Below are positions 1 through 64,000 of a DNA stretch of 64,000 nucleotides, piece after piece. The notes beneath the pieces are model-generated. The model was not told the origin of the DNA, did not search any database, and saw nothing but the letters and a program-made list of their open reading frames with translations. Position numbers and translations under genes: made by a program. Source of the DNA: Sulfurospirillum sp. GTDB taxonomy: Bacteria; Campylobacterota; Campylobacteria; Campylobacterales; Arcobacteraceae. How positions within the stretch are numbered: position 1 is the stretch's first letter; every line of letters begins with the position of its first letter. The stretch covers positions 62,001 to 126,000 of the forward strand of contig JAKZMJ010000002.1 in the NCBI GenBank assembly GCA_030491005.1. Reading direction: 5' to 3'.

Positions 1-354
1 TTTTTGTTCTTGTGGGACTCTATTTATATCAAATGCTTTTAGAGTTCTATAGATATTACTTCTATTTGCATTTGGGATAATATCAACCATTGTATCTGTT
101 AAGTCATCTAGCTCCATCCAAGTCATTGTCCTAACTACTTTTATTAACTCTTTTTCTAAAGATGTTAAAGTTGTTTTTATATTATGTGGTCTTGAACTTT
201 TATCTTCAATAAAATCCCTATCTTTCCATTTAGAGATAGTTTTAATATTTAGATTATAATTATTTGCTAATTCAACATTTGTTAAATTAGATTTCTGTAT
301 TATTTCTCTTATGTGCTGGTTTGCTCTAGCATTAGAGTGATAGGTTTGTGACAT
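1..354 (-). CDS. IS481-type transposase, N-terminal part (partial at window edge)
   Basis: The ATG is at 354-352 and the frame runs off the window. The protein matches the N-terminal third of the two complete copies, with one visible change (NQHIREII preceded by A instead of T). It has a helix-turn-helix region (NVELANSYNLNIKTISKWK-like) that would bind the element ends. The catalytic rve/integrase DDE core lies outside the window. The sequence gives no reason to call it inactive. Confidence 0.9.
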   Translation of the reverse strand, partial: MSQTYHSNARANQHIREIIQKSNLTNVELANNYNLNIKTISKWKDRDFIEDKSSRPHNIKTTLTSLEKELIKVVRTMTWMELDDLTDTMVDIIPNANRSNIYRTLKAFDINRVPQEQK

Positions 355-457
355 ATTTTAAATCCTTATGTGTTGTAAAGATTTTACACTTATGTTGTTT
401 AATCTATCACTTTCTTATTTATGAAACTAGGCAACCATAACGTGGTGAAACTGGACA
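1..457 (-). mobile_element. IS481-type element, copy A (cut by window edge)
   Basis: This is the right-hand part of the 1092-bp element that is complete at 59764-60855 and 62787-63878. Its right terminal inverted repeat (GTGGTGAAACTGGACA) ends at 457. The left end lies outside the window, about 635 bp before position 1. The DNA right of it is a fragment of aat, so this copy interrupts or borders that gene. No target duplication can be checked because the left flank is not visible. Confidence 0.9.
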
Positions 458-626
458 GAAAATTAGTTGCAGGAGGATATGGTATTAATATTGGAAATAT
501 TTTTTGTGGTGAATCAATGTTTTCAAAAAAAACAGATGCCTCTAAAGTTGCCTTATATTATTTAGTAAAAAGATTAAAGAAAAATGGTTTTAAACTAATG
601 GATTGTCAAGTTCCATCTAAGCATTT
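458..626 (+). pseudogene. aat: aat fragment (leucyl/phenylalanyl-tRNA--protein transferase), central part only
   Basis: The frame reads from the IS481 end into LVAGGYGINIG, FCGESMFSKK, ASKVALYYLVKRL and LMDCQVPSKH. These are the core blocks of the Aat transferase, which adds Leu or Phe to proteins with N-terminal Arg or Lys for N-end-rule degradation. Only about 56 codons remain. The N-terminal part (roughly 80-100 residues) and the C-terminal part (roughly 50) are missing, and both edges are IS ends (457/458 and 626/627). The gene is therefore destroyed here. The missing pieces are not elsewhere in the window. Confidence 0.85.
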
Positions 627-2174
627 CAGCAATTCTAACCCAAAAATAAAACTACATAATATATCCTTTCATATCTACATTCTCTTCGGTCTGGCGAGCA
701 ATAAGTATATATTCCAACATTTTATTAAAGCTTTTAAAATTAAACATTGTTGTTAAAAAATTAATACCTACAAAGAACTCTTCTCTGTTACCAATATTAT
801 CACGAAGTTCCATATATAAATCATCATCAAGTTCTTGTACTGTATGAAATAAGAAAGCTAATATATTAAGGCTACAAAGTGTTTTAGATAGATTTTCTTT
901 TCCATGACCAAAGTTGTGATCTAAATGATAGCCTTTAGTTTTTAAAGTATTGTTATTTTCATTTTCGATTTTCCATCTACTTCGTCCTGCTGTTGCTATA
1001 TCTATAACATTATTTACATTCAAAGATATATCAGTAACAAAGCTATTATGATATAGTTTCTTACCCGTAGCATTAGTAACTATAACTTCACACCAGTTTA
1101 CTTCTTGTGGTGGATGTTGTGTATCTCCTTGTGGATTTTTAATTGCTAAATTATTAATATAGTTATATGTAAAAATTTGCTTTTTACCATTAATCATTTT
1201 GGATATTATTTTTGTATCAATAGTATTTAGATTTTTTATCATTTCTATTTGTTCATATAAGTATTTATGTGATGTTGGTTTAGCTACAAATATATATGAA
1301 TGGCTCTTATCTAATACTTTTTTTATCATAGGTTCTCTTGAATATAAATCATCACCTAAAATAATAAGTTTTTTATTAGTTGGATTATTAAAACTATCTA
1401 GCCATCTTTTAGAAGCATTTACTTCACAATCTTGTTTATCTTTACCATCATTATTTGATATAAACTCTTGCATCAGTGGTATAACTTTTTTTATATCAGG
1501 ATGTACTATTGTTGGAGTTATAACACTATGATAGTAATGTACTTCACCTGTATCACTATTAGTTTTACTTTGACAACATTTACAAGATATATTTTTACTT
1601 GAATGATAATGAGTACCATCTAATGCTACAAGCATATAATCATCTTTAAAATAAAATTTATCTAATATTCCTATATCTCTTAACTTAACAAGTATTATTT
1701 CATATACTTTTTTAAAACTATTGGGTGTTATTTTATCCAACATGTTTCGTATATGATTATCACTTGGTATATCAGATATTCCAAACATAGTTTGTGCATT
1801 ACTGATACCTTTTCTTGTATCAATATCCCTTTGAAAACTTAAGCAAGATTTATTTTGAAAATAAAATACACTAAATGCTGATAATATAATATCTTTTAAA
1901 CTATAAACTAGATTTGTTCTTTGTTTTCTAGTATCTTCTACATTTGATATATTATCTGTAAATGATTCTATTAAAAAATCGAAAATATTTGTCTGTCTCA
2001 TTTGTTTAAACACTCCTGTTTATGGGCTTTTATAGGATATATTATAGCTAAAGTTAGGTATTAAAAAGCTTGATAAAGCCTTTAAATAAAGGGTTTTAGT
2101 GAATTTGCTTAGTAGTGATTTTTGATATTATTTTGGAAGATTTTAGCTATATAAATTTTCACTTAGAATTGCTG
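627..2174 (-). mobile_element. ISNCY-type element, copy 1 (complete, 1548 bp)
   Basis: The ends carry the inverted repeat CAGCAATTCTAA: left at 627, and at 2174 as its complement after GTGAAAATT-type sequence. Copy 4 (10115-11662) has the same length and nearly the same sequence. The transposase 5' side is at 2174. No 9-bp target duplication is visible: the right flank is ATAGATTTT and the left flank TAAGCATTT. One flank was therefore replaced, probably by deletion or recombination into the aat scrap. The 2174 end lies exactly 17 bp from the TTGACA box of the brnT promoter. Confidence 0.88.
652..2013 (-). CDS. ISNCY-type DDE transposase (453 aa, intact)
   Basis: This is a DDE transposase of the group usually annotated ISNCY. 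The first Asp is in LVALDGTHYHSS, followed by a Cys cluster (CKCCQS), the second Asp in LIILGDDLYSRE, and the late Glu in SRWKIENENNNTLKTKGYHLDHNFGHG, which is typical of this group. The gene starts with ATG behind AGGAG. It differs from copy 4 at only a few residues, for example K/N and N/T near residues 317 and 409. The reading frame is complete, so it could supply transposase to the truncated copies in trans. Confidence 0.88.
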   Translation of the reverse strand: MFKQMRQTNIFDFLIESFTDNISNVEDTRKQRTNLVYSLKDIILSAFSVFYFQNKSCLSFQRDIDTRKGISNAQTMFGISDIPSDNHIRNMLDKITPNSFKKVYEIILVKLRDIGILDKFYFKDDYMLVALDGTHYHSSKNISCKCCQSKTNSDTGEVHYYHSVITPTIVHPDIKKVIPLMQEFISNNDGKDKQDCEVNASKRWLDSFNNPTNKKLIILGDDLYSREPMIKKVLDKSHSYIFVAKPTSHKYLYEQIEMIKNLNTIDTKIISKMINGKKQIFTYNYINNLAIKNPQGDTQHPPQEVNWCEVIVTNATGKKLYHNSFVTDISLNVNNVIDIATAGRSRWKIENENNNTLKTKGYHLDHNFGHGKENLSKTLCSLNILAFLFHTVQELDDDLYMELRDNIGNREEFFVGINFLTTMFNFKSFNKMLEYILIARQTEENVDMKGYIM

Positions 2175-2190
2175 ATAGATTTTAAACTAT

Positions 2191-2221
2191 ATTGACAATG
2201 TCAATACATTTATGATAAAAT
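2191..2221 (+). promoter_or_regulatory. brnTA promoter with palindromic operator
   Basis: TTGACA lies at 2192-2197 and TAAAAT at 2216-2221, with an 18-bp spacer. A perfect 7-bp-arm palindrome, ATTGACA-A-TGTCAAT, covers 2191-2205 and so overlaps the -35 box. BrnA antitoxins are known to bind their own promoter, so this is a good operator candidate. The -10 box ends only 6 bp before the brnT ATG, which implies transcription starts at or very near the start codon. Confidence 0.7.
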
Positions 2222-2227
2222 ATTAGT

Positions 2228-2512
2228 ATGAAATTCGAATGGAATGAAGATAAAAATAAGTTAAATATAAAAAAGCATGGCATATCATTTGAGGAAGCTT
2301 TAGAGGTATTTGATGACCCACTACAAATATCTAAATTAGATAAAAGATTTTCGTATTTTGAAGAAAGATGGATTACTCTTGGCTTAACAAATAAACAAAA
2401 AGTTTTAGTCGTTGCAAATTTATTTTTTTCAGATGAAGGCGAAGAAATAATTAGAATAATTTCTGCTAGAAAAGCAAATAAAATAGAAAGGCAAAGTTAT
2501 GAAAAATGTTGA
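2228..2512 (+). CDS. brnT: BrnT-type ribonuclease toxin
   Basis: The 94-residue protein opens with KFEWNEDKNKLNIKKHGISFEEA, has VFDDP near residue 30, and ends in the IIRIISARKA block. Together these are the signature of BrnT (DUF497), a RelE-fold toxin that cleaves RNA and arrests growth. The stop TGA overlaps the start of brnA by 14 bp, giving the usual toxin-first brnTA order. No ribosome binding site lies between the -10 box and the ATG, so the message may be leaderless. The gene sits 53 bp from the end of an insertion sequence, in keeping with a mobile module. Confidence 0.88.
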   Translation: MKFEWNEDKNKLNIKKHGISFEEALEVFDDPLQISKLDKRFSYFEERWITLGLTNKQKVLVVANLFFSDEGEEIIRIISARKANKIERQSYEKC

Positions 2513-2738
2513 GCAAAGAGCAAAATATGATAATTTTGAATTAAAAGATCATTATGATTTTAAAGGTGGAGTACGAGGTAGATTTTATAAGCCAAAAAAA
2601 GTACCTACAACTATGAGATTAGATAACGATATTTTACTTTTTTTAAAAAAAGAAGCAAGTGAAAAAAAGATAGCGTACCAAACACTTATAAATACTTTAT
2701 TAAGAGAACATATGCAAGTTGCAGGACTTAAGAAGTAA
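2499..2738 (+). CDS. brnA: BrnA-type antitoxin
   Basis: The 79-residue protein has a ribbon-helix-helix C-terminal half (PTTMRLDNDILLFLKKEA, then a second helix ending LLREHMQ). This is typical of BrnA/CopG antitoxins that dimerise, bind the toxin and repress the operon. The N-terminal part (DHYDFKGGVRGRFY) is the usual toxin-contact segment. Its ATG lies inside the 3' end of brnT, so translation is probably coupled. Confidence 0.85.
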   Translation: MKNVEQRAKYDNFELKDHYDFKGGVRGRFYKPKKVPTTMRLDNDILLFLKKEASEKKIAYQTLINTLLREHMQVAGLKK

Positions 2739-2801
2739 AAAACTCATTTTCAATATTTAAATATATCATATATTTTAGTTGCATAAAAATTAGACAAAAG
2801 T

Positions 2802-3101
2802 TCATTCTACAGAAGGAATACCAGTACAACAGCTTTTTTGTAGTTCATCTAAAACAGCTTGAAGTACATCAAAGTTTGCAATACAGTTTAAAATTCTTCC
2901 CTCTCTTTTTTGACTAATTAATCCTACATTTGTTAATTTTGCTATATGATGGGAAAGAGTTGAAGCAGGTATTTTTAAATAATCTTGAATCAAACCAACG
3001 CGAACTCCTTTAAGTCCTACTTTAATTAAAAACATATATATTCTTAATCGTGTAACATTTCCAAGTTCTGCTAAATATTGTGCTAATTTTTCTTCTGTCA
3101 T
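2802..3101 (-). CDS. ArsR-family transcriptional regulator
   Basis: A winged helix-turn-helix of about 99 residues starts MTEEKLAQYLAELGN. The recognition helix is PASTLSHHIAKLTNVGLI and the wing is KREGRILN. I take the ATG at 3101 because AGAAAG precedes it; the longer frame starts on TTG without a good site. The C-terminus holds a Cys pair (SCCTG) that could bind As(III) or another thiophilic metal. It lies just downstream of an ArsP-like permease on the same strand and probably represses that operon. Confidence 0.82.
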   Translation of the reverse strand: MTEEKLAQYLAELGNVTRLRIYMFLIKVGLKGVRVGLIQDYLKIPASTLSHHIAKLTNVGLISQKREGRILNCIANFDVLQAVLDELQKSCCTGIPSVE

Positions 3102-3156
3102 AATATACTTTCTGTTTTTATTTACTATTCTAACTAAAAAGAAATAAAACAATTAT

Positions 3157-4137
3157 TTAAAAAAAGATATTAATTAAATATCCACACCCAATAGCCATTA
3201 AAAATACACTTGCTAAAAAAAATACAATTAGTTGCCAATGAAATATTCTTTTTAATAAAATAATTTCAGGAATACTAGCACCAGTTGCACCTATTGTTAA
3301 AGATAAAAGTGCACCCATACTAATACCTGAATTTAATAACTCAGGTGCAATTCCTATCATAGTTGTAGCTCTCATATATAAAGGAATACCTAATACTGCT
3401 GAAAATGGAACTGCAAAGATATTATCTTTATTTGCATATTCTAAGATAATATCTTTAGGTAAAAATCCATGTATCATAGCTCCAATTCCTACACCTATTG
3501 CAAAATATGGAATAAATGATACAAATTGTTGGAAGGTTTTTTTTGCGATTTGATTTATTATTTCTTTCTTAGATTTTTTTATTTTTACATTTTGATTTAT
3601 TCTTAAAAAATTGTTTTTTGTATTTGCTTGTAAATTGTTTACTTTTATATTCTTAATAGTAAACTTTGCTTCATCATCACAACAAGTATCAAAAATCACA
3701 TCAAGTTTTATAAACCTATCAAATTTATACTTTTCTAAAATATATCCTGCAAACAATGATAAGCTAATAGCTATTAAAGCATACAATAAGGTTATCTTTA
3801 AATCAAAAGTTATAAGCAATAAAGTTATCATCATAGGATTTAAAATAGGAGAAGTAAATAAAAAAGTCATAACTGGACCAAATCCTGCTTTTGCTTTTAA
3901 TAATCCAATAGTAAATGGAATAGTAGAACAAGAACAAAAAGGTGATAAACTACCAAAAAGACTTGCAGTTAAGTATCCTTTCTTTTTTGAAGATAATAAT
4001 TCTTTAATTTTATTTGGATCAATATAATAATTCATTAATTCAACAAAAAAACTAATCAATAAAAATAAAACACTTAATTCCATAAATACAAATACAAAAA
4101 AACTTATACTTTCTTCTAATTTTTCTTCAAAGTTCAT
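3157..4137 (-). CDS. ArsP-like permease (PF03773 family)
   Basis: The 326-residue membrane protein has about eight hydrophobic segments and the Cys motif SPFCSCSTIPF near residue 70, as in ArsP. Campylobacter ArsP exports trivalent organoarsenicals. A cytoplasmic loop holds CCDDEAKF near residue 150 and a Lys-rich stretch, which could be a metal-sensing or binding loop. It sits 56 bp upstream of the arsR-type gene on the same strand. The substrate is inferred from the family and the regulator; a general UPF0718 permease is the alternative. Confidence 0.8.
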   Translation of the reverse strand: MNFEEKLEESISFFVFVFMELSVLFLLISFFVELMNYYIDPNKIKELLSSKKKGYLTASLFGSLSPFCSCSTIPFTIGLLKAKAGFGPVMTFLFTSPILNPMMITLLLITFDLKITLLYALIAISLSLFAGYILEKYKFDRFIKLDVIFDTCCDDEAKFTIKNIKVNNLQANTKNNFLRINQNVKIKKSKKEIINQIAKKTFQQFVSFIPYFAIGVGIGAMIHGFLPKDIILEYANKDNIFAVPFSAVLGIPLYMRATTMIGIAPELLNSGISMGALLSLTIGATGASIPEIILLKRIFHWQLIVFFLASVFLMAIGCGYLINIFF

Positions 4138-4306
4138 CTCAATCCTTTATTTTATATTTCTAGTAGTATAGAATTATTTATCTTAATATTTTCTTATTTT
4201 CTTGGATAATATAAGAAAACTCTATTTTTACTAGTTAAATTGATATATTTTAAGTTTATTTTGCTACTATGCTTGTGTAAGTTATCTTAAAGGAGTCAAA
4301 CTTAAA

Positions 4307-4366
4307 ATGAAATATTGTTCCTATTGGTACAAGTCTAACAATACAGAGGTAAGATGGATTTTTTAA
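4307..4366 (+). CDS. Candidate 19-residue leader peptide overlapping the CNNM gene
   Basis: AAAGGAG at 4289-4295 is followed by an ATG at 4307 and a frame reading MKYCSYWYKSNNTEVRWIF, then TAA. The frame overlaps the first codons of the CNNM gene, whose ATG is at 4354 in another frame. Its site is stronger than that of the main gene. The layout suggests translational coupling or a regulatory leader. It could also be the remnant of a small gene. No function is claimed. Confidence 0.4.
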   Translation: MKYCSYWYKSNNTEVRWIF

Positions 4367-5439
4367 TTTTATTATTTTTTGTTGTCATTGGTATTTCTTT
4401 TTTATGTTCAATTTTAGAATCAACTTTACTCTCAACAAATATGGCTTATGTTTCTGTATTAGAAGAAAAAAATCCATCTGTTGGTAACTTATTAAAAAAA
4501 ATCAAAGTAAATATCGATAAATCAATTGCATCTATTTTAATCTTAAATACAATTGCAAATACTTTAGGTGCTACAGCTATTGGAGTACAAGCACAAAATG
4601 TATTTGATGGTGATAAAACTTTAGTTATGACTATTTCTATTATTCTTACATTTTTAATTTTATTTGTAGCTGAAATTATTCCTAAAACTATTGGTGCAAT
4701 TTATTGGAAAACCTTAGCACCTTATGCAGCAAGGGTAATTAATGTTTTTATATTTATAACTTATCCAATTATTATAATAACTCAATTTGTAACTCAAAAG
4801 ATATCTGCGAATAGTGATAACAGTGATGCCATTACAAGAGAAGAGTTAATTCACTCTACACTATTAAGCGAAGAAGAAGGAATTATTGGAGATTTAGAAT
4901 CAGATATTATTGAAAATACTTTAGGTTTACATAGTATAAAAATACATGAGATATTAACTCCTAGGTCTGTTATGTATGCTGTTGATAAAAAAACAATAAT
5001 AAAAGATATACTTGAAGATGAAAGAACTTATAAATTTTCAAGAGTTCCAATATATGATAAAACAATTGATAATATAATAGGTATAATTCTTACTAAACAA
5101 TTATTTAAACAAGCAATAAAAGATAAAGAAAGCACACTTGAATCTATAATGATGCCAGTGTTTTCATTAAATGAAAATATTCCTGTCTCAAAAGCTCTAA
5201 ATATGTTTATACAGAAAAAAGAACATATGTTTATAGTTTTTGATTCATACGATCAAACAGAAGGTCTTGTTACACTTGAAGATTGTATTGAAACTTTATT
5301 AGGGCTTGAAATAATGGATGAATCTGATACAATAGATGATATGAGAACATTAGCCTTAAGTAAAATGAAAGAAAAAAGAAAAAAAGAAAAAGAAAAAGAA
5401 AAAGCTAATAAAATTAAAATTAAGACTAAAATCAAATAA
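4354..5439 (+). CDS. CNNM/CorC-type (UPF0053) transporter with CBS domains
   Basis: Residues 1-150 form a DUF21/CNNM membrane domain: hydrophobic segments, LNTIANTLGATAIG and VAEIIPKTIG. They are followed by a CBS pair from about residue 200 to 330 (ILTPRSVMYAV, FSRVPIY, IGIILTK, EGLVTLEDCIETLLG). The family moves Mg2+ or Co2+, or handles Na+/Mg2+ exchange. The last 35 residues are a highly charged Lys/Glu tail that would stay in the cytoplasm. The carbonic anhydrase gene starts 14 bp downstream and is probably co-transcribed. Confidence 0.85.
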   Translation: MDFLILLFFVVIGISFLCSILESTLLSTNMAYVSVLEEKNPSVGNLLKKIKVNIDKSIASILILNTIANTLGATAIGVQAQNVFDGDKTLVMTISIILTFLILFVAEIIPKTIGAIYWKTLAPYAARVINVFIFITYPIIIITQFVTQKISANSDNSDAITREELIHSTLLSEEEGIIGDLESDIIENTLGLHSIKIHEILTPRSVMYAVDKKTIIKDILEDERTYKFSRVPIYDKTIDNIIGIILTKQLFKQAIKDKESTLESIMMPVFSLNENIPVSKALNMFIQKKEHMFIVFDSYDQTEGLVTLEDCIETLLGLEIMDESDTIDDMRTLALSKMKEKRKKEKEKEKANKIKIKTKIK

Positions 5440-5453
5440 GTAAAGGAAATAAA

Positions 5454-6212
5454 ATGAGTTCAAAAAATACGATGATTGCTATTTTTGCTGTGTTTGTAAT
5501 AGCATTAATGTTAAGTCCTAATAAAGAAGAAAAGCAAGGAGCTCCTTGGTCTTATACTGAAGACTTAGGTCCACAACACTGGTCAACTTTAGATGAAAAA
5601 TATTCAATGTGTTCTAATGGACTTGCTCAATCTCCCATTAATATAACAAATACTATACAATCAAACTTACCGCAAATGGTTTTAAAAAATACGACAAAAG
5701 CTAGTAATTTTGAAAATAATGGTCATACAATTCAAGTTAGTTTTAAGAAAGGCAATACTTTAAGCTTAAATAATAAAACATATACACTAAAACAAATGCA
5801 TTTTCATACACCAAGTGAAAATCAAATAAATTCAAAATCATATCCTATGGAAGCACATTTAGTTCATTCTTCTAAAAAAGGTGAATTGCTTGTACTTGCT
5901 TTAATGTTTGAATATGGTGAAGAAAATATAATGATTAATCAATTATTAAGGAACTTGCCAAAAATACAAAATGATAACTATAAATTAAAATCTGATATTT
6001 ATGTATATAAAATACTTCCCAAGAATAAAGGCTATTATAGTTTTACTGGTTCCTTAACAACTCCACCTTGTAGCGAAGGTGTAACTTGGTTAGTCTTAAA
6101 AGATACTGTTAATATTTCAAAAAGCCAATTAAAAGATTTTGAAGAAGTAATGCAAATAAATAATAGACCATTACAAAAAATTAATTCAAGATATATTTTA
6201 GAACTTTTCTAA
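5454..6212 (+). CDS. Alpha-class carbonic anhydrase, exported
   Basis: The enzyme converts CO2 and water to bicarbonate and a proton. The zinc ligands are visible as H116 and H118 (in MHFHTPSEN) and H135 (in EAHLVH). QSPINI near residue 62 and LTTPPCSEGVTW near residue 203 are family blocks. Residues 5-20 form a hydrophobic export signal or anchor, so the enzyme acts in the periplasm. AAAGGAAATAAA precedes the ATG. Two Cys (in YSMCSN and PPCSEG) can form the disulfide known in bacterial alpha enzymes. Length (252) is normal. Confidence 0.93.
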   Translation: MSSKNTMIAIFAVFVIALMLSPNKEEKQGAPWSYTEDLGPQHWSTLDEKYSMCSNGLAQSPINITNTIQSNLPQMVLKNTTKASNFENNGHTIQVSFKKGNTLSLNNKTYTLKQMHFHTPSENQINSKSYPMEAHLVHSSKKGELLVLALMFEYGEENIMINQLLRNLPKIQNDNYKLKSDIYVYKILPKNKGYYSFTGSLTTPPCSEGVTWLVLKDTVNISKSQLKDFEEVMQINNRPLQKINSRYILELF

Positions 6213-6291
6213 AATATATCTTGAACAATATAATAAAGGTATAGTTAAATTTATTTCTTATTATGCCTTTGAGTGTAAAATAAAGCTCCCA

Positions 6292-6921
6292 CTAGGTTTT
6301 ATTAGTTGTTGATAATAAAATACCAAAACTTATAAAAATACCTCCAGTTACTTTATTAAACAACCTTGCACGACCTTTTTGTAAAAACCAATTTGATGAC
6401 TTATGACCCAAATATATATAGAAAAGTAACCAAGACAATTCTAAAACAGCAAAGGTGCTTACAAAAATAATATACTGATTTAATAAAGAAGTATCTGGAT
6501 TTATAAATTGTGGAAATAATGCGATAAAAAATATAATTGCTTTTGGATTACTAGCCCCAACTATAAAACCACTTATAAATGATGACAATTTATCTTTTTT
6601 ACTTATATCTTTCTTTTTTTCAAAATGGTAATTTTGTTGTTTAGATGTCCAAGATTTATAACCCAAATAAATTAAATATAATGCACCTGCATATTTAATG
6701 ATAGTAAATATAAGTTCTGATGATGCTATGATAATACCAAGTCCTGTAAAAGATAAAGTCATAATACTAATTATAGCAATTAAACTACCAAAGGCACTAT
6801 ATATTGCATAATTATATCCTTGACTTGCCGATTTTGTGACACAAAGTAATATACTAGGTCCTGGAGATGCTGTGAGTATCATAACTGCTATTGTATAATA
6901 TATCCAAAGTTGAAGTTCCAT
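6292..6921 (-). CDS. LysE/RhtB-family amino-acid exporter
   Basis: The 209-residue membrane protein has the family start region (ASPGPSILLCVTKSASQGYNYAI) and GASNPKAIIFFIALFPQF near residue 125. There are five to six hydrophobic segments, as is usual for RhtB-type exporters of amino acids such as homoserine, threonine or lysine. The substrate cannot be read from the sequence. The gene converges on the carbonic anhydrase gene. A start at 6921 follows an AAAAGGAT-type site. Confidence 0.87.
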   Translation of the reverse strand: MELQLWIYYTIAVMILTASPGPSILLCVTKSASQGYNYAIYSAFGSLIAIISIMTLSFTGLGIIIASSELIFTIIKYAGALYLIYLGYKSWTSKQQNYHFEKKKDISKKDKLSSFISGFIVGASNPKAIIFFIALFPQFINPDTSLLNQYIIFVSTFAVLELSWLLFYIYLGHKSSNWFLQKGRARLFNKVTGGIFISFGILLSTTNKT

Positions 6922-7099
6922 TTTTATCCTTTTAATTTACTATACTTTAAATACTTTTATTAAAAAGTATTTGTAAATTTAAATAAAATCTTGTAATTTA
7001 TTTTTATTAAAAAGCTTGAATTTGATTTCAATAATTATAATTTAATAGTTAAAATGATTAATTTTGTAAATATATTATAGATAGTCTACAAGTACTATA

Positions 7100-7176
7100 T
7101 GGTATCAAGAGAGAGACTTGAACTCTCGACCTCCGGCTTATGAGACCAGCGCTCTAGCCAGCTGAGCTACCTTGAT
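7100..7176 (-). tRNA. tRNA with CAU anticodon (elongator Met, or Ile2)
   Basis: The complement folds as a cloverleaf: acceptor ATCAAGG/TCTTGAT, D arm GCTC...GAGC, anticodon stem CTGGT/GCCGG with loop CTCATAA (anticodon CAU), and T arm GAGAG/CTCTC. CCA is encoded (TGG at 7100-7102). A CAU anticodon serves Met, or Ile when C34 is modified to lysidine, and sequence alone does not settle which. It is the last of three tRNAs transcribed from one promoter. Confidence 0.93.
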
Positions 7177-7187
7177 ATAATAGTTTT

Positions 7188-7264
<77 letters not shown>

Positions 7265-7272
7265 AATTAATT

Positions 7273-7347
7273 TGGATGGGGTAGAAGGATTCGAACCTTC
7301 GAATAACGGCACCAAAAGCCGTTGCCTTACCACTTGGCGATACCCCA
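7273..7347 (-). tRNA. tRNA-Gln (UUG)
   Basis: The complement starts TGGGGTATCGCCAAG and ends in TACCCCA, T, CCA. The anticodon loop is CTTTTGG with anticodon UUG. The acceptor and D arm closely match bacterial tRNA-Gln. This is the first gene of the three-tRNA transcript; its 5' end is 15 bp from the -10 box at 7363-7368. Confidence 0.96.
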
Positions 7348-7362
7348 ATTATTTGAATGAGA

Positions 7363-7391
7363 ATTATAGCTAATTATTTTTTTTATGTCAA
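7363..7391 (-). promoter_or_regulatory. Consensus sigma-70 promoter of the tRNA cluster
   Basis: On the minus strand TTGACA (7391-7386) and TATAAT (7368-7363) are separated by exactly 17 bp, a perfect consensus promoter. The predicted start is a few bases before tRNA-Gln. Such strong -35 boxes are uncommon in Campylobacterota promoters and fit a stable-RNA gene. The left end of an ISNCY-type element sits exactly 17 bp upstream of the -35 box (gap 7392-7408). Confidence 0.85.
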
Positions 7392-7568
7392 GTTTGTCTA
7401 TAGTTCTTCAGCAATTCTAAGTGAAAATTTATATAGCTAAATCTTCCAAAATAATATCAAAAATCACTACTAAACAAATTCACTAAAACCCTTTATTTAA
7501 AGGCTTTATCAAGCTTTTTAATACCTAATTTTAGCTATAATATATCCTATAAAAGCCCATAAACAGGA

Positions 7569-7967
7569 GTGTTTAAACAAATGAGACAGACAAATATTTT
7601 CGATTTTTTAATAGAATCATTTACAGATAATATATCAAATGTAGAAGATACTAGAAAACAAAGAACAAATCTAGTTTATAGTTTAAAAGATATTATATTA
7701 TCAGCATTTAGTGTATTTTATTTTCAAAATAAATCTTGCTTAAGTTTTCAAAGGGATATTGATACAAGAAAAGGTATCAGTAATGCACAAACTATGTTTG
7801 GAATATCTGATATACCAAGTGATAATCATATACGAAACATGTTGGATAAAATAACACCCAATAGTTTCAAAAAAGTATATGAAATAATACTTGATAAGTT
7901 AAGAGATATAGGAATATTAGATAAAGAGACCACTGCACAGTATAATCCAATAAAGCAACCTATTTAA
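7569..7967 (+). pseudogene. ISNCY-type transposase, 5' fragment (copy 2)
   Basis: The first 119 residues match the complete transposase up to GILDK. The frame then runs into the IS5-type terminal repeat and stops after 13 foreign codons. The catalytic region is absent. It keeps the normal ribosome binding site (AGGAG) and promoter, so a short N-terminal peptide with possible DNA-binding ability might still be made. Confidence 0.88.
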
Positions 7968-9411
7968 GGGCATTAAAAGCACTTTTCAGCTAAAATAACA
8001 TCACTAAGAAGAGGTAAAAAATGGCATTTAAAGATACAAACAATACATTTTCAGATATAGCAGTAACATCAAGATTAGAAAAAGTAAATTCATTTCTTAA
8101 AGAGTTGGACTCTATTATAGACTTTGATAAATTACGACCAGTACTAAATAGAAATGGAATTGCTAAAAGTAATGTAGCTGGAGCACCTGCTTATGATAAT
8201 GTACTGATGTTTAGAGTACTGTTACTCCAGAAGTATTACAATCTCTTTGATCAAGCCACCCAAGATGCACTCTATGTAAACCTACTCTTTATTAGATTTG
8301 TAGGACTTAGCCTAGAGGATAGTGTACCAGACGAGAGTACAATCTGTAGATTTAGAAATTCCCTACTCAAGAACCGACTTTATGATAAATTATTTAACTC
8401 TGTAAATAAACAATTAGAGAGTAAAAACCTGATAGCTAAAAAAGGAAAATCTGTTTTAATTGATGCTACTCTCATTAGAAGTGATAACACGCAAATAAAA
8501 AATAAGACTAAAGAAGTATACAAAGAAGACAAGAAAGGTATTCAAACAATAAATGCTGAGTTAAATATAAAACTTGAAGTAGAGCTTCAATCCAAAAAGC
8601 CTTCAAAAAAGAAGATTCAAAGAATTCTTAATGCTAAAGCCCATAACTCCAAGACATACAAGAATGCACAACTTGATACACTACAAGGTATTGATACTAA
8701 AGATATAAAGACTTCTCAAATTATTATAAAGAATGAAGAAGATAGCTATAATCATCAAGATAAAATAGATAGTGAAGTAAGGATAGGCTTTCACGCATCA
8801 AAAAAACAATATACACAAGGCTATAAAGTACATATAGCAGTAGATGAGCAAAGTGGTATTATTATCTCCCAACAAACTACCTTCGCAAATACTCACGATA
8901 TAGACACAGTAAAAACATTTGTAAAAGATATAGATGGAATGAAAGCTCTTTATGCTGATAAAGCATATAACTCAAAAGATATAGATACTTTTTTAGAAAG
9001 TGAAAATATAGAAAATATGGTATGTCTCAAAGAGAAACAAACTCTAAGCCAAGAACAGATTAAGCAGCAAAGAAAAGATGAAAAACCTAAACATAAGATT
9101 AGAGCTAAAGTTGAACATAGGTTTGCAGATATAAAAACTCAGATGAAAGGTTCAACTACAAAATTTATAGGACTCGTTAGAAATAATATGAATTTTACCC
9201 TTACCTGTATAGCTACTAATCTTAGATTATTAGGACAAAGACAAATAAGACAAAGATTATAAGTAGTTAGATGAATAATATAGAGCTAAAGAGATTTAAT
9301 AGACTAAAAAAGCTCCTAAAAATGACTGAATCTAATTTTATTGAAGATGGATTTTTTTAAATATTTGAAAAAATAAGATATATGAGTACTTTTTAATTAT
9401 GCAGTCGGCTC
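7926..9411 (+). mobile_element. IS5-type element (1486 bp)
   Basis: Imperfect terminal repeats are GAGACCACTGCACAG at 7926 and, on the complement at 9411, GAGCCGACTGCATAA. One intact transposase gene lies between. Its two flanks belong to different ISNCY copies in opposite orientation, so no target duplication is expected or seen. Recombination between elements, rather than simple insertion, probably built this arrangement. Confidence 0.78.
8021..9262 (+). CDS. IS5-type transposase (413 aa, intact)
   Basis: The N-terminal half has the DUF772 signature (YDNVLMFRVLLLQKYYNL, VPDESTICRFRNSLL). The DDE core has D in VLIDATLIRSD, D in LYADKAYNSKD and E in KVEHRFADIKTQM. A long Lys-rich insert lies between residues 165 and 255. 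GAGG with good spacing precedes the ATG. The frame is complete, so the element may be active. Confidence 0.88.
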   Translation: MAFKDTNNTFSDIAVTSRLEKVNSFLKELDSIIDFDKLRPVLNRNGIAKSNVAGAPAYDNVLMFRVLLLQKYYNLFDQATQDALYVNLLFIRFVGLSLEDSVPDESTICRFRNSLLKNRLYDKLFNSVNKQLESKNLIAKKGKSVLIDATLIRSDNTQIKNKTKEVYKEDKKGIQTINAELNIKLEVELQSKKPSKKKIQRILNAKAHNSKTYKNAQLDTLQGIDTKDIKTSQIIIKNEEDSYNHQDKIDSEVRIGFHASKKQYTQGYKVHIAVDEQSGIIISQQTTFANTHDIDTVKTFVKDIDGMKALYADKAYNSKDIDTFLESENIENMVCLKEKQTLSQEQIKQQRKDEKPKHKIRAKVEHRFADIKTQMKGSTTKFIGLVRNNMNFTLTCIATNLRLLGQRQIRQRL

Positions 9412-9944
9412 ATAACTTTTTTTATATCAGGATGTACTATTGTTGGAGTTATAACACTATGATAGTAATGTACTTCACCTGTATCACTATTAGTTTTACT
9501 TTGACAACATTTACAAGATATATTTTTACTTGAATGATAATGAGTACCATCTAATGCTACAAGCATATAATCATCTTTAAAATAAAATTTATCTAATATT
9601 CCTATATCTCTTAACTTATCAAGTATTATTTCATATACTTTTTTAAAACTATTGGGTGTTATTTTATCCAACATGTTTCGTATATGATTATCACTTGGTA
9701 TATCAGATATTCCAAACATAGTTTGTGCATTACTGATACCTTTTCTTGTATCAATATCCCTTTGAAAACTTAAGCAAGATTTATTTTGAAAATAAAATAC
9801 ACTAAATGCTGATAATATAATATCTTTTAAACTATAAACTAGATTTGTTCTTTGTTTTCTAGTATCTTCTACATTTGATATATTATCTGTAAATGATTCT
9901 ATTAAAAAATCGAAAATATTTGTCTGTCTCATTTGTTTAAACAC
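9393..9944 (-). pseudogene. ISNCY-type transposase, 5' fragment (copy 3)
   Basis: About 178 residues match the complete transposase from the ATG through HPDIKKVM. The frame then ends in five foreign residues (SRLHN) encoded by the IS5-type end. The first catalytic Asp (LDGTHYHSS) is present, but the second Asp and the Glu are lost. The upstream promoter region and AGGAG are intact. Confidence 0.88.
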
Positions 9945-10114
9945 TCCTGTTTATGGGCTTTTATAGGATATATTATAGCTAAAATTAGGTATTAAAAAGC
10001 TTGATAAAGCCTTTAAATAAAGGGTATTAGTGAATTTGTTTAGTAGTGATTTTTGATATTATTTTGGAAGATTTTAGCTATATAAATTTTCACTTAGAAT
10101 TGCTGATAGTTCTT

Positions 10115-11662
10115 CAGCAATTCTAACCCAAAAATAAAACTACATAATATATCCTTTCATATCTACATTCTCTTCGGTCTGGCGAGCAATAAGTATATAT
10201 TCCAACATTTTATTAAAGCTTTTAAAATTAAACATTGTTGTTAAAAAATTAATACCTACAAAGAACTCTTCTCTGGTACCAATATTATCACGAAGTTCCA
10301 TATATAAATCATCATCAAGTTCTTGTACTGTATGAAATAAGAAAGCTAATATATTAAGGCTACAAAGTGTTTTAGATAGATTTTCTTTTCCATGACCAAA
10401 GTTGTGATCTAAATGATAGCCTTTAGTTTTTAAAGTATTGTTATTTTCATTTTCGATTTTCCATCTACTTCGTCCTGCTGTTGCTATATCTATAACATTA
10501 TTTACATTCAAAGATATATCAGTAACAAAGCTATTATGATATAGTTTATTACCCGTAGCATTAGTAACTATAACTTCACACCAGTTTACTTCTTGTGGTG
10601 GATGTTGTGTATCTCCTTGTGGATTTTTAATTGCTAAATTATTAATATAGTTATATGTAAAAATTTGCTTTTTACCATTAATCATTTTGGATATTATTTT
10701 TGTATCAATAGTATTTAGATTTTTTATCATTTCTATTTGTTCATATAAGTATTTATGTGATGTTGGTTTAGCTACAAATATATATGAATGGCTCTTATCT
10801 AATACTTTTTTTATCATAGGTTCTCTTGAATATAAATCATCACCTAAAATAATAAGTTTTTTATTAGTTGGATTATTAAAACTATCTAGCCATCTTTTAG
10901 AAGCATTTACTTCACAATCTTGTTTATCTTTACCATCATTATTTGATATAAACTCTTGCATCAATGGTATAACTTTTTTTATATCAGGATGTACTATTGT
11001 TGGAGTTATAACACTATGATAGTAATGTACTTCACCTGTATCACTATTAGTTTTACTTTGACAACATTTACAAGATATATTTTTACTTGAATGATAATGA
11101 GTACCATCTAATGCTACAAGCATATAATCATCTTTAAAATAAAATTTATCTAATATTCCTATATCTCTTAACTTAACAAGTATTATTTCATATACTTTTT
11201 TAAAACTATTGGGTGTTATTTTATCCAACATGTTTCGTATATGATTATCACTTGGTATATCAGATATTCCAAACATAGTTTGTGCATTACTGATACCTTT
11301 TCTTGTATCAATATCCCTTTGAAAACTTAAGCAAGATTTATTTTGAAAATAAAATACACTAAATGCTGATAATATAATATCTTTTAAACTATAAACTAGA
11401 TTTGTTCTTTGTTTTCTAGTATCTTCTACATTTGATATATTATCTGTAAATGATTCTATTAAAAAATCGAAAATATTTGTCTGTCTCATTTGTTTAAACA
11501 CTCCTGTTTATGGGCTTTTATAGGATATATTATAGCTAAAGTTAGGTATTAAAAAGCTTGATAAAGCCTTTAAATAAAGGGTATTAGTGAATTTGTTTAG
11601 TAGTGATTTTTGATATTATTTTGGAAGATTTTAGCTATATAAATTTTCACTTAGAATTGCTG
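10115..11662 (-). mobile_element. ISNCY-type element, copy 4 (complete, 1548 bp)
   Basis: Ends are CAGCAATTCTAA at 10115 and its complement ending at 11662. The left flank is the 9-bp duplication that belongs to the neighbouring composite, while the right flank is CCTTTATTT. The copy thus lacks its own target duplication and one side was rearranged. The 11662 end lies exactly 17 bp from the TTGACA box at 11680. Confidence 0.88.
10140..11501 (-). CDS. ISNCY-type DDE transposase (453 aa, intact)
   Basis: Nearly identical to the gene at 652-2013. Visible differences are TGNKLYHN for TGKKLYHN and NIGTREEF for NIGNREEF. The DDE residues (LDGTHY, GDDLYS, KIENENNN) are present. Together with copy 1 it is the likely source of transposase for the composite element. 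Confidence 0.88.
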   Translation of the reverse strand: MFKQMRQTNIFDFLIESFTDNISNVEDTRKQRTNLVYSLKDIILSAFSVFYFQNKSCLSFQRDIDTRKGISNAQTMFGISDIPSDNHIRNMLDKITPNSFKKVYEIILVKLRDIGILDKFYFKDDYMLVALDGTHYHSSKNISCKCCQSKTNSDTGEVHYYHSVITPTIVHPDIKKVIPLMQEFISNNDGKDKQDCEVNASKRWLDSFNNPTNKKLIILGDDLYSREPMIKKVLDKSHSYIFVAKPTSHKYLYEQIEMIKNLNTIDTKIISKMINGKKQIFTYNYINNLAIKNPQGDTQHPPQEVNWCEVIVTNATGNKLYHNSFVTDISLNVNNVIDIATAGRSRWKIENENNNTLKTKGYHLDHNFGHGKENLSKTLCSLNILAFLFHTVQELDDDLYMELRDNIGTREEFFVGINFLTTMFNFKSFNKMLEYILIARQTEENVDMKGYIM

Positions 11663-11679
11663 CCTTTATTTAGAAGAAA

Positions 11680-11708
11680 TTGACATATATTGTCTAATTA
11701 GATATAAT
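11680..11708 (+). promoter_or_regulatory. Consensus sigma-70 promoter for a small RNA
   Basis: TTGACA at 11680-11685, a 17-bp spacer and TATAAT at 11703-11708 make a perfect consensus. No coding frame follows within 400 bp. An intrinsic terminator ends at about 11804. The expected start is near 11716. Confidence 0.82.
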
Positions 11709-11715
11709 TTCAACA

Positions 11716-11804
11716 GTAACACGTTGTTTCTTCTTAGGTAGATTAATTACCTATCGTTCAATAGGGAGTTTAAAAAGGTAAGGTTTATTCCTTACCTTTT
11801 TTTA
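11716..11804 (+). ncRNA. Candidate small RNA (about 90 nt)
   Basis: The transcript between the promoter and the terminator has no start codon with a usable site. It can fold as a short hairpin CAAC/GTTG, a hairpin TAGGTA/TACCTA (about 11737-11755), and a terminator stem GGTAAGG/CCTTACC (11777-11783 with 11790-11796) followed by TTTTTTT. Promoter, hairpins and terminator are seen directly. I do not recognise the family; it does not carry the SRP, RNase P or tmRNA core motifs. A trans-acting regulatory RNA is one possibility and an attenuated leader is another. Confidence 0.6.
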
Positions 11805-12099
11805 TTTGTGGGTTCTTGCGGGTGTGCCTTGAGAGGAGATAACAGCGTGAGATTTTTATTAATCTGCATAGTGGTTTGATTTATCCTGGTATTACAACTT
11901 TACTAAAAATACCTGGGGGAATTAATTACTCCCCCACCTACTCAAAAATCTTGCCTTTTTTTATTTATTCTTTTCTTCCACCCATTCACACTTAAAGTGC
12001 ACCACCACCACCTAACTTAATCCAAGGAATTGATTTGTCATATTTAACTGATAATTGTTTGAGTGTTTGCCTTCATATTTTTAATTAAGTCTAAATATA
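11805..12099 (+). other. Non-coding stretch with several hairpins
   Basis: No gene is seen. The stretch 11810-11965 has several self-complementary parts: AGATT/AATCT (11850-11865), GGTATT/AATACC (11888-11913) and TGGGGGA/TCCCCCA (about 11914-11937), then a T-run after CTTGCC near 11960. This is richer in G and C than the surrounding DNA, which suggests a structured RNA or a decayed RNA gene. Positions 11966-12099 show nothing that I can name. Confidence 0.35.
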
Positions 12100-12624
12100 T
12101 CACTTTCTTATGATGTCATAATATGAAGGAGCCTTAAAAACGAACAATTCATCTTCTATTAATACATCTTTTTCAAACTTTAAAAAAGTGATTAAAACTT
12201 TATTTTCTAAGTGATCTTGATAGGATATCTGAGATATTTTATTATTTTTAAAAGTTATTTGATATTTTGTATCATATATATTTGTTTCATATATATTTTT
12301 AGTGATTTTTTTTGCTTTTTGTAAGAGTTTGATTATATTTATTTCATTTTCTAGTTGGGTAAAAATAGCTTGTTCTAACTGTGGTTCATCAATAATGGCA
12401 AATTTATTTAAAATATAAACATTCTTAATAATAGGCATTTTGTATTTCCAAAGAATTTTTCCACTATGCTTTACAAATACTTCACCTGTATATTCAATAG
12501 TTTTAAAAGAATTTGTAATACTTTGAACAAAATGGGCTTTAAAAGTTTTTATATTTAACAACTTTGAAGTAGCATAAAGAGAGGTACTTATCAATATAAG
12601 AGCAATAAAAAATCTATAAATCAT
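12100..12624 (-). CDS. lolA: LolA-type periplasmic lipoprotein carrier
   Basis: A signal peptide (MIYRFFIALILISTSLYA) is followed by a LolA-fold protein of about 155 residues. Family features are FKAHFVQSI near residue 30, GEVFVKHSGKILWKYKMP and the final VFKAPSYYDIIRK. LolA picks up lipoproteins from the LolC/E-D complex and carries them across the periplasm. It faces secA head to head, and a LolC/E-type permease gene lies just beyond secA, so trafficking genes cluster here. Confidence 0.85.
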   Translation of the reverse strand: MIYRFFIALILISTSLYATSKLLNIKTFKAHFVQSITNSFKTIEYTGEVFVKHSGKILWKYKMPIIKNVYILNKFAIIDEPQLEQAIFTQLENEINIIKLLQKAKKITKNIYETNIYDTKYQITFKNNKISQISYQDHLENKVLITFLKFEKDVLIEDELFVFKAPSYYDIIRK

Positions 12625-12712
12625 ATCTTAACCTTTTTTGATATATAATCTTGCGATAAAAATAATAGCTAATTATTATACAAAACTAAGTAAATACAAA
12701 GGATATTATCTC

Positions 12713-15331
12713 ATGATTAATATATTTTCAAAATTTTTTGGTACAAAAAATGATAAAGAAATCAAAAAGTATACAAAAAGAGTTTTAGAAATAAACCTTC
12801 TTGAAGCACAATATGAAAAATTAAATGATGATGAATTAAAAGATGCTTTTAATGTATTAAAAAAACTAGTTTTAGATAAAGAAAAAACACTAGACGAAGT
12901 ATTAAACCAAACTTTTGCTATAACAAGGGAAGCTAGTAAAAGAGTTTTACATATGAGACATTTTGATGTTCAATTACTTGGTGGAATGGTTTTACACGAT
13001 GGAAGAATAGCTGAGATGAAAACAGGTGAAGGTAAGACTCTTGTAGGTACCTTAGCAGTTATTTTAAATGCTATGAATAACAAAGGTGTACATGTAGTAA
13101 CTGTAAATGATTATCTAGCTTCAAGAGATGCTAAAGAATTAGAAGTTTTATATAACTTTTTAGGTTTTAGTATAGGTTCAGTTACAAGTGAACTAAAAGA
13201 TGATGATTTAAGAAAGCAGCAGTATAAAGCTGATATTACTTATGGAACTAACAATGAATTTGGTTTTGATTATTTAAGAGACAATATGAACTATGAAATT
13301 GAAGAAAAAGTTCAAAGAGAACATCATTTTGTAATAGTTGATGAAGTGGATTCTATTTTAATAGATGAAGCTAGAACACCTTTAATTATAAGTGGTGCTA
13401 TGAAACAAAGTAATGCTGATTATAAAAAAGCAAATAATATCTCACTTAAGTTGGTAAAAGGTGAAATAATAGAGCCCAAAAGTGCAGATGAAAAAGCATA
13501 TTCAACTGGTGATTTTACTGTTGATGAAAAAAATAAGGTAGTTTTAATCACAGAAGAAGGTATAAAAAAAGTTGAAGATTTATATGAAGTTGATAATTTA
13601 TATTCTTTAGACAATGCAGTATTATCTCATTATATAGACCAAGCTTTAAAAGCAAATAATATTTTTGAAAAAGATGTTGATTATGTAGTAAAAGACAATG
13701 AAGTTATAATAGTAGATGAATTTACAGGACGACTAAGCCTTGGACGAAGATTTTCAGATGGTTTACATCAAGCCCTTGAAGCTAAAGAAGGTGTTGTAAT
13801 ACAAGATGAATCACAAACTCTAGCAGATATAACATTTCAGAATTATTTTAGAATGTATGACAAACTAGCAGGTATGACAGGAACTGCACAAACGGAAGCT
13901 ACTGAGTTTGCTGAAATATATAATCTTGATGTAGTATCTATTCCTACGAATGTGCAAGTTAATAGAAACGATAGACATGATTTAATATATAAAAGTGAAA
14001 GAGAAAAATTTGAAGCAGTTTGTTCAAGAATTAAAAAATACAATGACTTAGGACAACCTGTACTTGTAGGTACTGCTTCAATTGAAAAATCAGAACATCT
14101 ACATGAACTATTAGTAAAAGCAAAAGTTCCACATACAGTTTTAAATGCAAAACAACATGAAAAAGAAGGAAAGATAATAGAACAAGCTGGTCAAAAAGGT
14201 GCTGTTACAATTGCTACAAATATGGCTGGTCGTGGGGTTGATATAAAACTTACAGAAGAAACTTTAAAGCTTGGTGGTTTAGCAATCATAGGAACAGAGC
14301 GACATGAATCAAGAAGAATTGATAATCAATTAAGAGGACGAGCAGGACGACAAGGTGATAACGGTGAATCACAATTTTATTTATCTTTAGAAGATAATTT
14401 ATTAAGAATTTTTGGATCTGATAAAATAAAAAATATTATGGAAAGACTAGGTATTGACGAAGGTGAACATATTGAATCTAAGATGGTCACAAGAGCTGTG
14501 GAAAATGCACAAAAAAAAATAGAAACAATGCACTTTGAAAGTAGAAAACATTTATTAGAATATGATGATGTAGCAAATAAACAAAGAAAAGTTATATATG
14601 CTTTTAGAAATGATTTATTAAAACCTAACTTTGATATTTCTTCAAAACTAGATGAAAATAGATTAGAATATATAAACAATTTACTAAATCAAGCCAGTAT
14701 AGCTGATGGTATGCCTGAAGAAGATTATGATTATGATTTACTTATTTTAAAATTTAAAGAAGAATTAAATTTAATCATTGAAAAAGATGATATAAAAGAA
14801 GATTCTTTTGAAAAACTTCATGATAAATTATTAAAAATTATTAAAGAAGTATATGAAAATAAGATGAGTGTAGCCCAAGAAGATCAAAAAAGTGAAATAG
14901 AAAAGAATTTATATTTACAAATCCTTGATAATGCTTGGAGAGAACATCTATATGCTATGGATACACTTAAAACAGGTATTGGTCTTAGAAGTTATAATCA
15001 AAAAGATCCTTTGGTTGAGTATAAAAAAGAATCATATAATATGTTTGTTGATTTAATAGCTAAAATTAAATCAGAGATTATTAAAGTATTATTTACTATA
15101 CAGCTTCAAGATGAAAATGATGCAAAACATGAACAAGAAGCTTTAGAGCGAATGAAAGCTAAAATGGAAGAAGAAACTAATAATTTAAGTACTAATAACC
15201 AAGATACACAGATATTAGCAAGTGATAAAAAAATAGCAAGAAATGAACCTTGCCCTTGTGGATCTAAGAAAAAGTATAAACAATGTTGTGGTAAAAGTGG
15301 ACCTAAAAAAGGTTTATTATTAGGTAAATAA
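12713..15331 (+). CDS. secA: SecA preprotein translocase ATPase
   Basis: SecA drives proteins through SecYEG using ATP. Walker A ([11 protein letters not shown]) is near residue 102, Walker B (DEVDS) near residue 210, and the helicase motif [11 protein letters not shown] is near residue 505. The C-terminal zinc finger [13 protein letters not shown], near residue 847, binds SecB or the ribosome. I start at the ATG at 12713 ([12 protein letters not shown], after AAGGA) rather than 75 bp earlier, because SecA proteins start here. Length (872) is normal. Divergent from lolA. Confidence 0.96.
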
Positions 15332-15332
15332 T

Positions 15333-16538
15333 TTGAATACAAAATTAGTAAACTTTATAGTCAAAAAATATTTAAAATTTGACAAAACTAATCCCTTCAT
15401 TTCTATAAGTGCAATTTTAGCATTTATAGGTGTAGCAATAGGAGTTATGGTACTTATTATTTCTATGGCTATTATGAATGGAACTGCAAAAGAGTTTGAG
15501 AAAAAGCTCTTCACCATGAATTATCCTTTATCTATATATCCTTTACGTACAAACTCTATTAATCAAAACTTAGTCTTAAAATTAAAAAAAGAATTTCCTA
15601 AGTTAATATTTTCACCATTTGTATCTTCTCAAGTTATTATGCAATATAATGACAATATGAATGGTGGTATTATTTTTGGTGTAGACCCTAAGCAAGAAGC
15701 AAAAATAAACTCTGTGTATAAAAAAGCTTTAAAAAATTTAACACCAAATAAGTATGATATTATAGTAGGTGTTGATATTAAAAATAAATTTTACTTAAGT
15801 AAACAAGATAAAGTAACTCTATATTTTACTTCTTTAAATCCAAGTGGTTTTTCTATGATGCCAAAGATGAAAAGATTTACTTTTATAAGTGATTTTAAAT
15901 CAGGTTTAAGTGCTTATGATAAATCTCATATGTATACTACTATTGAAGCCTTACAAACTGTACTACAAAAAGACAAGAATGTTTATGATGGCGTTCATAT
16001 ATATTCTAATAATGCTTTTGAAGATATAAAAATACTTAAAACTTTTTTAACAAACAAATCTGTAGGTGTTATTGGTTGGTGGGAACAAAATGGCAATTTC
16101 TTCGCTGCCATGCAAATGGAAAAAAAGGCACTTTTTATTGTACTAATGCTTATTATTTTAGTAGCATCCTTAAATATAATATCATCACTTTTAATGACAG
16201 TTATGAGTAGACGAAAAGAAATTGCATTATTATTATCTATGGGAGCTAGTCAAAAAGAAATAAAATCTATTTTTCTAAAACTTGGCATTATTATAGGACT
16301 TTCTGGTATTTTTACGGGTATATTTCTAGGTTTTTTTGGTATGTGGCTTATAGATACTTTTAATCTTATTTCACTTCCTGAAGATGTTTATGGTATATCA
16401 AAGTTACCACTTGACTTATCACAAATGGATTTTCTATCTATTCTTATAGGCTCAATCTTTATAGTTCTAATATCTTCTTATTATCCTGCAAAAAAAGCTA
16501 CAAGCATAGATGTTATAGATGTTCTAAGAAATGAATAA
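15333..16538 (+). CDS. LolC/LolE-type ABC permease for lipoprotein release
   Basis: The 401-residue protein has one N-terminal membrane segment (residues 22-50), a large periplasmic domain (about 50-265) and three C-terminal segments with the FtsX-type motif (SRRKEIALLLSMGASQKEI). This is the layout of LolC/E, which lifts lipoproteins from the inner membrane and passes them to LolA. It starts on TTG one base after the secA stop. No LolD ATPase is adjacent on this strand. The ATPase at 16569 is part of another operon, but a shared role cannot be excluded. Confidence 0.85.
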   Translation: MNTKLVNFIVKKYLKFDKTNPFISISAILAFIGVAIGVMVLIISMAIMNGTAKEFEKKLFTMNYPLSIYPLRTNSINQNLVLKLKKEFPKLIFSPFVSSQVIMQYNDNMNGGIIFGVDPKQEAKINSVYKKALKNLTPNKYDIIVGVDIKNKFYLSKQDKVTLYFTSLNPSGFSMMPKMKRFTFISDFKSGLSAYDKSHMYTTIEALQTVLQKDKNVYDGVHIYSNNAFEDIKILKTFLTNKSVGVIGWWEQNGNFFAAMQMEKKALFIVLMLIILVASLNIISSLLMTVMSRRKEIALLLSMGASQKEIKSIFLKLGIIIGLSGIFTGIFLGFFGMWLIDTFNLISLPEDVYGISKLPLDLSQMDFLSILIGSIFIVLISSYYPAKKATSIDVIDVLRNE

Positions 16539-16565
16539 CTTATATTATAAACTCAATAAGTTATT
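16534..16565. terminator. Hairpin between convergent genes
   Basis: A 10-bp inverted repeat, AATAACTTAT (16534-16543) with ATAAGTTATT (16556-16565), spans the stop of the LolC/E-type gene. A T-rich tail follows on both strands. The position between convergent genes suits a bidirectional terminator, although the stem is A/T-rich. Confidence 0.5.
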
Positions 16566-16568
16566 ATT

Positions 16569-17270
16569 TTAATTTTCTTTTATGTCTATTTTTTTATCTT
16601 TTATACTTAAAACTTTATCACAATATGGAAGTAAACTATCATCATGTGTCACCATAATAATAGTTACATTTTTTTCTCTTGTGATTTTTTTTAGCATTTT
16701 TACTACGCTTATGGCTCTTTGCTTATCTAAAGCAGCCGTTGGTTCATCTGCTAATATAATATCTGGATTGTTTGCTAAGGCTCTTGCTATGGCTATTCTT
16801 TGGTTTTGTCCACCACTTAGTTCACTTGGCATACTTTTTAGTTTGTCACTCATATCAAGATAATCAATAATTGCTTTTACTCTTGGTTTTACAACTTTTG
16901 GGCTTTCTTTGTTTTCATAGGGTAAAAGAGTGATATTTTCTTCTATATTTAAAAATGGAATTAGATAATGGGCTTGAAAAATAAAACCAATTTTTGTTCT
17001 TCGTAATGCTCTATCATCTTTTACTAACCATTTATCATCATAAACTATCTCATCTCCTATTGTTACTTTTCCACTAGTTGGTGCAAGCACACAACCTAAG
17101 ATCATAAGAAGTGTAGTTTTTCCAGCACCACTAGGAGCAACTAAGGCTACGAATTCACCTTTATTTAAAGAAAAATTTGCATCTTTTATAATAGATACTT
17201 TACTTTTTCCTTCTCCAAAACTTTTTTCTAAATTTTCTATTTTTATTGATATATTATTATTCATTATCAT
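16569..17270 (-). CDS. ABC transporter ATP-binding protein (DevA/MacB-type)
   Basis: The 233-residue ATPase has Walker A (APSGAGKTTL near residue 45), signature LSGGQNQRIAIARAL near residue 148, Walker B (DIILADEP) and the switch His (MVTHD). Its ATG overlaps the permease stop (ATGA), so the two are translationally coupled. With the permease and fusion protein upstream it forms a three-part exporter of the DevBCA or MacAB kind. The cargo is unknown. Confidence 0.9.
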   Translation of the reverse strand: MIMNNNISIKIENLEKSFGEGKSKVSIIKDANFSLNKGEFVALVAPSGAGKTTLLMILGCVLAPTSGKVTIGDEIVYDDKWLVKDDRALRRTKIGFIFQAHYLIPFLNIEENITLLPYENKESPKVVKPRVKAIIDYLDMSDKLKSMPSELSGGQNQRIAIARALANNPDIILADEPTAALDKQRAISVVKMLKKITREKNVTIIMVTHDDSLLPYCDKVLSIKDKKIDIKEN

Positions 17271-18412
17271 CCTCCTATTGCTTGGGCTGGGTCTGTTTTT
17301 ATAACTTTATATATCCCAAATAATGAGGCAAATATAGATGATATAAGTATCACAATAAAAAGTGCAATAGAATCTTGAAGCAATAACACTATTCTTTTAG
17401 GAAAACCACCACTTATAATATAAGCAAAAATATTACCTGATATAAATGCAAACACCCCTAAAGTAACAGTTTCTTGTATAATCATCTTAGCTATCGTAAA
17501 GTTTGGTATTCCTATTAGTTTTAGTATAGATATTTCTTTGATTTTTTCTAAAGTCATAGTATAAATGATAAGTGCGATTATAATAATAGATACAACTATT
17601 AAAATCACCGTAAACATTCCTATTTGTTTAGATGATTTTTTGATTACTTTTTGTAGTAAAAGATTTATTTGTTCATCTTTTGTAAATACTTTTTTATGAG
17701 TAGTTTTTTCTATATTTAATGCTACACTTTTTATATTATACCCGTCTTTTACCTTTGCTATTATAGCATTTACAAGGTGGGGATTTGAGCCTTTTATTCC
17801 TCTTTTTTCATCACTTCTTATTCTCTCATTTGTATAAGTAAATTGTAAAATAGCAGCATCTTTTAAGCTAGTAAATATAAGAAAATCTCCACCATTTGAA
17901 ACAGTATCTTCTGTAAGTCCAACAACTTTAAATTTATTTCTTCCAAGTGTAATATATTCACCTAATTTATAGTTTGTTTTTTTAGAAACTACTATCTCAA
18001 AGTGTTGTTTTTTTAGAACTCTACCTTCTATTAATTTTGATTTATTTATTACTTCAATTTTTCCAAAAGGGTCATATCCTACAAGCATAACTTTAAAATC
18101 ACCATATTTATTTTCCATCTGAAATGTTTGGAATGTTATAGCTTCTGCATATTTTATTCCATCTTGATAAGAAATCTGATTTTTCAAATCTTCATGAACT
18201 TTTGAAGTTTGAGCAAATGGTCCTAAGGTATCTTGTTGAACTACCCAAATATCTGTTTTAATATCAGTTACTAATACTTTAGCATCAAAAACCATACCAC
18301 GGTATACACCTATCATAGTCACAACAATGCCTAATAATGCACCAACCCCAATGGCAGTTACTAAAAATTTACCTAAAGAATGGGATATGTCTTTGTATGC
18401 AAGATTAATCAT
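17267..18412 (-). CDS. FtsX-like ABC permease (DevC-type)
   Basis: The 381-residue protein has one membrane segment near residue 20, a periplasmic domain to about residue 255, and three C-terminal segments with an FtsX-like block (MTLEKIKEISILKLIG). This arrangement matches DevC and MacB-type permeases that work with a membrane fusion protein. It ends on TGA, which overlaps the ATPase start. The start overlaps the end of the fusion protein gene by 8 bp. Confidence 0.87.
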   Translation of the reverse strand: MINLAYKDISHSLGKFLVTAIGVGALLGIVVTMIGVYRGMVFDAKVLVTDIKTDIWVVQQDTLGPFAQTSKVHEDLKNQISYQDGIKYAEAITFQTFQMENKYGDFKVMLVGYDPFGKIEVINKSKLIEGRVLKKQHFEIVVSKKTNYKLGEYITLGRNKFKVVGLTEDTVSNGGDFLIFTSLKDAAILQFTYTNERIRSDEKRGIKGSNPHLVNAIIAKVKDGYNIKSVALNIEKTTHKKVFTKDEQINLLLQKVIKKSSKQIGMFTVILIVVSIIIIALIIYTMTLEKIKEISILKLIGIPNFTIAKMIIQETVTLGVFAFISGNIFAYIISGGFPKRIVLLLQDSIALFIVILISSIFASLFGIYKVIKTDPAQAIGG

Positions 18413-19538
18413 AATATATTTTCATACCATTTAAAAGAGTTTTCTTTTTTACATCAGGTATAAGTAATATATCATTTTCTGTGATATCTTTAGTAGCTGC
18501 ACCTTTGTTATCGTAAGCTAATATACTAAGTGTTTTAAAATTTACAATACCATTTTTTATTATCCAAACACCATTTTTTTCTTTATAAATAGCTAAAGCA
18601 GACAAAGGAATTTTTAAAATATTTTTCAACTCTTTTATTTTTATATTAACAACAGCTTGTTCTTCAAGATAAAAAGGAATAGGAAGATTATCAAAACTTA
18701 CATTTATCTCTCTTTCATTTGTAACACTATTGTTTATAGGCTTGATATTTGTAACTTTTCCATGAAATTTAATATTAGATGAACGAAGTTCAATTATTGC
18801 AATATTGCCTAGCTTTACATCTCCACTTATTCTAGTATCTATATGTGTTTTTATCCATACATCTTTTGGATTTACTATTTCAACAAGTGTTTGATTTGGA
18901 TTTATAATTGCAAAATTTGAGATAAGTTTTTTGGTAATATATCCATCAACTGGTGCAAAAATAGTATATCTTATAAGTTTTTGTTTTAGTCCATTTAAAC
19001 TAGCTTTTATCTGAGTTATTTGTGAATAAATAGATTTTATTTTTGCAGATAAACTACTTACTTTTAATTTTGAAATATTCATATTTGTTTTATATTTCTT
19101 AAAATCTAGTTCAGATATAGCTCCTTTTTTAAAAAGTTGTTGGTTTTTTGTATAAATATCTTCTTGATACTTATAAGATATAATTGAACTTTGTTTATCT
19201 AGTTCTAAGGCTTTTATATCATTTTGTAGTTTTTTTATATTTGCATCTAGTTCATCTATTTTATCACTTAAATCTATGGAATCAATTTTTGCAATTAAAG
19301 TGCCTTTTTTTATAAAATCACCTTCATTAATCTCAAAAGATAGTACTTTACCACCATAAATAGAAGCTACTTTATATATATCTTTTGCACCAACATTACC
19401 AATACCATTAACTTTTACACTCATATTACTTACACTTGCTTGTATAGTTTTAAATGTGTGTTTTGGTATATAGATTTTTTTATAAAATCCAAATCCTAAT
19501 ATAAGTATAATTACTGTGAATATTAAATATTTTTTCAT
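18405..19538 (-). CDS. Membrane fusion protein (HlyD/DevB/MacA-type)
   Basis: Residues 5-20 anchor the protein in the inner membrane. They are followed by a barrel/lipoyl half (GGKVLSFEINEGDFIKKGTLIAKID), a coiled-coil hairpin (about 95-190), the second lipoyl half (YTIFAPVDGYITKKLIS) and a C-terminal barrel. This is the periplasmic adaptor of a three-part exporter and would dock to a TolC-type outer membrane channel, which is not in the window. First gene of the exporter operon. Confidence 0.87.
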   Translation of the reverse strand: MKKYLIFTVIILILGFGFYKKIYIPKHTFKTIQASVSNMSVKVNGIGNVGAKDIYKVASIYGGKVLSFEINEGDFIKKGTLIAKIDSIDLSDKIDELDANIKKLQNDIKALELDKQSSIISYKYQEDIYTKNQQLFKKGAISELDFKKYKTNMNISKLKVSSLSAKIKSIYSQITQIKASLNGLKQKLIRYTIFAPVDGYITKKLISNFAIINPNQTLVEIVNPKDVWIKTHIDTRISGDVKLGNIAIIELRSSNIKFHGKVTNIKPINNSVTNEREINVSFDNLPIPFYLEEQAVVNIKIKELKNILKIPLSALAIYKEKNGVWIIKNGIVNFKTLSILAYDNKGAATKDITENDILLIPDVKKKTLLNGMKIYYD

Positions 19539-19709
19539 TATTTACCTCTTTTTATTTTTATAATTTTACATTGCCTATATTAATAAAATATTAACATAAT
19601 CAAAATTTATCACTTTTGATTTTTAAGGGCATTAAAATATAGTATAAAAAATTAATGAAATATATATTATGAAGAGATATGATTGTATTTATATGCCTAA
19701 TTATTAGCA

Positions 19710-20603
19710 TTATTTTTTAGTATATATTAGATGCCCAAATTGTTGAATGAATAAGCCAAAGATAATCAAGCACAATCCAACTATGGTTGATAATAAAATA
19801 GTCTCTTTTACTATAAAATATATGAATATAAGAGATATAAAAGGAGCTATAAAAATGAGATTTGCAATTTTTGTTGTTGAACTTGTAAGGCTCATAGCTT
19901 TTAGCCAAAATAAAAATGTAATACTCATCTCAAATAACCCCACATAAACGGCTCCATAAATTCCTTTAATATCAGGAATACTAAAGCCTTCAGTAAAATA
20001 AATATATATAGCTATCAAAGGCAAAGCAATTAAAAAATTACAAAACAATCCAATAACTGGATCTGCTTTTATCTTTGTATTATAAATCCAATATAAAGAC
20101 CAAAAAATTGTAGATAATAAAGCTAAGAATACCCCATAAGAATTTGTAAAATCAAGGGAAAAAGGATCGCCTTTTGTAGCTATTATTAAAACACCAACAT
20201 AGCATATTAATCCAGCAAAAAAATCTTCTATTTTTAGCTTTTGCTTTAACAAAGGAATTGATAAGTATGTCAATGTTAAAGCCCAAGTATAGTTAATAGT
20301 TTGTGCTTCTTGAACTGGCAATAAATCATAAGCTTGAAATAAAACTATATACATCAAAAAAGGATTTAAAATACCTAAAAATAGTATAAATAAAAATCTT
20401 CTTTTAAAATGTTCTAGTATTTTATTAAGTTTTTTTTGATAAAGTAAAATCATAAATAAAATAATAATTGAGGTGATAACTGCATATAAAACTAGTTGTA
20501 TAGGACTTAAGTATTCTAAAGATAGCTTAAAAGCACTTGCAACTGTCGACCATAAAAAAACTGCGATTAAAGCATAGAGATAAGATAACTTTTGATTTTT
20601 CAT
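19710..20603 (-). CDS. EamA/DMT-family transporter
   Basis: About ten hydrophobic segments in two EamA repeats: the first has LWSTVASAFKLSLEYLSP and the second FWSLYWIYNTKIKADPVIG. The ATG at 20603 (MKNQKLSY) has AAAGG 8 bases upstream, better placed than the GTG nine bases earlier. The family moves metabolites or drugs, and the substrate cannot be told. Separate from the exporter operon downstream (171-bp gap). Confidence 0.85.
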   Translation of the reverse strand: MKNQKLSYLYALIAVFLWSTVASAFKLSLEYLSPIQLVLYAVITSIIILFMILLYQKKLNKILEHFKRRFLFILFLGILNPFLMYIVLFQAYDLLPVQEAQTINYTWALTLTYLSIPLLKQKLKIEDFFAGLICYVGVLIIATKGDPFSLDFTNSYGVFLALLSTIFWSLYWIYNTKIKADPVIGLFCNFLIALPLIAIYIYFTEGFSIPDIKGIYGAVYVGLFEMSITFLFWLKAMSLTSSTTKIANLIFIAPFISLIFIYFIVKETILLSTIVGLCLIIFGLFIQQFGHLIYTKK

Positions 20604-21016
20604 GAATTTCACCTTTGGTATTGTAGCAAAAATTTGCTTATAAATATGAGAAATATATTCTTAGTTAAATAGCAACTAATTTTCTTGAAGATGGAATCTT
20701 CTCTCATATTATTAGAGGTGACCTATAGTATTATTGCATTTTAATTATTTGATTTATTTATTTGGACTATTCATTTTGAAATTATCACTTTTTTAGGATT
20801 AACAATAAAGCAGTTAATATGAATTTTGTTAGGGTAGGAATAACTTCCTACCTCGTAAAATTTTATCAGTTATTGACTGTTCTTATTGTGCTATAACTAC
20901 CTAACTGTGTCACAAGTTAATTAAAAAGTATAATTAATTGCTTAGATTTTTTGACCGTATATTATTTTGTGAACTCTATACAAATATATTATACAAGATT
21001 TGTAAAGTTTATTATT
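20604..21016. other. Intergenic stretch with one strong hairpin
   Basis: No gene is seen in these 413 bases. A perfect 8-bp stem with a four-base loop, GGTAGGAA-TAAC-TTCCTACC, lies at 20833-20852. It is not followed directly by a T-run on either strand, so it is either an imperfect terminator or part of an RNA. The rest is A/T-rich without clear signals. Confidence 0.5.
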
Positions 21017-21382
21017 TTAATTTCCTATGGAAACACCTAAATTACTGTTCCTAACGATTGTTTTTTTACTTACATTTACATTTGAACTAATGTTAGAATT
21101 TTTTATTCTTGCATTTCCTTTTATCATTACGCCTAAATTACTTTTTATTATGATTGCTTTTTTACCTACATTTGTGTTTGAAGTAATATTAGAGCCTTTA
21201 ATTATTATTTTGTTTCCTTTTATTTTTATACCAATATTAGAATCTAATATTATTGCTTTTTTGCCTATATTTGTTTTTGAGGCAATATTAGAATTTTTAA
21301 TAATCACCTTACTTTTCGCTGCTATCGCACTTGAAACAAATACTAATATTAATAATATACTTGAACTAATTTTTTTTAACAT
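21017..21382 (-). CDS. Short exported repeat protein, paralogue of the 503-residue protein
   Basis: A Sec signal peptide (MLKKISSSILLILVFVSSAIA) is followed by about three 32-residue units of the kind S-x-I-x-[ST]-N-[ITV], then G-K-K, then I-x-x-S. Examples are SNIASKTNIGKKAIILDSNIG and SNLGVMIKGNARI. The signal peptide and ending (LGVSIGN) closely match those of the long paralogue 111 bp upstream (IIGVSIGG). This could be a minor subunit or nucleator of the same structure, by analogy with CsgB and CsgA. That role is inference. Confidence 0.75.
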   Translation of the reverse strand: MLKKISSSILLILVFVSSAIAAKSKVIIKNSNIASKTNIGKKAIILDSNIGIKIKGNKIIIKGSNITSNTNVGKKAIIIKSNLGVMIKGNARIKNSNISSNVNVSKKTIVRNSNLGVSIGN

Positions 21383-21492
21383 TTTTTTCCTTAAATTTTT
21401 ATAGTAACTTAAAATTTACTTTTCTATTTATATATTTACATTCTTTATTATATTTGTCAACTTTAATATATATTATTAACAATTCCTTGATT

Positions 21493-23004
21493 TTAGCCTC
21501 CTATAGAAACACCTATTATACTTCCTTTTATTGTAGAACTTTTACCTATTCTTACGTTTGAACGAATATTTGTATTGTTCATTCTTGTGTTTCCTTTGAT
21601 ACTTGTGCCAATAATACTATCTTTGATTATAGATTTTTTACCTATTCTTACATTTGAACTAATATTTGTATTGTTCATTCTTGTGTTTCCTTTGATACTT
21701 GTGCCAATAATACTATCTTTGATTATAGATTTTTTACCTATTCTTACATTTGAACTAATATTTGTATTGTTCATTCTTGTGTTTCCTTTGATACTTGTGC
21801 CAATAATACTATCTTTGATTATAGATTTTTTACCTATTCTTACGTTTGAACGAATATTAGAGTTGCTTATTTTAGTGTTTCCTTTGATACTTGTGCCAAT
21901 AATACTATCTTTGATTATAGATTTTTTACCTATTCTTACGTTTGAACGAATATTAGAGTTGCTTATTTTAGTGTTTCCTTTGATATTTGTACCAATTTCA
22001 CTATTTTTTATTCTTGCTTTGTCACCTATTCTTACGTTTGAACGAATATTAGAGTTGCTTATTTTAGTGTTTCCTTTGATATTTGTACCAATTTTACTAT
22101 TTTTTATTCTTGCTTTGTCACCTATTCTTACGTTTGAACGAATATTAGAGTTGCTTATTTTAGTGTTTCCTTTGATATTTGTACCAATTTTACTATTTTT
22201 TATTCTTGCTTTGTCACCTATTTTTACGTTTGAACGAATATTAGAGTTGCTTATTTTAGTGTTTCCCTTGATATTTGTACCAATTTCACTATTTTTTATT
22301 CTTGCTTTGTCACCTATTCTTACGTTTGAACGAATATTAGAGTTGCTTATTTTAGTGTTTCCTTTGATATTTGTACCAATTTCACTATTTTTTATTCTTG
22401 CTTTGTCACCTATTTTTACGTTTGAACGAATATTAGAGTTGCTTATTTTAGTGTTTCCCTTGATATTTGTACCAATTTCACTATTTTTTATTCTTGCTTT
22501 GTCACCTATTCTTACGTTTGAACGAATATTAGAGTTGCTTATTTTAGTGTTTCCTTTGATATTTGTACCAATTTCACTATTTTTTATTCTTGCTTTGTCA
22601 CCTATTTTTACATTTGAATTAATAGTAGAATTATCAACTTTTATTCTGTTCCCACTTATATTTGTACCAATTTTACTATTTTTTATTCTTGCTTTGTCCC
22701 CTATTTTTACATTTGAATTAATAGTAGAATTATCAACTTTTATTCTGTTCCCACTTATATTTGTACCAATTTTACTATTTTTTATTCTTGCTTTGTCCCC
22801 TATTTTTACATTTGAATTAATTGTAGAATTTTTAATTGTAATTCTTTTAGCTTTTAAGGTTGTACCAATTCTATTACCTACTAATTTTGCTTTTTTACCT
22901 AAACTTACTTGTGCTTTGATTGTATTCTCATTTTTTGTTGCTGCTATTGCACTTGACACTAATACTGCTATTGCGAATATACTTAAACTAATTTTTTTTA
23001 ACAT
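21493..23004 (-). CDS. Exported 32-residue tandem-repeat protein (503 aa), probable beta-solenoid
   Basis: A Sec signal peptide ending SSAIAA is followed by about 15 units with period 32 residues. Each unit has two half-repeats of 15 and 17 residues: SEIGTNIKGNTKISN and SNIRSNVRIGDKARIKN. The regular S-x-I-x-S-N-V/I spacing with Gly turns predicts stacked beta strands. Lys, Arg, Asn and Ser dominate and there is no Cys, Trp, Phe, Tyr or His in the repeat region. Two unit types exist: IGDKARIKNS towards the N-terminus and IGKKSIIKDS towards the C-terminus. It lies in an operon with CsgG-like genes, which suggests secretion as a fibre or coat subunit. No known family is recognised. Confidence 0.82.
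   Translation of the reverse strand: MLKKISLSIFAIAVLVSSAIAATKNENTIKAQVSLGKKAKLVGNRIGTTLKAKRITIKNSTINSNVKIGDKARIKNSKIGTNISGNRIKVDNSTINSNVKIGDKARIKNSKIGTNISGNRIKVDNSTINSNVKIGDKARIKNSEIGTNIKGNTKISNSNIRSNVRIGDKARIKNSEIGTNIKGNTKISNSNIRSNVKIGDKARIKNSEIGTNIKGNTKISNSNIRSNVRIGDKARIKNSEIGTNIKGNTKISNSNIRSNVKIGDKARIKNSKIGTNIKGNTKISNSNIRSNVRIGDKARIKNSKIGTNIKGNTKISNSNIRSNVRIGDKARIKNSEIGTNIKGNTKISNSNIRSNVRIGKKSIIKDSIIGTSIKGNTKISNSNIRSNVRIGKKSIIKDSIIGTSIKGNTRMNNTNISSNVRIGKKSIIKDSIIGTSIKGNTRMNNTNISSNVRIGKKSIIKDSIIGTSIKGNTRMNNTNIRSNVRIGKSSTIKGSIIGVSIGG
21520..22900. repeat. Tandem 96-bp coding repeats
   Basis: The repeat protein gene consists of 96-bp units that recur almost unchanged between about 21840 and 22610. 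A short GTTTGAACGAATATTAGAG segment recurs every 96 bp. Small variants (CCTTTG/CCCTTG, CTATTCTT/CTATTTTT, TTTCAC/TTTTAC) alternate in blocks, which points to recent duplication of two-unit blocks. Copy number is likely to vary between strains. The opposite strand has no stops across the array, which is a by-product of the repeat. Confidence 0.85.
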
Positions 23005-23022
23005 TTTTTTTCCTTAAATTTT

Positions 23023-24237
23023 TTATAGTAACTCAAAATTTACTTTACTATTTATATATTGACATTCTTTATTATCTTTATTATTACATTGATTTTTGAT
23101 ATTAAAAGATTTTATAATCATATCACCTCTACTTATTCCCTTTTTTTGAAGAAATTTAAATATTTTTTTTCCTCCTTTATGATTTAATAAAGAATTTCCA
23201 TAACTTTTTATGATAAGTTTTTGTATATTTCCTATGTTTTTTTCTTCTTTGTAAAAATTAAATAATTTATTTAGTTTTTTAAACTCTGTATTTTTATTCA
23301 ATCCACCAAAGCTTTTATTTTTCAATAAAGCATATAAGTATACCTCTATATCTTCTACCGAATCAATTTTTTTGACTAAATTTAAAATTTTTATTTTTTT
23401 AGTTGATGTGTGATTTCTCTTTTTTGCTATACAAGTTTGAATTAAATATGAATATTTTTTAATAATATTTATATTAGTTCCACACATATTATTTTCTAAT
23501 ATATGTTTTGATATTTCATTTATGATTTGATTTACTATTTCTGGATTATTTTCTGTAAAACTTTTTTCAGAAATTAACACCAAATCTGATTGTATGGTAC
23601 GTAAATCTTTTTCTTGAGAAATCTTTTCTTTTTTAAATATTATTTGGTTAAAGCCCTTAATATTTGGTACACTAATAAATCTAATGCTATTTTTATATTT
23701 TTTAATTATTTTTGAATTAATATTATCAGAAAACGCAACTGCATCTAAGCCGTTTCCACTTATCATATTAGTCAAAGCTATTTCACTATTATCGTAGTAT
23801 TGATTAAAAACAATATCAAAATTTGACATTAATGTTAAAGAAAAAAGATCAATAGAACTATTTTCTACTCCAAAATTAATATTTCTATTGTGTAAATCAT
23901 AGATACTATTATATGCAGAATCTTTTCTTACAGCTATAAATATAGCTTCACTTTTTAAAGGAGATATTAAGGTATAATTTGAAAGTTTTTTAGAATCATT
24001 TTGATTTATTCCATGTAAAACACTTAGACTTGTAACTGCCAAGTCTACAGTTTTAAGCTGACCTAATTCATATAAAACTATTGATTCATTGTCTAAAGGG
24101 ATTAATTTAATATTTTGTATTAAGAGAGTAATTTTATTTAAGTATTCTTCTAAATATATATTATGCTTATCATAGGCTATTTTGATACTTGCAAAACTTA
24201 TATCAAATAATAGTATTAATCCAAATAAAAATTTCAT
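23023..24237 (-). CDS. Exported solute-binding-like protein (TAXI/PhnD-like fold) with extra C-terminal domain
   Basis: A signal peptide (MKFLFGLILLFDISFA) is followed by a domain that resembles periplasmic binding proteins of the PhnD or TAXI type: KIAYDKHNIYLEEYLNK, LKSEAIFIAVRKDSAYNSIYDL and an INFGVENSSIDLFS block near residue 120. From about residue 255 a Lys-rich domain follows, with three Cys near the end (NQCNNKDNKECQY) that is not part of that fold. No transporter genes are adjacent. A role in sensing or in guarding the exported repeat protein is possible but unproven. Confidence 0.6.
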   Translation of the reverse strand: MKFLFGLILLFDISFASIKIAYDKHNIYLEEYLNKITLLIQNIKLIPLDNESIVLYELGQLKTVDLAVTSLSVLHGINQNDSKKLSNYTLISPLKSEAIFIAVRKDSAYNSIYDLHNRNINFGVENSSIDLFSLTLMSNFDIVFNQYYDNSEIALTNMISGNGLDAVAFSDNINSKIIKKYKNSIRFISVPNIKGFNQIIFKKEKISQEKDLRTIQSDLVLISEKSFTENNPEIVNQIINEISKHILENNMCGTNINIIKKYSYLIQTCIAKKRNHTSTKKIKILNLVKKIDSVEDIEVYLYALLKNKSFGGLNKNTEFKKLNKLFNFYKEEKNIGNIQKLIIKSYGNSLLNHKGGKKIFKFLQKKGISRGDMIIKSFNIKNQCNNKDNKECQYINSKVNFELL

Positions 24238-24245
24238 TAATTATC

Positions 24246-25292
24246 TTATAAAAGCTTTTTAAAGCTTTTGGTTGATTGTGATAAAGTTACATTTTTTTGT
24301 TTTTCTTTATGAGCCTCTTCTAATAAGCTAATATATAGTTCTGCAGTAATACTTATATCTATAGGAAGAATTCCTTTTCTTTTTTTATATTTAATTATTT
24401 CATCATAAGTTCCTTCTGCTCTTATAAGCTCTAAAAGATATATTATAGTATTCTCTTGTTTATTCTCAGCTAATTTTACAAAGTTTCTTTTGATATCTCG
24501 TAACAATCTACGATCTTTTTTTGCACCTGGAACACAAAGCCAATATGGTTTTTTCTTAAGTTTTCCAATAAGTTCAATCATACTTAAATCTACTAATAGT
24601 CTAATAGCTGCATGTTTGCCTTGTTCTTTTGAAACCGAAGCACTAAGACCAAAACCACTTCCTAATATAGAAAAACCAAATTCTTTTGAAGCAGACTGTT
24701 TAATGACTTTTATACTATTAGAAGTTCTAACTTTAGAAACAAATCTTCTTGTTAATCCATCAAGAATATTAAAATCTAAAGTTATTTTTGCTACTTGATT
24801 ATCATCAGAGCCATCAGCATTTCCATCTGCTTCTCCTCGACCTTTTCCTACATGAAGAGATAAGTTGGCTCCTGCACTTGAACTTTCTAAAACATCATAT
24901 TCTGTTATTGCTCCTGTAACAATATAAAATTTTTTATTATCACCTATATCATCAGAACTTGAATATAAGGCTACTTTTTCACCTATTTCATTTAAAGCAC
25001 TAATTACCATCATAGTTATGTCTTTAGGCAATGCTGATCCTCCCGCACCACCTGTGTTATTGCTTACAGGACCAATAACGATATTAATTACATCATCATT
25101 ATACAAAGTTAATAATTCATTTAAGTTGTCAAGCCCATCAGTATATTTATTAATATTAAAGGTTACTTCACTGTTCTTTGCCAAATTAATTTTTGGCTGT
25201 ATTGATTTAGCTAGTTCTGTACTGCAAGCAGTGTAGTTTAATACTACAAATAGTATTACCCCTAAGTTTTTGAATATATTTTTAAATTTCAT
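24246..25292 (-). CDS. CsgG/HfaB-like outer-membrane lipoprotein
   Basis: The signal ends in the lipobox YTAC with Cys near residue 23. The mature part follows the CsgG pattern: a Gly/Ala-rich region (NNTGGAGGSALPKDITMMVISAL), FYIVTGAITEYD near residue 125, a Gly-rich stretch with LSLHVGKGRGEADG, then KITLDFNILDGLTRRFV and AAIRLLVDLSMIELIGKL. In CsgG this domain forms a nonameric pore that exports curli subunits. A C-terminal extension of about 100 residues is unlike CsgG. This gene is the main reason to propose a secretion role for the operon. Confidence 0.75.
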   Translation of the reverse strand: MKFKNIFKNLGVILFVVLNYTACSTELAKSIQPKINLAKNSEVTFNINKYTDGLDNLNELLTLYNDDVINIVIGPVSNNTGGAGGSALPKDITMMVISALNEIGEKVALYSSSDDIGDNKKFYIVTGAITEYDVLESSSAGANLSLHVGKGRGEADGNADGSDDNQVAKITLDFNILDGLTRRFVSKVRTSNSIKVIKQSASKEFGFSILGSGFGLSASVSKEQGKHAAIRLLVDLSMIELIGKLKKKPYWLCVPGAKKDRRLLRDIKRNFVKLAENKQENTIIYLLELIRAEGTYDEIIKYKKRKGILPIDISITAELYISLLEEAHKEKQKNVTLSQSTKSFKKLL

Positions 25293-25311
25293 TGTTTTCT
25301 CCTTTTATTTT

Positions 25312-25707
25312 TTAGTTTAAAATACTATTTTTTATTATTACTGTATTAGTAACCTTGCCTCTAAAGTTTTTATTTAATTTTATGCCATAAAGTCTTTTTT
25401 GATTTTTTGATTTTTTGTATTTTGCTAGTCCATATAGCTGACTGCTCTTTCTTTTTCTTAATTTTACATTTTTTACTTCTACATAACCAATAATTCTTGT
25501 ATATCTTTTGTTTCTAACTTCCAATCCTATAGTTTGACCATGTTCTTGAGCTTTGTAAAATTCTTTATTTCCATTGATAACTTTATAGTTAGCACCTTTA
25601 ATACCTTTAGCTGCTCTATTTTTTGCTAAAGACTTATTGTAAGAATTATTAGCATACAAATTTGTAATACCTATAATACAAATTATGATTATTTTTAAAG
25701 TTTTCAT
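25312..25707 (-). CDS. Small basic exported protein of unknown function
   Basis: The 131-residue protein has a signal peptide (MKTLKIIIICIIGITNLYA) and a very basic mature part with many Lys and Arg (KNVKLRKRKSSQLYG, YKKSKNQKRLYG). Its end, NTVIIKNSILN, resembles a half-repeat of the 32-residue repeat proteins. I recognise no family. The position directly before the CsgG-like gene makes it a candidate accessory or capping subunit. Confidence 0.65.
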   Translation of the reverse strand: MKTLKIIIICIIGITNLYANNSYNKSLAKNRAAKGIKGANYKVINGNKEFYKAQEHGQTIGLEVRNKRYTRIIGYVEVKNVKLRKRKSSQLYGLAKYKKSKNQKRLYGIKLNKNFRGKVTNTVIIKNSILN

Positions 25708-25708
25708 T

Positions 25709-26380
25709 TCATCCTCCTATATATATAAAATCATCAATATACTCTTGTGCATTAATATTGATTCTTTTTGATTTTCTATGTTTATTTTTTTTATAATATA
25801 TTATTTTTTTTTCTTTTTGTTTTATATTTAATTTTTTTAATAAAGTAATATCAATTGCTAAGTTATTTTTTGCTAAATCATAAGGAGTTTGTCCTTGTTT
25901 ATTCATAATATTTTTATTAGCACCTCGTTTTAATAAAAATTCAATAAGAAAATTTGCCGAGTATTGAACAGATAAATGTAAGAGAGTTTGTCCATTAAAA
26001 TCTTTTATATTTAAATTTGAGATTCTTAAAATAAAATAATAAGCGATATTATAATATTGTTTTTTGATTGCTAAATGAGCAGCCGTTACATTTTGATCTC
26101 CTGATATAAATTCAAAATCTGCACCTTTGTGAACTAGAAGTTTTATAAATTTAAGTCTATTTAAAGATATTGCTTTGTTTAATAATGTAGGTGTATATAT
26201 ATTATAAACATTAGGATTAATATTATTTTTGTAAAAGAATAATTTGAATTTATTATAATTATTGTTATTTATAAAACTAACTAATTGTAAATAGTTAGTT
26301 TTATTTTTAGAATAAATTTCTTTAGCATTTAATGAGATAAACAATGCTAGTAAAAAGTATATTAAGAATAATTTTTTCAT
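25709..26380 (-). CDS. Exported ankyrin-repeat protein
   Basis: A signal peptide (MKKLFLIYFLLALFISLNA) precedes about four ankyrin repeats: TPTLLNKAISLNRLKFIKLLVHKG, AAHLAIKKQYYNIAYYF, GQTLLHLSVQYSANFLIEFLLKRG and GQTPYDLAKNNLAID. Ankyrin repeats bind proteins, so a periplasmic scaffold or immunity-like role is plausible. The C-terminal 45 residues are Lys/Arg-rich. One base separates it from the next gene, so it belongs to the operon. Confidence 0.75.
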   Translation of the reverse strand: MKKLFLIYFLLALFISLNAKEIYSKNKTNYLQLVSFINNNNYNKFKLFFYKNNINPNVYNIYTPTLLNKAISLNRLKFIKLLVHKGADFEFISGDQNVTAAHLAIKKQYYNIAYYFILRISNLNIKDFNGQTLLHLSVQYSANFLIEFLLKRGANKNIMNKQGQTPYDLAKNNLAIDITLLKKLNIKQKEKKIIYYKKNKHRKSKRININAQEYIDDFIYIGG

Positions 26381-26381
26381 A

Positions 26382-27041
26382 TTAATCTAATCTTTCTATT
26401 GTGGTTGTAAAGTTAATATCTTTTTCAATTATTGGAGTACCAAGATAGTAAATATTACTCACGGCTTTACTTTTTATAAATAAATAATCTTTTATATTAA
26501 GAATAACTTCACCTGCACCTTTTAAATTTAATTTTGCATTTTTAATACTTGAATCTTCAAAATCTAAATTATAAGAACCATCAGCATTTATATTAAGAAT
26601 ATGAATTTGTACATTGTTACTTTTTAAATCAATTGCACCATCAATATTAAATGTGAGTTTATCAAAAGCTATATTTTTTATATTAATATCAGAGCTACTT
26701 TTAAGAGTGATATTTTCTAATGTATTTATATAAAAATATATTGAAAATTTACTTTTTGTTTGAAAACTTCTACTAGAAGTAATCAACAATTTATTTTTTA
26801 TTTTTTTAATGTTAATATGTCCCAGTAAATTATCATCAATGTGTAAGATAAAATATTGATTAGATAAACTTGGAGATTTTTGTATATGAATATCTATTGG
26901 TATATTTATTTCTAAGGAATCAATAGAGTCTATATTTTCTTTTTTAATCATACTTTTACCAGAACCAACTGTTAAACTATCTGCATAGACAGAGTGTACT
27001 AATAAAAAAGAAATAAAATAAACTCTAATAATAAAAGTCAT
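26382..27041 (-). CDS. Exported GIN-domain (DUF2807) protein
   Basis: A signal segment ends SVYA. The mature protein is a single beta-rich domain with alternating S/N and hydrophobic residues, for example ITLKSSSDINIKNIAFDKLTFNIDG, LNINADGSYNLDFEDS and NLKGAGEVILNI. This fits the head/GIN domain (DUF2807), a right-handed beta-helix found in surface proteins. It lies 3 bp after the upstream gene. Its beta-helix nature fits the repeat-protein theme of the operon. Confidence 0.68.
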   Translation of the reverse strand: MTFIIRVYFISFLLVHSVYADSLTVGSGKSMIKKENIDSIDSLEINIPIDIHIQKSPSLSNQYFILHIDDNLLGHINIKKIKNKLLITSSRSFQTKSKFSIYFYINTLENITLKSSSDINIKNIAFDKLTFNIDGAIDLKSNNVQIHILNINADGSYNLDFEDSSIKNAKLNLKGAGEVILNIKDYLFIKSKAVSNIYYLGTPIIEKDINFTTTIERLD

Positions 27042-27044
27042 AAT

Positions 27045-27434
27045 TTAGTTTTCTATTCCACGGACATAAAACTTAAAAGAATCAATTTTAGATGTTATTG
27101 CTAAACTTTTTACCACAATAGTATCTTTAGCATCAACAACAATTCTTTTCCATTTACTTGAACCTTTAGATATCCCAAACCCACTAACATCATACCATAG
27201 AAATTTATATTCTAAATAATGCTTATTTGAATCTTTATTTTTTATGATAACTCTTGCATCAAGTAAATCATATATAAATCTTGAATTAGAACCTTGAATT
27301 GATATATTATAGGATAAAGGGATGTCATTTATAATAACTTGATCTGCTTCACTTTCAAATGTATTACTAGCACTACCATCTCCTGCTATAAGTGAAGAAA
27401 ATAATATATAAATTAATATAATAATTTTTTTCAT
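27045..27434 (-). CDS. YcfL-like (DUF1425) exported protein
   Basis: A signal peptide (MKKIIILIYILFSSLIAG) precedes a DUF1425-type beta domain: RVIIKNKDSNKHYLEYKFLWYDVSGFGI, then WKRIVVDAKDTIVVKSLA. I place the start at the ATG at 27434, which overlaps the TGA of the protease gene (ATGA). A longer ATG start at 27446 is possible. It lacks a clear lipobox, unlike the second YcfL-like gene at 28228. In gammaproteobacteria ycfL sits beside lpoB, but its function is not settled. Confidence 0.7.
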   Translation of the reverse strand: MKKIIILIYILFSSLIAGDGSASNTFESEADQVIINDIPLSYNISIQGSNSRFIYDLLDARVIIKNKDSNKHYLEYKFLWYDVSGFGISKGSSKWKRIVVDAKDTIVVKSLAITSKIDSFKFYVRGIEN

Positions 27435-28228
27435 GACATACTCCATTCTTTTAAATATTTAAAATCTTTAGAATCTTCTTTTTTATAAGAAAATTGACTA
27501 AATGTTGAAGCTATTGCTTCTAATTTGTTTATACGGTTTTTGTGTTGTGGATGTGTACTAAAGACACAAGTATTGATATTTGTTGAACCAGGATACTTCT
27601 TTTGTAATCTTTTAAAAAAAGAACTAGCATGTGCAATAGAATAGTTAGTTTCCAAAAATGATTTAATTATAAATGCATCTGCTTCATGTTCCCAAATACG
27701 ACTATAAGATTTATTTAATAGCGTAAAGTTAAATTTATTTATATTATTTAGATCTAAAGATTTAAATAAATCATTTTGTATATATCTTCTTTCGGCATGT
27801 TTATAATGAACATGCCCAATTTCATGTGCTATTACAGAAGCTAGTTGGGTTTCATTTTGACATAATTTAATTAAGTTTTTTTCAATAAAAATTAATCCGC
27901 CTCCACAAGTATAAGCATTTTCAACTTTAGTATCTACAATAAAAATTTTCCAATTTAAAATACGATTGCTTACTTTAAATAAAGGTAAAGATATTTGTCT
28001 AATTGCATTTTGTATTACATCGTTTTTAACTAGCATTTGAGGTAGTTTATATTTCATATAATAATTTACAACAAAGTCAACTTTTTCAGAATAACTAATT
28101 TTACTTATTTTCTTAAAAGTGTTTTCTAAAGCATGCATTTTATTTATATCTTCTAAGGAAAAAGAATTTCCGTATAAAGACCCAGCAAAACTTGTACCTA
28201 ATAAGGCAAAAAAATCTCTTCTTTGCAT
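27431..28228 (-). CDS. M48-family zinc metalloprotease with Tat-type signal
   Basis: The zinc motif HEIGHVHYKH near residue 145, with a downstream Glu (WEHEADAF), marks an M48 peptidase like BepA or LoiP, which degrade or refold outer membrane proteins. The N-terminus MQRRDFFALLGTSFAG carries a twin-arginine signal. I take the ATG at 28228, which overlaps the TAA of the previous gene (TAATG). The C-terminal HPQHKNRINKLEAI block is also typical. In this operon it may do quality control on exported subunits. Confidence 0.85.
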   Translation of the reverse strand: MQRRDFFALLGTSFAGSLYGNSFSLEDINKMHALENTFKKISKISYSEKVDFVVNYYMKYKLPQMLVKNDVIQNAIRQISLPLFKVSNRILNWKIFIVDTKVENAYTCGGGLIFIEKNLIKLCQNETQLASVIAHEIGHVHYKHAERRYIQNDLFKSLDLNNINKFNFTLLNKSYSRIWEHEADAFIIKSFLETNYSIAHASSFFKRLQKKYPGSTNINTCVFSTHPQHKNRINKLEAIASTFSQFSYKKEDSKDFKYLKEWSMS

Positions 28229-28653
28229 TATTTTTCTTTTATACAATTCTTCGCACAAGAAATATTAAGCAATACATTCTTCGCCTTAAAATTAGGCGCA
28301 TTTAAAATTATACGCTTAGAGCTATTAGCAGGCAAGATAAATCTATTTTTTAGCATATGATTATTTACAATAACACCTCTTGTGTTAGTCCATTCATGTT
28401 CAATAATAATATTATATATATCACTACTTGAATTATCAAGAACAAATTGAAGCTGTTTTTTGTATTTACTATTAACTAAACGAGAGTTAAAAATTCTCAG
28501 ATCATCTCTTAAATCTTTATTGTGAATAATAACACTAATTCCATCTGGGTAGTCAATCTGATTAATATGACTCAAACGAGGAGTAGCGTTGTTTACACAT
28601 CCTGTAAAGAATATAAAAGATATACTTAATAATATAATTTTAACTTTATTCAT
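28228..28653 (-). CDS. YcfL-like (DUF1425) lipoprotein
   Basis: The signal ends in the lipobox FFTGC. The mature part has the DUF1425 pattern: RIFNSRLVNSKYKKQLQFVLDNSS, IIIEHEWTNTRGVIV and LPANSSKRIILNAPN. Two more Cys lie near the end (ISCAKNCI). It is coupled to the protease gene by a one-base overlap and is one of two such proteins in the operon. Confidence 0.75.
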   Translation of the reverse strand: MNKVKIILLSISFIFFTGCVNNATPRLSHINQIDYPDGISVIIHNKDLRDDLRIFNSRLVNSKYKKQLQFVLDNSSSDIYNIIIEHEWTNTRGVIVNNHMLKNRFILPANSSKRIILNAPNFKAKNVLLNISCAKNCIKEK

Positions 28654-28662
28654 AATTTTCTC

Positions 28663-29880
28663 CTATTGAAATTGAATATTTAAGATACTATTCCCATCAT
28701 CACTTATTTGAATGGGAATGCCAACACTATCTGATAAGTCATATAATTTATCTGCAAAATCTTCTAAGTCCAATTCTTCATGTGTCCCAAAATTATATAC
28801 TTGTTCAAAGTCACTACTTTCGGAAGAGTTTTTTATTGGTTTTGCCTTTAGTTCTTTAATTACATCTCTTACAAGTTTTCTTTTTCCTCTACTTGAACCA
28901 TCATTTGTAATATTCATTAAAATAACAGTATATTGATATTCAAAAGAATTTAGCTTTTTAGTTTTTTTACTACTTGTTTCTTTCTTTTTACCGATATAAT
29001 TTAATAAATTACTTGTTATGTGACTTGACGCCAAAATTGATGCTTTTTCATATAACTTAAATACAAGATTGTCCTTATCCATTGCAAATGCTGTTACTAT
29101 CTGTGGTTTTATTGATTGATCTTTTTTACCACTTTTAGTATTAAACATTATTATTCGATATGTTAAAGTTCCTCTTAAATTTGTCTTTTTGCTTAGATTA
29201 TATTCTTTGAGTACTAATTTATCAAGTAAAAAAGCATATTCTATATTCTCATTTTCTTTACATTCTTCTACTCTTTTTCTCAAAGCTGCTATAGCACTTT
29301 TATAAGAATTTGATTTCTTTTTTATATATATATTTAGCTTTGCTTCAATTTTTTTACAATGATTTCCTTTTCTTCCAACTTGTTCTTCTTTATGTATTAC
29401 AGAAAAAGAATGCCCTGAATTATTCAAATCTGCTTGCAAATATGAAATAAAATTTTTACTGTCTTCATTAGAAATACTATCAATTAGAACAATTTTTAAA
29501 TTACTCATCTGATGTTTACCCATCGTGGTAGTTTGATTTGATTTTTCGCTTAAAATAGCTCTTATTTTTTTTAAATTTATATTTCCTCTTACATAACATA
29601 AAAAACCATCATCACCTTTATTTTGACATTTATATGTAGAAAAATCAAAATATTCTTCTTTAAATTGTATAAAATCTTTATTTAAATCTTTTTTAAATGA
29701 TTTTTTTATACTTCCTTTGTAAGCATTTTGTCCTATTAAATCATCTAAAATACTTTCAAAAGCCTTCCAATGTGCATTTTGTATAGCTATTTCTTTATCA
29801 AACGATTGATTTAAGCCATTCACACTTTTTCCATATACACAAACATATAGAAAAAATAAGAAAATAAATATTTTTCTCAT
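28663..29880 (-). CDS. Exported protein with FlgT/LPP20-like N-terminal region, function unknown
   Basis: A signal peptide (MRKIFIFLFFLYVCVYG) leads into a region like the FlgT N-terminal domain, with KSVNGLNQSFDKEIAIQNAHWKAFESILDD and CYVRGNINLKKI. After about residue 125 there are alternating alpha/beta segments (LKIVLIDSISNEDSKNFISYLQADL), which may be another CsgG- or TolB-like Rossmann-type domain. It overlaps the upstream gene by 4 bp (ATGA). FlgT-like and CsgG-like folds recur across this operon, so it is probably a structural partner. Confidence 0.6.
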   Translation of the reverse strand: MRKIFIFLFFLYVCVYGKSVNGLNQSFDKEIAIQNAHWKAFESILDDLIGQNAYKGSIKKSFKKDLNKDFIQFKEEYFDFSTYKCQNKGDDGFLCYVRGNINLKKIRAILSEKSNQTTTMGKHQMSNLKIVLIDSISNEDSKNFISYLQADLNNSGHSFSVIHKEEQVGRKGNHCKKIEAKLNIYIKKKSNSYKSAIAALRKRVEECKENENIEYAFLLDKLVLKEYNLSKKTNLRGTLTYRIIMFNTKSGKKDQSIKPQIVTAFAMDKDNLVFKLYEKASILASSHITSNLLNYIGKKKETSSKKTKKLNSFEYQYTVILMNITNDGSSRGKRKLVRDVIKELKAKPIKNSSESSDFEQVYNFGTHEELDLEDFADKLYDLSDSVGIPIQISDDGNSILNIQFQ

Positions 29881-31181
29881 ATTAATCCTTTACAAAAATT
29901 TTCATAAATAAAAATTTTTCCTTGTCTTTTATCTACTATTGCTTCAATATCAAGTAGAATTTTACTTGATAATAAAGCAATAGATTTTATAATAACTTTA
30001 ATAATTTCGTAATCTCTTCGTGTATCACTTCTTTTTGATATATCGTAAGCCTTTGAAGATTGAGAAGTTAAAATTTTTGGTTTGTTTATTATGTCATTTG
30101 TTAGACTTAAAGCATTTACAATCTGCTTATCTTTCAAGGGTATTATTATTCTAGCTAACATTGAAACATATATAGCTTTATTTATCTCAGTATCATCTTC
30201 TTTTATTTTTTTATCCAATAAATTATTTAAGAAAGCTTGTATCTTATAACCATTTACAAATCTATGTTGTCCGTCAAAAGTACTTTTTTTACATACATCT
30301 TTAATGCTTCTTATTATAATATTAGCATTTTTATCTTTTATAGTATTGTGCGAAAACTCTTTTATTCTAATAAGATATTCATCCCAATTTTTAAATATAA
30401 ATTCATTTAACAAATCAGGGTAAAGCAATACTATATCACTGAACTTATCTTGCTGTCTTAATTTTCTTATTAAATTTTCTTGAAGCATAAGTAAAAGTTG
30501 TTTTTGGGCATTTTTATTAGTTTTAAAAACTTCTGAAGCTAATTTTTTGATAGATGGATTAATTTTAAAGTTTTCAATTATAATATATATATCATCACTC
30601 ATTAGTGCAGTAAGAGTTTTTTTATTTTTATCTGCTATTATGGCATCAAGTAAATTTGAAAGTGCTTTTTCGTAAGCTTTTTTATAAATTTTTTCCAATG
30701 TATATGTTTCATTTAGCGCAGTATTAGCAATATATGTTATACTTTTTGTATATCTTGTCTCAAAAGTATCTTCCGAACCTATTCTGTTTGGTTCTTCCCC
30801 AAGTTGAACATATGTTAGATTAAAAGTTATTATTCCTTCCGCAATTTTATTAGCAGCTAAAACAAAGTTTTGAAAACTATCAAGATGAATAAAACTCATT
30901 TTTCTATCTCTTATATCAGATGATTCAATATATTTTTTTGTATTTTTATTAAAATCATCTCTTAATAGCAGGTTGATTTTTTTTATTTTATTTTTAAATT
31001 TATTTTCTAATAATTTTTCAGTATAAGAACTTAATGCCCAATTATTATCAAATTCATTTTTAGGGAATAAATATGATTGAACATTTAAATTTTTTTCACT
31101 ATAAGTGCCAATAAATAGGCTAAAATTATTGGCACTTACTTTAAGTATACAAACAATAAGTAAAATAAATATATACTTCAC
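29877..31181 (-). CDS. Large exported helical protein of unknown function
   Basis: The 434-residue protein has a signal peptide ending KVSA and an N-terminal part that resembles FlgT/LPP20-type sequences (YLFPKNEFDNNWALSSYTEKLLENKFKNKI). From about residue 140 it is mostly helical and charged. I do not recognise a family. It ends on TGA, which overlaps the start of the next gene. Confidence 0.6.
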   Translation of the reverse strand: MKYIFILLIVCILKVSANNFSLFIGTYSEKNLNVQSYLFPKNEFDNNWALSSYTEKLLENKFKNKIKKINLLLRDDFNKNTKKYIESSDIRDRKMSFIHLDSFQNFVLAANKIAEGIITFNLTYVQLGEEPNRIGSEDTFETRYTKSITYIANTALNETYTLEKIYKKAYEKALSNLLDAIIADKNKKTLTALMSDDIYIIIENFKINPSIKKLASEVFKTNKNAQKQLLLMLQENLIRKLRQQDKFSDIVLLYPDLLNEFIFKNWDEYLIRIKEFSHNTIKDKNANIIIRSIKDVCKKSTFDGQHRFVNGYKIQAFLNNLLDKKIKEDDTEINKAIYVSMLARIIIPLKDKQIVNALSLTNDIINKPKILTSQSSKAYDISKRSDTRRDYEIIKVIIKSIALLSSKILLDIEAIVDKRQGKIFIYENFCKGLI

Positions 31182-31221
31182 TAGTTTAATCTTTTAAATG
31201 TATACATAAAAATATTTAAGA

Positions 31222-32112
31222 CTAAAATGCATTTTTAAATGTCTGTTCACTTTTAGCAATTAGCTTTTTTTCATCTTGCATCATATTTTTTGCTGCTCTA
31301 TTGGCTGCTCTTGTATCAATTTTAATATTACTATTTGTAATAACTTTTGAAATAGAAGATTTAGCAGTTGTTCCTACAACTACGACAGTTTTCAATTGAG
31401 TTAATAAAATCTTTAAAGAAGTAAAATTTTTAATTGCCCATAATATATTATCTTTTCCAAATTCTGCTATTTCTTTATCCCAGCCTATTAGCAAAGCTGT
31501 ATATTTTGGAAAACTTTTTAAAAAAATACCTTGTGCTTCACTTATTTTCTTAGCATCTTTTACTTTTGTATTTTTCATGATTTCTTGAATTTTGGCAGTA
31601 TTCTCTGCAATACCTACATTTAATTGTGCTTGATTTTGAATATTCTTTCTATCTTTCATATCAGCTTTAAGTTGGTTTATTTCTTTTGTTTCTTCTAATG
31701 CTTCTAATATCTTTTTATTTACTATATTAAGACTTTGAAAATATCTGTTAGATATACTTTCAATATATTTTAATCTAGCATCTGCTTCACAAGTATCCAT
31801 AATTTTTTTTGGTAGTTGTACATCTTTCATACCTTCTATATTTTTTAATGCCTGTGTTACAAGTAAATTAAACATTTGTTTAGTGAGTAAACTTGTCATA
31901 TTCACTTGTCCAGTAGCCATTCTTGGCATACATACTTTATTGCTTTTACCTTTTAGGTTTCCTTTTTGCTGTACAGATGAAGCTACAATTGAACTTGCTG
32001 CTTTTTGGTTTGCAGAACCTGCTAATGATTGAACTATCATTTGTGTTGCTACTCCAGTACATCCACTTAAGAACACTGCTATTAACCCTGTTGTTATTAT
32101 TACCTTTTTCAT
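31222..32112 (-). CDS. Lipoprotein of unknown function, helical
   Basis: The signal ends in the lipobox FLSGC (Cys near residue 18). The mature part of about 275 residues is helical with coiled-coil character (LEETKEINQLKADMKDRKNIQNQAQL). Two further Cys (KVCMPRM and DTCEAD) may form a disulfide. It lies 16 bp after the triple CsgG-like gene and would be placed in the outer or inner membrane through the Lol pathway. Confidence 0.65.
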   Translation of the reverse strand: MKKVIITTGLIAVFLSGCTGVATQMIVQSLAGSANQKAASSIVASSVQQKGNLKGKSNKVCMPRMATGQVNMTSLLTKQMFNLLVTQALKNIEGMKDVQLPKKIMDTCEADARLKYIESISNRYFQSLNIVNKKILEALEETKEINQLKADMKDRKNIQNQAQLNVGIAENTAKIQEIMKNTKVKDAKKISEAQGIFLKSFPKYTALLIGWDKEIAEFGKDNILWAIKNFTSLKILLTQLKTVVVVGTTAKSSISKVITNSNIKIDTRAANRAAKNMMQDEKKLIAKSEQTFKNAF

Positions 32113-32128
32113 ATATATTCCTACTCCT

Positions 32129-34726
32129 TTAATTTGATGTTTTTTTTCTTAAGATATAATTTTCTTTTATATCATTTATATCACCCTTTATTACTATTGC
32201 TTCTGCACTATCATCAAAAATATTATCTATTTTAACTTCTGCAATTCTGCTTCCATAAACTAATCTTTGTTTACCAGTTCTTTTGATTGTTTTCATTTTA
32301 GGTTCTGGATATACATAAAATATATCTCCAATTCTAGTATCCTTCTTTTCTGGCATATCAACAGATAAACTAAACTTTCCTACTTCCATAACAGTTAATA
32401 AACCATCTGAAACAATATTAGATTTATTATTTATTAAAGATTTAATGGATTTATTCACAACTTTTTTAGTTAGTTGATAAATATTTGTATATAATGGTAC
32501 AGCATTTTTTAATTTTGTTTGACTAGTCCAAGCATGGGTATATTTAGCAGATTGTAAATCATCGAAAATTATTTCACCTTTTATGTCCATTAATGTTAAC
32601 GATAATTCTATTTCAATATAATCTTTATTTTCATAATTATCTATATATTCAATTTTTTTTGATATTCTCTGTAATTTAAATCTAGTTATTTTTGGTATTA
32701 AAATATAATCAGCTAAAGATAAGCGTACTTTATCCGAATCAAAGTCATCAGATATATCACTGTTGGAAAGTTGTTTTTCCATCATCAATTGTCTAATTTG
32801 GTTCTTATCACGACTAATAGTCTTAAAAATCTTAGATTTATTAATTGCTTGTTTTATTTTGATATTTAATTTTGCATTTTTTAAATATTTGTGTTTATAT
32901 TTAGAAATTGTTTCATCTATTAGTATATCTCTAATTACTATATTCTTTTTTCTATTTTTATCGTTTAAATTATTATTTTGTATACTTGTAGATTGTTTAT
33001 GTTGCTTATTTTTAACTTCATTGTATTTTATATCTAATTTTATTTCCAAGCCAATTTGATTTATACTTCCTTCAATAATACTTCCAATAGCTTCATCTTG
33101 ATTATTAAAACTATTTATTCTTATTTTTGCTATAGGCATACCACCAGATTGATAACTTTGACCAGTATGATTATCTGTAATCATCTCTCCTTTAGAAAAA
33201 ACTTTATAAATACTCCCTATCTCAATTCCTAAACTTTTTCCAGCATTTAATAAAACACTCATACCATTTATTTTGATTATTCTAGTAGGAGAAATCTCAT
33301 TAAAAATACTTTGTGAAGCTAATTTAGTAAATTTTTGAGATATTTGTTTCATAATTACTTCAAAAGAATTGTTTTTTCTTGAGAATTGTTGTGTAATAGT
33401 AACTGCTACACTAGCAATTTTATTTGAAGTATTCACATCCACTAAATAAACATATCCAGAAAGCTGTACTTTGATTTTTGGTCTTTGCATTACTAACATA
33501 CGAATTGATTCTAAATAATTTATTTTTATTTTTTTATCATCTATTTTTAAATAATCAATGGTATTAAATACTAAATAATCTACTCCTCTTAAACTTCCAA
33601 GAGGAAGTCCCATCTCTCTACCTTTTGATAATTCATCTAAAATTTGCTGTGCTAAAACTTTATTTGCATGAGCATTATTAGTTACAATAAAAGATTTATT
33701 TTGATTAAAAGCATGTTCCATATCACGATTAATAAAATTTATTAATACATTGTTTTTTACATTACTTCTATCTATAATTGTTTCCCCTATAGCTATCCTT
33801 ATTTTTTCTTTTAAAAATGTATTTTTATTGTTTTCAACATATTTAGCAATATTTCCACTTGTTGGTAATTCTTTTATATTTTTTAATTTACCAAAACTAA
33901 TTTTTTTATCAACTCTTGTAATTCTTATACTGGATATTTTTTTTTGCGTATCATAATTTTGTATTTTTTGTACTTTATAAATGTCAAAGCTCATTCCTAC
34001 TTTTATACCATTATTAGAACCTTTATTTAATACTAGTTCATTATCTTGTACTGCGATAACTTGTATTTTTTTTGTCATAGATAATAAAAGTTTAGAAACA
34101 AGTTCATCAGCCATAATATATAATGCACTATCAATTAAATCATTACTGTTGCCATCATCTGCTAATAATTTTTTTATTTTTATATTTTCTTTTGCTATTA
34201 TTTCTTGTGTAGAAATTTTAATTAAAGCAATGGAAATATTAGTATTTACTACGATTTGTTTTTTTGATACTTTTGCTATTTGTTGATTATTTAACTTAGA
34301 ACCTCTTAATTTATCTAAAGAAAAATTTTTAATTTCACCAAGCAATACATACTGAGCATTAAATTTTTTATATTTTTTATATTTTGTATCAGTAAATTTA
34401 AAATTTAATAAATCAAAACTAGTTTTTTTATTATACAAACCTAAGCCATTTGTTGCCATTATTTCATCAACTCGTGTTTTATTAATAATTCTAAAATTAC
34501 CATTCTTACTAAAATTATCATTTACATAACTTCTAAAACCAGCTAATGATTCTGCATACTGACTTTGTGAAGTATTACCTTTAAGTTGAAATTTACCAAT
34601 AGCTATACTACTTTTTGAATCGATTTCTTTTTCTTTCTTTTCTTTTTTATTAAATAAATCTGAAAAACTAAAAGCGTTTAATAATAAGGGGATAAGAAAG
34701 ATAAGTAAGTAAAATGTTTTTTTCAT
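32129..34726 (-). CDS. Exported protein with three CsgG-like plus FlgT_C-like modules (865 aa)
   Basis: The start is ATG at 34726, 7 bases after GGAGC; the longer TTG frame is less likely. A signal peptide is followed by a CsgG-type domain (SIAIGKFQL, FRIINKTRVDEIM, FNAQYVLLGEIKNF) and a small beta domain, ELVLNKGSNNGIKVGMSFDIYKV, like FlgT_C. Related pairs recur twice: around residues 300-570 (IRIAIGET, YLVFNTIDYL, VLLNAGKSLGIEIGSIYKVFS) and 595-865 (NIVIRDILID, YILIPKITRF, LSVDMPEKKDTRIGDIFYVYPE). It lacks a lipobox. First gene of the operon. Confidence 0.7.
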   Translation of the reverse strand: MKKTFYLLIFLIPLLLNAFSFSDLFNKKEKKEKEIDSKSSIAIGKFQLKGNTSQSQYAESLAGFRSYVNDNFSKNGNFRIINKTRVDEIMATNGLGLYNKKTSFDLLNFKFTDTKYKKYKKFNAQYVLLGEIKNFSLDKLRGSKLNNQQIAKVSKKQIVVNTNISIALIKISTQEIIAKENIKIKKLLADDGNSNDLIDSALYIMADELVSKLLLSMTKKIQVIAVQDNELVLNKGSNNGIKVGMSFDIYKVQKIQNYDTQKKISSIRITRVDKKISFGKLKNIKELPTSGNIAKYVENNKNTFLKEKIRIAIGETIIDRSNVKNNVLINFINRDMEHAFNQNKSFIVTNNAHANKVLAQQILDELSKGREMGLPLGSLRGVDYLVFNTIDYLKIDDKKIKINYLESIRMLVMQRPKIKVQLSGYVYLVDVNTSNKIASVAVTITQQFSRKNNSFEVIMKQISQKFTKLASQSIFNEISPTRIIKINGMSVLLNAGKSLGIEIGSIYKVFSKGEMITDNHTGQSYQSGGMPIAKIRINSFNNQDEAIGSIIEGSINQIGLEIKLDIKYNEVKNKQHKQSTSIQNNNLNDKNRKKNIVIRDILIDETISKYKHKYLKNAKLNIKIKQAINKSKIFKTISRDKNQIRQLMMEKQLSNSDISDDFDSDKVRLSLADYILIPKITRFKLQRISKKIEYIDNYENKDYIEIELSLTLMDIKGEIIFDDLQSAKYTHAWTSQTKLKNAVPLYTNIYQLTKKVVNKSIKSLINNKSNIVSDGLLTVMEVGKFSLSVDMPEKKDTRIGDIFYVYPEPKMKTIKRTGKQRLVYGSRIAEVKIDNIFDDSAEAIVIKGDINDIKENYILRKKTSN

Positions 34727-34761
34727 ATGTTGCTCCAAAATATTAATAAAAGTCTACATTC

Positions 34762-34783
34762 TTAACATCACTTTTAACATCAC
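34762..34783 (-). promoter_or_regulatory. Tandem direct repeats before the CsgG-like operon
   Basis: TTAACATCAC occurs at 34762-34771 and again at 34774-34783, a 12-bp period. On the transcribed strand this is GTGATGTTAA twice, followed about 14 bp later by a TATTAATATT -10-like stretch and then the GGAG site and ATG. Two half-sites about one helical turn apart are the usual mark of an OmpR-type regulator. One such gene lies directly upstream. Confidence 0.6.
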
Positions 34784-34817
34784 AATTAAATAAAATAATA
34801 TTTTTTCTTTATACAAA

Positions 34818-35468
34818 TCAATAATATAAACCCAAACCAATTCCTTTTTCTATTTTTATATTGAATTCAGGAAATTTTTTCTTAAATCTATATATAAAAT
34901 TTCTTCGTGTATTATCGTTTACATAGTTATCATCCCAAATATGTTTATCAATAGTTTCATAATTTATATTTGTATTAATATTAGTAAGTAGTATAAATAT
35001 TAAATGTCCCTCTTTTTTACTAAGATATATTTCTTCATTATTTTTGATAATTTTTTGTGAATTTGTATAATAGGTAAAATTTTTATATTTTATTAAGGAT
35101 GAAAAGTTTAGTTTTTCTAAACTAAGATATATCAATATCTCAAGTTCATCTACTCTTATAGGTTTTAGTAAATATCCTAAAATATCAACTCTTGATAACT
35201 CTTGTAATATTTTTTTATCTTTACAAGTGCTTATACAAATAATTGGAATTCTGTATTTTTTTTGAATATTGTATAAATTTTTAACACTAGTATCATTTTT
35301 AATTTGAGAAAATATCATATCTATTTTACTTTTAGATAATACATTCACTATTTCATGCAATGTGCTAACTTTTTCTATAGTTTTAAAATCAAATTTTGTT
35401 AAAGTCTGAATTAGTTTTTTATCATTTACCAATTCATCTCCCCATAAAATGGTCTTCAGATGAAACAT
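34818..35468 (-). CDS. Atypical OmpR-family response regulator without phospho-acceptor Asp
   Basis: Residues 1-115 form a receiver-like domain and residues 125-216 a winged helix (SKKEGHLIFILLT, IDKHIWDDNYVNDNTRRNFIYRFKKKF, GIGLGLYY). At the phosphorylation position the sequence reads KIDMIFSQIKND, so residue 55 is Gln, not Asp. The switch Ser/Thr (ICIST) and Lys102 (LLKPI) remain. The protein is probably controlled without classical phosphorylation, like HP1043/CosR. No kinase gene is adjacent. It lies between the CsgG-like operon and gltB, both of which have tandem direct repeats. Confidence 0.8.
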   Translation of the reverse strand: MFHLKTILWGDELVNDKKLIQTLTKFDFKTIEKVSTLHEIVNVLSKSKIDMIFSQIKNDTSVKNLYNIQKKYRIPIICISTCKDKKILQELSRVDILGYLLKPIRVDELEILIYLSLEKLNFSSLIKYKNFTYYTNSQKIIKNNEEIYLSKKEGHLIFILLTNINTNINYETIDKHIWDDNYVNDNTRRNFIYRFKKKFPEFNIKIEKGIGLGLYY

Positions 35469-35597
35469 AATAATCCTAAGTATATTTATTATGAAATAAT
35501 AGGTAAATTATTATTATATACTCTTTAAATATATGTGCTAGCTATTTAAATTTATAATTTTATTTAAAATAATCTGTGACTTATAATATAAATTAAA

Positions 35598-35617
35598 TTT
35601 AACCATCATTTAACCAT
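35598..35617 (+). promoter_or_regulatory. Tandem direct repeats before gltB
   Basis: TTTAACCAT occurs at 35598-35606 and 35609-35617, an 11-bp period. They lie about 50 bp before the gltB ATG. The element resembles the pair before the CsgG-like operon (TTAACATCAC). It also resembles the known HP1043-type layout of TTTAAG half-sites one turn apart. It probably binds the adjacent regulator or a CosR/HP1043-type protein. Confidence 0.5.
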
Positions 35618-35664
35618 AAGTTAGGCATATTAATTAACAAAAAATATGACTATAAAGGATATTG

Positions 35665-38600
35665 ATGGCTTCTAATTTAGATTTATTATCGTCTTTTAAA
35701 GATAATTGTGGATTTGGTTTAATGGCAGATTTGAAAAATAAACAAAGCCATAAAAACTTAGAGGATTCCATACATTCATTAGAAAGAATGATGCACAGAG
35801 GTGCCGTGGCAGCTGATGGGAAAACAGGAGATGGTTCTGGATTACTTTTGTCTATGCCAGACTTTTTTATGAGGAAAATTGCTAATGAACATGATATAGA
35901 CTTGCCTACAAGTTATGGTGTTGCTATGATTTTTACTAATAATTTAGATGATATAAGTGTATTTCATAAATTTTGTGAGCAAAATGATTTGAAAGTTGTA
36001 TTAACTAGAAAAGTTCCTATTAATACAGACGCATTAGGTGCCCAAGCATTAGAAAATTTACCACATATTACCCAAGTATTTGTATGTGCAAATGCTTTAA
36101 TATCGTCAAAGCGTTTTGATGCCATGTTATATTTAACACGAAAAGAGTGTGAACACAAACTAATTAATAATCAAGATTTTTATATATCTAGTTTTTCTTC
36201 AAAACTTATTTCATATAAAGGGCTTGTTATGCCCACACATATTAAAAAGTTTTATCTTGATTTAGATGATGAAGATTTTAAAATATCATTTGCATTATTT
36301 CATCAAAGATTTTCAACAAATACTCTTCCTAAGTGGAAATTAGCCCAACCTTTTAGAACTATAGCACATAATGGGGAAATTAATTCTATTAAATCTAATG
36401 AACTAAATGTTGCTATTAAATCAGAACAAATTAAATCAGAAGTATTTAGTGATGAAGAATTAGAACGACTTTTTCCAATTCTTCAAGAAAATGGATCAGA
36501 CTCAGCATTATTAGATAATATGTTTGAATTTTTACTTATAAATGGCAGTGACTTTTTTAAAGCTGCTCGTTCTTTAATCCCAGCACCTTGGCAGAACTCT
36601 CCACATATGGATGCAGACCTAAGAGCCTTTTATCAATATATGGCAACGGCTATGGAAGCTTGGGATGGACCAGCTGCTGTATCTTTAACTGATGGTAGAT
36701 ATATAGGATGTTTAATTGATAGAAATGGTTTAAGACCATCAAAATATGTAATAACAAAAGACCATAAAATGTACATTACATCAGAATATGGAACATTAGA
36801 TTTAGATGATAAAAATATAAAAGAATGTGGCAGATTAAAATCTGGTGAAATGATAGGGGTTGATTTAAAATATGGAAAAGTTTTAAAAGAAGAAGATATA
36901 AATAACTATTTAAAATCATCACAAAAATATTCAAAATGGTTAAATAATGATATGGATTATTTACAAGAATATATAGAAGAATCATTTGTTGATACAAGTG
37001 ATTATAAAATAAATAATTTAGAACAAAAACAAAAATATTTTAATATTACTTATGAGATATTAGACCAAATGATTGAACCTATGGCAAAAGATGGAAAAGA
37101 ACCAGTTGGTTCAATGGGTGATGATACACCATTAGCCTGTTTTTCTAAAGTTAATAGAAATTTTACAGATTTTTTTAGACAAAAATTTGCACAAGTTACA
37201 AATCCACCAATTGACCCTTATAGGGAAAAAGTTGTTATGTCTTTAGAAACTGGTTTTGGTCATATTCACAATATATTAGATGAGAAACCTATATATGCAA
37301 AAAGACTAAAAGTGGCAAGTCCAATTTTGATGCAAGAAAAATTTCATATCTTGCTTTCTTTTGGAAACGAGACATCTCCAAGGTATGATAAGTATTATAA
37401 AAATAAAAGATTTTCTACAACATTTGTGAATGATTTAGAAAAATCATTGAAAAATTTGACTTGTGATATTATTAAAGCTATTAAAGAAGAAAATGTATCT
37501 ATAATCATCTTAGATGATAGAGATTTATGTAAAGATAATAAGTTAATACCTATGTCTATGGTTATTGGTTTTGTTAATAATGCTTTATTAAATGAGGAAA
37601 TAAAACACAAGGCTTCATTAGTTGCTGTTTCAGGTGAAGTCTATGATCCACATATGGCAGCTGTACTTTTAGCTTATGGAGTAACTGCCATATATCCATA
37701 TATGATGTATGCCTCAGCTTTATCTTTATTTCAAAGACGAATTTCTTCTAAATATGAAATGCAAGAAAAACTAAAAAATACTCAAAAATCTCTTAATGGT
37801 GGATTATTAAAAATAATGTCCAAAATGGGAATTTGTACAATAGCATCTTATAGGAACTCAAGATTATTTGATATTATTGGTTTATCTGATGAAATAAATG
37901 ATGAATGTTTTAAAGGAAGTTATACGGAACTTTGTGGTTTAGGTTATGAAGATATTGAAAAAAGAATAGAAAAATCTCATTTTGATGCATTTTATAATGT
38001 TAAACATATGTTTCCTTTAGATATAGGTGGATTGTACAAATATACTAATGGTGGTGAATATCATGATTACGGTCCAAGCACAACAGCTGCTATTCATAAT
38101 AAAAATGCAAAAGGAAAAGAAGATATTCATGATTTTGATAAATTAAAATCTTTAATTGAAAATAGAGATAAAAAATTTATCAGAGATTTTTTTGAGTTTG
38201 ATTCTGATAAAAAAGCTATTAGTGTTGATGAGGTTGAAAATGTAGATAATATTTTTAAAAGATTTGCATCTGCAGCTATGTCTTGTGGTTCTATTTCTCC
38301 TGAAGTTCACGAATCAATAGCAATTGCTATGAATACTATAGGTGGTATGTCAAATTCAGGTGAAGGTGGAGAAGATTCAAAGAGATATAAAACTCTAAAA
38401 AATTCTAAGATTAAGCAAGTTGCATCTGGAAGATTTGGAGTTACACCTGCTTATTTAAGATCAGCTAAAGAAATTCAAATTAAAGTAGCACAAGGTGCAA
38501 AACCAGGTGAAGGTGGACAATTACCTGGGCATAAAGTTACAGCATTAATAGCAAGGCTAAGACATACGGTTGAAGGTGTTACTCTTATATCACCTCCTCC

Positions 38601-40101
38601 TCATCACGATATTTATTCTATTGAGGACTTAGCTCAACTAATTTTTGATTTAAAACAAATTAACACTGAAGCAAAAATAACAGTTAAACTGGTATCAACT
38701 ATAGGAGTTGGTACCATTGCAGCAGGAGTTGCAAAAGCTTATGCTGATAAAATTATAATTTCAGGGGCTGATGGTGGAACTGGTGCAGCTCCACTGACCT
38801 CTATAAAGCATACTGGAAATGCTTGGGAAATGGGTCTAAGTGAGGCTCATAATGCTTTAAAAACAAATCATTTAAGATCTTCTGTAGAACTTCAAACTGA
38901 TGGTGGTTTAAAAACAGGAATTGATGTTATAAAAGCTGCCTTATTAGGTGCTGAATCATATGCTTTTGGTACAGTTGCACTTTCTTTATTAGGTTGTAAA
39001 ATCTTAAGAATTTGTCATACAAATAAATGTTCAGTTGGAGTTGCTACTCAAGATGAAAACTTAAGAGAACATTTTACAGGTACAGTTGAAAGGTTGATTT
39101 CGTATTTTACATTTTTAGCAAATGATGTGCGATCTATTTTAGCAAAACTTGGGTATAAAACTATGGAAGAAATTATAGGTAGGTCTGATTTATTAAAAGT
39201 TATTGATGATGAAATGGCTAAAAAATTTGATTTTTCTAATATCTTAAGAAGAGTTGATGGAATAGATACTTGTCAAAAAAAATCTAATGAACCATTTGAT
39301 AAAAATAAATTTGAAAAAACTTTATTAAAAAAAGTTCACAGAACCATAGAAAACCCATCAACACCTATTAAAATAAGAGAAAATATTTCTAATTTAAATA
39401 GATCTTTTGGAACATTAATTTCGGGTGAAATTGCAAAATATTATGGAGATGATGGCTTACCTGAGAATTCTATAAATATGTATTTAAAAGGAGTTGCAGG
39501 TCAATCTTTTGGTGCTTTTTTATCAAAAGGTATGAATTTATTTTTAGATGGCTTAGCTAATGATTATGTTGGAAAAGGTATGAATGGTGGTAAAATCATC
39601 ATTAACACTCCCCAACAAGGTGAAGATTTTTCAGGTGCAGGAAATACATGTTTATATGGAGCAACGGGTGGTAAACTTTATATACGAGCTAATGTAGGTG
39701 AAAGATTTGCTGTTAGAAATTCAGGCTGTGTATCTGTTGTTGAAGGTACAGGCGATAATGCTTGTGAATATATGACAGGTGGTATTATCGTAATATTAGG
39801 AAATACTGGTTTTAACTTTGGTGCTGGAATGACAGGAGGTTTATCTTTCATATATGATCCACAAAAATCATTTTTTGATAAAATGAATCAAGAGTTAATA
39901 GAAGCTTTAAGAATTGATACAGATGATACAGAAAGAGAAAGATTATTTTTAAAAAGATTATTATTAGATTATATTAATGAAACTCAAAGTAATAAAGCTC
40001 AAATAGTTGTAGAGAATTTTAGAGCAGAAATTAGAAATTTTTGGATGATTAAACCTAAAAATATGGCAGTACTGCCACTTGATCCAGATGAGGGAGATTA
40101 A
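35665..40101 (+). CDS. gltB: Glutamate synthase large subunit
   Basis: The enzyme makes two glutamates from glutamine and 2-oxoglutarate using NADPH via GltD. The N-terminal glutaminase has the nucleophile Cys in NCGFGLMAD, near residue 15; the stretch before it is a propeptide. The central and synthase domains show GEGGEDSKRYKTL, PGEGGQLPGHKV and ISGADGGTGAAPLTSIKH. The Fe-S Cys cluster is GCKILRICHTNKCSVGVAT. The C-terminal GXGXG helix is at the end. AAAGGA precedes the ATG at 35665. Length (1478) is normal. Confidence 0.97.
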   Translation: MASNLDLLSSFKDNCGFGLMADLKNKQSHKNLEDSIHSLERMMHRGAVAADGKTGDGSGLLLSMPDFFMRKIANEHDIDLPTSYGVAMIFTNNLDDISVFHKFCEQNDLKVVLTRKVPINTDALGAQALENLPHITQVFVCANALISSKRFDAMLYLTRKECEHKLINNQDFYISSFSSKLISYKGLVMPTHIKKFYLDLDDEDFKISFALFHQRFSTNTLPKWKLAQPFRTIAHNGEINSIKSNELNVAIKSEQIKSEVFSDEELERLFPILQENGSDSALLDNMFEFLLINGSDFFKAARSLIPAPWQNSPHMDADLRAFYQYMATAMEAWDGPAAVSLTDGRYIGCLIDRNGLRPSKYVITKDHKMYITSEYGTLDLDDKNIKECGRLKSGEMIGVDLKYGKVLKEEDINNYLKSSQKYSKWLNNDMDYLQEYIEESFVDTSDYKINNLEQKQKYFNITYEILDQMIEPMAKDGKEPVGSMGDDTPLACFSKVNRNFTDFFRQKFAQVTNPPIDPYREKVVMSLETGFGHIHNILDEKPIYAKRLKVASPILMQEKFHILLSFGNETSPRYDKYYKNKRFSTTFVNDLEKSLKNLTCDIIKAIKEENVSIIILDDRDLCKDNKLIPMSMVIGFVNNALLNEEIKHKASLVAVSGEVYDPHMAAVLLAYGVTAIYPYMMYASALSLFQRRISSKYEMQEKLKNTQKSLNGGLLKIMSKMGICTIASYRNSRLFDIIGLSDEINDECFKGSYTELCGLGYEDIEKRIEKSHFDAFYNVKHMFPLDIGGLYKYTNGGEYHDYGPSTTAAIHNKNAKGKEDIHDFDKLKSLIENRDKKFIRDFFEFDSDKKAISVDEVENVDNIFKRFASAAMSCGSISPEVHESIAIAMNTIGGMSNSGEGGEDSKRYKTLKNSKIKQVASGRFGVTPAYLRSAKEIQIKVAQGAKPGEGGQLPGHKVTALIARLRHTVEGVTLISPPPHHDIYSIEDLAQLIFDLKQINTEAKITVKLVSTIGVGTIAAGVAKAYADKIIISGADGGTGAAPLTSIKHTGNAWEMGLSEAHNALKTNHLRSSVELQTDGGLKTGIDVIKAALLGAESYAFGTVALSLLGCKILRICHTNKCSVGVATQDENLREHFTGTVERLISYFTFLANDVRSILAKLGYKTMEEIIGRSDLLKVIDDEMAKKFDFSNILRRVDGIDTCQKKSNEPFDKNKFEKTLLKKVHRTIENPSTPIKIRENISNLNRSFGTLISGEIAKYYGDDGLPENSINMYLKGVAGQSFGAFLSKGMNLFLDGLANDYVGKGMNGGKIIINTPQQGEDFSGAGNTCLYGATGGKLYIRANVGERFAVRNSGCVSVVEGTGDNACEYMTGGIIVILGNTGFNFGAGMTGGLSFIYDPQKSFFDKMNQELIEALRIDTDDTERERLFLKRLLLDYINETQSNKAQIVVENFRAEIRNFWMIKPKNMAVLPLDPDEGD

Positions 40102-40102
40102 T

Positions 40103-41470
40103 ATGATAAATTTTACAAAATTTGAAAGAATAAACTCAGAAAAAAGAGATGTTTTACAAAGATTAAAAGATTATAAAGAAGTATATAAGGTATTTTCTAA
40201 AAGTAGAGCAAAAGAGCAATCAGATAGATGTATGCAGTGTGGTATTCCTTATTGTCATACAGGATGTCCTTTACATAATTTTATTCCTGCATGGCTAAAA
40301 CAAACAGCAAATAAAAATCCAGACCTAGCATTTGCCTTATCAAATGAAACTTCACCTTTTCCTGAAATATTAGGTCGCATTTGTCCTCAAGATGTATTAT
40401 GTGAAGGAGCATGTTCTTTAAATACAGGTCATGGTGCTGTTTCTATTGGTGCAGTTGAAACACATATTTCTGAAAAAGCTTTTGAAAGAGGTTTAAAACC
40501 TGAGTTTCCAAAACTATCAAGCAATAAAAAAGTAGCTATCATTGGCTCAGGACCTGCTGGTATTTCTGCTGCAACTTTTTTATTAAGAAAAGGTATTCCT
40601 GTTACTATGTTTGAAAGAGATGATAGAGCAGGTGGCTTATTAACTTATGGTATTCCTGGTTTTAAATTAGACAAAAGTATAGTTAGTAGACGAATTAATT
40701 GGTTACTTGATGCTGGTATGAAGTTAGAACTTAATTGTGAAATAGGAAAAGATAAAAATGTAAAAGATTTAGAAAATGAATTTGATGCAATTTTTATAGG
40801 TATTGGAGCAACTAAAGGAAGAAAGTCAAACCTAAAAGGTGAAGATTCATCTTCTGTTTATTTAGCAATTGATTTTTTAAAAACTATTCAAAAAAGAAAT
40901 TTTGAAAACAAACTTGGTTGTTCTATTGATGTTAAAGATAAAAAAGTACTTGTAATTGGTGGAGGTGATACTGCTATGGATTGTGTACGAACTTCTGTAC
41001 GAGAAGGTGCTAAGAGTGTAAAATGTTTATATAGACGTGATGAAACAAGTATGCCAGGAAGTAAAAAAGAAGTAATTAATGCAAAAGAAGAAGGTGTTGA
41101 GTTTGTTTTTAATGTTAGTCCTAAACAAATTAATACAAATAATAATTTAGTTACATCACTTGATTTATATAAAACTCTTCTTGTGCAAAATGAAAATAAA
41201 CAAGAACTTAAAATACTTGAAGATTCTTTATATAAAGAAGATGCTGATATTATAATTCTAGCTTTAGGTTTTACTTGTGAAGAACCACAATTTTTAAAAG
41301 ACCTTGATATTGAGACAAATTCTTGGGGTGGAGTTATTACAAATAATTTTTTAACAAGTAATTCAAAAGTTTATTCAGGTGGAGATTGCCAAAGAGGTGC
41401 TCATTTAGCTGTTACTGCTGCTGTTGATGGCAGAGAAGCAGCAAAAGTAATAGTGAAAATATTTAATTAA
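40103..41470 (+). CDS. gltD: Glutamate synthase small subunit
   Basis: GltD passes electrons from NADPH to GltB. The N-terminal Cys clusters (CMQCGIPYCHTGCPL and CPQDVLCEGACSL) bind [4Fe-4S]. They are followed by FAD-binding GSGPAGISAATFLLRKG near residue 150 and NADPH-binding VIGGGDTAMDCVRTSVREGA near residue 285. The ATG at 40103 follows AGGGAG, one base after the gltB stop. A longer frame inside gltB is not needed. Confidence 0.96.
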   Translation: MINFTKFERINSEKRDVLQRLKDYKEVYKVFSKSRAKEQSDRCMQCGIPYCHTGCPLHNFIPAWLKQTANKNPDLAFALSNETSPFPEILGRICPQDVLCEGACSLNTGHGAVSIGAVETHISEKAFERGLKPEFPKLSSNKKVAIIGSGPAGISAATFLLRKGIPVTMFERDDRAGGLLTYGIPGFKLDKSIVSRRINWLLDAGMKLELNCEIGKDKNVKDLENEFDAIFIGIGATKGRKSNLKGEDSSSVYLAIDFLKTIQKRNFENKLGCSIDVKDKKVLVIGGGDTAMDCVRTSVREGAKSVKCLYRRDETSMPGSKKEVINAKEEGVEFVFNVSPKQINTNNNLVTSLDLYKTLLVQNENKQELKILEDSLYKEDADIIILALGFTCEEPQFLKDLDIETNSWGGVITNNFLTSNSKVYSGGDCQRGAHLAVTAAVDGREAAKVIVKIFN

Positions 41471-41480
41471 GCTTATGCAA

Positions 41481-41524
41481 AACTTAAAATATATAATAAA
41501 TAGTTTGGATATATATTTTAAGTT
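41481..41524. terminator. 15-bp inverted repeat after gltBD
   Basis: AACTTAAAATATATA (41481-41495) and its exact complement (41510-41524) are separated by 14 bases. The stem is long but nearly pure A/T, so it may be a weak terminator or a protein-binding palindrome rather than a classical terminator. It lies just after the gltD stop and 125 bp before the ferredoxin gene. Confidence 0.4.
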
Positions 41525-41649
41525 CAATACGAAAAAATAATTTTTCTACTAAACTATTAAAAGAATTTTGAAATTTCTATCTTATTAAAGATATTATTAA
41601 AGAATAATAGGTTATAACTCCAAGAGTAATATTTAATTTAGGAAAAATA

Positions 41650-41904
41650 ATGGCTTTAATTATTAATGATGTATGTATATCTTGTGATGCTTGTAGGGAG
41701 GAATGTCCTCATATAGCAATAGAAGAAGGTGATCCAATATATATAATAGATCCAGATAGATGTACTGAGTGTGTTGGTAGTTACGAGGAACCAGCTTGTA
41801 TAGAGGTTTGTCCTGTTGATTGTATCGTAATAGATGTTGATAATCATGAATCAATGGAAGAATTGAAATTTAAATTTGATCAATTAGAAAAAGAAGAAGT
41901 GTAA
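41650..41904 (+). CDS. 2[4Fe-4S] ferredoxin (YfhL-type)
   Basis: The 84-residue ferredoxin has two Cys clusters: CISCDACREECP, then CTECVGSYEEPACIEVCP. The longer spacing in the second is typical of YfhL/Alvin-type low-potential ferredoxins. The acidic tail is normal. The gene precedes ppx by 4 bp, a Campylobacterota arrangement. Its redox partner is not visible. Confidence 0.93.
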   Translation: MALIINDVCISCDACREECPHIAIEEGDPIYIIDPDRCTECVGSYEEPACIEVCPVDCIVIDVDNHESMEELKFKFDQLEKEEV

Positions 41905-41908
41905 ATTA

Positions 41909-43384
41909 GTGGCTAAAATAACAAGCATAATTGACATTGGTTCAAATTCAATGCGTATGCTTGTTGTAGAAAAAAGTAGTCGTTTTTCATTTAATATTAT
42001 AAATGAGACTAAGGTTCAAGTTAAACTTTCAGAAGGTTCATATGAACATAATGCTAGTTTACAAGAAATACCTATGCAAAGAGCATTTAATTCACTTGAA
42101 TCTTTTATTAGTATTGCAAAAGAATTAAAATCTAGAAAAATCTTTTGTGTAGCAACTTCTGCTTTAAGGGATGCACCTAATTCTTCTTGTTTTATTTCAA
42201 AAGTTAAAAAAGAGTTAAAATTAAATATTAAAATAATCTCTGGTAAAGATGAAGCATACTATGGTGCATTATCAGCTATTAATTTAATAAAAGAAAAAAC
42301 TTTTTTAACTGTTGATATTGGTGGTGGTTCAACTGAATTCGCTTATATTGAAAATAACCTTATAAAACAATGTATATCTTTAGATATTGGAACTATTAGA
42401 CTACATGAAATGTTTTTTAAAAACAATGATAGCCTTGGAGCTAAACAATATATTGTAGAACAATTAAAAATTCTTGAAAAAGAGTTTAAGATAATTCCTT
42501 CTATTGTTGTTGGAATTGGTGGAACTATTAGAACATTAAGTAAAATAATTATGAAAAAAAATCAATATCCTTTAGATATTCTTCATTCTTATTCTTATAA
42601 TGTTAATTCAAATAAAAATATTTTTGACCTTATAATAAATTCTAGTGATTTAAAAACTTTAAAAAATATTGGAGTTAAAAAAGATAGACTTGATACTATT
42701 AAAGAAGGTACTTTAATATTTGATACGATATTAAATATGTTTAATACACAAGAGGTAATAACATCAGGTGCAGGTATTAGAGAAGGAGTATATTTAAATG
42801 ATTTATTAAGAAATTCTAATAAAAGATTTCCAGCTAATTATAATATTAGTGTTAGAAATTTATTAGATAAGTTTGATATTTCTTCAAAACAAAGCACATA
42901 TTTAAGAAAAAATGCCGTACAAATTTTTGATACTTTAGCACCTTTGCATAAATTAGGCAATAAGTTTAGAACACTTTTTGTTATAGCTTCTAAATTACAT
43001 TCTTTAGGCTCTAAGCTTAATTTCTATAAGTCTAATGATAATACATTTAATTTTATACTAAGTGGTTTACATTATAATTTTTCACATGAAGACAGAATAA
43101 CAATAGCTTATATGATAAAGTTTTCAAAAAGAACCTTACTTTTAGAAAAAGATATGGAGATATATAAAGAACTTTTACCTAGTTTAGAAAATATGCAGTT
43201 TTTATCTTTTATGATGTCATTAAATTTATCTTTGAATAAGGATTTATCTTATCCAAATATTAAATTAAATATCAAAGATGATGAGATTATTGAGATTAAG
43301 CTTGAGAAAAATATGTATCTTATTGAAAACGAACTTAAAAAACTTCAAACTCCTAAAAATTATCAAATAAAAATTCTTTTATGA
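41909..43384 (+). CDS. Ppx/GppA exopolyphosphatase
   Basis: The enzyme removes phosphate from polyphosphate or pppGpp. It has ATPase-fold motifs DIGSNSMRMLV near residue 9, SGKDEAYYGALSA, DIGGGSTEFAYI near residue 137 and GIGGTIRTLSKI. An HD-like helical C-terminal part follows (LGNKFRTLFVIASKLHSLG). The start is GTG, 4 bp after the ferredoxin stop, so the two genes are probably co-transcribed. Length (491) is normal. Confidence 0.92.
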   Translation: MAKITSIIDIGSNSMRMLVVEKSSRFSFNIINETKVQVKLSEGSYEHNASLQEIPMQRAFNSLESFISIAKELKSRKIFCVATSALRDAPNSSCFISKVKKELKLNIKIISGKDEAYYGALSAINLIKEKTFLTVDIGGGSTEFAYIENNLIKQCISLDIGTIRLHEMFFKNNDSLGAKQYIVEQLKILEKEFKIIPSIVVGIGGTIRTLSKIIMKKNQYPLDILHSYSYNVNSNKNIFDLIINSSDLKTLKNIGVKKDRLDTIKEGTLIFDTILNMFNTQEVITSGAGIREGVYLNDLLRNSNKRFPANYNISVRNLLDKFDISSKQSTYLRKNAVQIFDTLAPLHKLGNKFRTLFVIASKLHSLGSKLNFYKSNDNTFNFILSGLHYNFSHEDRITIAYMIKFSKRTLLLEKDMEIYKELLPSLENMQFLSFMMSLNLSLNKDLSYPNIKLNIKDDEIIEIKLEKNMYLIENELKKLQTPKNYQIKILL

Positions 43385-44388
43385 AATTAGCTATTATAAA
43401 GCTATCAGCCATGGGTGATATTATTCATGCTATGGTAGCATTACAATACATAAAAAAACATAATGCTAATATAAAAATTGATTGGTTTGTTGAAGAATCT
43501 TTTGCACAAGTTTTAGAATATAATAAAGATATAAACAATATATATAAAATAAATTTAAAATCTATAAAAAAAAATAAAAAAGAAATTTTTAATCAAATAA
43601 AAAAAATAAAAAAATATTCAAAAAATTCTTATGATTTAATCATAGATGCACAAGGTTTGATAAAATCAGCTTTTGTAGCAAGAATATTAGGCAAAAATAT
43701 TGTCGGTTTTGATCAAAATTCAATTAGAGAAGGGTTTGCTTCTTTTTTATATAAACACAAAATAAATATCTCTTATTGCTCAAATGCCATACTAAGAAAT
43801 GCAAAAATTTTATCAATTCCATTAAATTTTAATATATCAAAAGAAGATATTTTAGAAAAGAAAGCTTTTTTATTTTATAAAAATGAAGATAGTCTGATTT
43901 ATGATTATATAAAAAAAGACACAAAAAATGTTTTATTTGTAATAGGTGCATCATGGGATTCCAAAATCTATTCTAAAGAAAAATTTGTTAATATAATAAA
44001 TAGTTTAAATGAAAATTGTTTAGTTCTTTTTGGAAATGTAAAAGAAAAAGAAATAGCTAAGCATATTGTGCAAAATAGTAAAGGTATATTATTACCAATG
44101 TTAGATATTAATTCTTTAAAAGCACTTATTTCAAAGGTTGATTTAGTAATAGGAGGAGATACTGGTCCTACTCATATGGCATGGGCATTAAATATTGCTT
44201 CTATTGTACTTTTTGGAAATACTCCTGCAAATAGAAATACATATCAAACAAAAAAGAATAAAATTTTAGAATCTAATTCTAAAGTTGATGCTTTAAAATT
44301 AGATAAAAATGATTTTTCAATTAGTGAAATTAAAGAAGAAGATATACTTAGTCTTGCAAAGGATATTTTATATGAAAAGAAAGATTAA
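43381..44388 (+). CDS. waaC: Lipopolysaccharide heptosyltransferase I
   Basis: A GT9-family enzyme that adds the first heptose to Kdo in the LPS inner core. Family blocks are KLSAMGDIIHAMVAL at the N-terminus, IDAQGLIKSAFVARILG near residue 90 and the donor-site block GGDTGPTHMAWALN near residue 258. It overlaps the ppx stop by 4 bp. A cluster of Lys (KSIKKNKKEIFNQIKKIKK) near residue 60 may help the enzyme bind the membrane. Confidence 0.92.
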   Translation: MKLAIIKLSAMGDIIHAMVALQYIKKHNANIKIDWFVEESFAQVLEYNKDINNIYKINLKSIKKNKKEIFNQIKKIKKYSKNSYDLIIDAQGLIKSAFVARILGKNIVGFDQNSIREGFASFLYKHKINISYCSNAILRNAKILSIPLNFNISKEDILEKKAFLFYKNEDSLIYDYIKKDTKNVLFVIGASWDSKIYSKEKFVNIINSLNENCLVLFGNVKEKEIAKHIVQNSKGILLPMLDINSLKALISKVDLVIGGDTGPTHMAWALNIASIVLFGNTPANRNTYQTKKNKILESNSKVDALKLDKNDFSISEIKEEDILSLAKDILYEKKD

Positions 44389-45286
44389 GGATTATTTTAG
44401 ATATATTTTATATAAAATATTTAAGTTTATTTTTCTTTTTACTCCAAATTTTATATTAAAATTTTTACTTATTGGTTTTGCAAGATTAGCTTGTAAATTT
44501 AATCGTGAGCATATAAATGTGGCTTTAATTAATCTTGATTTAGTTTATTCAAATACAATAAGTAATAAAGAAAAAAGAGATATAATTTACCAATCATATA
44601 AATCTTTATTTTTTAATATTTATGAGTTTATAGAAAACCAAAGTATAAGTAAAGAACAACTTTTAGCTAAAGCTACAATTATAAATGAAAAAGTTATTTT
44701 AAATGCAATTAAAAATAAGAGAAAGATTATTTTTGTAACTGCACATTATGGTGGTTGGGAATTAGCTATTCCTTATATTGCTTTAAAATATGGTATTTTA
44801 GCAGTGGTTAATAGAAAAATGGATAATCCTTATATAAATGATATGTATATAAAAGCTAGAGATAAAAACAATATTATAATGTTAGAAAAAAGTGTAGCAG
44901 CAAAAGGCATGTTAAGAGCCTTTAAAAATGACCATTTTATTGCACTTGCTATTGATCAAAATTCCAAATATGGTATAGAGATTGATTTTTTTGATAAAAA
45001 GGTTATGGCAACAGATACAACAGCTAGATTAGCTTTAAAATTTGATGCTCTTATTATTCCTATTTTTGCTATTATGGAAGATTTTAGAAAGTATACAATA
45101 CAAGTTTGTGATGCAATTGATGTAAATACCTTTGACTTTAAAACGAATGATAAAATAAAAGAATTAACACAAAAACAAGCTTCTATAATAGAAGAACAAA
45201 TTTTATTAAAACCCCAATTTTGGTTTTGGCAACATAAGAGATGGAAGTTTTTTTATACAGATTTATATAAAAAAGGATTGAAGTGA
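44372..45286 (+). CDS. Lipid A late acyltransferase (LpxL/HtrB-type)
   Basis: The enzyme adds a secondary acyl chain to Kdo2-lipid A at the inner membrane. The catalytic HX4E motif is in TAHYGGWELA near residue 125, and IDQNSKYGIEIDFFDKK is the usual acceptor-site block. The ATG at 44372 has AAAGGA upstream and sits within the end of waaC. One N-terminal membrane helix is visible. It ends on TGA, overlapping dgkA. Confidence 0.92.
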   Translation: MKRKIKDYFRYILYKIFKFIFLFTPNFILKFLLIGFARLACKFNREHINVALINLDLVYSNTISNKEKRDIIYQSYKSLFFNIYEFIENQSISKEQLLAKATIINEKVILNAIKNKRKIIFVTAHYGGWELAIPYIALKYGILAVVNRKMDNPYINDMYIKARDKNNIIMLEKSVAAKGMLRAFKNDHFIALAIDQNSKYGIEIDFFDKKVMATDTTARLALKFDALIIPIFAIMEDFRKYTIQVCDAIDVNTFDFKTNDKIKELTQKQASIIEEQILLKPQFWFWQHKRWKFFYTDLYKKGLK

Positions 45287-45633
45287 ATAATAAACCTAAA
45301 TATCATCTTTTTAATAATACAAAATATGCACTTAGTGGTTTAAAACATGTTCTAAAAACTGAGAGTTCTTTTAAGATTGAATTGTTTTGTTCTATTTTTA
45401 TTATTATAGGAATTATTTTTATTGATATTAGTTTAACAAGTAAGCTCATCTTATTAATTTCTGGAATATTAGTTCTAATTGTTGAGCTTATTAACTCAGC
45501 AATTGAGAATGTTGTTGATTTAGTAACTAAAGAAATACATCCTTTAGCAAAGAATGCAAAGGATATAGGTTCAACTGCTGTTATGTTTAGTATTATTTTA
45601 CATATAATTTGTTGGATTATTGTACTTATATGA
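45283..45633 (+). CDS. dgkA: Diacylglycerol kinase (DgkA)
   Basis: A small membrane kinase that returns diacylglycerol to phosphatidic acid. It has three membrane helices and the catalytic block ELINSAIENVVDLV, followed by HPLAKNAKDIGSTAV. The start is GTG overlapping the previous TGA, and the stop overlaps the next ATG (ATGA). The LtaS/MdoB-like enzyme two genes downstream would release diacylglycerol, which gives this kinase a clear local job. Confidence 0.94.
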   Translation: MNNKPKYHLFNNTKYALSGLKHVLKTESSFKIELFCSIFIIIGIIFIDISLTSKLILLISGILVLIVELINSAIENVVDLVTKEIHPLAKNAKDIGSTAVMFSIILHIICWIIVLI

Positions 45634-46424
45634 ATAACAATTCTACTTTTATAGATAAAGAATATGAAAATATTTTACAAAATGAAATAAAAGAGAATAA
45701 AAAGGAGATTTTTAGCTCAAGGTATAAAGAAAAAAAAGTTTGGGTAAAAAAAGCAAGAGCTACTTTATCCTTAAAGTCACATCGTATTTATTATAAAATT
45801 TTCTCAATTGAGATTTTATTAGAAGTTGAAAATAAAAATGCAAGGCAAACAATTTTATACGAAACAAATAAATTAAATAAATTTAGAACTTTGGGAATAA
45901 ATTCTCCTAAAATAATAGGACGTAATGAAGATTTTTTTGTATTAGAAGATTGTGGTAAAAATATAAATTCTTATATCAGAAAAAGAGATATAACAAAAAA
46001 TAAAATGTATTATTTTATAAATAAGCTTATTTCTCATTTAGCCAATATTCATAATTGTGATCAATTTCATGGAGGGGCACAGGCTAGAAACTTTACATAT
46101 AATGATGGTGTGATTTTTTCTATTGATTTAGAAGAAAGTTTTAATGAAAATATTGATTTAAAAATTTTACAATTTAGGGATTTTGTATTGTTTTTATTGT
46201 CTTTAACTAAAACAAGAGCTAGTTTTGAATTAGATTTTCAATATATAATTTATACTTATATCAACTTATCAAATAATCATGATTTTATAAATAGATTACA
46301 GTTAATGTCTAAAAAAATGTCTTTTTTGACAAGTCTTAGTGAAGTTGGTTTTATTAATAAATTCCTAGGAAGAGATGTAAAAATATTTTTTAAATTATTT
46401 AAGATATTAAAAGATTTAAAATAA
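45630..46424 (+). CDS. LPS/Kdo kinase-like protein (InaA/KdkA group)
   Basis: A 264-residue protein kinase-like fold that would phosphorylate a sugar of the LPS core. Visible residues are the Lys in KVWVKKARATL, Glu in NSPKIIGRNEDFFVLEDCG, the catalytic loop HGGAQARNF near residue 152, and the metal-binding Asp in FSIDLEES. The ATG overlaps the dgkA stop. KdkA-type kinases phosphorylate Kdo. The exact sugar is inferred from the neighbours. Confidence 0.8.
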   Translation: MNNNSTFIDKEYENILQNEIKENKKEIFSSRYKEKKVWVKKARATLSLKSHRIYYKIFSIEILLEVENKNARQTILYETNKLNKFRTLGINSPKIIGRNEDFFVLEDCGKNINSYIRKRDITKNKMYYFINKLISHLANIHNCDQFHGGAQARNFTYNDGVIFSIDLEESFNENIDLKILQFRDFVLFLLSLTKTRASFELDFQYIIYTYINLSNNHDFINRLQLMSKKMSFLTSLSEVGFINKFLGRDVKIFFKLFKILKDLK

Positions 46425-46434
46425 AAGGAAACAA

Positions 46435-48465
46435 GTGAAAGAAATAATTTTATCAAAAACACTTAATATTTTTAAGAAACTTCTCTTTATACACTTAATA
46501 TTTTTAAGTTTAATGTCTATTTTTAGATTAATTTTTGTAAATTATTATAATCCTTTAAACGATGAAGAAATGAATATCTTTATGTTAGATATTATTGAAG
46601 CATTTACTTTAGGGCTTAGACTGGATTTAACTGTTATTGGATATATCCAAATTATACCTACTTTAGTACTTATTGTTTTATATTATATCAAAAAAGAATT
46701 TTTATTAAATCTTGCAAATAAATTTTTGATATATTATTTATTTTTAACTTATTTGCTTGTTTCTTTACTTTTATTTTGCGATTTTGCTTTTTACTCATAT
46801 TTTAAAGATCATATAAATATATTATTCTTTGGTTTAATAGATGATGATACAAAAGCATTAATTATTACCATGTGGCAAAATTATAATGTGATAATGATAT
46901 TATCAATTTTTTTTATTTACTTATATATTTTATATAAGACTATCAAATTTATTATACTGAAACAAGACAAGGAAATAAAATCATTTTTTTATATAAAGAT
47001 TTCTTTTGTTATTTTTATTATTCTTTTTCTTTTAAATTTTTTAGCAGTTCGTGGTACTTTTGGTATGTATCCTTTAGGTAAAATGATTCCAAATGTATCT
47101 ACTAATGCTTTTATAAATCAAATTTCACAAAATGGATTTAGGGCTTTTACAAGTGCTTATGGTATTAGAAAAAAGTATTTAAAAAGAGAATATAATCTAA
47201 TAGAAGAAACATCTTATAAAAATAATATACAAGATGCTTTTAGAGTAATTAAAGGAAGCAATAATATAGACGAAACTAATTTATTAAATAATATAAAATA
47301 CAAAACAAGAAAAATAGATGATAAAGATTATAATATTATTGTAATTATGGTTGAAAGTTTTGGATCTCATATTTTAGAATATAATAGTGAAAAATTCAAT
47401 ATTTTAGGAGATTTAAAAAAACACTTTGAAGTAGATACACTTTTGACAAATTTTATTTCTTCTGGAAATGGAACAATATCAAGTCTACAAGCTTTACTAC
47501 TAAATATTCCTCATAGACCTAAATCTTTTGCATTTTCACAATCAATTTATAAACAAACTGCTTTTTCTTATACTTCTGCATTTTTATATAATAATGCTAA
47601 TTATGATACATCTTTTATTTATGGAGGTGATTTAAGTTGGAGAAACTTAGGCACTTTTATTAAGTTTCAAGATTATAATAATGTTGAGGGTAAAATTAAT
47701 ATTTATAATCACTTAAAAAATAAGAATGAATATAAAAGCAAAAAAGAAGATGATTATTTTCATCCTTGGGGTGTGTTTGATGAATATTTGTATGAATATA
47801 TTTTAGATAAGTTAGAACAATCTTCAAAAAAACAGTTTATTGTAGCTTTAAGTACAAATAACCATCCTCCTTATAATATTCCAAATGATTATGTAGAAAA
47901 TTCTTTAATATTCTCTGATAAATTAAAAAACCATATTACAGGTAGTTTGAGTTTGGTTAAAAAAAGATTAGCTTCTTATGCTTATGCTCTTAATTCTGTT
48001 GGAGTTTTCTTGACTAAATTTAAAAAAACAAAATTTACAGATAATACAATTATAGTTATAACAGCTGATAATAATACAATAGATGGAATTATGAAATATG
48101 ATGATAAAAAACTTTTTAATTCTAAAAATATTCCTTTGTATTTTTATCTACCAAAAGAATTAAAAGCTAAATTAAATATCAATACAAAAGTAGCAGGTTC
48201 GCATAAAGATATTTTTCCTACACTTTATAATTTAACTCTAAAAGACACTTCATACTTAGCTTTAGGAAATGATTTATTTGATAGTACGACAGAGCATTAT
48301 GGTTTTAATGGTTCTATGATTGTAAATACAAATGATAGTATTTTTAAATTAAAAAGTTTGAAAGAAAAAACAAATGAAAAAGCTTTAAAATATTATAAAG
48401 CATCTTTAGCAGTAACTGAATATTTAATTACGCAAACACATAAAAAAAACAAAAAGCACAAATAG
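46435..48465 (+). CDS. LtaS/MdoB-like phosphoglycerol or phosphoethanolamine transferase
   Basis: Five N-terminal membrane helices (to about residue 205) are followed by a sulfatase-fold domain outside the membrane. Catalytic features are IIVIMVESFGSHI (metal Glu), the nucleophile Thr in SSGNGTISSLQALL, SFIYGGDLSW and ITADNNT with Asp. The enzyme moves a headgroup from a phospholipid to a surface acceptor and releases diacylglycerol. The start is GTG behind AAAGGA. Which headgroup is moved cannot be read. An IS5-type element sits 15 bp after the stop. Confidence 0.85.
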   Translation: MKEIILSKTLNIFKKLLFIHLIFLSLMSIFRLIFVNYYNPLNDEEMNIFMLDIIEAFTLGLRLDLTVIGYIQIIPTLVLIVLYYIKKEFLLNLANKFLIYYLFLTYLLVSLLLFCDFAFYSYFKDHINILFFGLIDDDTKALIITMWQNYNVIMILSIFFIYLYILYKTIKFIILKQDKEIKSFFYIKISFVIFIILFLLNFLAVRGTFGMYPLGKMIPNVSTNAFINQISQNGFRAFTSAYGIRKKYLKREYNLIEETSYKNNIQDAFRVIKGSNNIDETNLLNNIKYKTRKIDDKDYNIIVIMVESFGSHILEYNSEKFNILGDLKKHFEVDTLLTNFISSGNGTISSLQALLLNIPHRPKSFAFSQSIYKQTAFSYTSAFLYNNANYDTSFIYGGDLSWRNLGTFIKFQDYNNVEGKINIYNHLKNKNEYKSKKEDDYFHPWGVFDEYLYEYILDKLEQSSKKQFIVALSTNNHPPYNIPNDYVENSLIFSDKLKNHITGSLSLVKKRLASYAYALNSVGVFLTKFKKTKFTDNTIIVITADNNTIDGIMKYDDKKLFNSKNIPLYFYLPKELKAKLNINTKVAGSHKDIFPTLYNLTLKDTSYLALGNDLFDSTTEHYGFNGSMIVNTNDSIFKLKSLKEKTNEKALKYYKASLAVTEYLITQTHKKNKKHK

Positions 48466-48480
48466 TATACATAGTATAAA

Positions 48481-49863
48481 GGGCACCTCTAAAAATAGAC
48501 AAAAAATCACATAATTTTCAAATACTTAAAAAATCATAAAATAAGTCTTTTATTTAATCCAAATAAATTTACAAATAACTCTCTATAAAGCTATTATTTA
48601 AAGCATTTGATACCACTATTTAGCTATAATTACAACATAAATTATTATAAAAAGTGAGTATATTATGGCAGGATTATTTGATTATGAGTTTCAGCTAGAA
48701 AAGATTAAAAAGCATCAACCACCTTTACAAAAGTTAAATGAAATTATTGATTGGGAATTATTTAGACAACCTATTGAAGAATCATTAATGAAAGAAGATA
48801 AAAAAAGTAATGCTGGTAGGAAACCATATGATAAACTCTTAATGTTCAAAATAATTATACTTCAAAGATACTACAATTTATCGGATGAACAAACAGAGTT
48901 TCAAATCAAAGATAGATTATCTTTTATGAATTTTCTAGGTCTCCAAATAGGTGATAATGTACCTGATAGAAATACAATTTGGCTATTTAAAGAAGAACTA
49001 AAAGAGAAAGATTTATCAAAAAAACTATTTGATATTTTTACTGCTAAACTTTTATCTAATGGTGTTATTGCTAAAGAGGGAACACTTGTAGACGCTAGCT
49101 TCATCAAAGTACCTAAACAAAGAAATAAAAGGCAAGATAATGCTGATATTAAAAAAGGTGCTATTCCTTTAGAGTTTGGAAAGAATAAAAATAAATTAGC
49201 TCAAAAAGATATAGATGCCAGATGGGTTACCAAGTATAAAACTAGAGAATTTGGATATAAAAATCATATATCAGTTGATCAAAAAACTAAAGTAATATCT
49301 ACTTATACTGTAACACCCTCATCAACTCATGATTCACAAGTAATTAAAGAACTTATCAATGAAGATGATACTACATTGTATGCTGATTCAGCATACAAAT
49401 CAAAAGAGATAGAAGACTATCTTCAAAAAAATAATGTAAACTCAAAAGTTATCAATCGAGCATATAGAAATAAACCACTTACTAATGCTCAACACAAACT
49501 CAATCATAAATATTCAAAAACTAGAGTAAGAGTAGAACATATATTTGGAACATTCACAACCTCTATGAATAAAGCTCTATCTTTAAAAGCTATTGGCATT
49601 GATAGGATTAAATCCCTAACAGGACTTTTAAATCTTACTTATAACTTTATACGATATGAACAATTAGTAAGGTTAAAAAATATACCAATTATGAAAAGTT
49701 GATAATATATCAACAAAATAGTGAATATTATCACTATTTCAAGAGTAAATTATAGATAATTTATAGTTGAAATTGTCATATTTTCTCAAATAAAATTTAT
49801 ATTCTGATATTTTTTAATAAATATTTGGAAAGTGGTTTTTAAATGCTATTTTTAGAGGTTCCC
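48481..49863 (+). mobile_element. IS5-type element (1383 bp), complete
   Basis: Terminal repeats GGGCACCTCTAAAAATAG (48481) and, on the complement, GGGAACCTCTAAAAATAG (49863) match at 17 of 18 positions. The element is flanked by TAAA on both sides (48477-48480 and 49864-49867), a 4-bp duplication typical of IS5 elements. It inserted just behind the LtaS/MdoB-like gene without breaking it. Confidence 0.88.
48665..49702 (+). CDS. IS5-type transposase (345 aa, intact)
   Basis: The N-terminal DUF772 part has YDKLLMFKIIILQRYYNLSDEQ and VPDRNTIWLFKEEL. The DDE residues lie in LVDASFIKVPKQRN, LYADSAYKSKEIE and RVRVEHIFGTFTTSM. It belongs to a different IS5 subgroup from the protein at 8021: it is shorter, without the Lys-rich insert, and has different terminal repeats. 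Confidence 0.88.
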   Translation: MAGLFDYEFQLEKIKKHQPPLQKLNEIIDWELFRQPIEESLMKEDKKSNAGRKPYDKLLMFKIIILQRYYNLSDEQTEFQIKDRLSFMNFLGLQIGDNVPDRNTIWLFKEELKEKDLSKKLFDIFTAKLLSNGVIAKEGTLVDASFIKVPKQRNKRQDNADIKKGAIPLEFGKNKNKLAQKDIDARWVTKYKTREFGYKNHISVDQKTKVISTYTVTPSSTHDSQVIKELINEDDTTLYADSAYKSKEIEDYLQKNNVNSKVINRAYRNKPLTNAQHKLNHKYSKTRVRVEHIFGTFTTSMNKALSLKAIGIDRIKSLTGLLNLTYNFIRYEQLVRLKNIPIMKS

Positions 49864-50032
49864 TAAATAAACTTTTTTTATAGTATATGATGAAGCTAGT
49901 AAATGTTCTTTAATAGAGAAATTCTAAGTGAAAATAAGTCTTTTTGTGTTTTAGCAAAATTTAAATTTAATTAAACTTTTAACTATATTTTATGTTATAA
50001 TTTAATATGATTTACATTTAAAGGAATAAATT

Positions 50033-51142
50033 ATGAAAATTGGATTAGTTAAGGAAATTAAAGTACATGAATATAGAGTTGGATTAACGCCTGATTGTGT
50101 TGATGCTTATATTAGAAATGGTCATACTGTTTATGTTGAAAAAAATGCAGGTGAGGGTGCTGGTTTTGAAAATGAATTATATGAAGAAGTTGGAGCCATA
50201 ATTGTAAGTGATAAACAAAAATTATTTGATGATTCTGATATGATTATAAAAGTTAAAGAGCCTTTAATTGAAGAATATGATTTGTTTCATGAGGGGCAAA
50301 TTTTATATACTTATTTACATATTGCTGCAGATAAACCACAAGCACTTGCATTGTTATCTAAAAAAGTAAAAGCAATTGCATATGAAACTATTACTAATGC
50401 TGAAGGTGGACTTCCTTGTTTAACCCCTATGAGTGAAATTGCAGGAAGATTAGCAACACAAGAAGGTGCTAAATATTTAGAAAAACCTTTTGGAGGGCGA
50501 GGAGTTTTACTAGGTGGTGTTTCAGGTGTACAAAGAGGTAATGTAGTTATAATAGGTGGAGGAATTGTAGGACTTAATGCTTGTAAAATGGCAGTTGGAC
50601 TTGGGGCAAATGTAATTGTCTTAGACATTTCTGCTTCAAGACTTGCATATTATGATGATTTATTTTCATCAAAAGTTACTACTTTGTTTTCAAATAGATC
50701 AAATATTTTAAAATCTATTAAAGAAGCTGACTTAGTTATTGGTGCTGTTTTAATTCCAGGAGCTGCTGCACCTAAGCTTATATCAAAAGATGATTTAAAA
50801 TTAATGAAAAAAGCAGCTGTAATTGTAGATGTTGCTATTGACCAAGGTGGTTGTTTTGAAACTTCTCATGCAACATATCACGATAATCCTACTTTTGTAG
50901 TAAACGATATTTTACACTATTGTGTAGCAAATATGCCAGGAGCTGTATCTTTAACATCAACACTAGCTTTAACTTCAACAACCTTACGGCATGGATTAAA
51001 CATAGCAAATAAAGGACTAGAAAAAGCTTTGGCAGATGATGTACACTTACTAAATGGTTTAAATACTTATGATGGAAAATTAACAAATGAACCTGTTGCT
51101 ATTAGTTTAGATTTACCTTATGAAGTTATAAATTTTTCATAA
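50033..51142 (+). CDS. ald: Alanine dehydrogenase
   Basis: The enzyme interconverts L-alanine and pyruvate plus ammonia with NAD. It has the N-terminal block MKIGLVKEIKVHEYRVGLTP, catalytic Lys in IKVKEP near residue 75 and His in YLHIAADK near residue 97. The Rossmann motif GGGIVGLNACKMAVGLGA is near residue 178 and MPGAVSLTSTLALTS near residue 302. AAAGGA precedes the ATG. Length (369) is normal. It stands alone on this strand. Confidence 0.96.
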   Translation: MKIGLVKEIKVHEYRVGLTPDCVDAYIRNGHTVYVEKNAGEGAGFENELYEEVGAIIVSDKQKLFDDSDMIIKVKEPLIEEYDLFHEGQILYTYLHIAADKPQALALLSKKVKAIAYETITNAEGGLPCLTPMSEIAGRLATQEGAKYLEKPFGGRGVLLGGVSGVQRGNVVIIGGGIVGLNACKMAVGLGANVIVLDISASRLAYYDDLFSSKVTTLFSNRSNILKSIKEADLVIGAVLIPGAAAPKLISKDDLKLMKKAAVIVDVAIDQGGCFETSHATYHDNPTFVVNDILHYCVANMPGAVSLTSTLALTSTTLRHGLNIANKGLEKALADDVHLLNGLNTYDGKLTNEPVAISLDLPYEVINFS

Positions 51143-51272
51143 AATACAATTAAATTAATGTAAAATATTTAGGCAAAATTACTTATTATTGATTACTTTT
51201 TCTAAGAAGTTTTTTTGCTTTAAATATCTAAATTCCTTTATATTTTAAAATTATAATAATACTTTAATTTAT

Positions 51273-54254
51273 TTATTTGTCTTCTGTTTGAGTATAATGC
51301 AATTCTAAACCTTTTGATGTTGAAATAAAACCATTGATATTAATGCTTCCATTATGTACCATTTTATGATGTTTTTTACACAAGGGTATAAGATTGTATT
51401 TATGATTTACATTCATATGTTCTACAAAACCATCTTTGTTAGCTCTTGCTTGTTCTTTAATATGATGAACTTCTTCACAAGATTGTCCACAAATAACACA
51501 AGTACTAACAAGTAAATTTTTGTTATATTTTGTGTTTTTGTGCTGTTGTAATCTTTCTAATGGTGCGTAATCATCAGTTAATCGTTTTCTTATATCATTT
51601 GCAATTTTTAAGAAATCTTTATCCATATGTAAAGACCTAGCATATTCTAAACCATATACAGAAGAGCCACTTCCTATTTGTAGTTTTCTATTAAAAATCA
51701 ATTTATCTTCTTTATCTTCATACATAACTGATAAATGCAAAGATATGATATTTTTTAGATTTTTAATTTCTTTTATATTTGGAAGTTGATGTAAGTGGGT
51801 TGCGAATAAAAAAAGTGATTCTAATTTTGCTAATTTTAAAATAGAACTGGCAACTATACTAAGCCCACTCATTGTTTCAGTTGAATGAGATATTTCATCT
51901 CCTAAGATTAAAGATTGTTGATTGGCTCTATTAAAAATATTTTTAAGCTCCAACATCTCAACAGCAAAAGAAGATAAACCTTTAGCAATATTATCAGCTC
52001 CTGATATTCTTGTAAAAATAGCATTAAAAATAGAAAACCTCATACTTTTAGCAGCCACATAAAAACCAGCTTGTGCTAAAACTACAGCTATTCCTATTGA
52101 CTTCATTAGTGAAGATTTACCAGAAGAGTTAATACCATAAAGTAAAACTCCGTGCATTTGATTCGTTTTTTGATTTATAGGATTTGAATTTTGAATAATA
52201 ATATTATTTTTGTATTCCTCTTGTACTAAGGATAATTGTCCTAAAATAATGTCATTTGGTACATAAACTCCTTGTTCTTCATTTGCTTCAATTAAAGGAT
52301 GTCTAAGATCAATTAATTCTAAAAAATTTTCATTATCTTTTGTTTTAACTATTTTTGGACACACATAATTATATTTTTTAGCTGTTTTTATATTTGAAAC
52401 ACTTAAATCAATTTCTGCAATAAATAAAACTAAATCTTCAAGTAAAGTAGCAAACTTTTTTTCAAATTCTATTAGTTTTTCTTTAAATACTAATTTATTT
52501 AATTCAATAATTTTTTGTAAATTATGCACATATTTATCAGATATATCTTCAATAAAATCTGATGTTATTTTTATATAATTTGTTTGGGTTTTTATTTTAA
52601 AATCTTTAAATAAAAGTAATTTATCATCAATTAATATATGTGAGTTTAAAAGCTCATCTTTTATTAAATTAAATCTATTTTTAGTTAAAGTAATAAAAAA
52701 ACCTTCTTTATCTAGTCGATTTACATGTACAAAGTTTTCATCACTTTTTTTCAAAAAAGACAAAATATGATTTTTTAAAATATTTAATTTGTTTTTTAAA
52801 TCAATATTTTTAAGATTTAATTCATCAATTTGTATATTAATACCTTCACAAATCATATTGCCTTCAATATCTTTAAGCATATATTTACCACTAATGCTTA
52901 AATCAAAGGTTTCATCAATAGATTCTATGAATTGTTGGATTACAGCAACACTACAAGGAGGATCAAAAAATTTATAATTTTCCATAAATTTTACAAGCTC
53001 TTTGATACTAAGCAAGGAATCATACAAATAATTTAATTCAAAAGGGTGCAATCGTTCTAATTTAATTCTTCTTGTAAGCCTTTCTATATCATAAATATTT
53101 GATAATTCACTTTCAATTGGAGTATGATAATCATACAAGTCTTTTGATAAAGCAAAACGCCTAAGCAGTTCTTTTTCATCTTTTATAGGATGAGATAACC
53201 TTTCTTTTAAAAGCCTTTTTCCCATAGCCGTTGCTGTGTTATTTAATAGTTTTATAAGGCATGGGTGATTTGAGCTTTCAATTATATTTAGTTGTTCTAG
53301 TGCATTATTGCCTAAATATATATATTTTGAAATATCTAATTTCACAGGAGATGAAAGCTTTTGCACTATTTTATAATCATGTCCTATGATAAAATCAATA
53401 AGAACAGCCAAACACTCACTTGCTAAAATAGCTCTTTCCATATCAAGGTGTTCAATTGAAGTTAAAAGAGATTCTATATTAAATACATTTTTAAATAATT
53501 CATTTTGATAAATAATTTTAGGTCTAAAATCACTTATATGAAAATTTTTATTAGCTAATTCCAAATAAGCTATAACTTCTTTTTGATTTATGTTTTTATC
53601 ACTAAAAGTGACAATAACTTCATTTGTTTTGTGCATATTCATATAATTAAATACTTCATCAAGAGCATAAAATTTATCTTCACTAGTACCATTTACTTCA
53701 TTATAAAAACATTTTCCAGTTGTAACATCTATTGCACTATAACCCATAGAATAAATATTTTTATTACAATCAACTAATAAAGAAGTGATATTATTCTCAT
53801 CTTGATCTAAAACAAAATCAAAATTTGTTCCAGGGCTTATTATCGTATCTAAGTATCTACTTACATTTGGAGGAATGCCTCTTTGCCTTATAATTGCTAT
53901 TGTGTATTTTTGTTCATTTATTATTCTTTCTAAGTATTTATCCAAAGCAATAGCTGGAACCCCTGCCATTATAGGATTTTTTGCACAGTTTTCTAAAATA
54001 GTTTTATTTTTTCTTGTTAATTGAATATTTAATAACTGTGCAATTTCTTTTGCTTTTCCTATTTGTTCATCTTGATTATTTATTTCATATATTTCAAAAA
54101 ATGTTCCTATTTCCATAAGCACTATAGTATTAGTGCCGTATTTTTTTTCAAGTAGTTTTTGTAATTTAAAATATGTAATTGTTAAAAGGGGTTTTTTATC
54201 ACCAAGTAAGTCATTAATTATAGTATTAATCAATATTATTTTATACCTGTCCAT
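51273..54254 (-). CDS. MutS7-type mismatch repair protein with C-terminal HNH nuclease
   Basis: The 993-residue protein has the mismatch-binding motif (GTFFEIYEI near residue 50, the F-x-E form), connector, lever and clamp domains, and a MutS ATPase with Walker A GINSSGKSS near residue 700 and Walker B SLILGDEISHSTE. It ends in an HNH domain: CVICGQSCEEVHHIKEQ, then NHKYNLIPLCKKHHKMVHNG. MutS7 is known from epsilonproteobacteria, giant viruses and octocoral mitochondria, and may join mismatch recognition and cutting in one chain. It overlaps the end of the upstream haem-binding gene by 19 bp. Confidence 0.92.
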   Translation of the reverse strand: MDRYKIILINTIINDLLGDKKPLLTITYFKLQKLLEKKYGTNTIVLMEIGTFFEIYEINNQDEQIGKAKEIAQLLNIQLTRKNKTILENCAKNPIMAGVPAIALDKYLERIINEQKYTIAIIRQRGIPPNVSRYLDTIISPGTNFDFVLDQDENNITSLLVDCNKNIYSMGYSAIDVTTGKCFYNEVNGTSEDKFYALDEVFNYMNMHKTNEVIVTFSDKNINQKEVIAYLELANKNFHISDFRPKIIYQNELFKNVFNIESLLTSIEHLDMERAILASECLAVLIDFIIGHDYKIVQKLSSPVKLDISKYIYLGNNALEQLNIIESSNHPCLIKLLNNTATAMGKRLLKERLSHPIKDEKELLRRFALSKDLYDYHTPIESELSNIYDIERLTRRIKLERLHPFELNYLYDSLLSIKELVKFMENYKFFDPPCSVAVIQQFIESIDETFDLSISGKYMLKDIEGNMICEGINIQIDELNLKNIDLKNKLNILKNHILSFLKKSDENFVHVNRLDKEGFFITLTKNRFNLIKDELLNSHILIDDKLLLFKDFKIKTQTNYIKITSDFIEDISDKYVHNLQKIIELNKLVFKEKLIEFEKKFATLLEDLVLFIAEIDLSVSNIKTAKKYNYVCPKIVKTKDNENFLELIDLRHPLIEANEEQGVYVPNDIILGQLSLVQEEYKNNIIIQNSNPINQKTNQMHGVLLYGINSSGKSSLMKSIGIAVVLAQAGFYVAAKSMRFSIFNAIFTRISGADNIAKGLSSFAVEMLELKNIFNRANQQSLILGDEISHSTETMSGLSIVASSILKLAKLESLFLFATHLHQLPNIKEIKNLKNIISLHLSVMYEDKEDKLIFNRKLQIGSGSSVYGLEYARSLHMDKDFLKIANDIRKRLTDDYAPLERLQQHKNTKYNKNLLVSTCVICGQSCEEVHHIKEQARANKDGFVEHMNVNHKYNLIPLCKKHHKMVHNGSININGFISTSKGLELHYTQTEDK

Positions 54255-54652
54255 TCTCTTATAAGACTTCTTTGCCTCTTACTTAAATTAGCTTCTTCAT
54301 GTAATAAAATATATGATGCAAGTGGCATAGAAGCATAAACTTTTCTAAAAATTGCCTTCATTTTTTTGTCTTTTATCTCTTTTGTATATGTATTCCAAAT
54401 AGAAAAATTTAATGCAGCTCTTCCATCATTAACATGTGAGCTTATAATCCAAGACAAAGGAGCTAATTTACTATAATATGGCCATACTGTTTCATTTGAA
54501 TGGCAATCATAACAAGCTTGTTTCAAAATAGTTTTTATGTCTTTTGACGTAGATATTTCTAAATGTTTATCTATTATTTTATTAGTTTGTTCAATTGGAA
54601 TAAATTGAATAATAATCAAAAGTATAAAAAAACTTAGAAATATTTTTTTCAT
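54236..54652 (-). CDS. Small exported haem-binding protein (Haem_bd type)
   Basis: A signal or anchor segment (MKKIFLSFFILLIIIQFIPI) is followed by the haem motif CYDCH near residue 48, then NETVWPYYSKLAPLSWIISSHVNDGRAALNFS. This matches the Haem_bd family of small c-type-like periplasmic proteins. MPLASYILLHEEANL is the second family block. Electron transfer or redox sensing is the likely role. It precedes mutS7 with an overlap, although the functions appear unrelated. Confidence 0.85.
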   Translation of the reverse strand: MKKIFLSFFILLIIIQFIPIEQTNKIIDKHLEISTSKDIKTILKQACYDCHSNETVWPYYSKLAPLSWIISSHVNDGRAALNFSIWNTYTKEIKDKKMKAIFRKVYASMPLASYILLHEEANLSKRQRSLIREWTGIK

Positions 54653-54654
54653 TA

Positions 54655-56664
54655 TTACACAGTATTTACAGTTTCATTTTTATTAACTTCTTCTAGTGTA
54701 CTTGATAATTCAATATCATTTTCCTCATGATGCTTATGATCTTTTCTATTTGTAAAAATATCATGCCTGCTTAAACTTATACCTTTCATATGACTTAAAG
54801 GAAAAGCAAAAGCTATTCCTTTTCCTATTGTTGTAATATGAAGTGAGTGAATAATAGATTTTATAACAGGATTAACCATAGCTTGAGGCAGTAAAAATAA
54901 TAATAAAGAATCATTTGCATCAAAAGATGTTCTGTAAAAGTTATCCATTTTACCAAGTCCCATTCCGTCTGCATTTAATATAGTAACTCCTGAAGCTCCT
55001 GCTTTATGTGCAGCACCAATTGCATCTACTTTTTTATCCTTTGGCACTATTATAACAACAGCTGAAAAATCCATAGGTAAAGAGTGTCTTCTATTACTTC
55101 CATCTATGTTAACAGTTGCTAAATCCATATTTTCAGCATCTATTAAATTATCTCTTAATATATGAGCTGCTTCAATTTCTGTATCAGATTTAACTCCTAA
55201 TTTCTCAGTTAATATTCCATATAACATAACTGTTAACATAGGAAATAATGAAGCAAAAGCAATAAGACCAAAACCATCAATTAAAGGGTTTCTTCCTTCT
55301 ATATTTGAAGCAAGTCCAATTCCAAGAGCAGCAACGAGAGGTACAGTTATAGTTGAAGTTGTAACTCCTCCTGAATCATAAGCAATAGGAATTATATATT
55401 TAGGAGCTACAAATGTTAGAATGATAACAAGTGAATATCCTACAATTATATAATAATGAATTTGTCCACCATCAACAATTCTAAATGCCCCTAAGGCAAT
55501 ACCAATAGCAACACCTAAAGCTACAAATAATCTTAAAGCAAAATCATTTATCTTTCCATCACTTATATCTTTTGCTTTTTTAGCTATTGCCATTAATGCA
55601 GGTTCAGCCATGGTAGTTGAAAAACCAATAGCAAAAGCAAAAGCATATATAATTAATACAGAATTACCTTTTGTTAATTCATATGCCATAGTTTCACCAA
55701 GGGAGAATAAGCCAAGCTCTAAGCCTAAAATAAAAGCATAAAGTCCAAAAATGACTAAAACAAAACCTAAAAGTACAGTTTTGATATTTTGAATATGTTT
55801 TTTTAAAACAGCATATTGAAAAAACATTATAATAGCTAAGATAGGAAGAACATCGCCTATAACAGTGATTAGTCCTGAGATAAGACTAGTAATTGTAATA
55901 TCAATAGGTGATGATACACTAGCTTGAACAAGAACTTGTGCTACATCTTTGGCATCTACAAAAGAATAAACAATTATTCCATAAATTTGTACAAAAATCA
56001 TGGGAGTTAAAGAAGCAAAGGCAATAAGTCCAAAGCCATCAATGACAGGATTTCGTCCTTTAATTGCAGAAGCTAATCCAATACCAAGGGCAGCCACCAA
56101 TGGAACAGTAACCGTTGATGTCGTAACTCCTCCTAAATCATAAGCAAGTCCTATTATTTCTTGTGGTGCAAAAAATGTTATAGTAACTACTATTACATAA
56201 CCAGCAATAATATAGTAATGAATAGGATGACCCTTAATTATCCTAAAGACTCCTAATAATATAGCAAAACCAACAGAGAAAGCTACAACAAGCCTTAATA
56301 CAGTTGCATCAATTCTCCCACTTGAAATAGCAGCTGCTTTATCAGCAATTACAGAAAGTGCTGGTTCAGCAATGGTTGTACCAAAACCTATTAAAAAGCC
56401 AAATATTAAAATCCAAGTTGTCCATCCAGATTTTGCAAAATCTCTTGCAAGTCCTTCTCCAACAGGAAAAATACCAATTTCAAGACCTTGTAAAAAAATA
56501 GCAAGTCCGACTCCAACAATTACAAGTCCAATAGCTGTGCTTATCCAATCATCTGGAACACTTTGAATAATTACTAATTGAAAAAATAAAATTACTAAAA
56601 TTATTGGAATAAGATCCCTAAAAGATTCTTTTAATAGTTTTAGAAAAAAATTAAACTGCATCAT
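54655..56664 (-). CDS. DUF1538 membrane transporter with P-II-like C-terminal domain
   Basis: The 669-residue protein contains two homologous membrane halves. Each has [11 protein letters not shown] or [30 protein letters not shown] or [41 protein letters not shown] and [16 protein letters not shown]. This inverted or tandem duplication is typical of transporters. From about residue 530 a P-II-like domain follows ([33 protein letters not shown]), which could bind a nucleotide or metabolite and gate transport. The tail is His/Glu-rich. The substrate is unknown. Confidence 0.83.
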
Positions 56665-56679
56665 GATATTTTATTTCCT

Positions 56680-58236
56680 TTAAATTTTAAATATAGTGTT
56701 TTTTTTTACAAGTCTTTCTTTTTGTGAAACAAAAGAATTAAGTGCACCTAAATATGCTTTTGCAGTTGCACTCATGGTATCAATACTTAAACCATGTCCT
56801 ACAAAAGATGGCATATCTGTATCAAAAATTACTCTTGTGGTAACTTTTGCTAAAGCATCTTTACCTTGCGTAACTGAAGTAACTTTATAATCTTGCAAAG
56901 ATCCTTCAATTTGTGTTAACCTGTCAATAGTTTTAAAAATTGCATCCATGGTACCCTCACCAATACAGGCATCTTTTAATAATTGATCTTTATATTTAAT
57001 ACAAACAGCAGCTGTTGCAAAACCATCAGAACAATCTGAAATTTGCAAAGAAACTAATTCATAAGTTTTATTTTGATTTAATGACTCATCAGTAATTAAC
57101 ATACTAATATCATCGTCAGTAATTTCTTTTTTCTTATCAGCTAATATTTTAAATCTCTCAAAAGCAGAATTTAGCTCATCGTTTGAAACATTAGTAAAAC
57201 CTAAATGCTCAATCTTATCTCTAAATGCAGCACGACCTGAGTGTTTACCTAAGACAAGAGTTGATTCTTTGTAAACTCCAACATCTTCTGGTCTCATAAT
57301 TTCGTAAGTTTCTTTATTTTTTAGCATTCCATCTTGATGTATTCCACTTTCGTGTGCAAAAGCATTTTTCCCAACTATTGCCTTATTTTGTTGAGGCTCA
57401 ACTCCTGTAATATTTGCAACTAATCGTGAAGTAGGATAAATCTCAGGAGTATTTATATTTGTATACAATTTTCCAAAAACATCTTTTCGTACATTAATGG
57501 CCATAACAACTTCTTCTAAGGCACAGTTTCCAGCTCTCTCACCTAAACCATTCATAGTAACTTCTACTTGTCTTGCACCATTTAATATAGAAGCTAAAGT
57601 ATTCGCAGTTGCTAAGCCTAAGTCATTATGATTATGTACAGATATGATAGCTCTATTTTTAGCATAAGATGATAATTCTTTAACCATAAAAGCTAATTCA
57701 TCTGGTAATCTATAACCTACTGTATCAGGCAGGTTAATCGTATTGGCACCTGCATTTATAACAGCGTCCATAACTTCTTTCATAAATGAAATATCAGATC
57801 TACCTGCATCTTCAAGTGAAAATTCAACATCATCTACAAAAGTTTTTGCATATTGTACTGCGTGAATTGCTCGTTTTATTACTTCATCTTCACTCATTTT
57901 TAATTTATACTTCATATGAATTGGCGAAGTTGCTATAAAAGTGTGGATTTTTTGTCTTTCTGCTTTTTGAACAGCTAAACCAGCTTGTTTAATATCATTG
58001 TCAATTGCCCTACTTAAAGAACAAACGTAAGAATTTTTAACTATTTGTGCAATTTGTGAAACTGCATCAAAATCACCAGGGCTAGCTGCTGCAAATCCTG
58101 CTTCAATTACATCAACACCTAATTTTTCCAGTTGTATAGCTACTTTTATCTTTTCTTCTGTATTCATTGAACAACCTGGACTTTGTTCACCATCTCTTAA
58201 TGTTGTATCAAATATTATGATTTTATTATTATTCAT
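56680..58236 (-). CDS. leuA: 2-isopropylmalate synthase
   Basis: The first committed step of leucine synthesis, joining acetyl-CoA and 2-oxoisovalerate. Catalytic-domain motifs are [13 protein letters not shown] near residue 9, [14 protein letters not shown] and the metal-binding [13 protein letters not shown] near residue 203, with [16 protein letters not shown] after it. The C-terminal regulatory domain (about 385-518) would bind leucine for feedback control. Length (518) is normal. No leader peptide is evident upstream. Confidence 0.96.
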
Positions 58237-58329
58237 ATTTTAACCTTCTATAAGTTGTGTTTATTATATCAATTTTAAATAAAAAAATGATAAGTAATAA
58301 GTTGATTGTTTACTAAATTTATTATTTTA

Positions 58330-59105
58330 GAGCCACTTGCAAATCAGCAAATAAGTTCATAATTTAGGTTTTTATTTGTAAAAAAAGTTGAATCAAATTT
58401 CAAATAAGTTATAATTTTATATCCTAAAATTTAACAGAAAAGAGATTCAACTTATGAAAAATATTATACCAAAATTATCTTCAAATCTTTCAAAAATGTG
58501 GCTTAGGATTATAAACCATGAAAATTGTTTATTTCCTGAGATAAAAGAACAACTAGGAACACTAAGCACTAAAGAAGAAAAATTAATAAAAATATTAGAT
58601 TTTGCACAAATAGAAAAGCATGTTACAATTGTAACAATTACAAACACTCCAAAAGATAGAGAAGAAATAGCAAGGGCATTTATTGCTAAATCAGTTTATA
58701 ATATACAAACAACAAGAGATTTAATTCATAGACTGCATAGGGATAGAATATTGCGAGTATTATGTGGATGGAGATATAAAATAGATATTCCTAGTGAATC
58801 AAAATTTAGTAGAGTGTTTGAACAACTTAGTAATATGAAAATAGCTGAGAAAACTCATCAAAAATTCATAGAAGAATATTTGTCAGATACTATATTTATG
58901 TATAATGCAAGTGATGCTACAAAAATACCACTTAGGGAAAAACCTGTAAAAGTTGAGAAAAAAGAGAAAGTAAAAAATAAAGTTGGAAGACCTAAAAAAG
59001 GTGAGAAAAGAGAAGCTATAAAACCAAAGATTCTTGAACTTCAAAAAGATATGAAAACTACTAATGATATGTTATCACTTGTATCAACATCATGTGGAGT
59101 TGGTA
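58330..59105 (+). mobile_element. Truncated DDE-transposon, 5' part
   Basis: A terminal-repeat-like GAGCCACTTGCAAATCAGC starts at 58330, similar to the GAGCCGACTGCA end of the IS5-type element at 7926-9411. The transposase gene begins at 58454. The element is cut near 59105, where similarity to a transposase ends and another element begins. The right end is missing. Confidence 0.55.
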
Positions 59106-59152
59106 AGTACTACCAACAATTTAAAAATAACTCAATAAATACACTATCTTAA
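58454..59152 (+). pseudogene. Transposase fragment (N-terminal half)
   Basis: About 215 residues of a DDE-type transposase: NIQTTRDLIHRLHRDRILRVLCGW, IPSESKFSRVFEQLS and the first catalytic Asp in YNASDATKIPLREKP. It carries the basic linker VGRPKKGEKREAIKP and then TSCGVG, where the next domain should start. The last 17 residues (KYYQQFKNNS and on) look foreign. The catalytic core is lost. Confidence 0.75.
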
Positions 59153-59186
59153 CAAGTAATTAAAGATAATTATGCTATAATACAGC

Positions 59187-59763
59187 ATGAAAAATATAAT
59201 AAACTTAACACCAAAAACAATAATAGAACTAGAAAATATCATTAAATATAATGATAAATTTAGAGCAAGAAAAAGAGCAGAAACAATACTGTTAAGCTAT
59301 AAAGGTAAAACAGTAAATGAGATAGTTGAATTATTAGATTTAAAGCATCAAGCTATATGGAAATGGTTTAGAAACTTTAAAAAAGATGGTATACAAAGTT
59401 TATATGAAAAGTCTGGTCGTGGTAGAAAATCTCCACTTAGAGATTTAAATATTGATGATGTAAAAGCAATAGCTATAAACTGTCCATCAGTACCCATAGT
59501 TAATGCTAAAATTAGAGATAAATATAATATAAAAGTATCAAATGAAACAATGAGAAAATTTTTAAAAAATCTGCAAATTAAGTTGGACTCGAGTAAAAAA
59601 AGTTCCTCCTAAAAAACCTGATCAAAAGTTATATAATCAAAAAGTTCAAAAGATTATACAATATGAGAAGCTAGAGTCTAAAGGTAAGATAGATATATTT
59701 AGATTTGATGAAAGTGGTTTCTCACCTACATCAAATTGTCCTTATCTATGGTCAGAAGTAAAT
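59187..59763 (+). pseudogene. IS630-type transposase, frameshifted and truncated
   Basis: The first frame encodes the paired-type helix-turn-helix of IS630 (FRARKRAETILLSYKGKTVNEIV, WKWFRNFKKDGIQSLYEKSGRGRKSP) and stops at 59612. The protein continues in the next frame as KWTRVKKVPPKKPDQK and IDIFRFDESGFSPTSNCPYLW, which carries the first catalytic Asp. The shift point is near 59579 (AAGTTGG), a one-base insertion or a programmed shift. The IS481 copy at 59764 cuts off the rest. Confidence 0.8.
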
Positions 59764-60855
59764 TGTCAAGTTTCACCACGTTGTACCATTCCAAAAACAA
59801 TATCTTGAAACACATCTGGTAAAATCTTAAATATTTCAGGCTTCGTTTGAAACCAACTTTGAACTGCATTAAATGGAGTTCTGACTTTTAATTCTTTTCT
59901 TAAAGAACCATGTCTTCTATTGAAGTTGTAGTATATCAAAAATTTATTTAAATCTTTTTTAACATCATCTATATTTTCATAGTCTTGGGCTTTGATTGTA
60001 GCATTTTTAATAGTTCCGTTTACTCTTTCTACCATTCCATTGGTTTGTGGTGTATATGGAGCTGTTAGTCTATGTTCTATACTATCTTCTTTACATTCTA
60101 CATCAAACTTGTGATTACCACTTACAATTCCTTTGCCTCTTGCCCATTTATCTGTAAATTCCAATCCATTATCTGTTAAAATATGAGTTAAGTAAAAAGG
60201 AAAAAACTCTTTACAAACTTTTAGAAATTCAACTGCATTATTAGATGATTTGTTTTCATATACTTTGTAATATAGTAGCCTTGTAGCTCTGTCTATTGCT
60301 ACAAATAGATAAAACTTTTGTTTATTAAACTTTGGTAAATATGTTACATCTATATGCAAATATCCAGGTTCGTATTCTTTAAATTTCTTTGCTTTTTCTT
60401 TTTGTTCTTGTGGGACTCTATTTATATCAAATGCTTTTAGAGTTCTATAGATATTACTTCTATTTGCATTTGGGATAATATCAACCATTGTATCTACTAG
60501 GTCATCTAGTTCCATCCAAGTCATTGTTCTAACTACTTTTATTAACTCTTTTTCTAAAGATGTTAAAGTTGTTTTTATATTATGTGGTCTTGAACTTTTA
60601 TCTTCAATAAAATCCCTATCTTTCCATTTAGAGATAGTTTTAATATTTAGATTATAACTATTTGCTAATTCAACATTTGTTAAATTAGATTTCTGTATTA
60701 TTTCCCTTATGTGCTGGTTTGTTCTAGCATTAGAGTGATAGGTTTGTGACATATTTTAAATCCTTATGTGTTGTAAAGATTTTACACTTATGTTGTTTAA
60801 TCTATCACTTTCTTATTTATGAAACTAGGCAACCATAACGTGGTGAAACTGGACA
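59764..60855 (-). mobile_element. IS481-type element, copy B (complete, 1092 bp)
   Basis: Ends are TGTCAAGTTTCACCACGTTG at 59764 and, on the complement at 60855, TGTCCAGTTTCACCACGTTA. The flanks (GTAAAT left, ATATAC right) do not match, so there is no target duplication. One flank must have been replaced by deletion or recombination. The left neighbour is an IS630 fragment. The right neighbour is the cut frame 60856-61409. Copy C at 62787 is nearly identical. Confidence 0.9.
59766..60752 (-). CDS. IS481-type transposase (328 aa, intact)
   Basis: Helix-turn-helix N-terminus (LTNVELANSYNLNIKTISKWK) and an rve integrase core: first Asp in LHIDVTYLPKF, second Asp in ILTDNGLEFTD, Glu in NGMVERVNGTIKNATIK. 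The final part FLIYYNFNRRHGSLRKELKVRTPFNA is typical. The gene contains no internal TGA and uses TGG for Trp and GGN for Gly. It reads the same in the standard code and in code 25, which matters for copy C. Confidence 0.92.
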   Translation of the reverse strand: MSQTYHSNARTNQHIREIIQKSNLTNVELANSYNLNIKTISKWKDRDFIEDKSSRPHNIKTTLTSLEKELIKVVRTMTWMELDDLVDTMVDIIPNANRSNIYRTLKAFDINRVPQEQKEKAKKFKEYEPGYLHIDVTYLPKFNKQKFYLFVAIDRATRLLYYKVYENKSSNNAVEFLKVCKEFFPFYLTHILTDNGLEFTDKWARGKGIVSGNHKFDVECKEDSIEHRLTAPYTPQTNGMVERVNGTIKNATIKAQDYENIDDVKKDLNKFLIYYNFNRRHGSLRKELKVRTPFNAVQSWFQTKPEIFKILPDVFQDIVFGMVQRGET

Positions 60856-61409
60856 ATATACAAATAGAAAGTTTTATATCATTCTTTAAAATATATAAAA
60901 ATTTAGAATTTAGTCTAAAAACAATAAACTATCTAAGTTCATTAACTTTTTTGGAAAATATTTTTACACTACTTAATTTTAATCAATATGATTTTGTGAA
61001 TTTAAAAATAAATCAAAAAGATTTCTTTTATGGTTTTTGTTATATCTTGTATAAGCAAGATAAAGTATTATTTAGTACATTATTAGAAAAGTTTTTTGCA
61101 CATTTTCATTCATCTTTAAATAACAATTCAAATATACATATAGACTTAACAAGTATTACAAAAGAGTTAGCCGTGACAAGAAAAATAAACTTAAAAGAAT
61201 CATTTGGAGAAGAAGAAAAACAAAGTTATTTTAATATAAAAATAGATGATAATGTAAGCATAGATTTAAAAGGTAAGTCAATAAAAACACTTAGGAAAAA
61301 AGCATATCGTAAACTATTTTATCTTTTACTTGATTTTGATGAAAATGCAATGTTGAGAAATAAACAAACAATAGCCTATGAACATTTAGAAGAATTAACA
61401 ACTATATAG
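60856..61409 (+). pseudogene. C-terminal remnant of an unknown gene cut by IS481
   Basis: An open frame of about 185 codons enters directly from the IS481 end, so its true start is missing. The sequence is rich in Phe, Leu, Asn and Lys (IESFISFFKIYKNLEF, FFYGFCYILYKQDKVLF). The last part, YFNIKIDDN then GKSIKTLRKKAYRKLFYLLL, loosely resembles a double-stranded RNA-binding domain, but I do not claim it. It contains no in-frame TGA, unlike the frame that starts at 61824, so it probably follows the standard code. Confidence 0.45.
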
Positions 61410-61823
61410 CTTAATCATTCCTATCATTTATCTATATTTAAGTTAACTACTATTATAATTGCTGTAAATTTTACGAATGTTAAACGACTATTTACCATAT
61501 ATGAAAATTTATAGTAATTTGGATTTACCTCTGGATAAATTAAATATTTGACATGATTCAAAGAGATGGTTTAAAAGAAAATTAGATACTTGGTTTTAAG
61601 TATTATGTACTAAAGGGAATTTGTGTTTAACTTAGCGGTTACACTACAGTTGGAAGCTGACCATATAAAGCATAATACTTATAAATCTTAGGTAAAGTAT
61701 CTTCTGTCTTCTATACTCTTGTATATCTTTATATGCTCTGAAATGTTTTTTATGATTTGTTTTGTTATATTATAAAAATAGATTTTATCTGTTTTGATAA
61801 TATAACATATCAAAAGGGTATGT
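61410..61823. other. Intergenic stretch next to the TGA-recoded gene
   Basis: No standard gene is seen. A short frame at 61468-61599 reads ILRMLNDYLPYMKIYSNLDL, then NI-TGA-HDSKRWFKRKLDTWF and TAA, with one TGA at 61549 and two TGG codons. If TGA is Gly this would be a small intact frame, which suggests recoded DNA may begin near here. The rest is A/T-rich. AAAAGGG at 61812-61817 is a plausible ribosome binding site for the ATG at 61824. Confidence 0.4.
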
Positions 61824-62786
61824 ATGAATTCAAAATCTTGAAGTTCGTCTTTTAATAAAGATATCTTAGTTGATACTACTATATCAAGTACACCTATTAG
61901 CAACGCCAATACAAGTATTGTTTATTCTTCTATTTTATGTTGATTGCTTTTCACTGCTTGTGGTTCAGGTTGAAGTTCTAGTTCTAGTACAGCAAATATA
62001 ACTACTCCACAATTAGGACAAAAGAATATTGCAACAGAAGAATATAAAAAATCATCTACACCTCTTGTGAACTTTTGTAAAAATTCTACAAAAGTTATTC
62101 TTGACTTGACTTCTTTACCAGCACATTACTCACTTGGTGAAAATAATAGTACTTTAATAGTGAATTTAGAAGCATGAAATGTTCCAAAAGAGAATATAAC
62201 AAGAAATATTCCAGTTACTTGTCTGAACTTAGACAATAGTGTAAAATGAAATATTATATCTACAGAAACAAATATTATAAATGATGTATTTTATACAATT
62301 ACAAAGTTAACTCTTCCAGTATCAATTACTAAAGGAGAAGATTATAAGGCAAGTATAACTTGAACAGACTTAGATGGAGTACCAAGTATATCTTATAAAG
62401 TTTTAGATTCAAATGACAATAATACAACTTTAACTACAGGTTATATGAATTGTAATATAGATACAACTAATTCAAGTACTTCAACTTGTACAGTTTCAAT
62501 AAGTTCATTAGAAGTAAATAACAATTTAAATTTTTCTTATAAAATAGAACCAGTAAAAACAGGAATAAAAGAACAAGCTAATATAATTTGAAATCAAAAA
62601 TTTGAAGTGAAACCAGAACCAACTCCAGAACCAACACCAACACCAGAAGTAGTAGTTCCATACACGCTAACTTTAGATCATATTTCTGAAAAGACAGTAA
62701 ATGATGATTGAGGTTATAATTCTAAATATGTAACTACGGTTACTTGAACAAATATAAAATCATGAGCAGTTTTTAATATAGATAAT
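61824..62786 (+). CDS. TGA-recoded lipoprotein-like gene, part before the IS481 insertion
   Basis: From ATG 61824 the frame runs 321 codons with no TAA or TAG but ten TGA codons (61839, 61941, 61971, 62175, 62247, 62361, 62589, 62709, 62745, 62763). Read as Gly, it gives a lipobox-like LLFTACGSGGSSSST, SITGTDLDGVPSISY, a PEPTPEPTPTPE linker and NDDGGYNSKYVTTVTGTN, a surface protein with Ig-like domains. Gly is also coded nine times by GGN, and there is no TGG. Reading TGA as Trp fits less well. The first 31 residues before the hydrophobic segment are unusual, so the start is uncertain. The frame resumes after the IS at 63879. Confidence 0.8.
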
Positions 62787-63878
62787 TGTCAAGTTTCACC
62801 ACGTTGTACCATTCCAAAAACAATATCTTGAAACACATCTGGTAAAATCTTAAATATTTCAGGTTTCGTTTGAAACCAACTTTGAACTGCATTAAATGGA
62901 GTTCTGACTTTTAATTCTTTTCTTAAAGAACCATGTCTTCTATTGAAGTTGTAGTATATCAAAAATTTATTTAAATCTTTTTTAACATCATCTATATTTT
63001 CATAGTCTTGGGCTTTGATTGTAGCATTTTTAATAGTTCCGTTTACTCTTTCTACCATTCCATTGGTTTGTGGTGTATATGGAGCTGTTAGTCTATGTTC
63101 TATACTATCTTCTTTACATTCTACATCAAACTTGTGATTACCACTTACAATTCCTTTGCCTCTTGCCCATTTATCTGTAAATTCCAATCCATTATCTGTT
63201 AAAATATGAGTTAAGTAAAAAGGAAAAAACTCTTTACAAACTTTTAGAAATTCAACTGCATTATTAGATGATTTGTTTTTATACACTTTGTAATATAGTA
63301 GCCTTGTAGCTCTGTCTATTGCTACAAATAGATAAAACTTTTGTTTATCAAACTTTGGTAAATAGGTTACATCTATATGCAAATATCCAGGTTCGTATTC
63401 TTTAAATTTCTTTGCTTTTTCTTTTTGTTCTTGTGGGACTCTATTTATATCAAATGCTTTTAGAGTTCTATAGATATTACTTCTATTTGCATTTGGGATA
63501 ATATCAACCATTGTATCTACTAGGTCATCTAGTTCCATCCAAGTCATTGTTCTAACTACTTTTATTAACTCTTTTTCTAAAGATGTTAAAGTTGTTTTTA
63601 TATTATGTGGTCTTGAACTTTTATCTTCAATAAAATCCCTATCTTTCCATTTAGAGATAGTTTTAATATTTAGATTATAATTATTTGCTAATTCAACATT
63701 TGTTAAATTAGATTTCTGTATTATTTCTCTTATGTGCTGGTTTGTTCTAGCATTAGAGTGATAGGTTTGTGACATATTTTAAATCCTTATGTGTTGTAAA
63801 GATTTTACACTTATGTTGTTTAATCTATCACTTTCTTATTTATGAAACTAGGCAACCATAACGTGGTGAAACTGGACA
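62787..63878 (-). mobile_element. IS481-type element, copy C (complete, 1092 bp) inside the recoded gene
   Basis: Ends are TGTCAAGTTTCACCACG at 62787 and GTGGTGAAACTGGACA ending at 63878. A perfect 6-bp duplication GATAAT flanks it (62781-62786 and 63879-63884). Removing the element and one GATAAT joins the two halves of the recoded gene in frame. This is therefore a simple, recent insertion in that gene and not an assembly seam at this point. Confidence 0.93.
62789..63775 (-). CDS. IS481-type transposase (328 aa, intact)
   Basis: Differs from copy B at only a few residues: N for S near residue 32 (ANNYNLNIK), D for N in LPKFDKQKF, and K for E in YKVYKNKSSN. The catalytic residues (HIDVTY, LTDNGLEF, GMVERVNG) are present. 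The few differences show that copies B and C come from the same recent source, although they sit in DNA with different apparent genetic codes. Confidence 0.92.
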   Translation of the reverse strand: MSQTYHSNARTNQHIREIIQKSNLTNVELANNYNLNIKTISKWKDRDFIEDKSSRPHNIKTTLTSLEKELIKVVRTMTWMELDDLVDTMVDIIPNANRSNIYRTLKAFDINRVPQEQKEKAKKFKEYEPGYLHIDVTYLPKFDKQKFYLFVAIDRATRLLYYKVYKNKSSNNAVEFLKVCKEFFPFYLTHILTDNGLEFTDKWARGKGIVSGNHKFDVECKEDSIEHRLTAPYTPQTNGMVERVNGTIKNATIKAQDYENIDDVKKDLNKFLIYYNFNRRHGSLRKELKVRTPFNAVQSWFQTKPEIFKILPDVFQDIVFGMVQRGET

Positions 63879-63998
63879 GATAATAATATTAATGGCGCAA
63901 TTTCTATTTCTTCTACAGGAACAATTAGGCGGAAATGAAATGAGGTGAGTGATGAGTGGGTTATGATTAGTGGTAGCGTAAGCAACCCAGATGGTAAA
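63879..63998 (+). CDS. TGA-recoded gene, continuation after IS481 (runs off window)
   Basis: After the duplicated GATAAT the frame continues as NNINGAISISSTGTIRRK, TGA (63936), NEVSDEWVMISGSVSNPDGK and leaves the window. One TGG (Trp, in DEWVM) occurs here, so Trp is coded normally and TGA is something else, most simply Gly. Four GGN codons are also used. The content fits an Ig-like or cadherin-like extracellular repeat. Confidence 0.75.
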
Positions 63999-64000
63999 AA

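Follow-up and report, generated by a model that had tools for sequence, protein, structure and literature searches.

The locus described here raises the question of what an operon encoding exclusively exported proteins might build when it combines a CsgG-like lipoprotein with proteins made of regular 32-residue repeats. To answer it, we considered in turn the gene products, the predicted structures of the CsgG-like and repeat proteins, the gene neighbourhoods in other genomes and the systems already known. The window, i.e., the whole stretch of 64,000 nucleotides analysed, lies on contig C2 of an A+T-rich, 2.69-Mb genome (GC 25.8% overall and 24.0% in the operon), and the nearest relatives of the operon are found in Campylobacterota, with Arcobacteraceae as the probable family.

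Operon layout and accessory genes

The operon comprises 14 ORFs on the minus strand, between 34726 and 21017. A preliminary description of this DNA had presented them as same-strand genes with short gaps and with leaders or lipoboxes on nearly all products. Both statements hold: the genes are spaced by −31 to +40 bp, except for 110 bp between g13 and g14, and a signal-peptide-like N-terminal stretch is present in all 14 products, with clear lipoboxes in g2 and g5. The features are as follows, loci compared with the window being labelled L:

34818..35468 (−), OmpR-type response regulator (receiver and Trans_reg_C; Pfam 3.5e-7 and 2e-5)
32129..34726 (−), g1, FlgT-like protein with several CsgG/FlgT-type modules (FlgT_C 0.002, CsgG 0.05)
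31222..32112 (−), g2, family-less 296-aa lipoprotein (lipobox FLSGC; homologues in L035 and L049)
29877..31181 (−), g3, family-less 434-aa exported protein (homologues in L035 and L049)
28663..29880 (−), g4, family-less 405-aa exported protein
28228..28653 (−), g5, YcfL-like lipoprotein (DUF1425 6e-5, sub-threshold; lipobox FFTGC)
27431..28258 (−), g6, M48 metalloprotease with Tat-like leader (Pfam 8e-21)
27045..27446 (−), g7, YcfL-like protein (DUF1425 1e-18)
26382..27041 (−), g8, GIN (DUF2807) beta-helix protein (Pfam 1.6e-14)
25709..26380 (−), g9, exported ankyrin protein (Pfam 1e-13)
25312..25707 (−), g10, candidate minor subunit of 131 aa that bears two degenerate copies of the repeat
24246..25292 (−), g11, 348-aa CsgG/HfaB-like lipoprotein with predicted CsgG fold, candidate outer-membrane export pore
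23023..24237 (−), g12, solute-binding-like protein (TAXI type) extended by a further C-terminal domain
21493..23004 (−), g13, candidate major subunit, 503-aa predicted beta-solenoid of 15 x 32 residues (AlphaFold2 and repeat structure)
21544..22816 (−), 96-bp in-frame DNA repeat array within g13 (13.2 copies, 95% match)
21017..21382 (−), g14, 121-aa short paralogue of g13 (same leader; C-terminal GVSIG motif)

The response regulator gene precedes the operon by 79 bp in the same orientation and is a candidate regulator of it; on reading the sequence, a Trans_reg_C-like gene also adjoins the repeat gene in L050. A promoter scan returned nothing better than chance. Beyond the response regulator, gltB (35662-40101) points in the opposite direction; gltB also adjoins the cluster in L013 (10041-11363), in a genome of another family and with a different gene order.

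Several accessory proteins could be placed in families. The YcfL-like, M48, GIN and ankyrin proteins named in the preliminary description all have Pfam matches, although one of the two YcfL-like matches is sub-threshold. Near its start, g6 carries MQRRDFF, which is Tat-like in look, and g7 is 55-61% identical to its counterparts in L035 and L049. For g12, the family profile matches TAXI-type solute-binding protein (SBP) structures at 2e-8, but the match is confined to roughly the first 240 positions, beyond which a second, unnamed domain follows; the Pfam match of g12 is weak (TAXI/NMT1-like, 1e-5). Likewise, of the two proteins that had been called CsgG-like, g11 has a clear predicted CsgG fold, whereas g1 (869-aa ORF, 865 aa counted from its ATG) has weak Pfam matches and is FlgT-like, with no more than a weak likeness to CsgG, and not another CsgG pore; g1 homologues occur in L035, L049, L015 and L041. 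No convincing family match in Pfam or NCBIfam was obtained for g2, g3, g4 and g10, and PDB gave no match for g3 or g4. Full-length matches to g4 are found in 2/397 genomes of the phylum, and both genomes have a CsgG-like gene.

The repeat proteins and the CsgG-like protein

Two 32-residue repeat proteins were said to be placed last in the operon, and g13 and g14 occupy that position. In g13, the signal peptide is followed by a 32-residue unit repeated 15 times, and its self-alignment lies far beyond chance when compared with shuffles (z about 168). Each unit reads as two similar halves, KISNSNIRSNVRIGDKA and RIKNSEIGTNIKGNT, suggesting that the true coil comprises 15-17 residues. The repeats in the window are rich in I/N/K/S. 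Because the 96-bp array encoding them is so uniform, we suggest that it expanded recently and in frame. A 480-aa antisense frame at 21575-23017 (+) arises artefactually from the repeat, as do frames in L013 and L045 that mask the true repeat gene.

As the preliminary description had supposed, the protein at 21493 is predicted to be a continuous beta-solenoid: in a single-sequence run, AlphaFold2 gave one unbroken solenoid with a pLDDT of 92.7 and a pTM of 0.88, a model that cannot separate a folded rod from an amyloid, as AlphaFold2 yields solenoids for many repetitive sequences. At 4.8 Å per coil, about 30 coils would span near 14 nm. As for the handedness of the solenoid, sequence profiles point to a left-handed helix (Pfam Hexapep 6e-29; LbH, i.e., left-handed hexapeptide helices, 6e-43), whereas its structural neighbours among the matches listed are right-handed helices such as Vag8 (Z 24.7 over 319 residues) and pertactin (Z 22.4); left-handed helices are absent among these listed matches, which does not exclude that fold. 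The C-termini of the repeat proteins stop at the same repeat phase even in distant relatives (GVSIGG in g13; GVSIGN, GVSLGY, GVKLGD and GVQIGD in other repeat proteins), and this shared phase would suit end-to-end stacking of subunits. Inspection by eye did not reveal an N-terminal targeting segment like that of CsgA. g10 is kept beside CsgG in L035, L036, L037, L014, L013, L015 and L041 and, being more widely kept than g14, is the better candidate for a minor subunit; a role of g14 as nucleator, as proposed in the preliminary description, is only a guess.

Some further matches of g13 lead elsewhere. It matches PHROG 5353 (function unknown) at 6e-27; however, neither g13 nor g11 had a tblastn match among 50,697 phage records, and a phage origin was rejected. 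A third g13-like match in the same genome is GlmU, on a contig resembling contamination. By reading, that region (L063, G000:C29:33000-40000) has spoVG-like, glmU and prs genes arranged as in Firmicutes, and the contig is probably contamination in an assembly rated as 3.4% contaminated. Matches in 840-930-aa proteins of other genomes are probably unrelated hexapeptide proteins.

The sequence similarity of g11 to CsgG is weak: the Pfam CsgG family matches g11 at 1e-3, just under the cut-off, and 8/19 relatives match it at E <= 0.01. g11 has the lipobox-like NYTAC, the Cys23 of which is kept in nearly all relatives in the 19-sequence alignment. The protein at 24246 is predicted to have a CsgG fold. 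In Foldseek, the best 21 rows listed for an AlphaFold2 model built from the alignment of 19 relatives (pLDDT 72.8) are all CsgG (2e-6, prob 1.00), and VIA-align superimposes the model on CsgG 4uv2 with a Z of 15.8 over 165 residues at 2.8 Å, compared to Z values of 10.7 (LPHT ring), 10.5 (FlgT) and 9.9 (PelC). Thus, g11 is nearer to CsgG than to other families with the same fold. The strands of a putative membrane hairpin are present in the model, with a pLDDT < 50 at the tips. Over the last 100 residues, which are helical, the family profile matches the PG-binding protein 5tv7 at 5e-4; Pfam PG_binding_1 is found in 2/19 relatives (best 0.0017) and not in g11 itself, and TPR repeats are found in four of the 19. 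To our knowledge, E. coli CsgG has no PG-binding-like C-terminal domain.

The best NCBIfam match of g11 is HfaB (4e-7). HfaB is itself CsgG-like, and HfaA and HfaD depend on it for reaching the surface (PMC6707917). An alternative reading is that the operon encodes a complex resembling the Caulobacter holdfast anchor HfaABD, in which surface solenoids anchor a polysaccharide or a substrate surface instead of forming a free fibre. The composition of g13 would fit such a role: the mature protein has 103 K/R and 21 D/E residues (net charge about +82) and could bind acidic polymers. This charge is, however, not conserved, the repeat protein of L040 being acidic as judged by reading; moreover, the HfaB score of 29.5 bits is far under the cut-off of 300 bits, and polysaccharide synthesis genes are absent among the 14 operon genes. 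We consider a holdfast-anchor-like complex unlikely.

Neighbourhoods of g11 homologues

Homologues of g11 are rare and patchy across Campylobacterota. Counting the genome itself, they are found in 2/104 genomes of the family, in 8/200 of the order and, by profile, in 10/397 of the phylum, four of the latter being weak N-terminal matches; the second genome of the genus lacks a homologue. A scan of named genomes with a four-sequence alignment identified Sulfurimonas SAG AH-194-I05 (59% identity), several Sulfurovum MAGs, one MAG each of Nitratiruptor, Magnetobacteriaceae and Nitrospirae, and two Deltaproteobacteria MAGs.

The locus L035, from a Sulfurimonas single-cell genome, keeps most of the window operon in order: FlgT-like, g2, g3, g4, g5, g7, ankyrin, g10, CsgG, SBP, repeat protein and, last in the cluster (12908-13918), a protein in which a FecR domain (1.6e-11) is fused to the same beta-solenoid repeats. 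L049 has g1-g5, g7, ankyrin and g10-like genes, two CsgG-like genes and a gene for a 112-aa repeat protein. Common to L013, L015 and L041 are repeat protein, g10-like, CsgG, SBP, pentapeptide and GIN-like genes; in L015 and L041, YcfL, LpoB and FlgT-like genes follow. In L043, L044 and L045, CsgG is accompanied by a repeat protein and by a small exported protein. In the Sulfurovum-type loci L040 (7844-9993), L046 (7813-9957) and L048 (6701-8888), the CsgG-like gene by reading follows genes for a caspase-like protein and a DUF4384-like lipoprotein, which would represent a different accessory set.

Single copies of the solenoid motif (GNAGIVIDG/GNTGIIING) are found in GIN-like proteins of L015 (15262-16002), L041 (3757-4485) and L013 (8584-9285), and the ankyrin protein of L013 (3979-4680) has one at its C-terminus (GNIDIQVGG). 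One idea is that these GIN-like and ankyrin proteins might dock on the polymer by means of the motif.

A neighbourhood check set beforehand asked whether the repeat proteins occur together with CsgG-like genes, and they do. A secreted 29-36-residue repeat protein lies within about 4 kb of CsgG in 16/21 usable loci (the window, L013, L015, L017-L020, L035, L040, L041, L043-L046, L049 and L050), a count to which L020 and L049 were added, from which the truncated L022, L037 and L047 were left out and in which some loci are closely related. Among these loci are some from Sulfurimonas, Sulfurovum, Nitratiruptor, Nitrospirae and Deltaproteobacteria genomes. In the remaining five usable loci (L014, L021, L036, L042 and L048), a separate repeat protein was not seen. 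When the 413 ORFs of 24 loci were scanned for periodicity, which singled out 29-36-residue repeat proteins, 15/16 repeat ORFs were <3 kb from a CsgG-like gene (145 ORFs there), with one among the 245 ORFs farther off; because the repeat class was partly picked by eye and set after looking, with Sel1-type and other repeats left out, the resulting Fisher p of 2e-6 is a guide only. Altogether, the neighbourhoods support a link between the repeat proteins and the CsgG-like gene. The 14 genes are not a fixed unit. The recurrent core consists of one or more repeat proteins, a small repeat-bearing protein and a CsgG-like protein, often with an SBP-like protein; the remaining genes form an envelope-protein module that varies from locus to locus.

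These neighbourhoods also bear on the idea that the solenoids stay inside the cell as a periplasmic scaffold or spacer, with the CsgG-like, FlgT-like, YcfL and GIN proteins forming an envelope complex without export. The leaders place most operon proteins in the periplasm, the periplasmic fold of CsgG is also that of FlgT, PelC, LptE and TolB, the C-terminus of g11 is PG-binding-like, and L015 and L041 contain the LpoB and FlgT-like genes. However, the best fold match of g11 is CsgG itself, and repeat proteins with a Sec leader and no lipobox adjoin CsgG in phyla without most of the other genes. A scaffold of this type is, in our assessment, quite improbable.

A CsgG-type export model and known systems

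We suggest that the operon products probably act together as an envelope machine, which brings repetitive beta-solenoid proteins to the cell surface by a route of the CsgG/HfaB type. This idea is supported by the CsgG fold, the g13 solenoid, the recurrent co-localisation, the synteny with L035, the co-occurrence of g4, the FecR domain and the C-terminal phase; it is weakened by the low sequence similarity to CsgG, the low-pLDDT hairpin tips and the five loci without a repeat protein. We infer pore function, cargo, extracellular folding and polymer as follows. Judging from their leaders, all products would enter the periplasm by Sec or Tat. g11 would form a CsgG-like outer-membrane pore, which its C-terminal region may tether to peptidoglycan. 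By analogy to CsgG, g13 and probably also g14 and g10 would cross this pore unfolded. Outside the cell, each 32-residue unit would fold into two solenoid coils, giving a rod of about 14 nm, and the rods would stack end to end or coat the surface, with g10 or g14 as a possible start or anchor of the polymer. g12, g1-g5, g7 and g8 would serve as periplasmic or outer-membrane accessories, perhaps in place of CsgE and CsgF, and the M48 protease g6 possibly removes misfolded subunits. The 96-bp in-frame repeats would allow subunit length to change by recombination. The end product may equally be a fibre, a coat or anchored rods.

More broadly, and more tentatively, the operon could represent a distinct branch of CsgG-type export, present in Campylobacterota, Nitrospirae and deltaproteobacterial genomes, in which a pore with a PG-binding tail and a different set of helpers assemble non-curlin beta-solenoids, with coils of 15-18 residues, into polymers at the surface. 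If so, the CsgG export route is not bound to curlin amyloid, and one pore family would handle unrelated beta-solenoid building blocks in several phyla. Among the bacteria concerned would be sulfur- and hydrogen-oxidising Campylobacterota, in which we found no description of curli. The system would also provide a second model for cargo choice by CsgG-type pores and would be a natural supply of highly regular protein rods whose length can be tuned. A description of it was not found in the literature searched, subscription papers being outside the coverage, and the main text of a broad curli survey (PMC3521004), as searched, does not mention Epsilonproteobacteria.

As the preliminary description had noted for the operon, CsgA, CsgE and CsgF are missing: a genome-wide search gave no match to the curlin repeat (PF07012) of CsgA/B or to CsgE and CsgF, with positive E. 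coli controls in each case. Thus, this is not a standard curli locus. CsgE and CsgF are also missing from many alphaproteobacterial curli systems, and CsgG is part of a larger protein family with many non-curli matches (PMC3521004). The FlgT/LPHT ring, PelC and LpoB share the periplasmic fold, g1 is FlgT-like, and LpoB and FlgT-like genes occur in L015; nevertheless, g11 is far nearer to CsgG (Z 15.8 vs <=10.7). g13 resembles hexapeptide left-handed helices by sequence and pertactin-type right-handed helices by structure but differs from both in its paired coils of 15-18 residues and in having no enzymatic or autotransporter domain. HfaABD, in which the CsgG-like HfaB acts with secreted surface proteins (PMC6707917), offers the nearest example of a CsgG-like protein whose partners are not those of curli; HfaB tops the NCBIfam matches of g11, which is far under the HfaB cut-off, and holdfast synthesis genes are absent from the operon. 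By its pore, the closest known system is curli. The two have in common a CsgG-fold lipoprotein adjoining small secreted repeat proteins, which possibly form a major/minor pair, and solenoid-type repeats, and the FecR association in one relative (L035) is reminiscent of pelagiphage modules of alphaproteobacterial origin, in which FecR accompanies curli genes (PMC9599517). The operon differs from curli in its repeats of 29-36 residues in place of the curlin repeat, in the PG-binding-like C-terminus of g11 and in its many added envelope genes.
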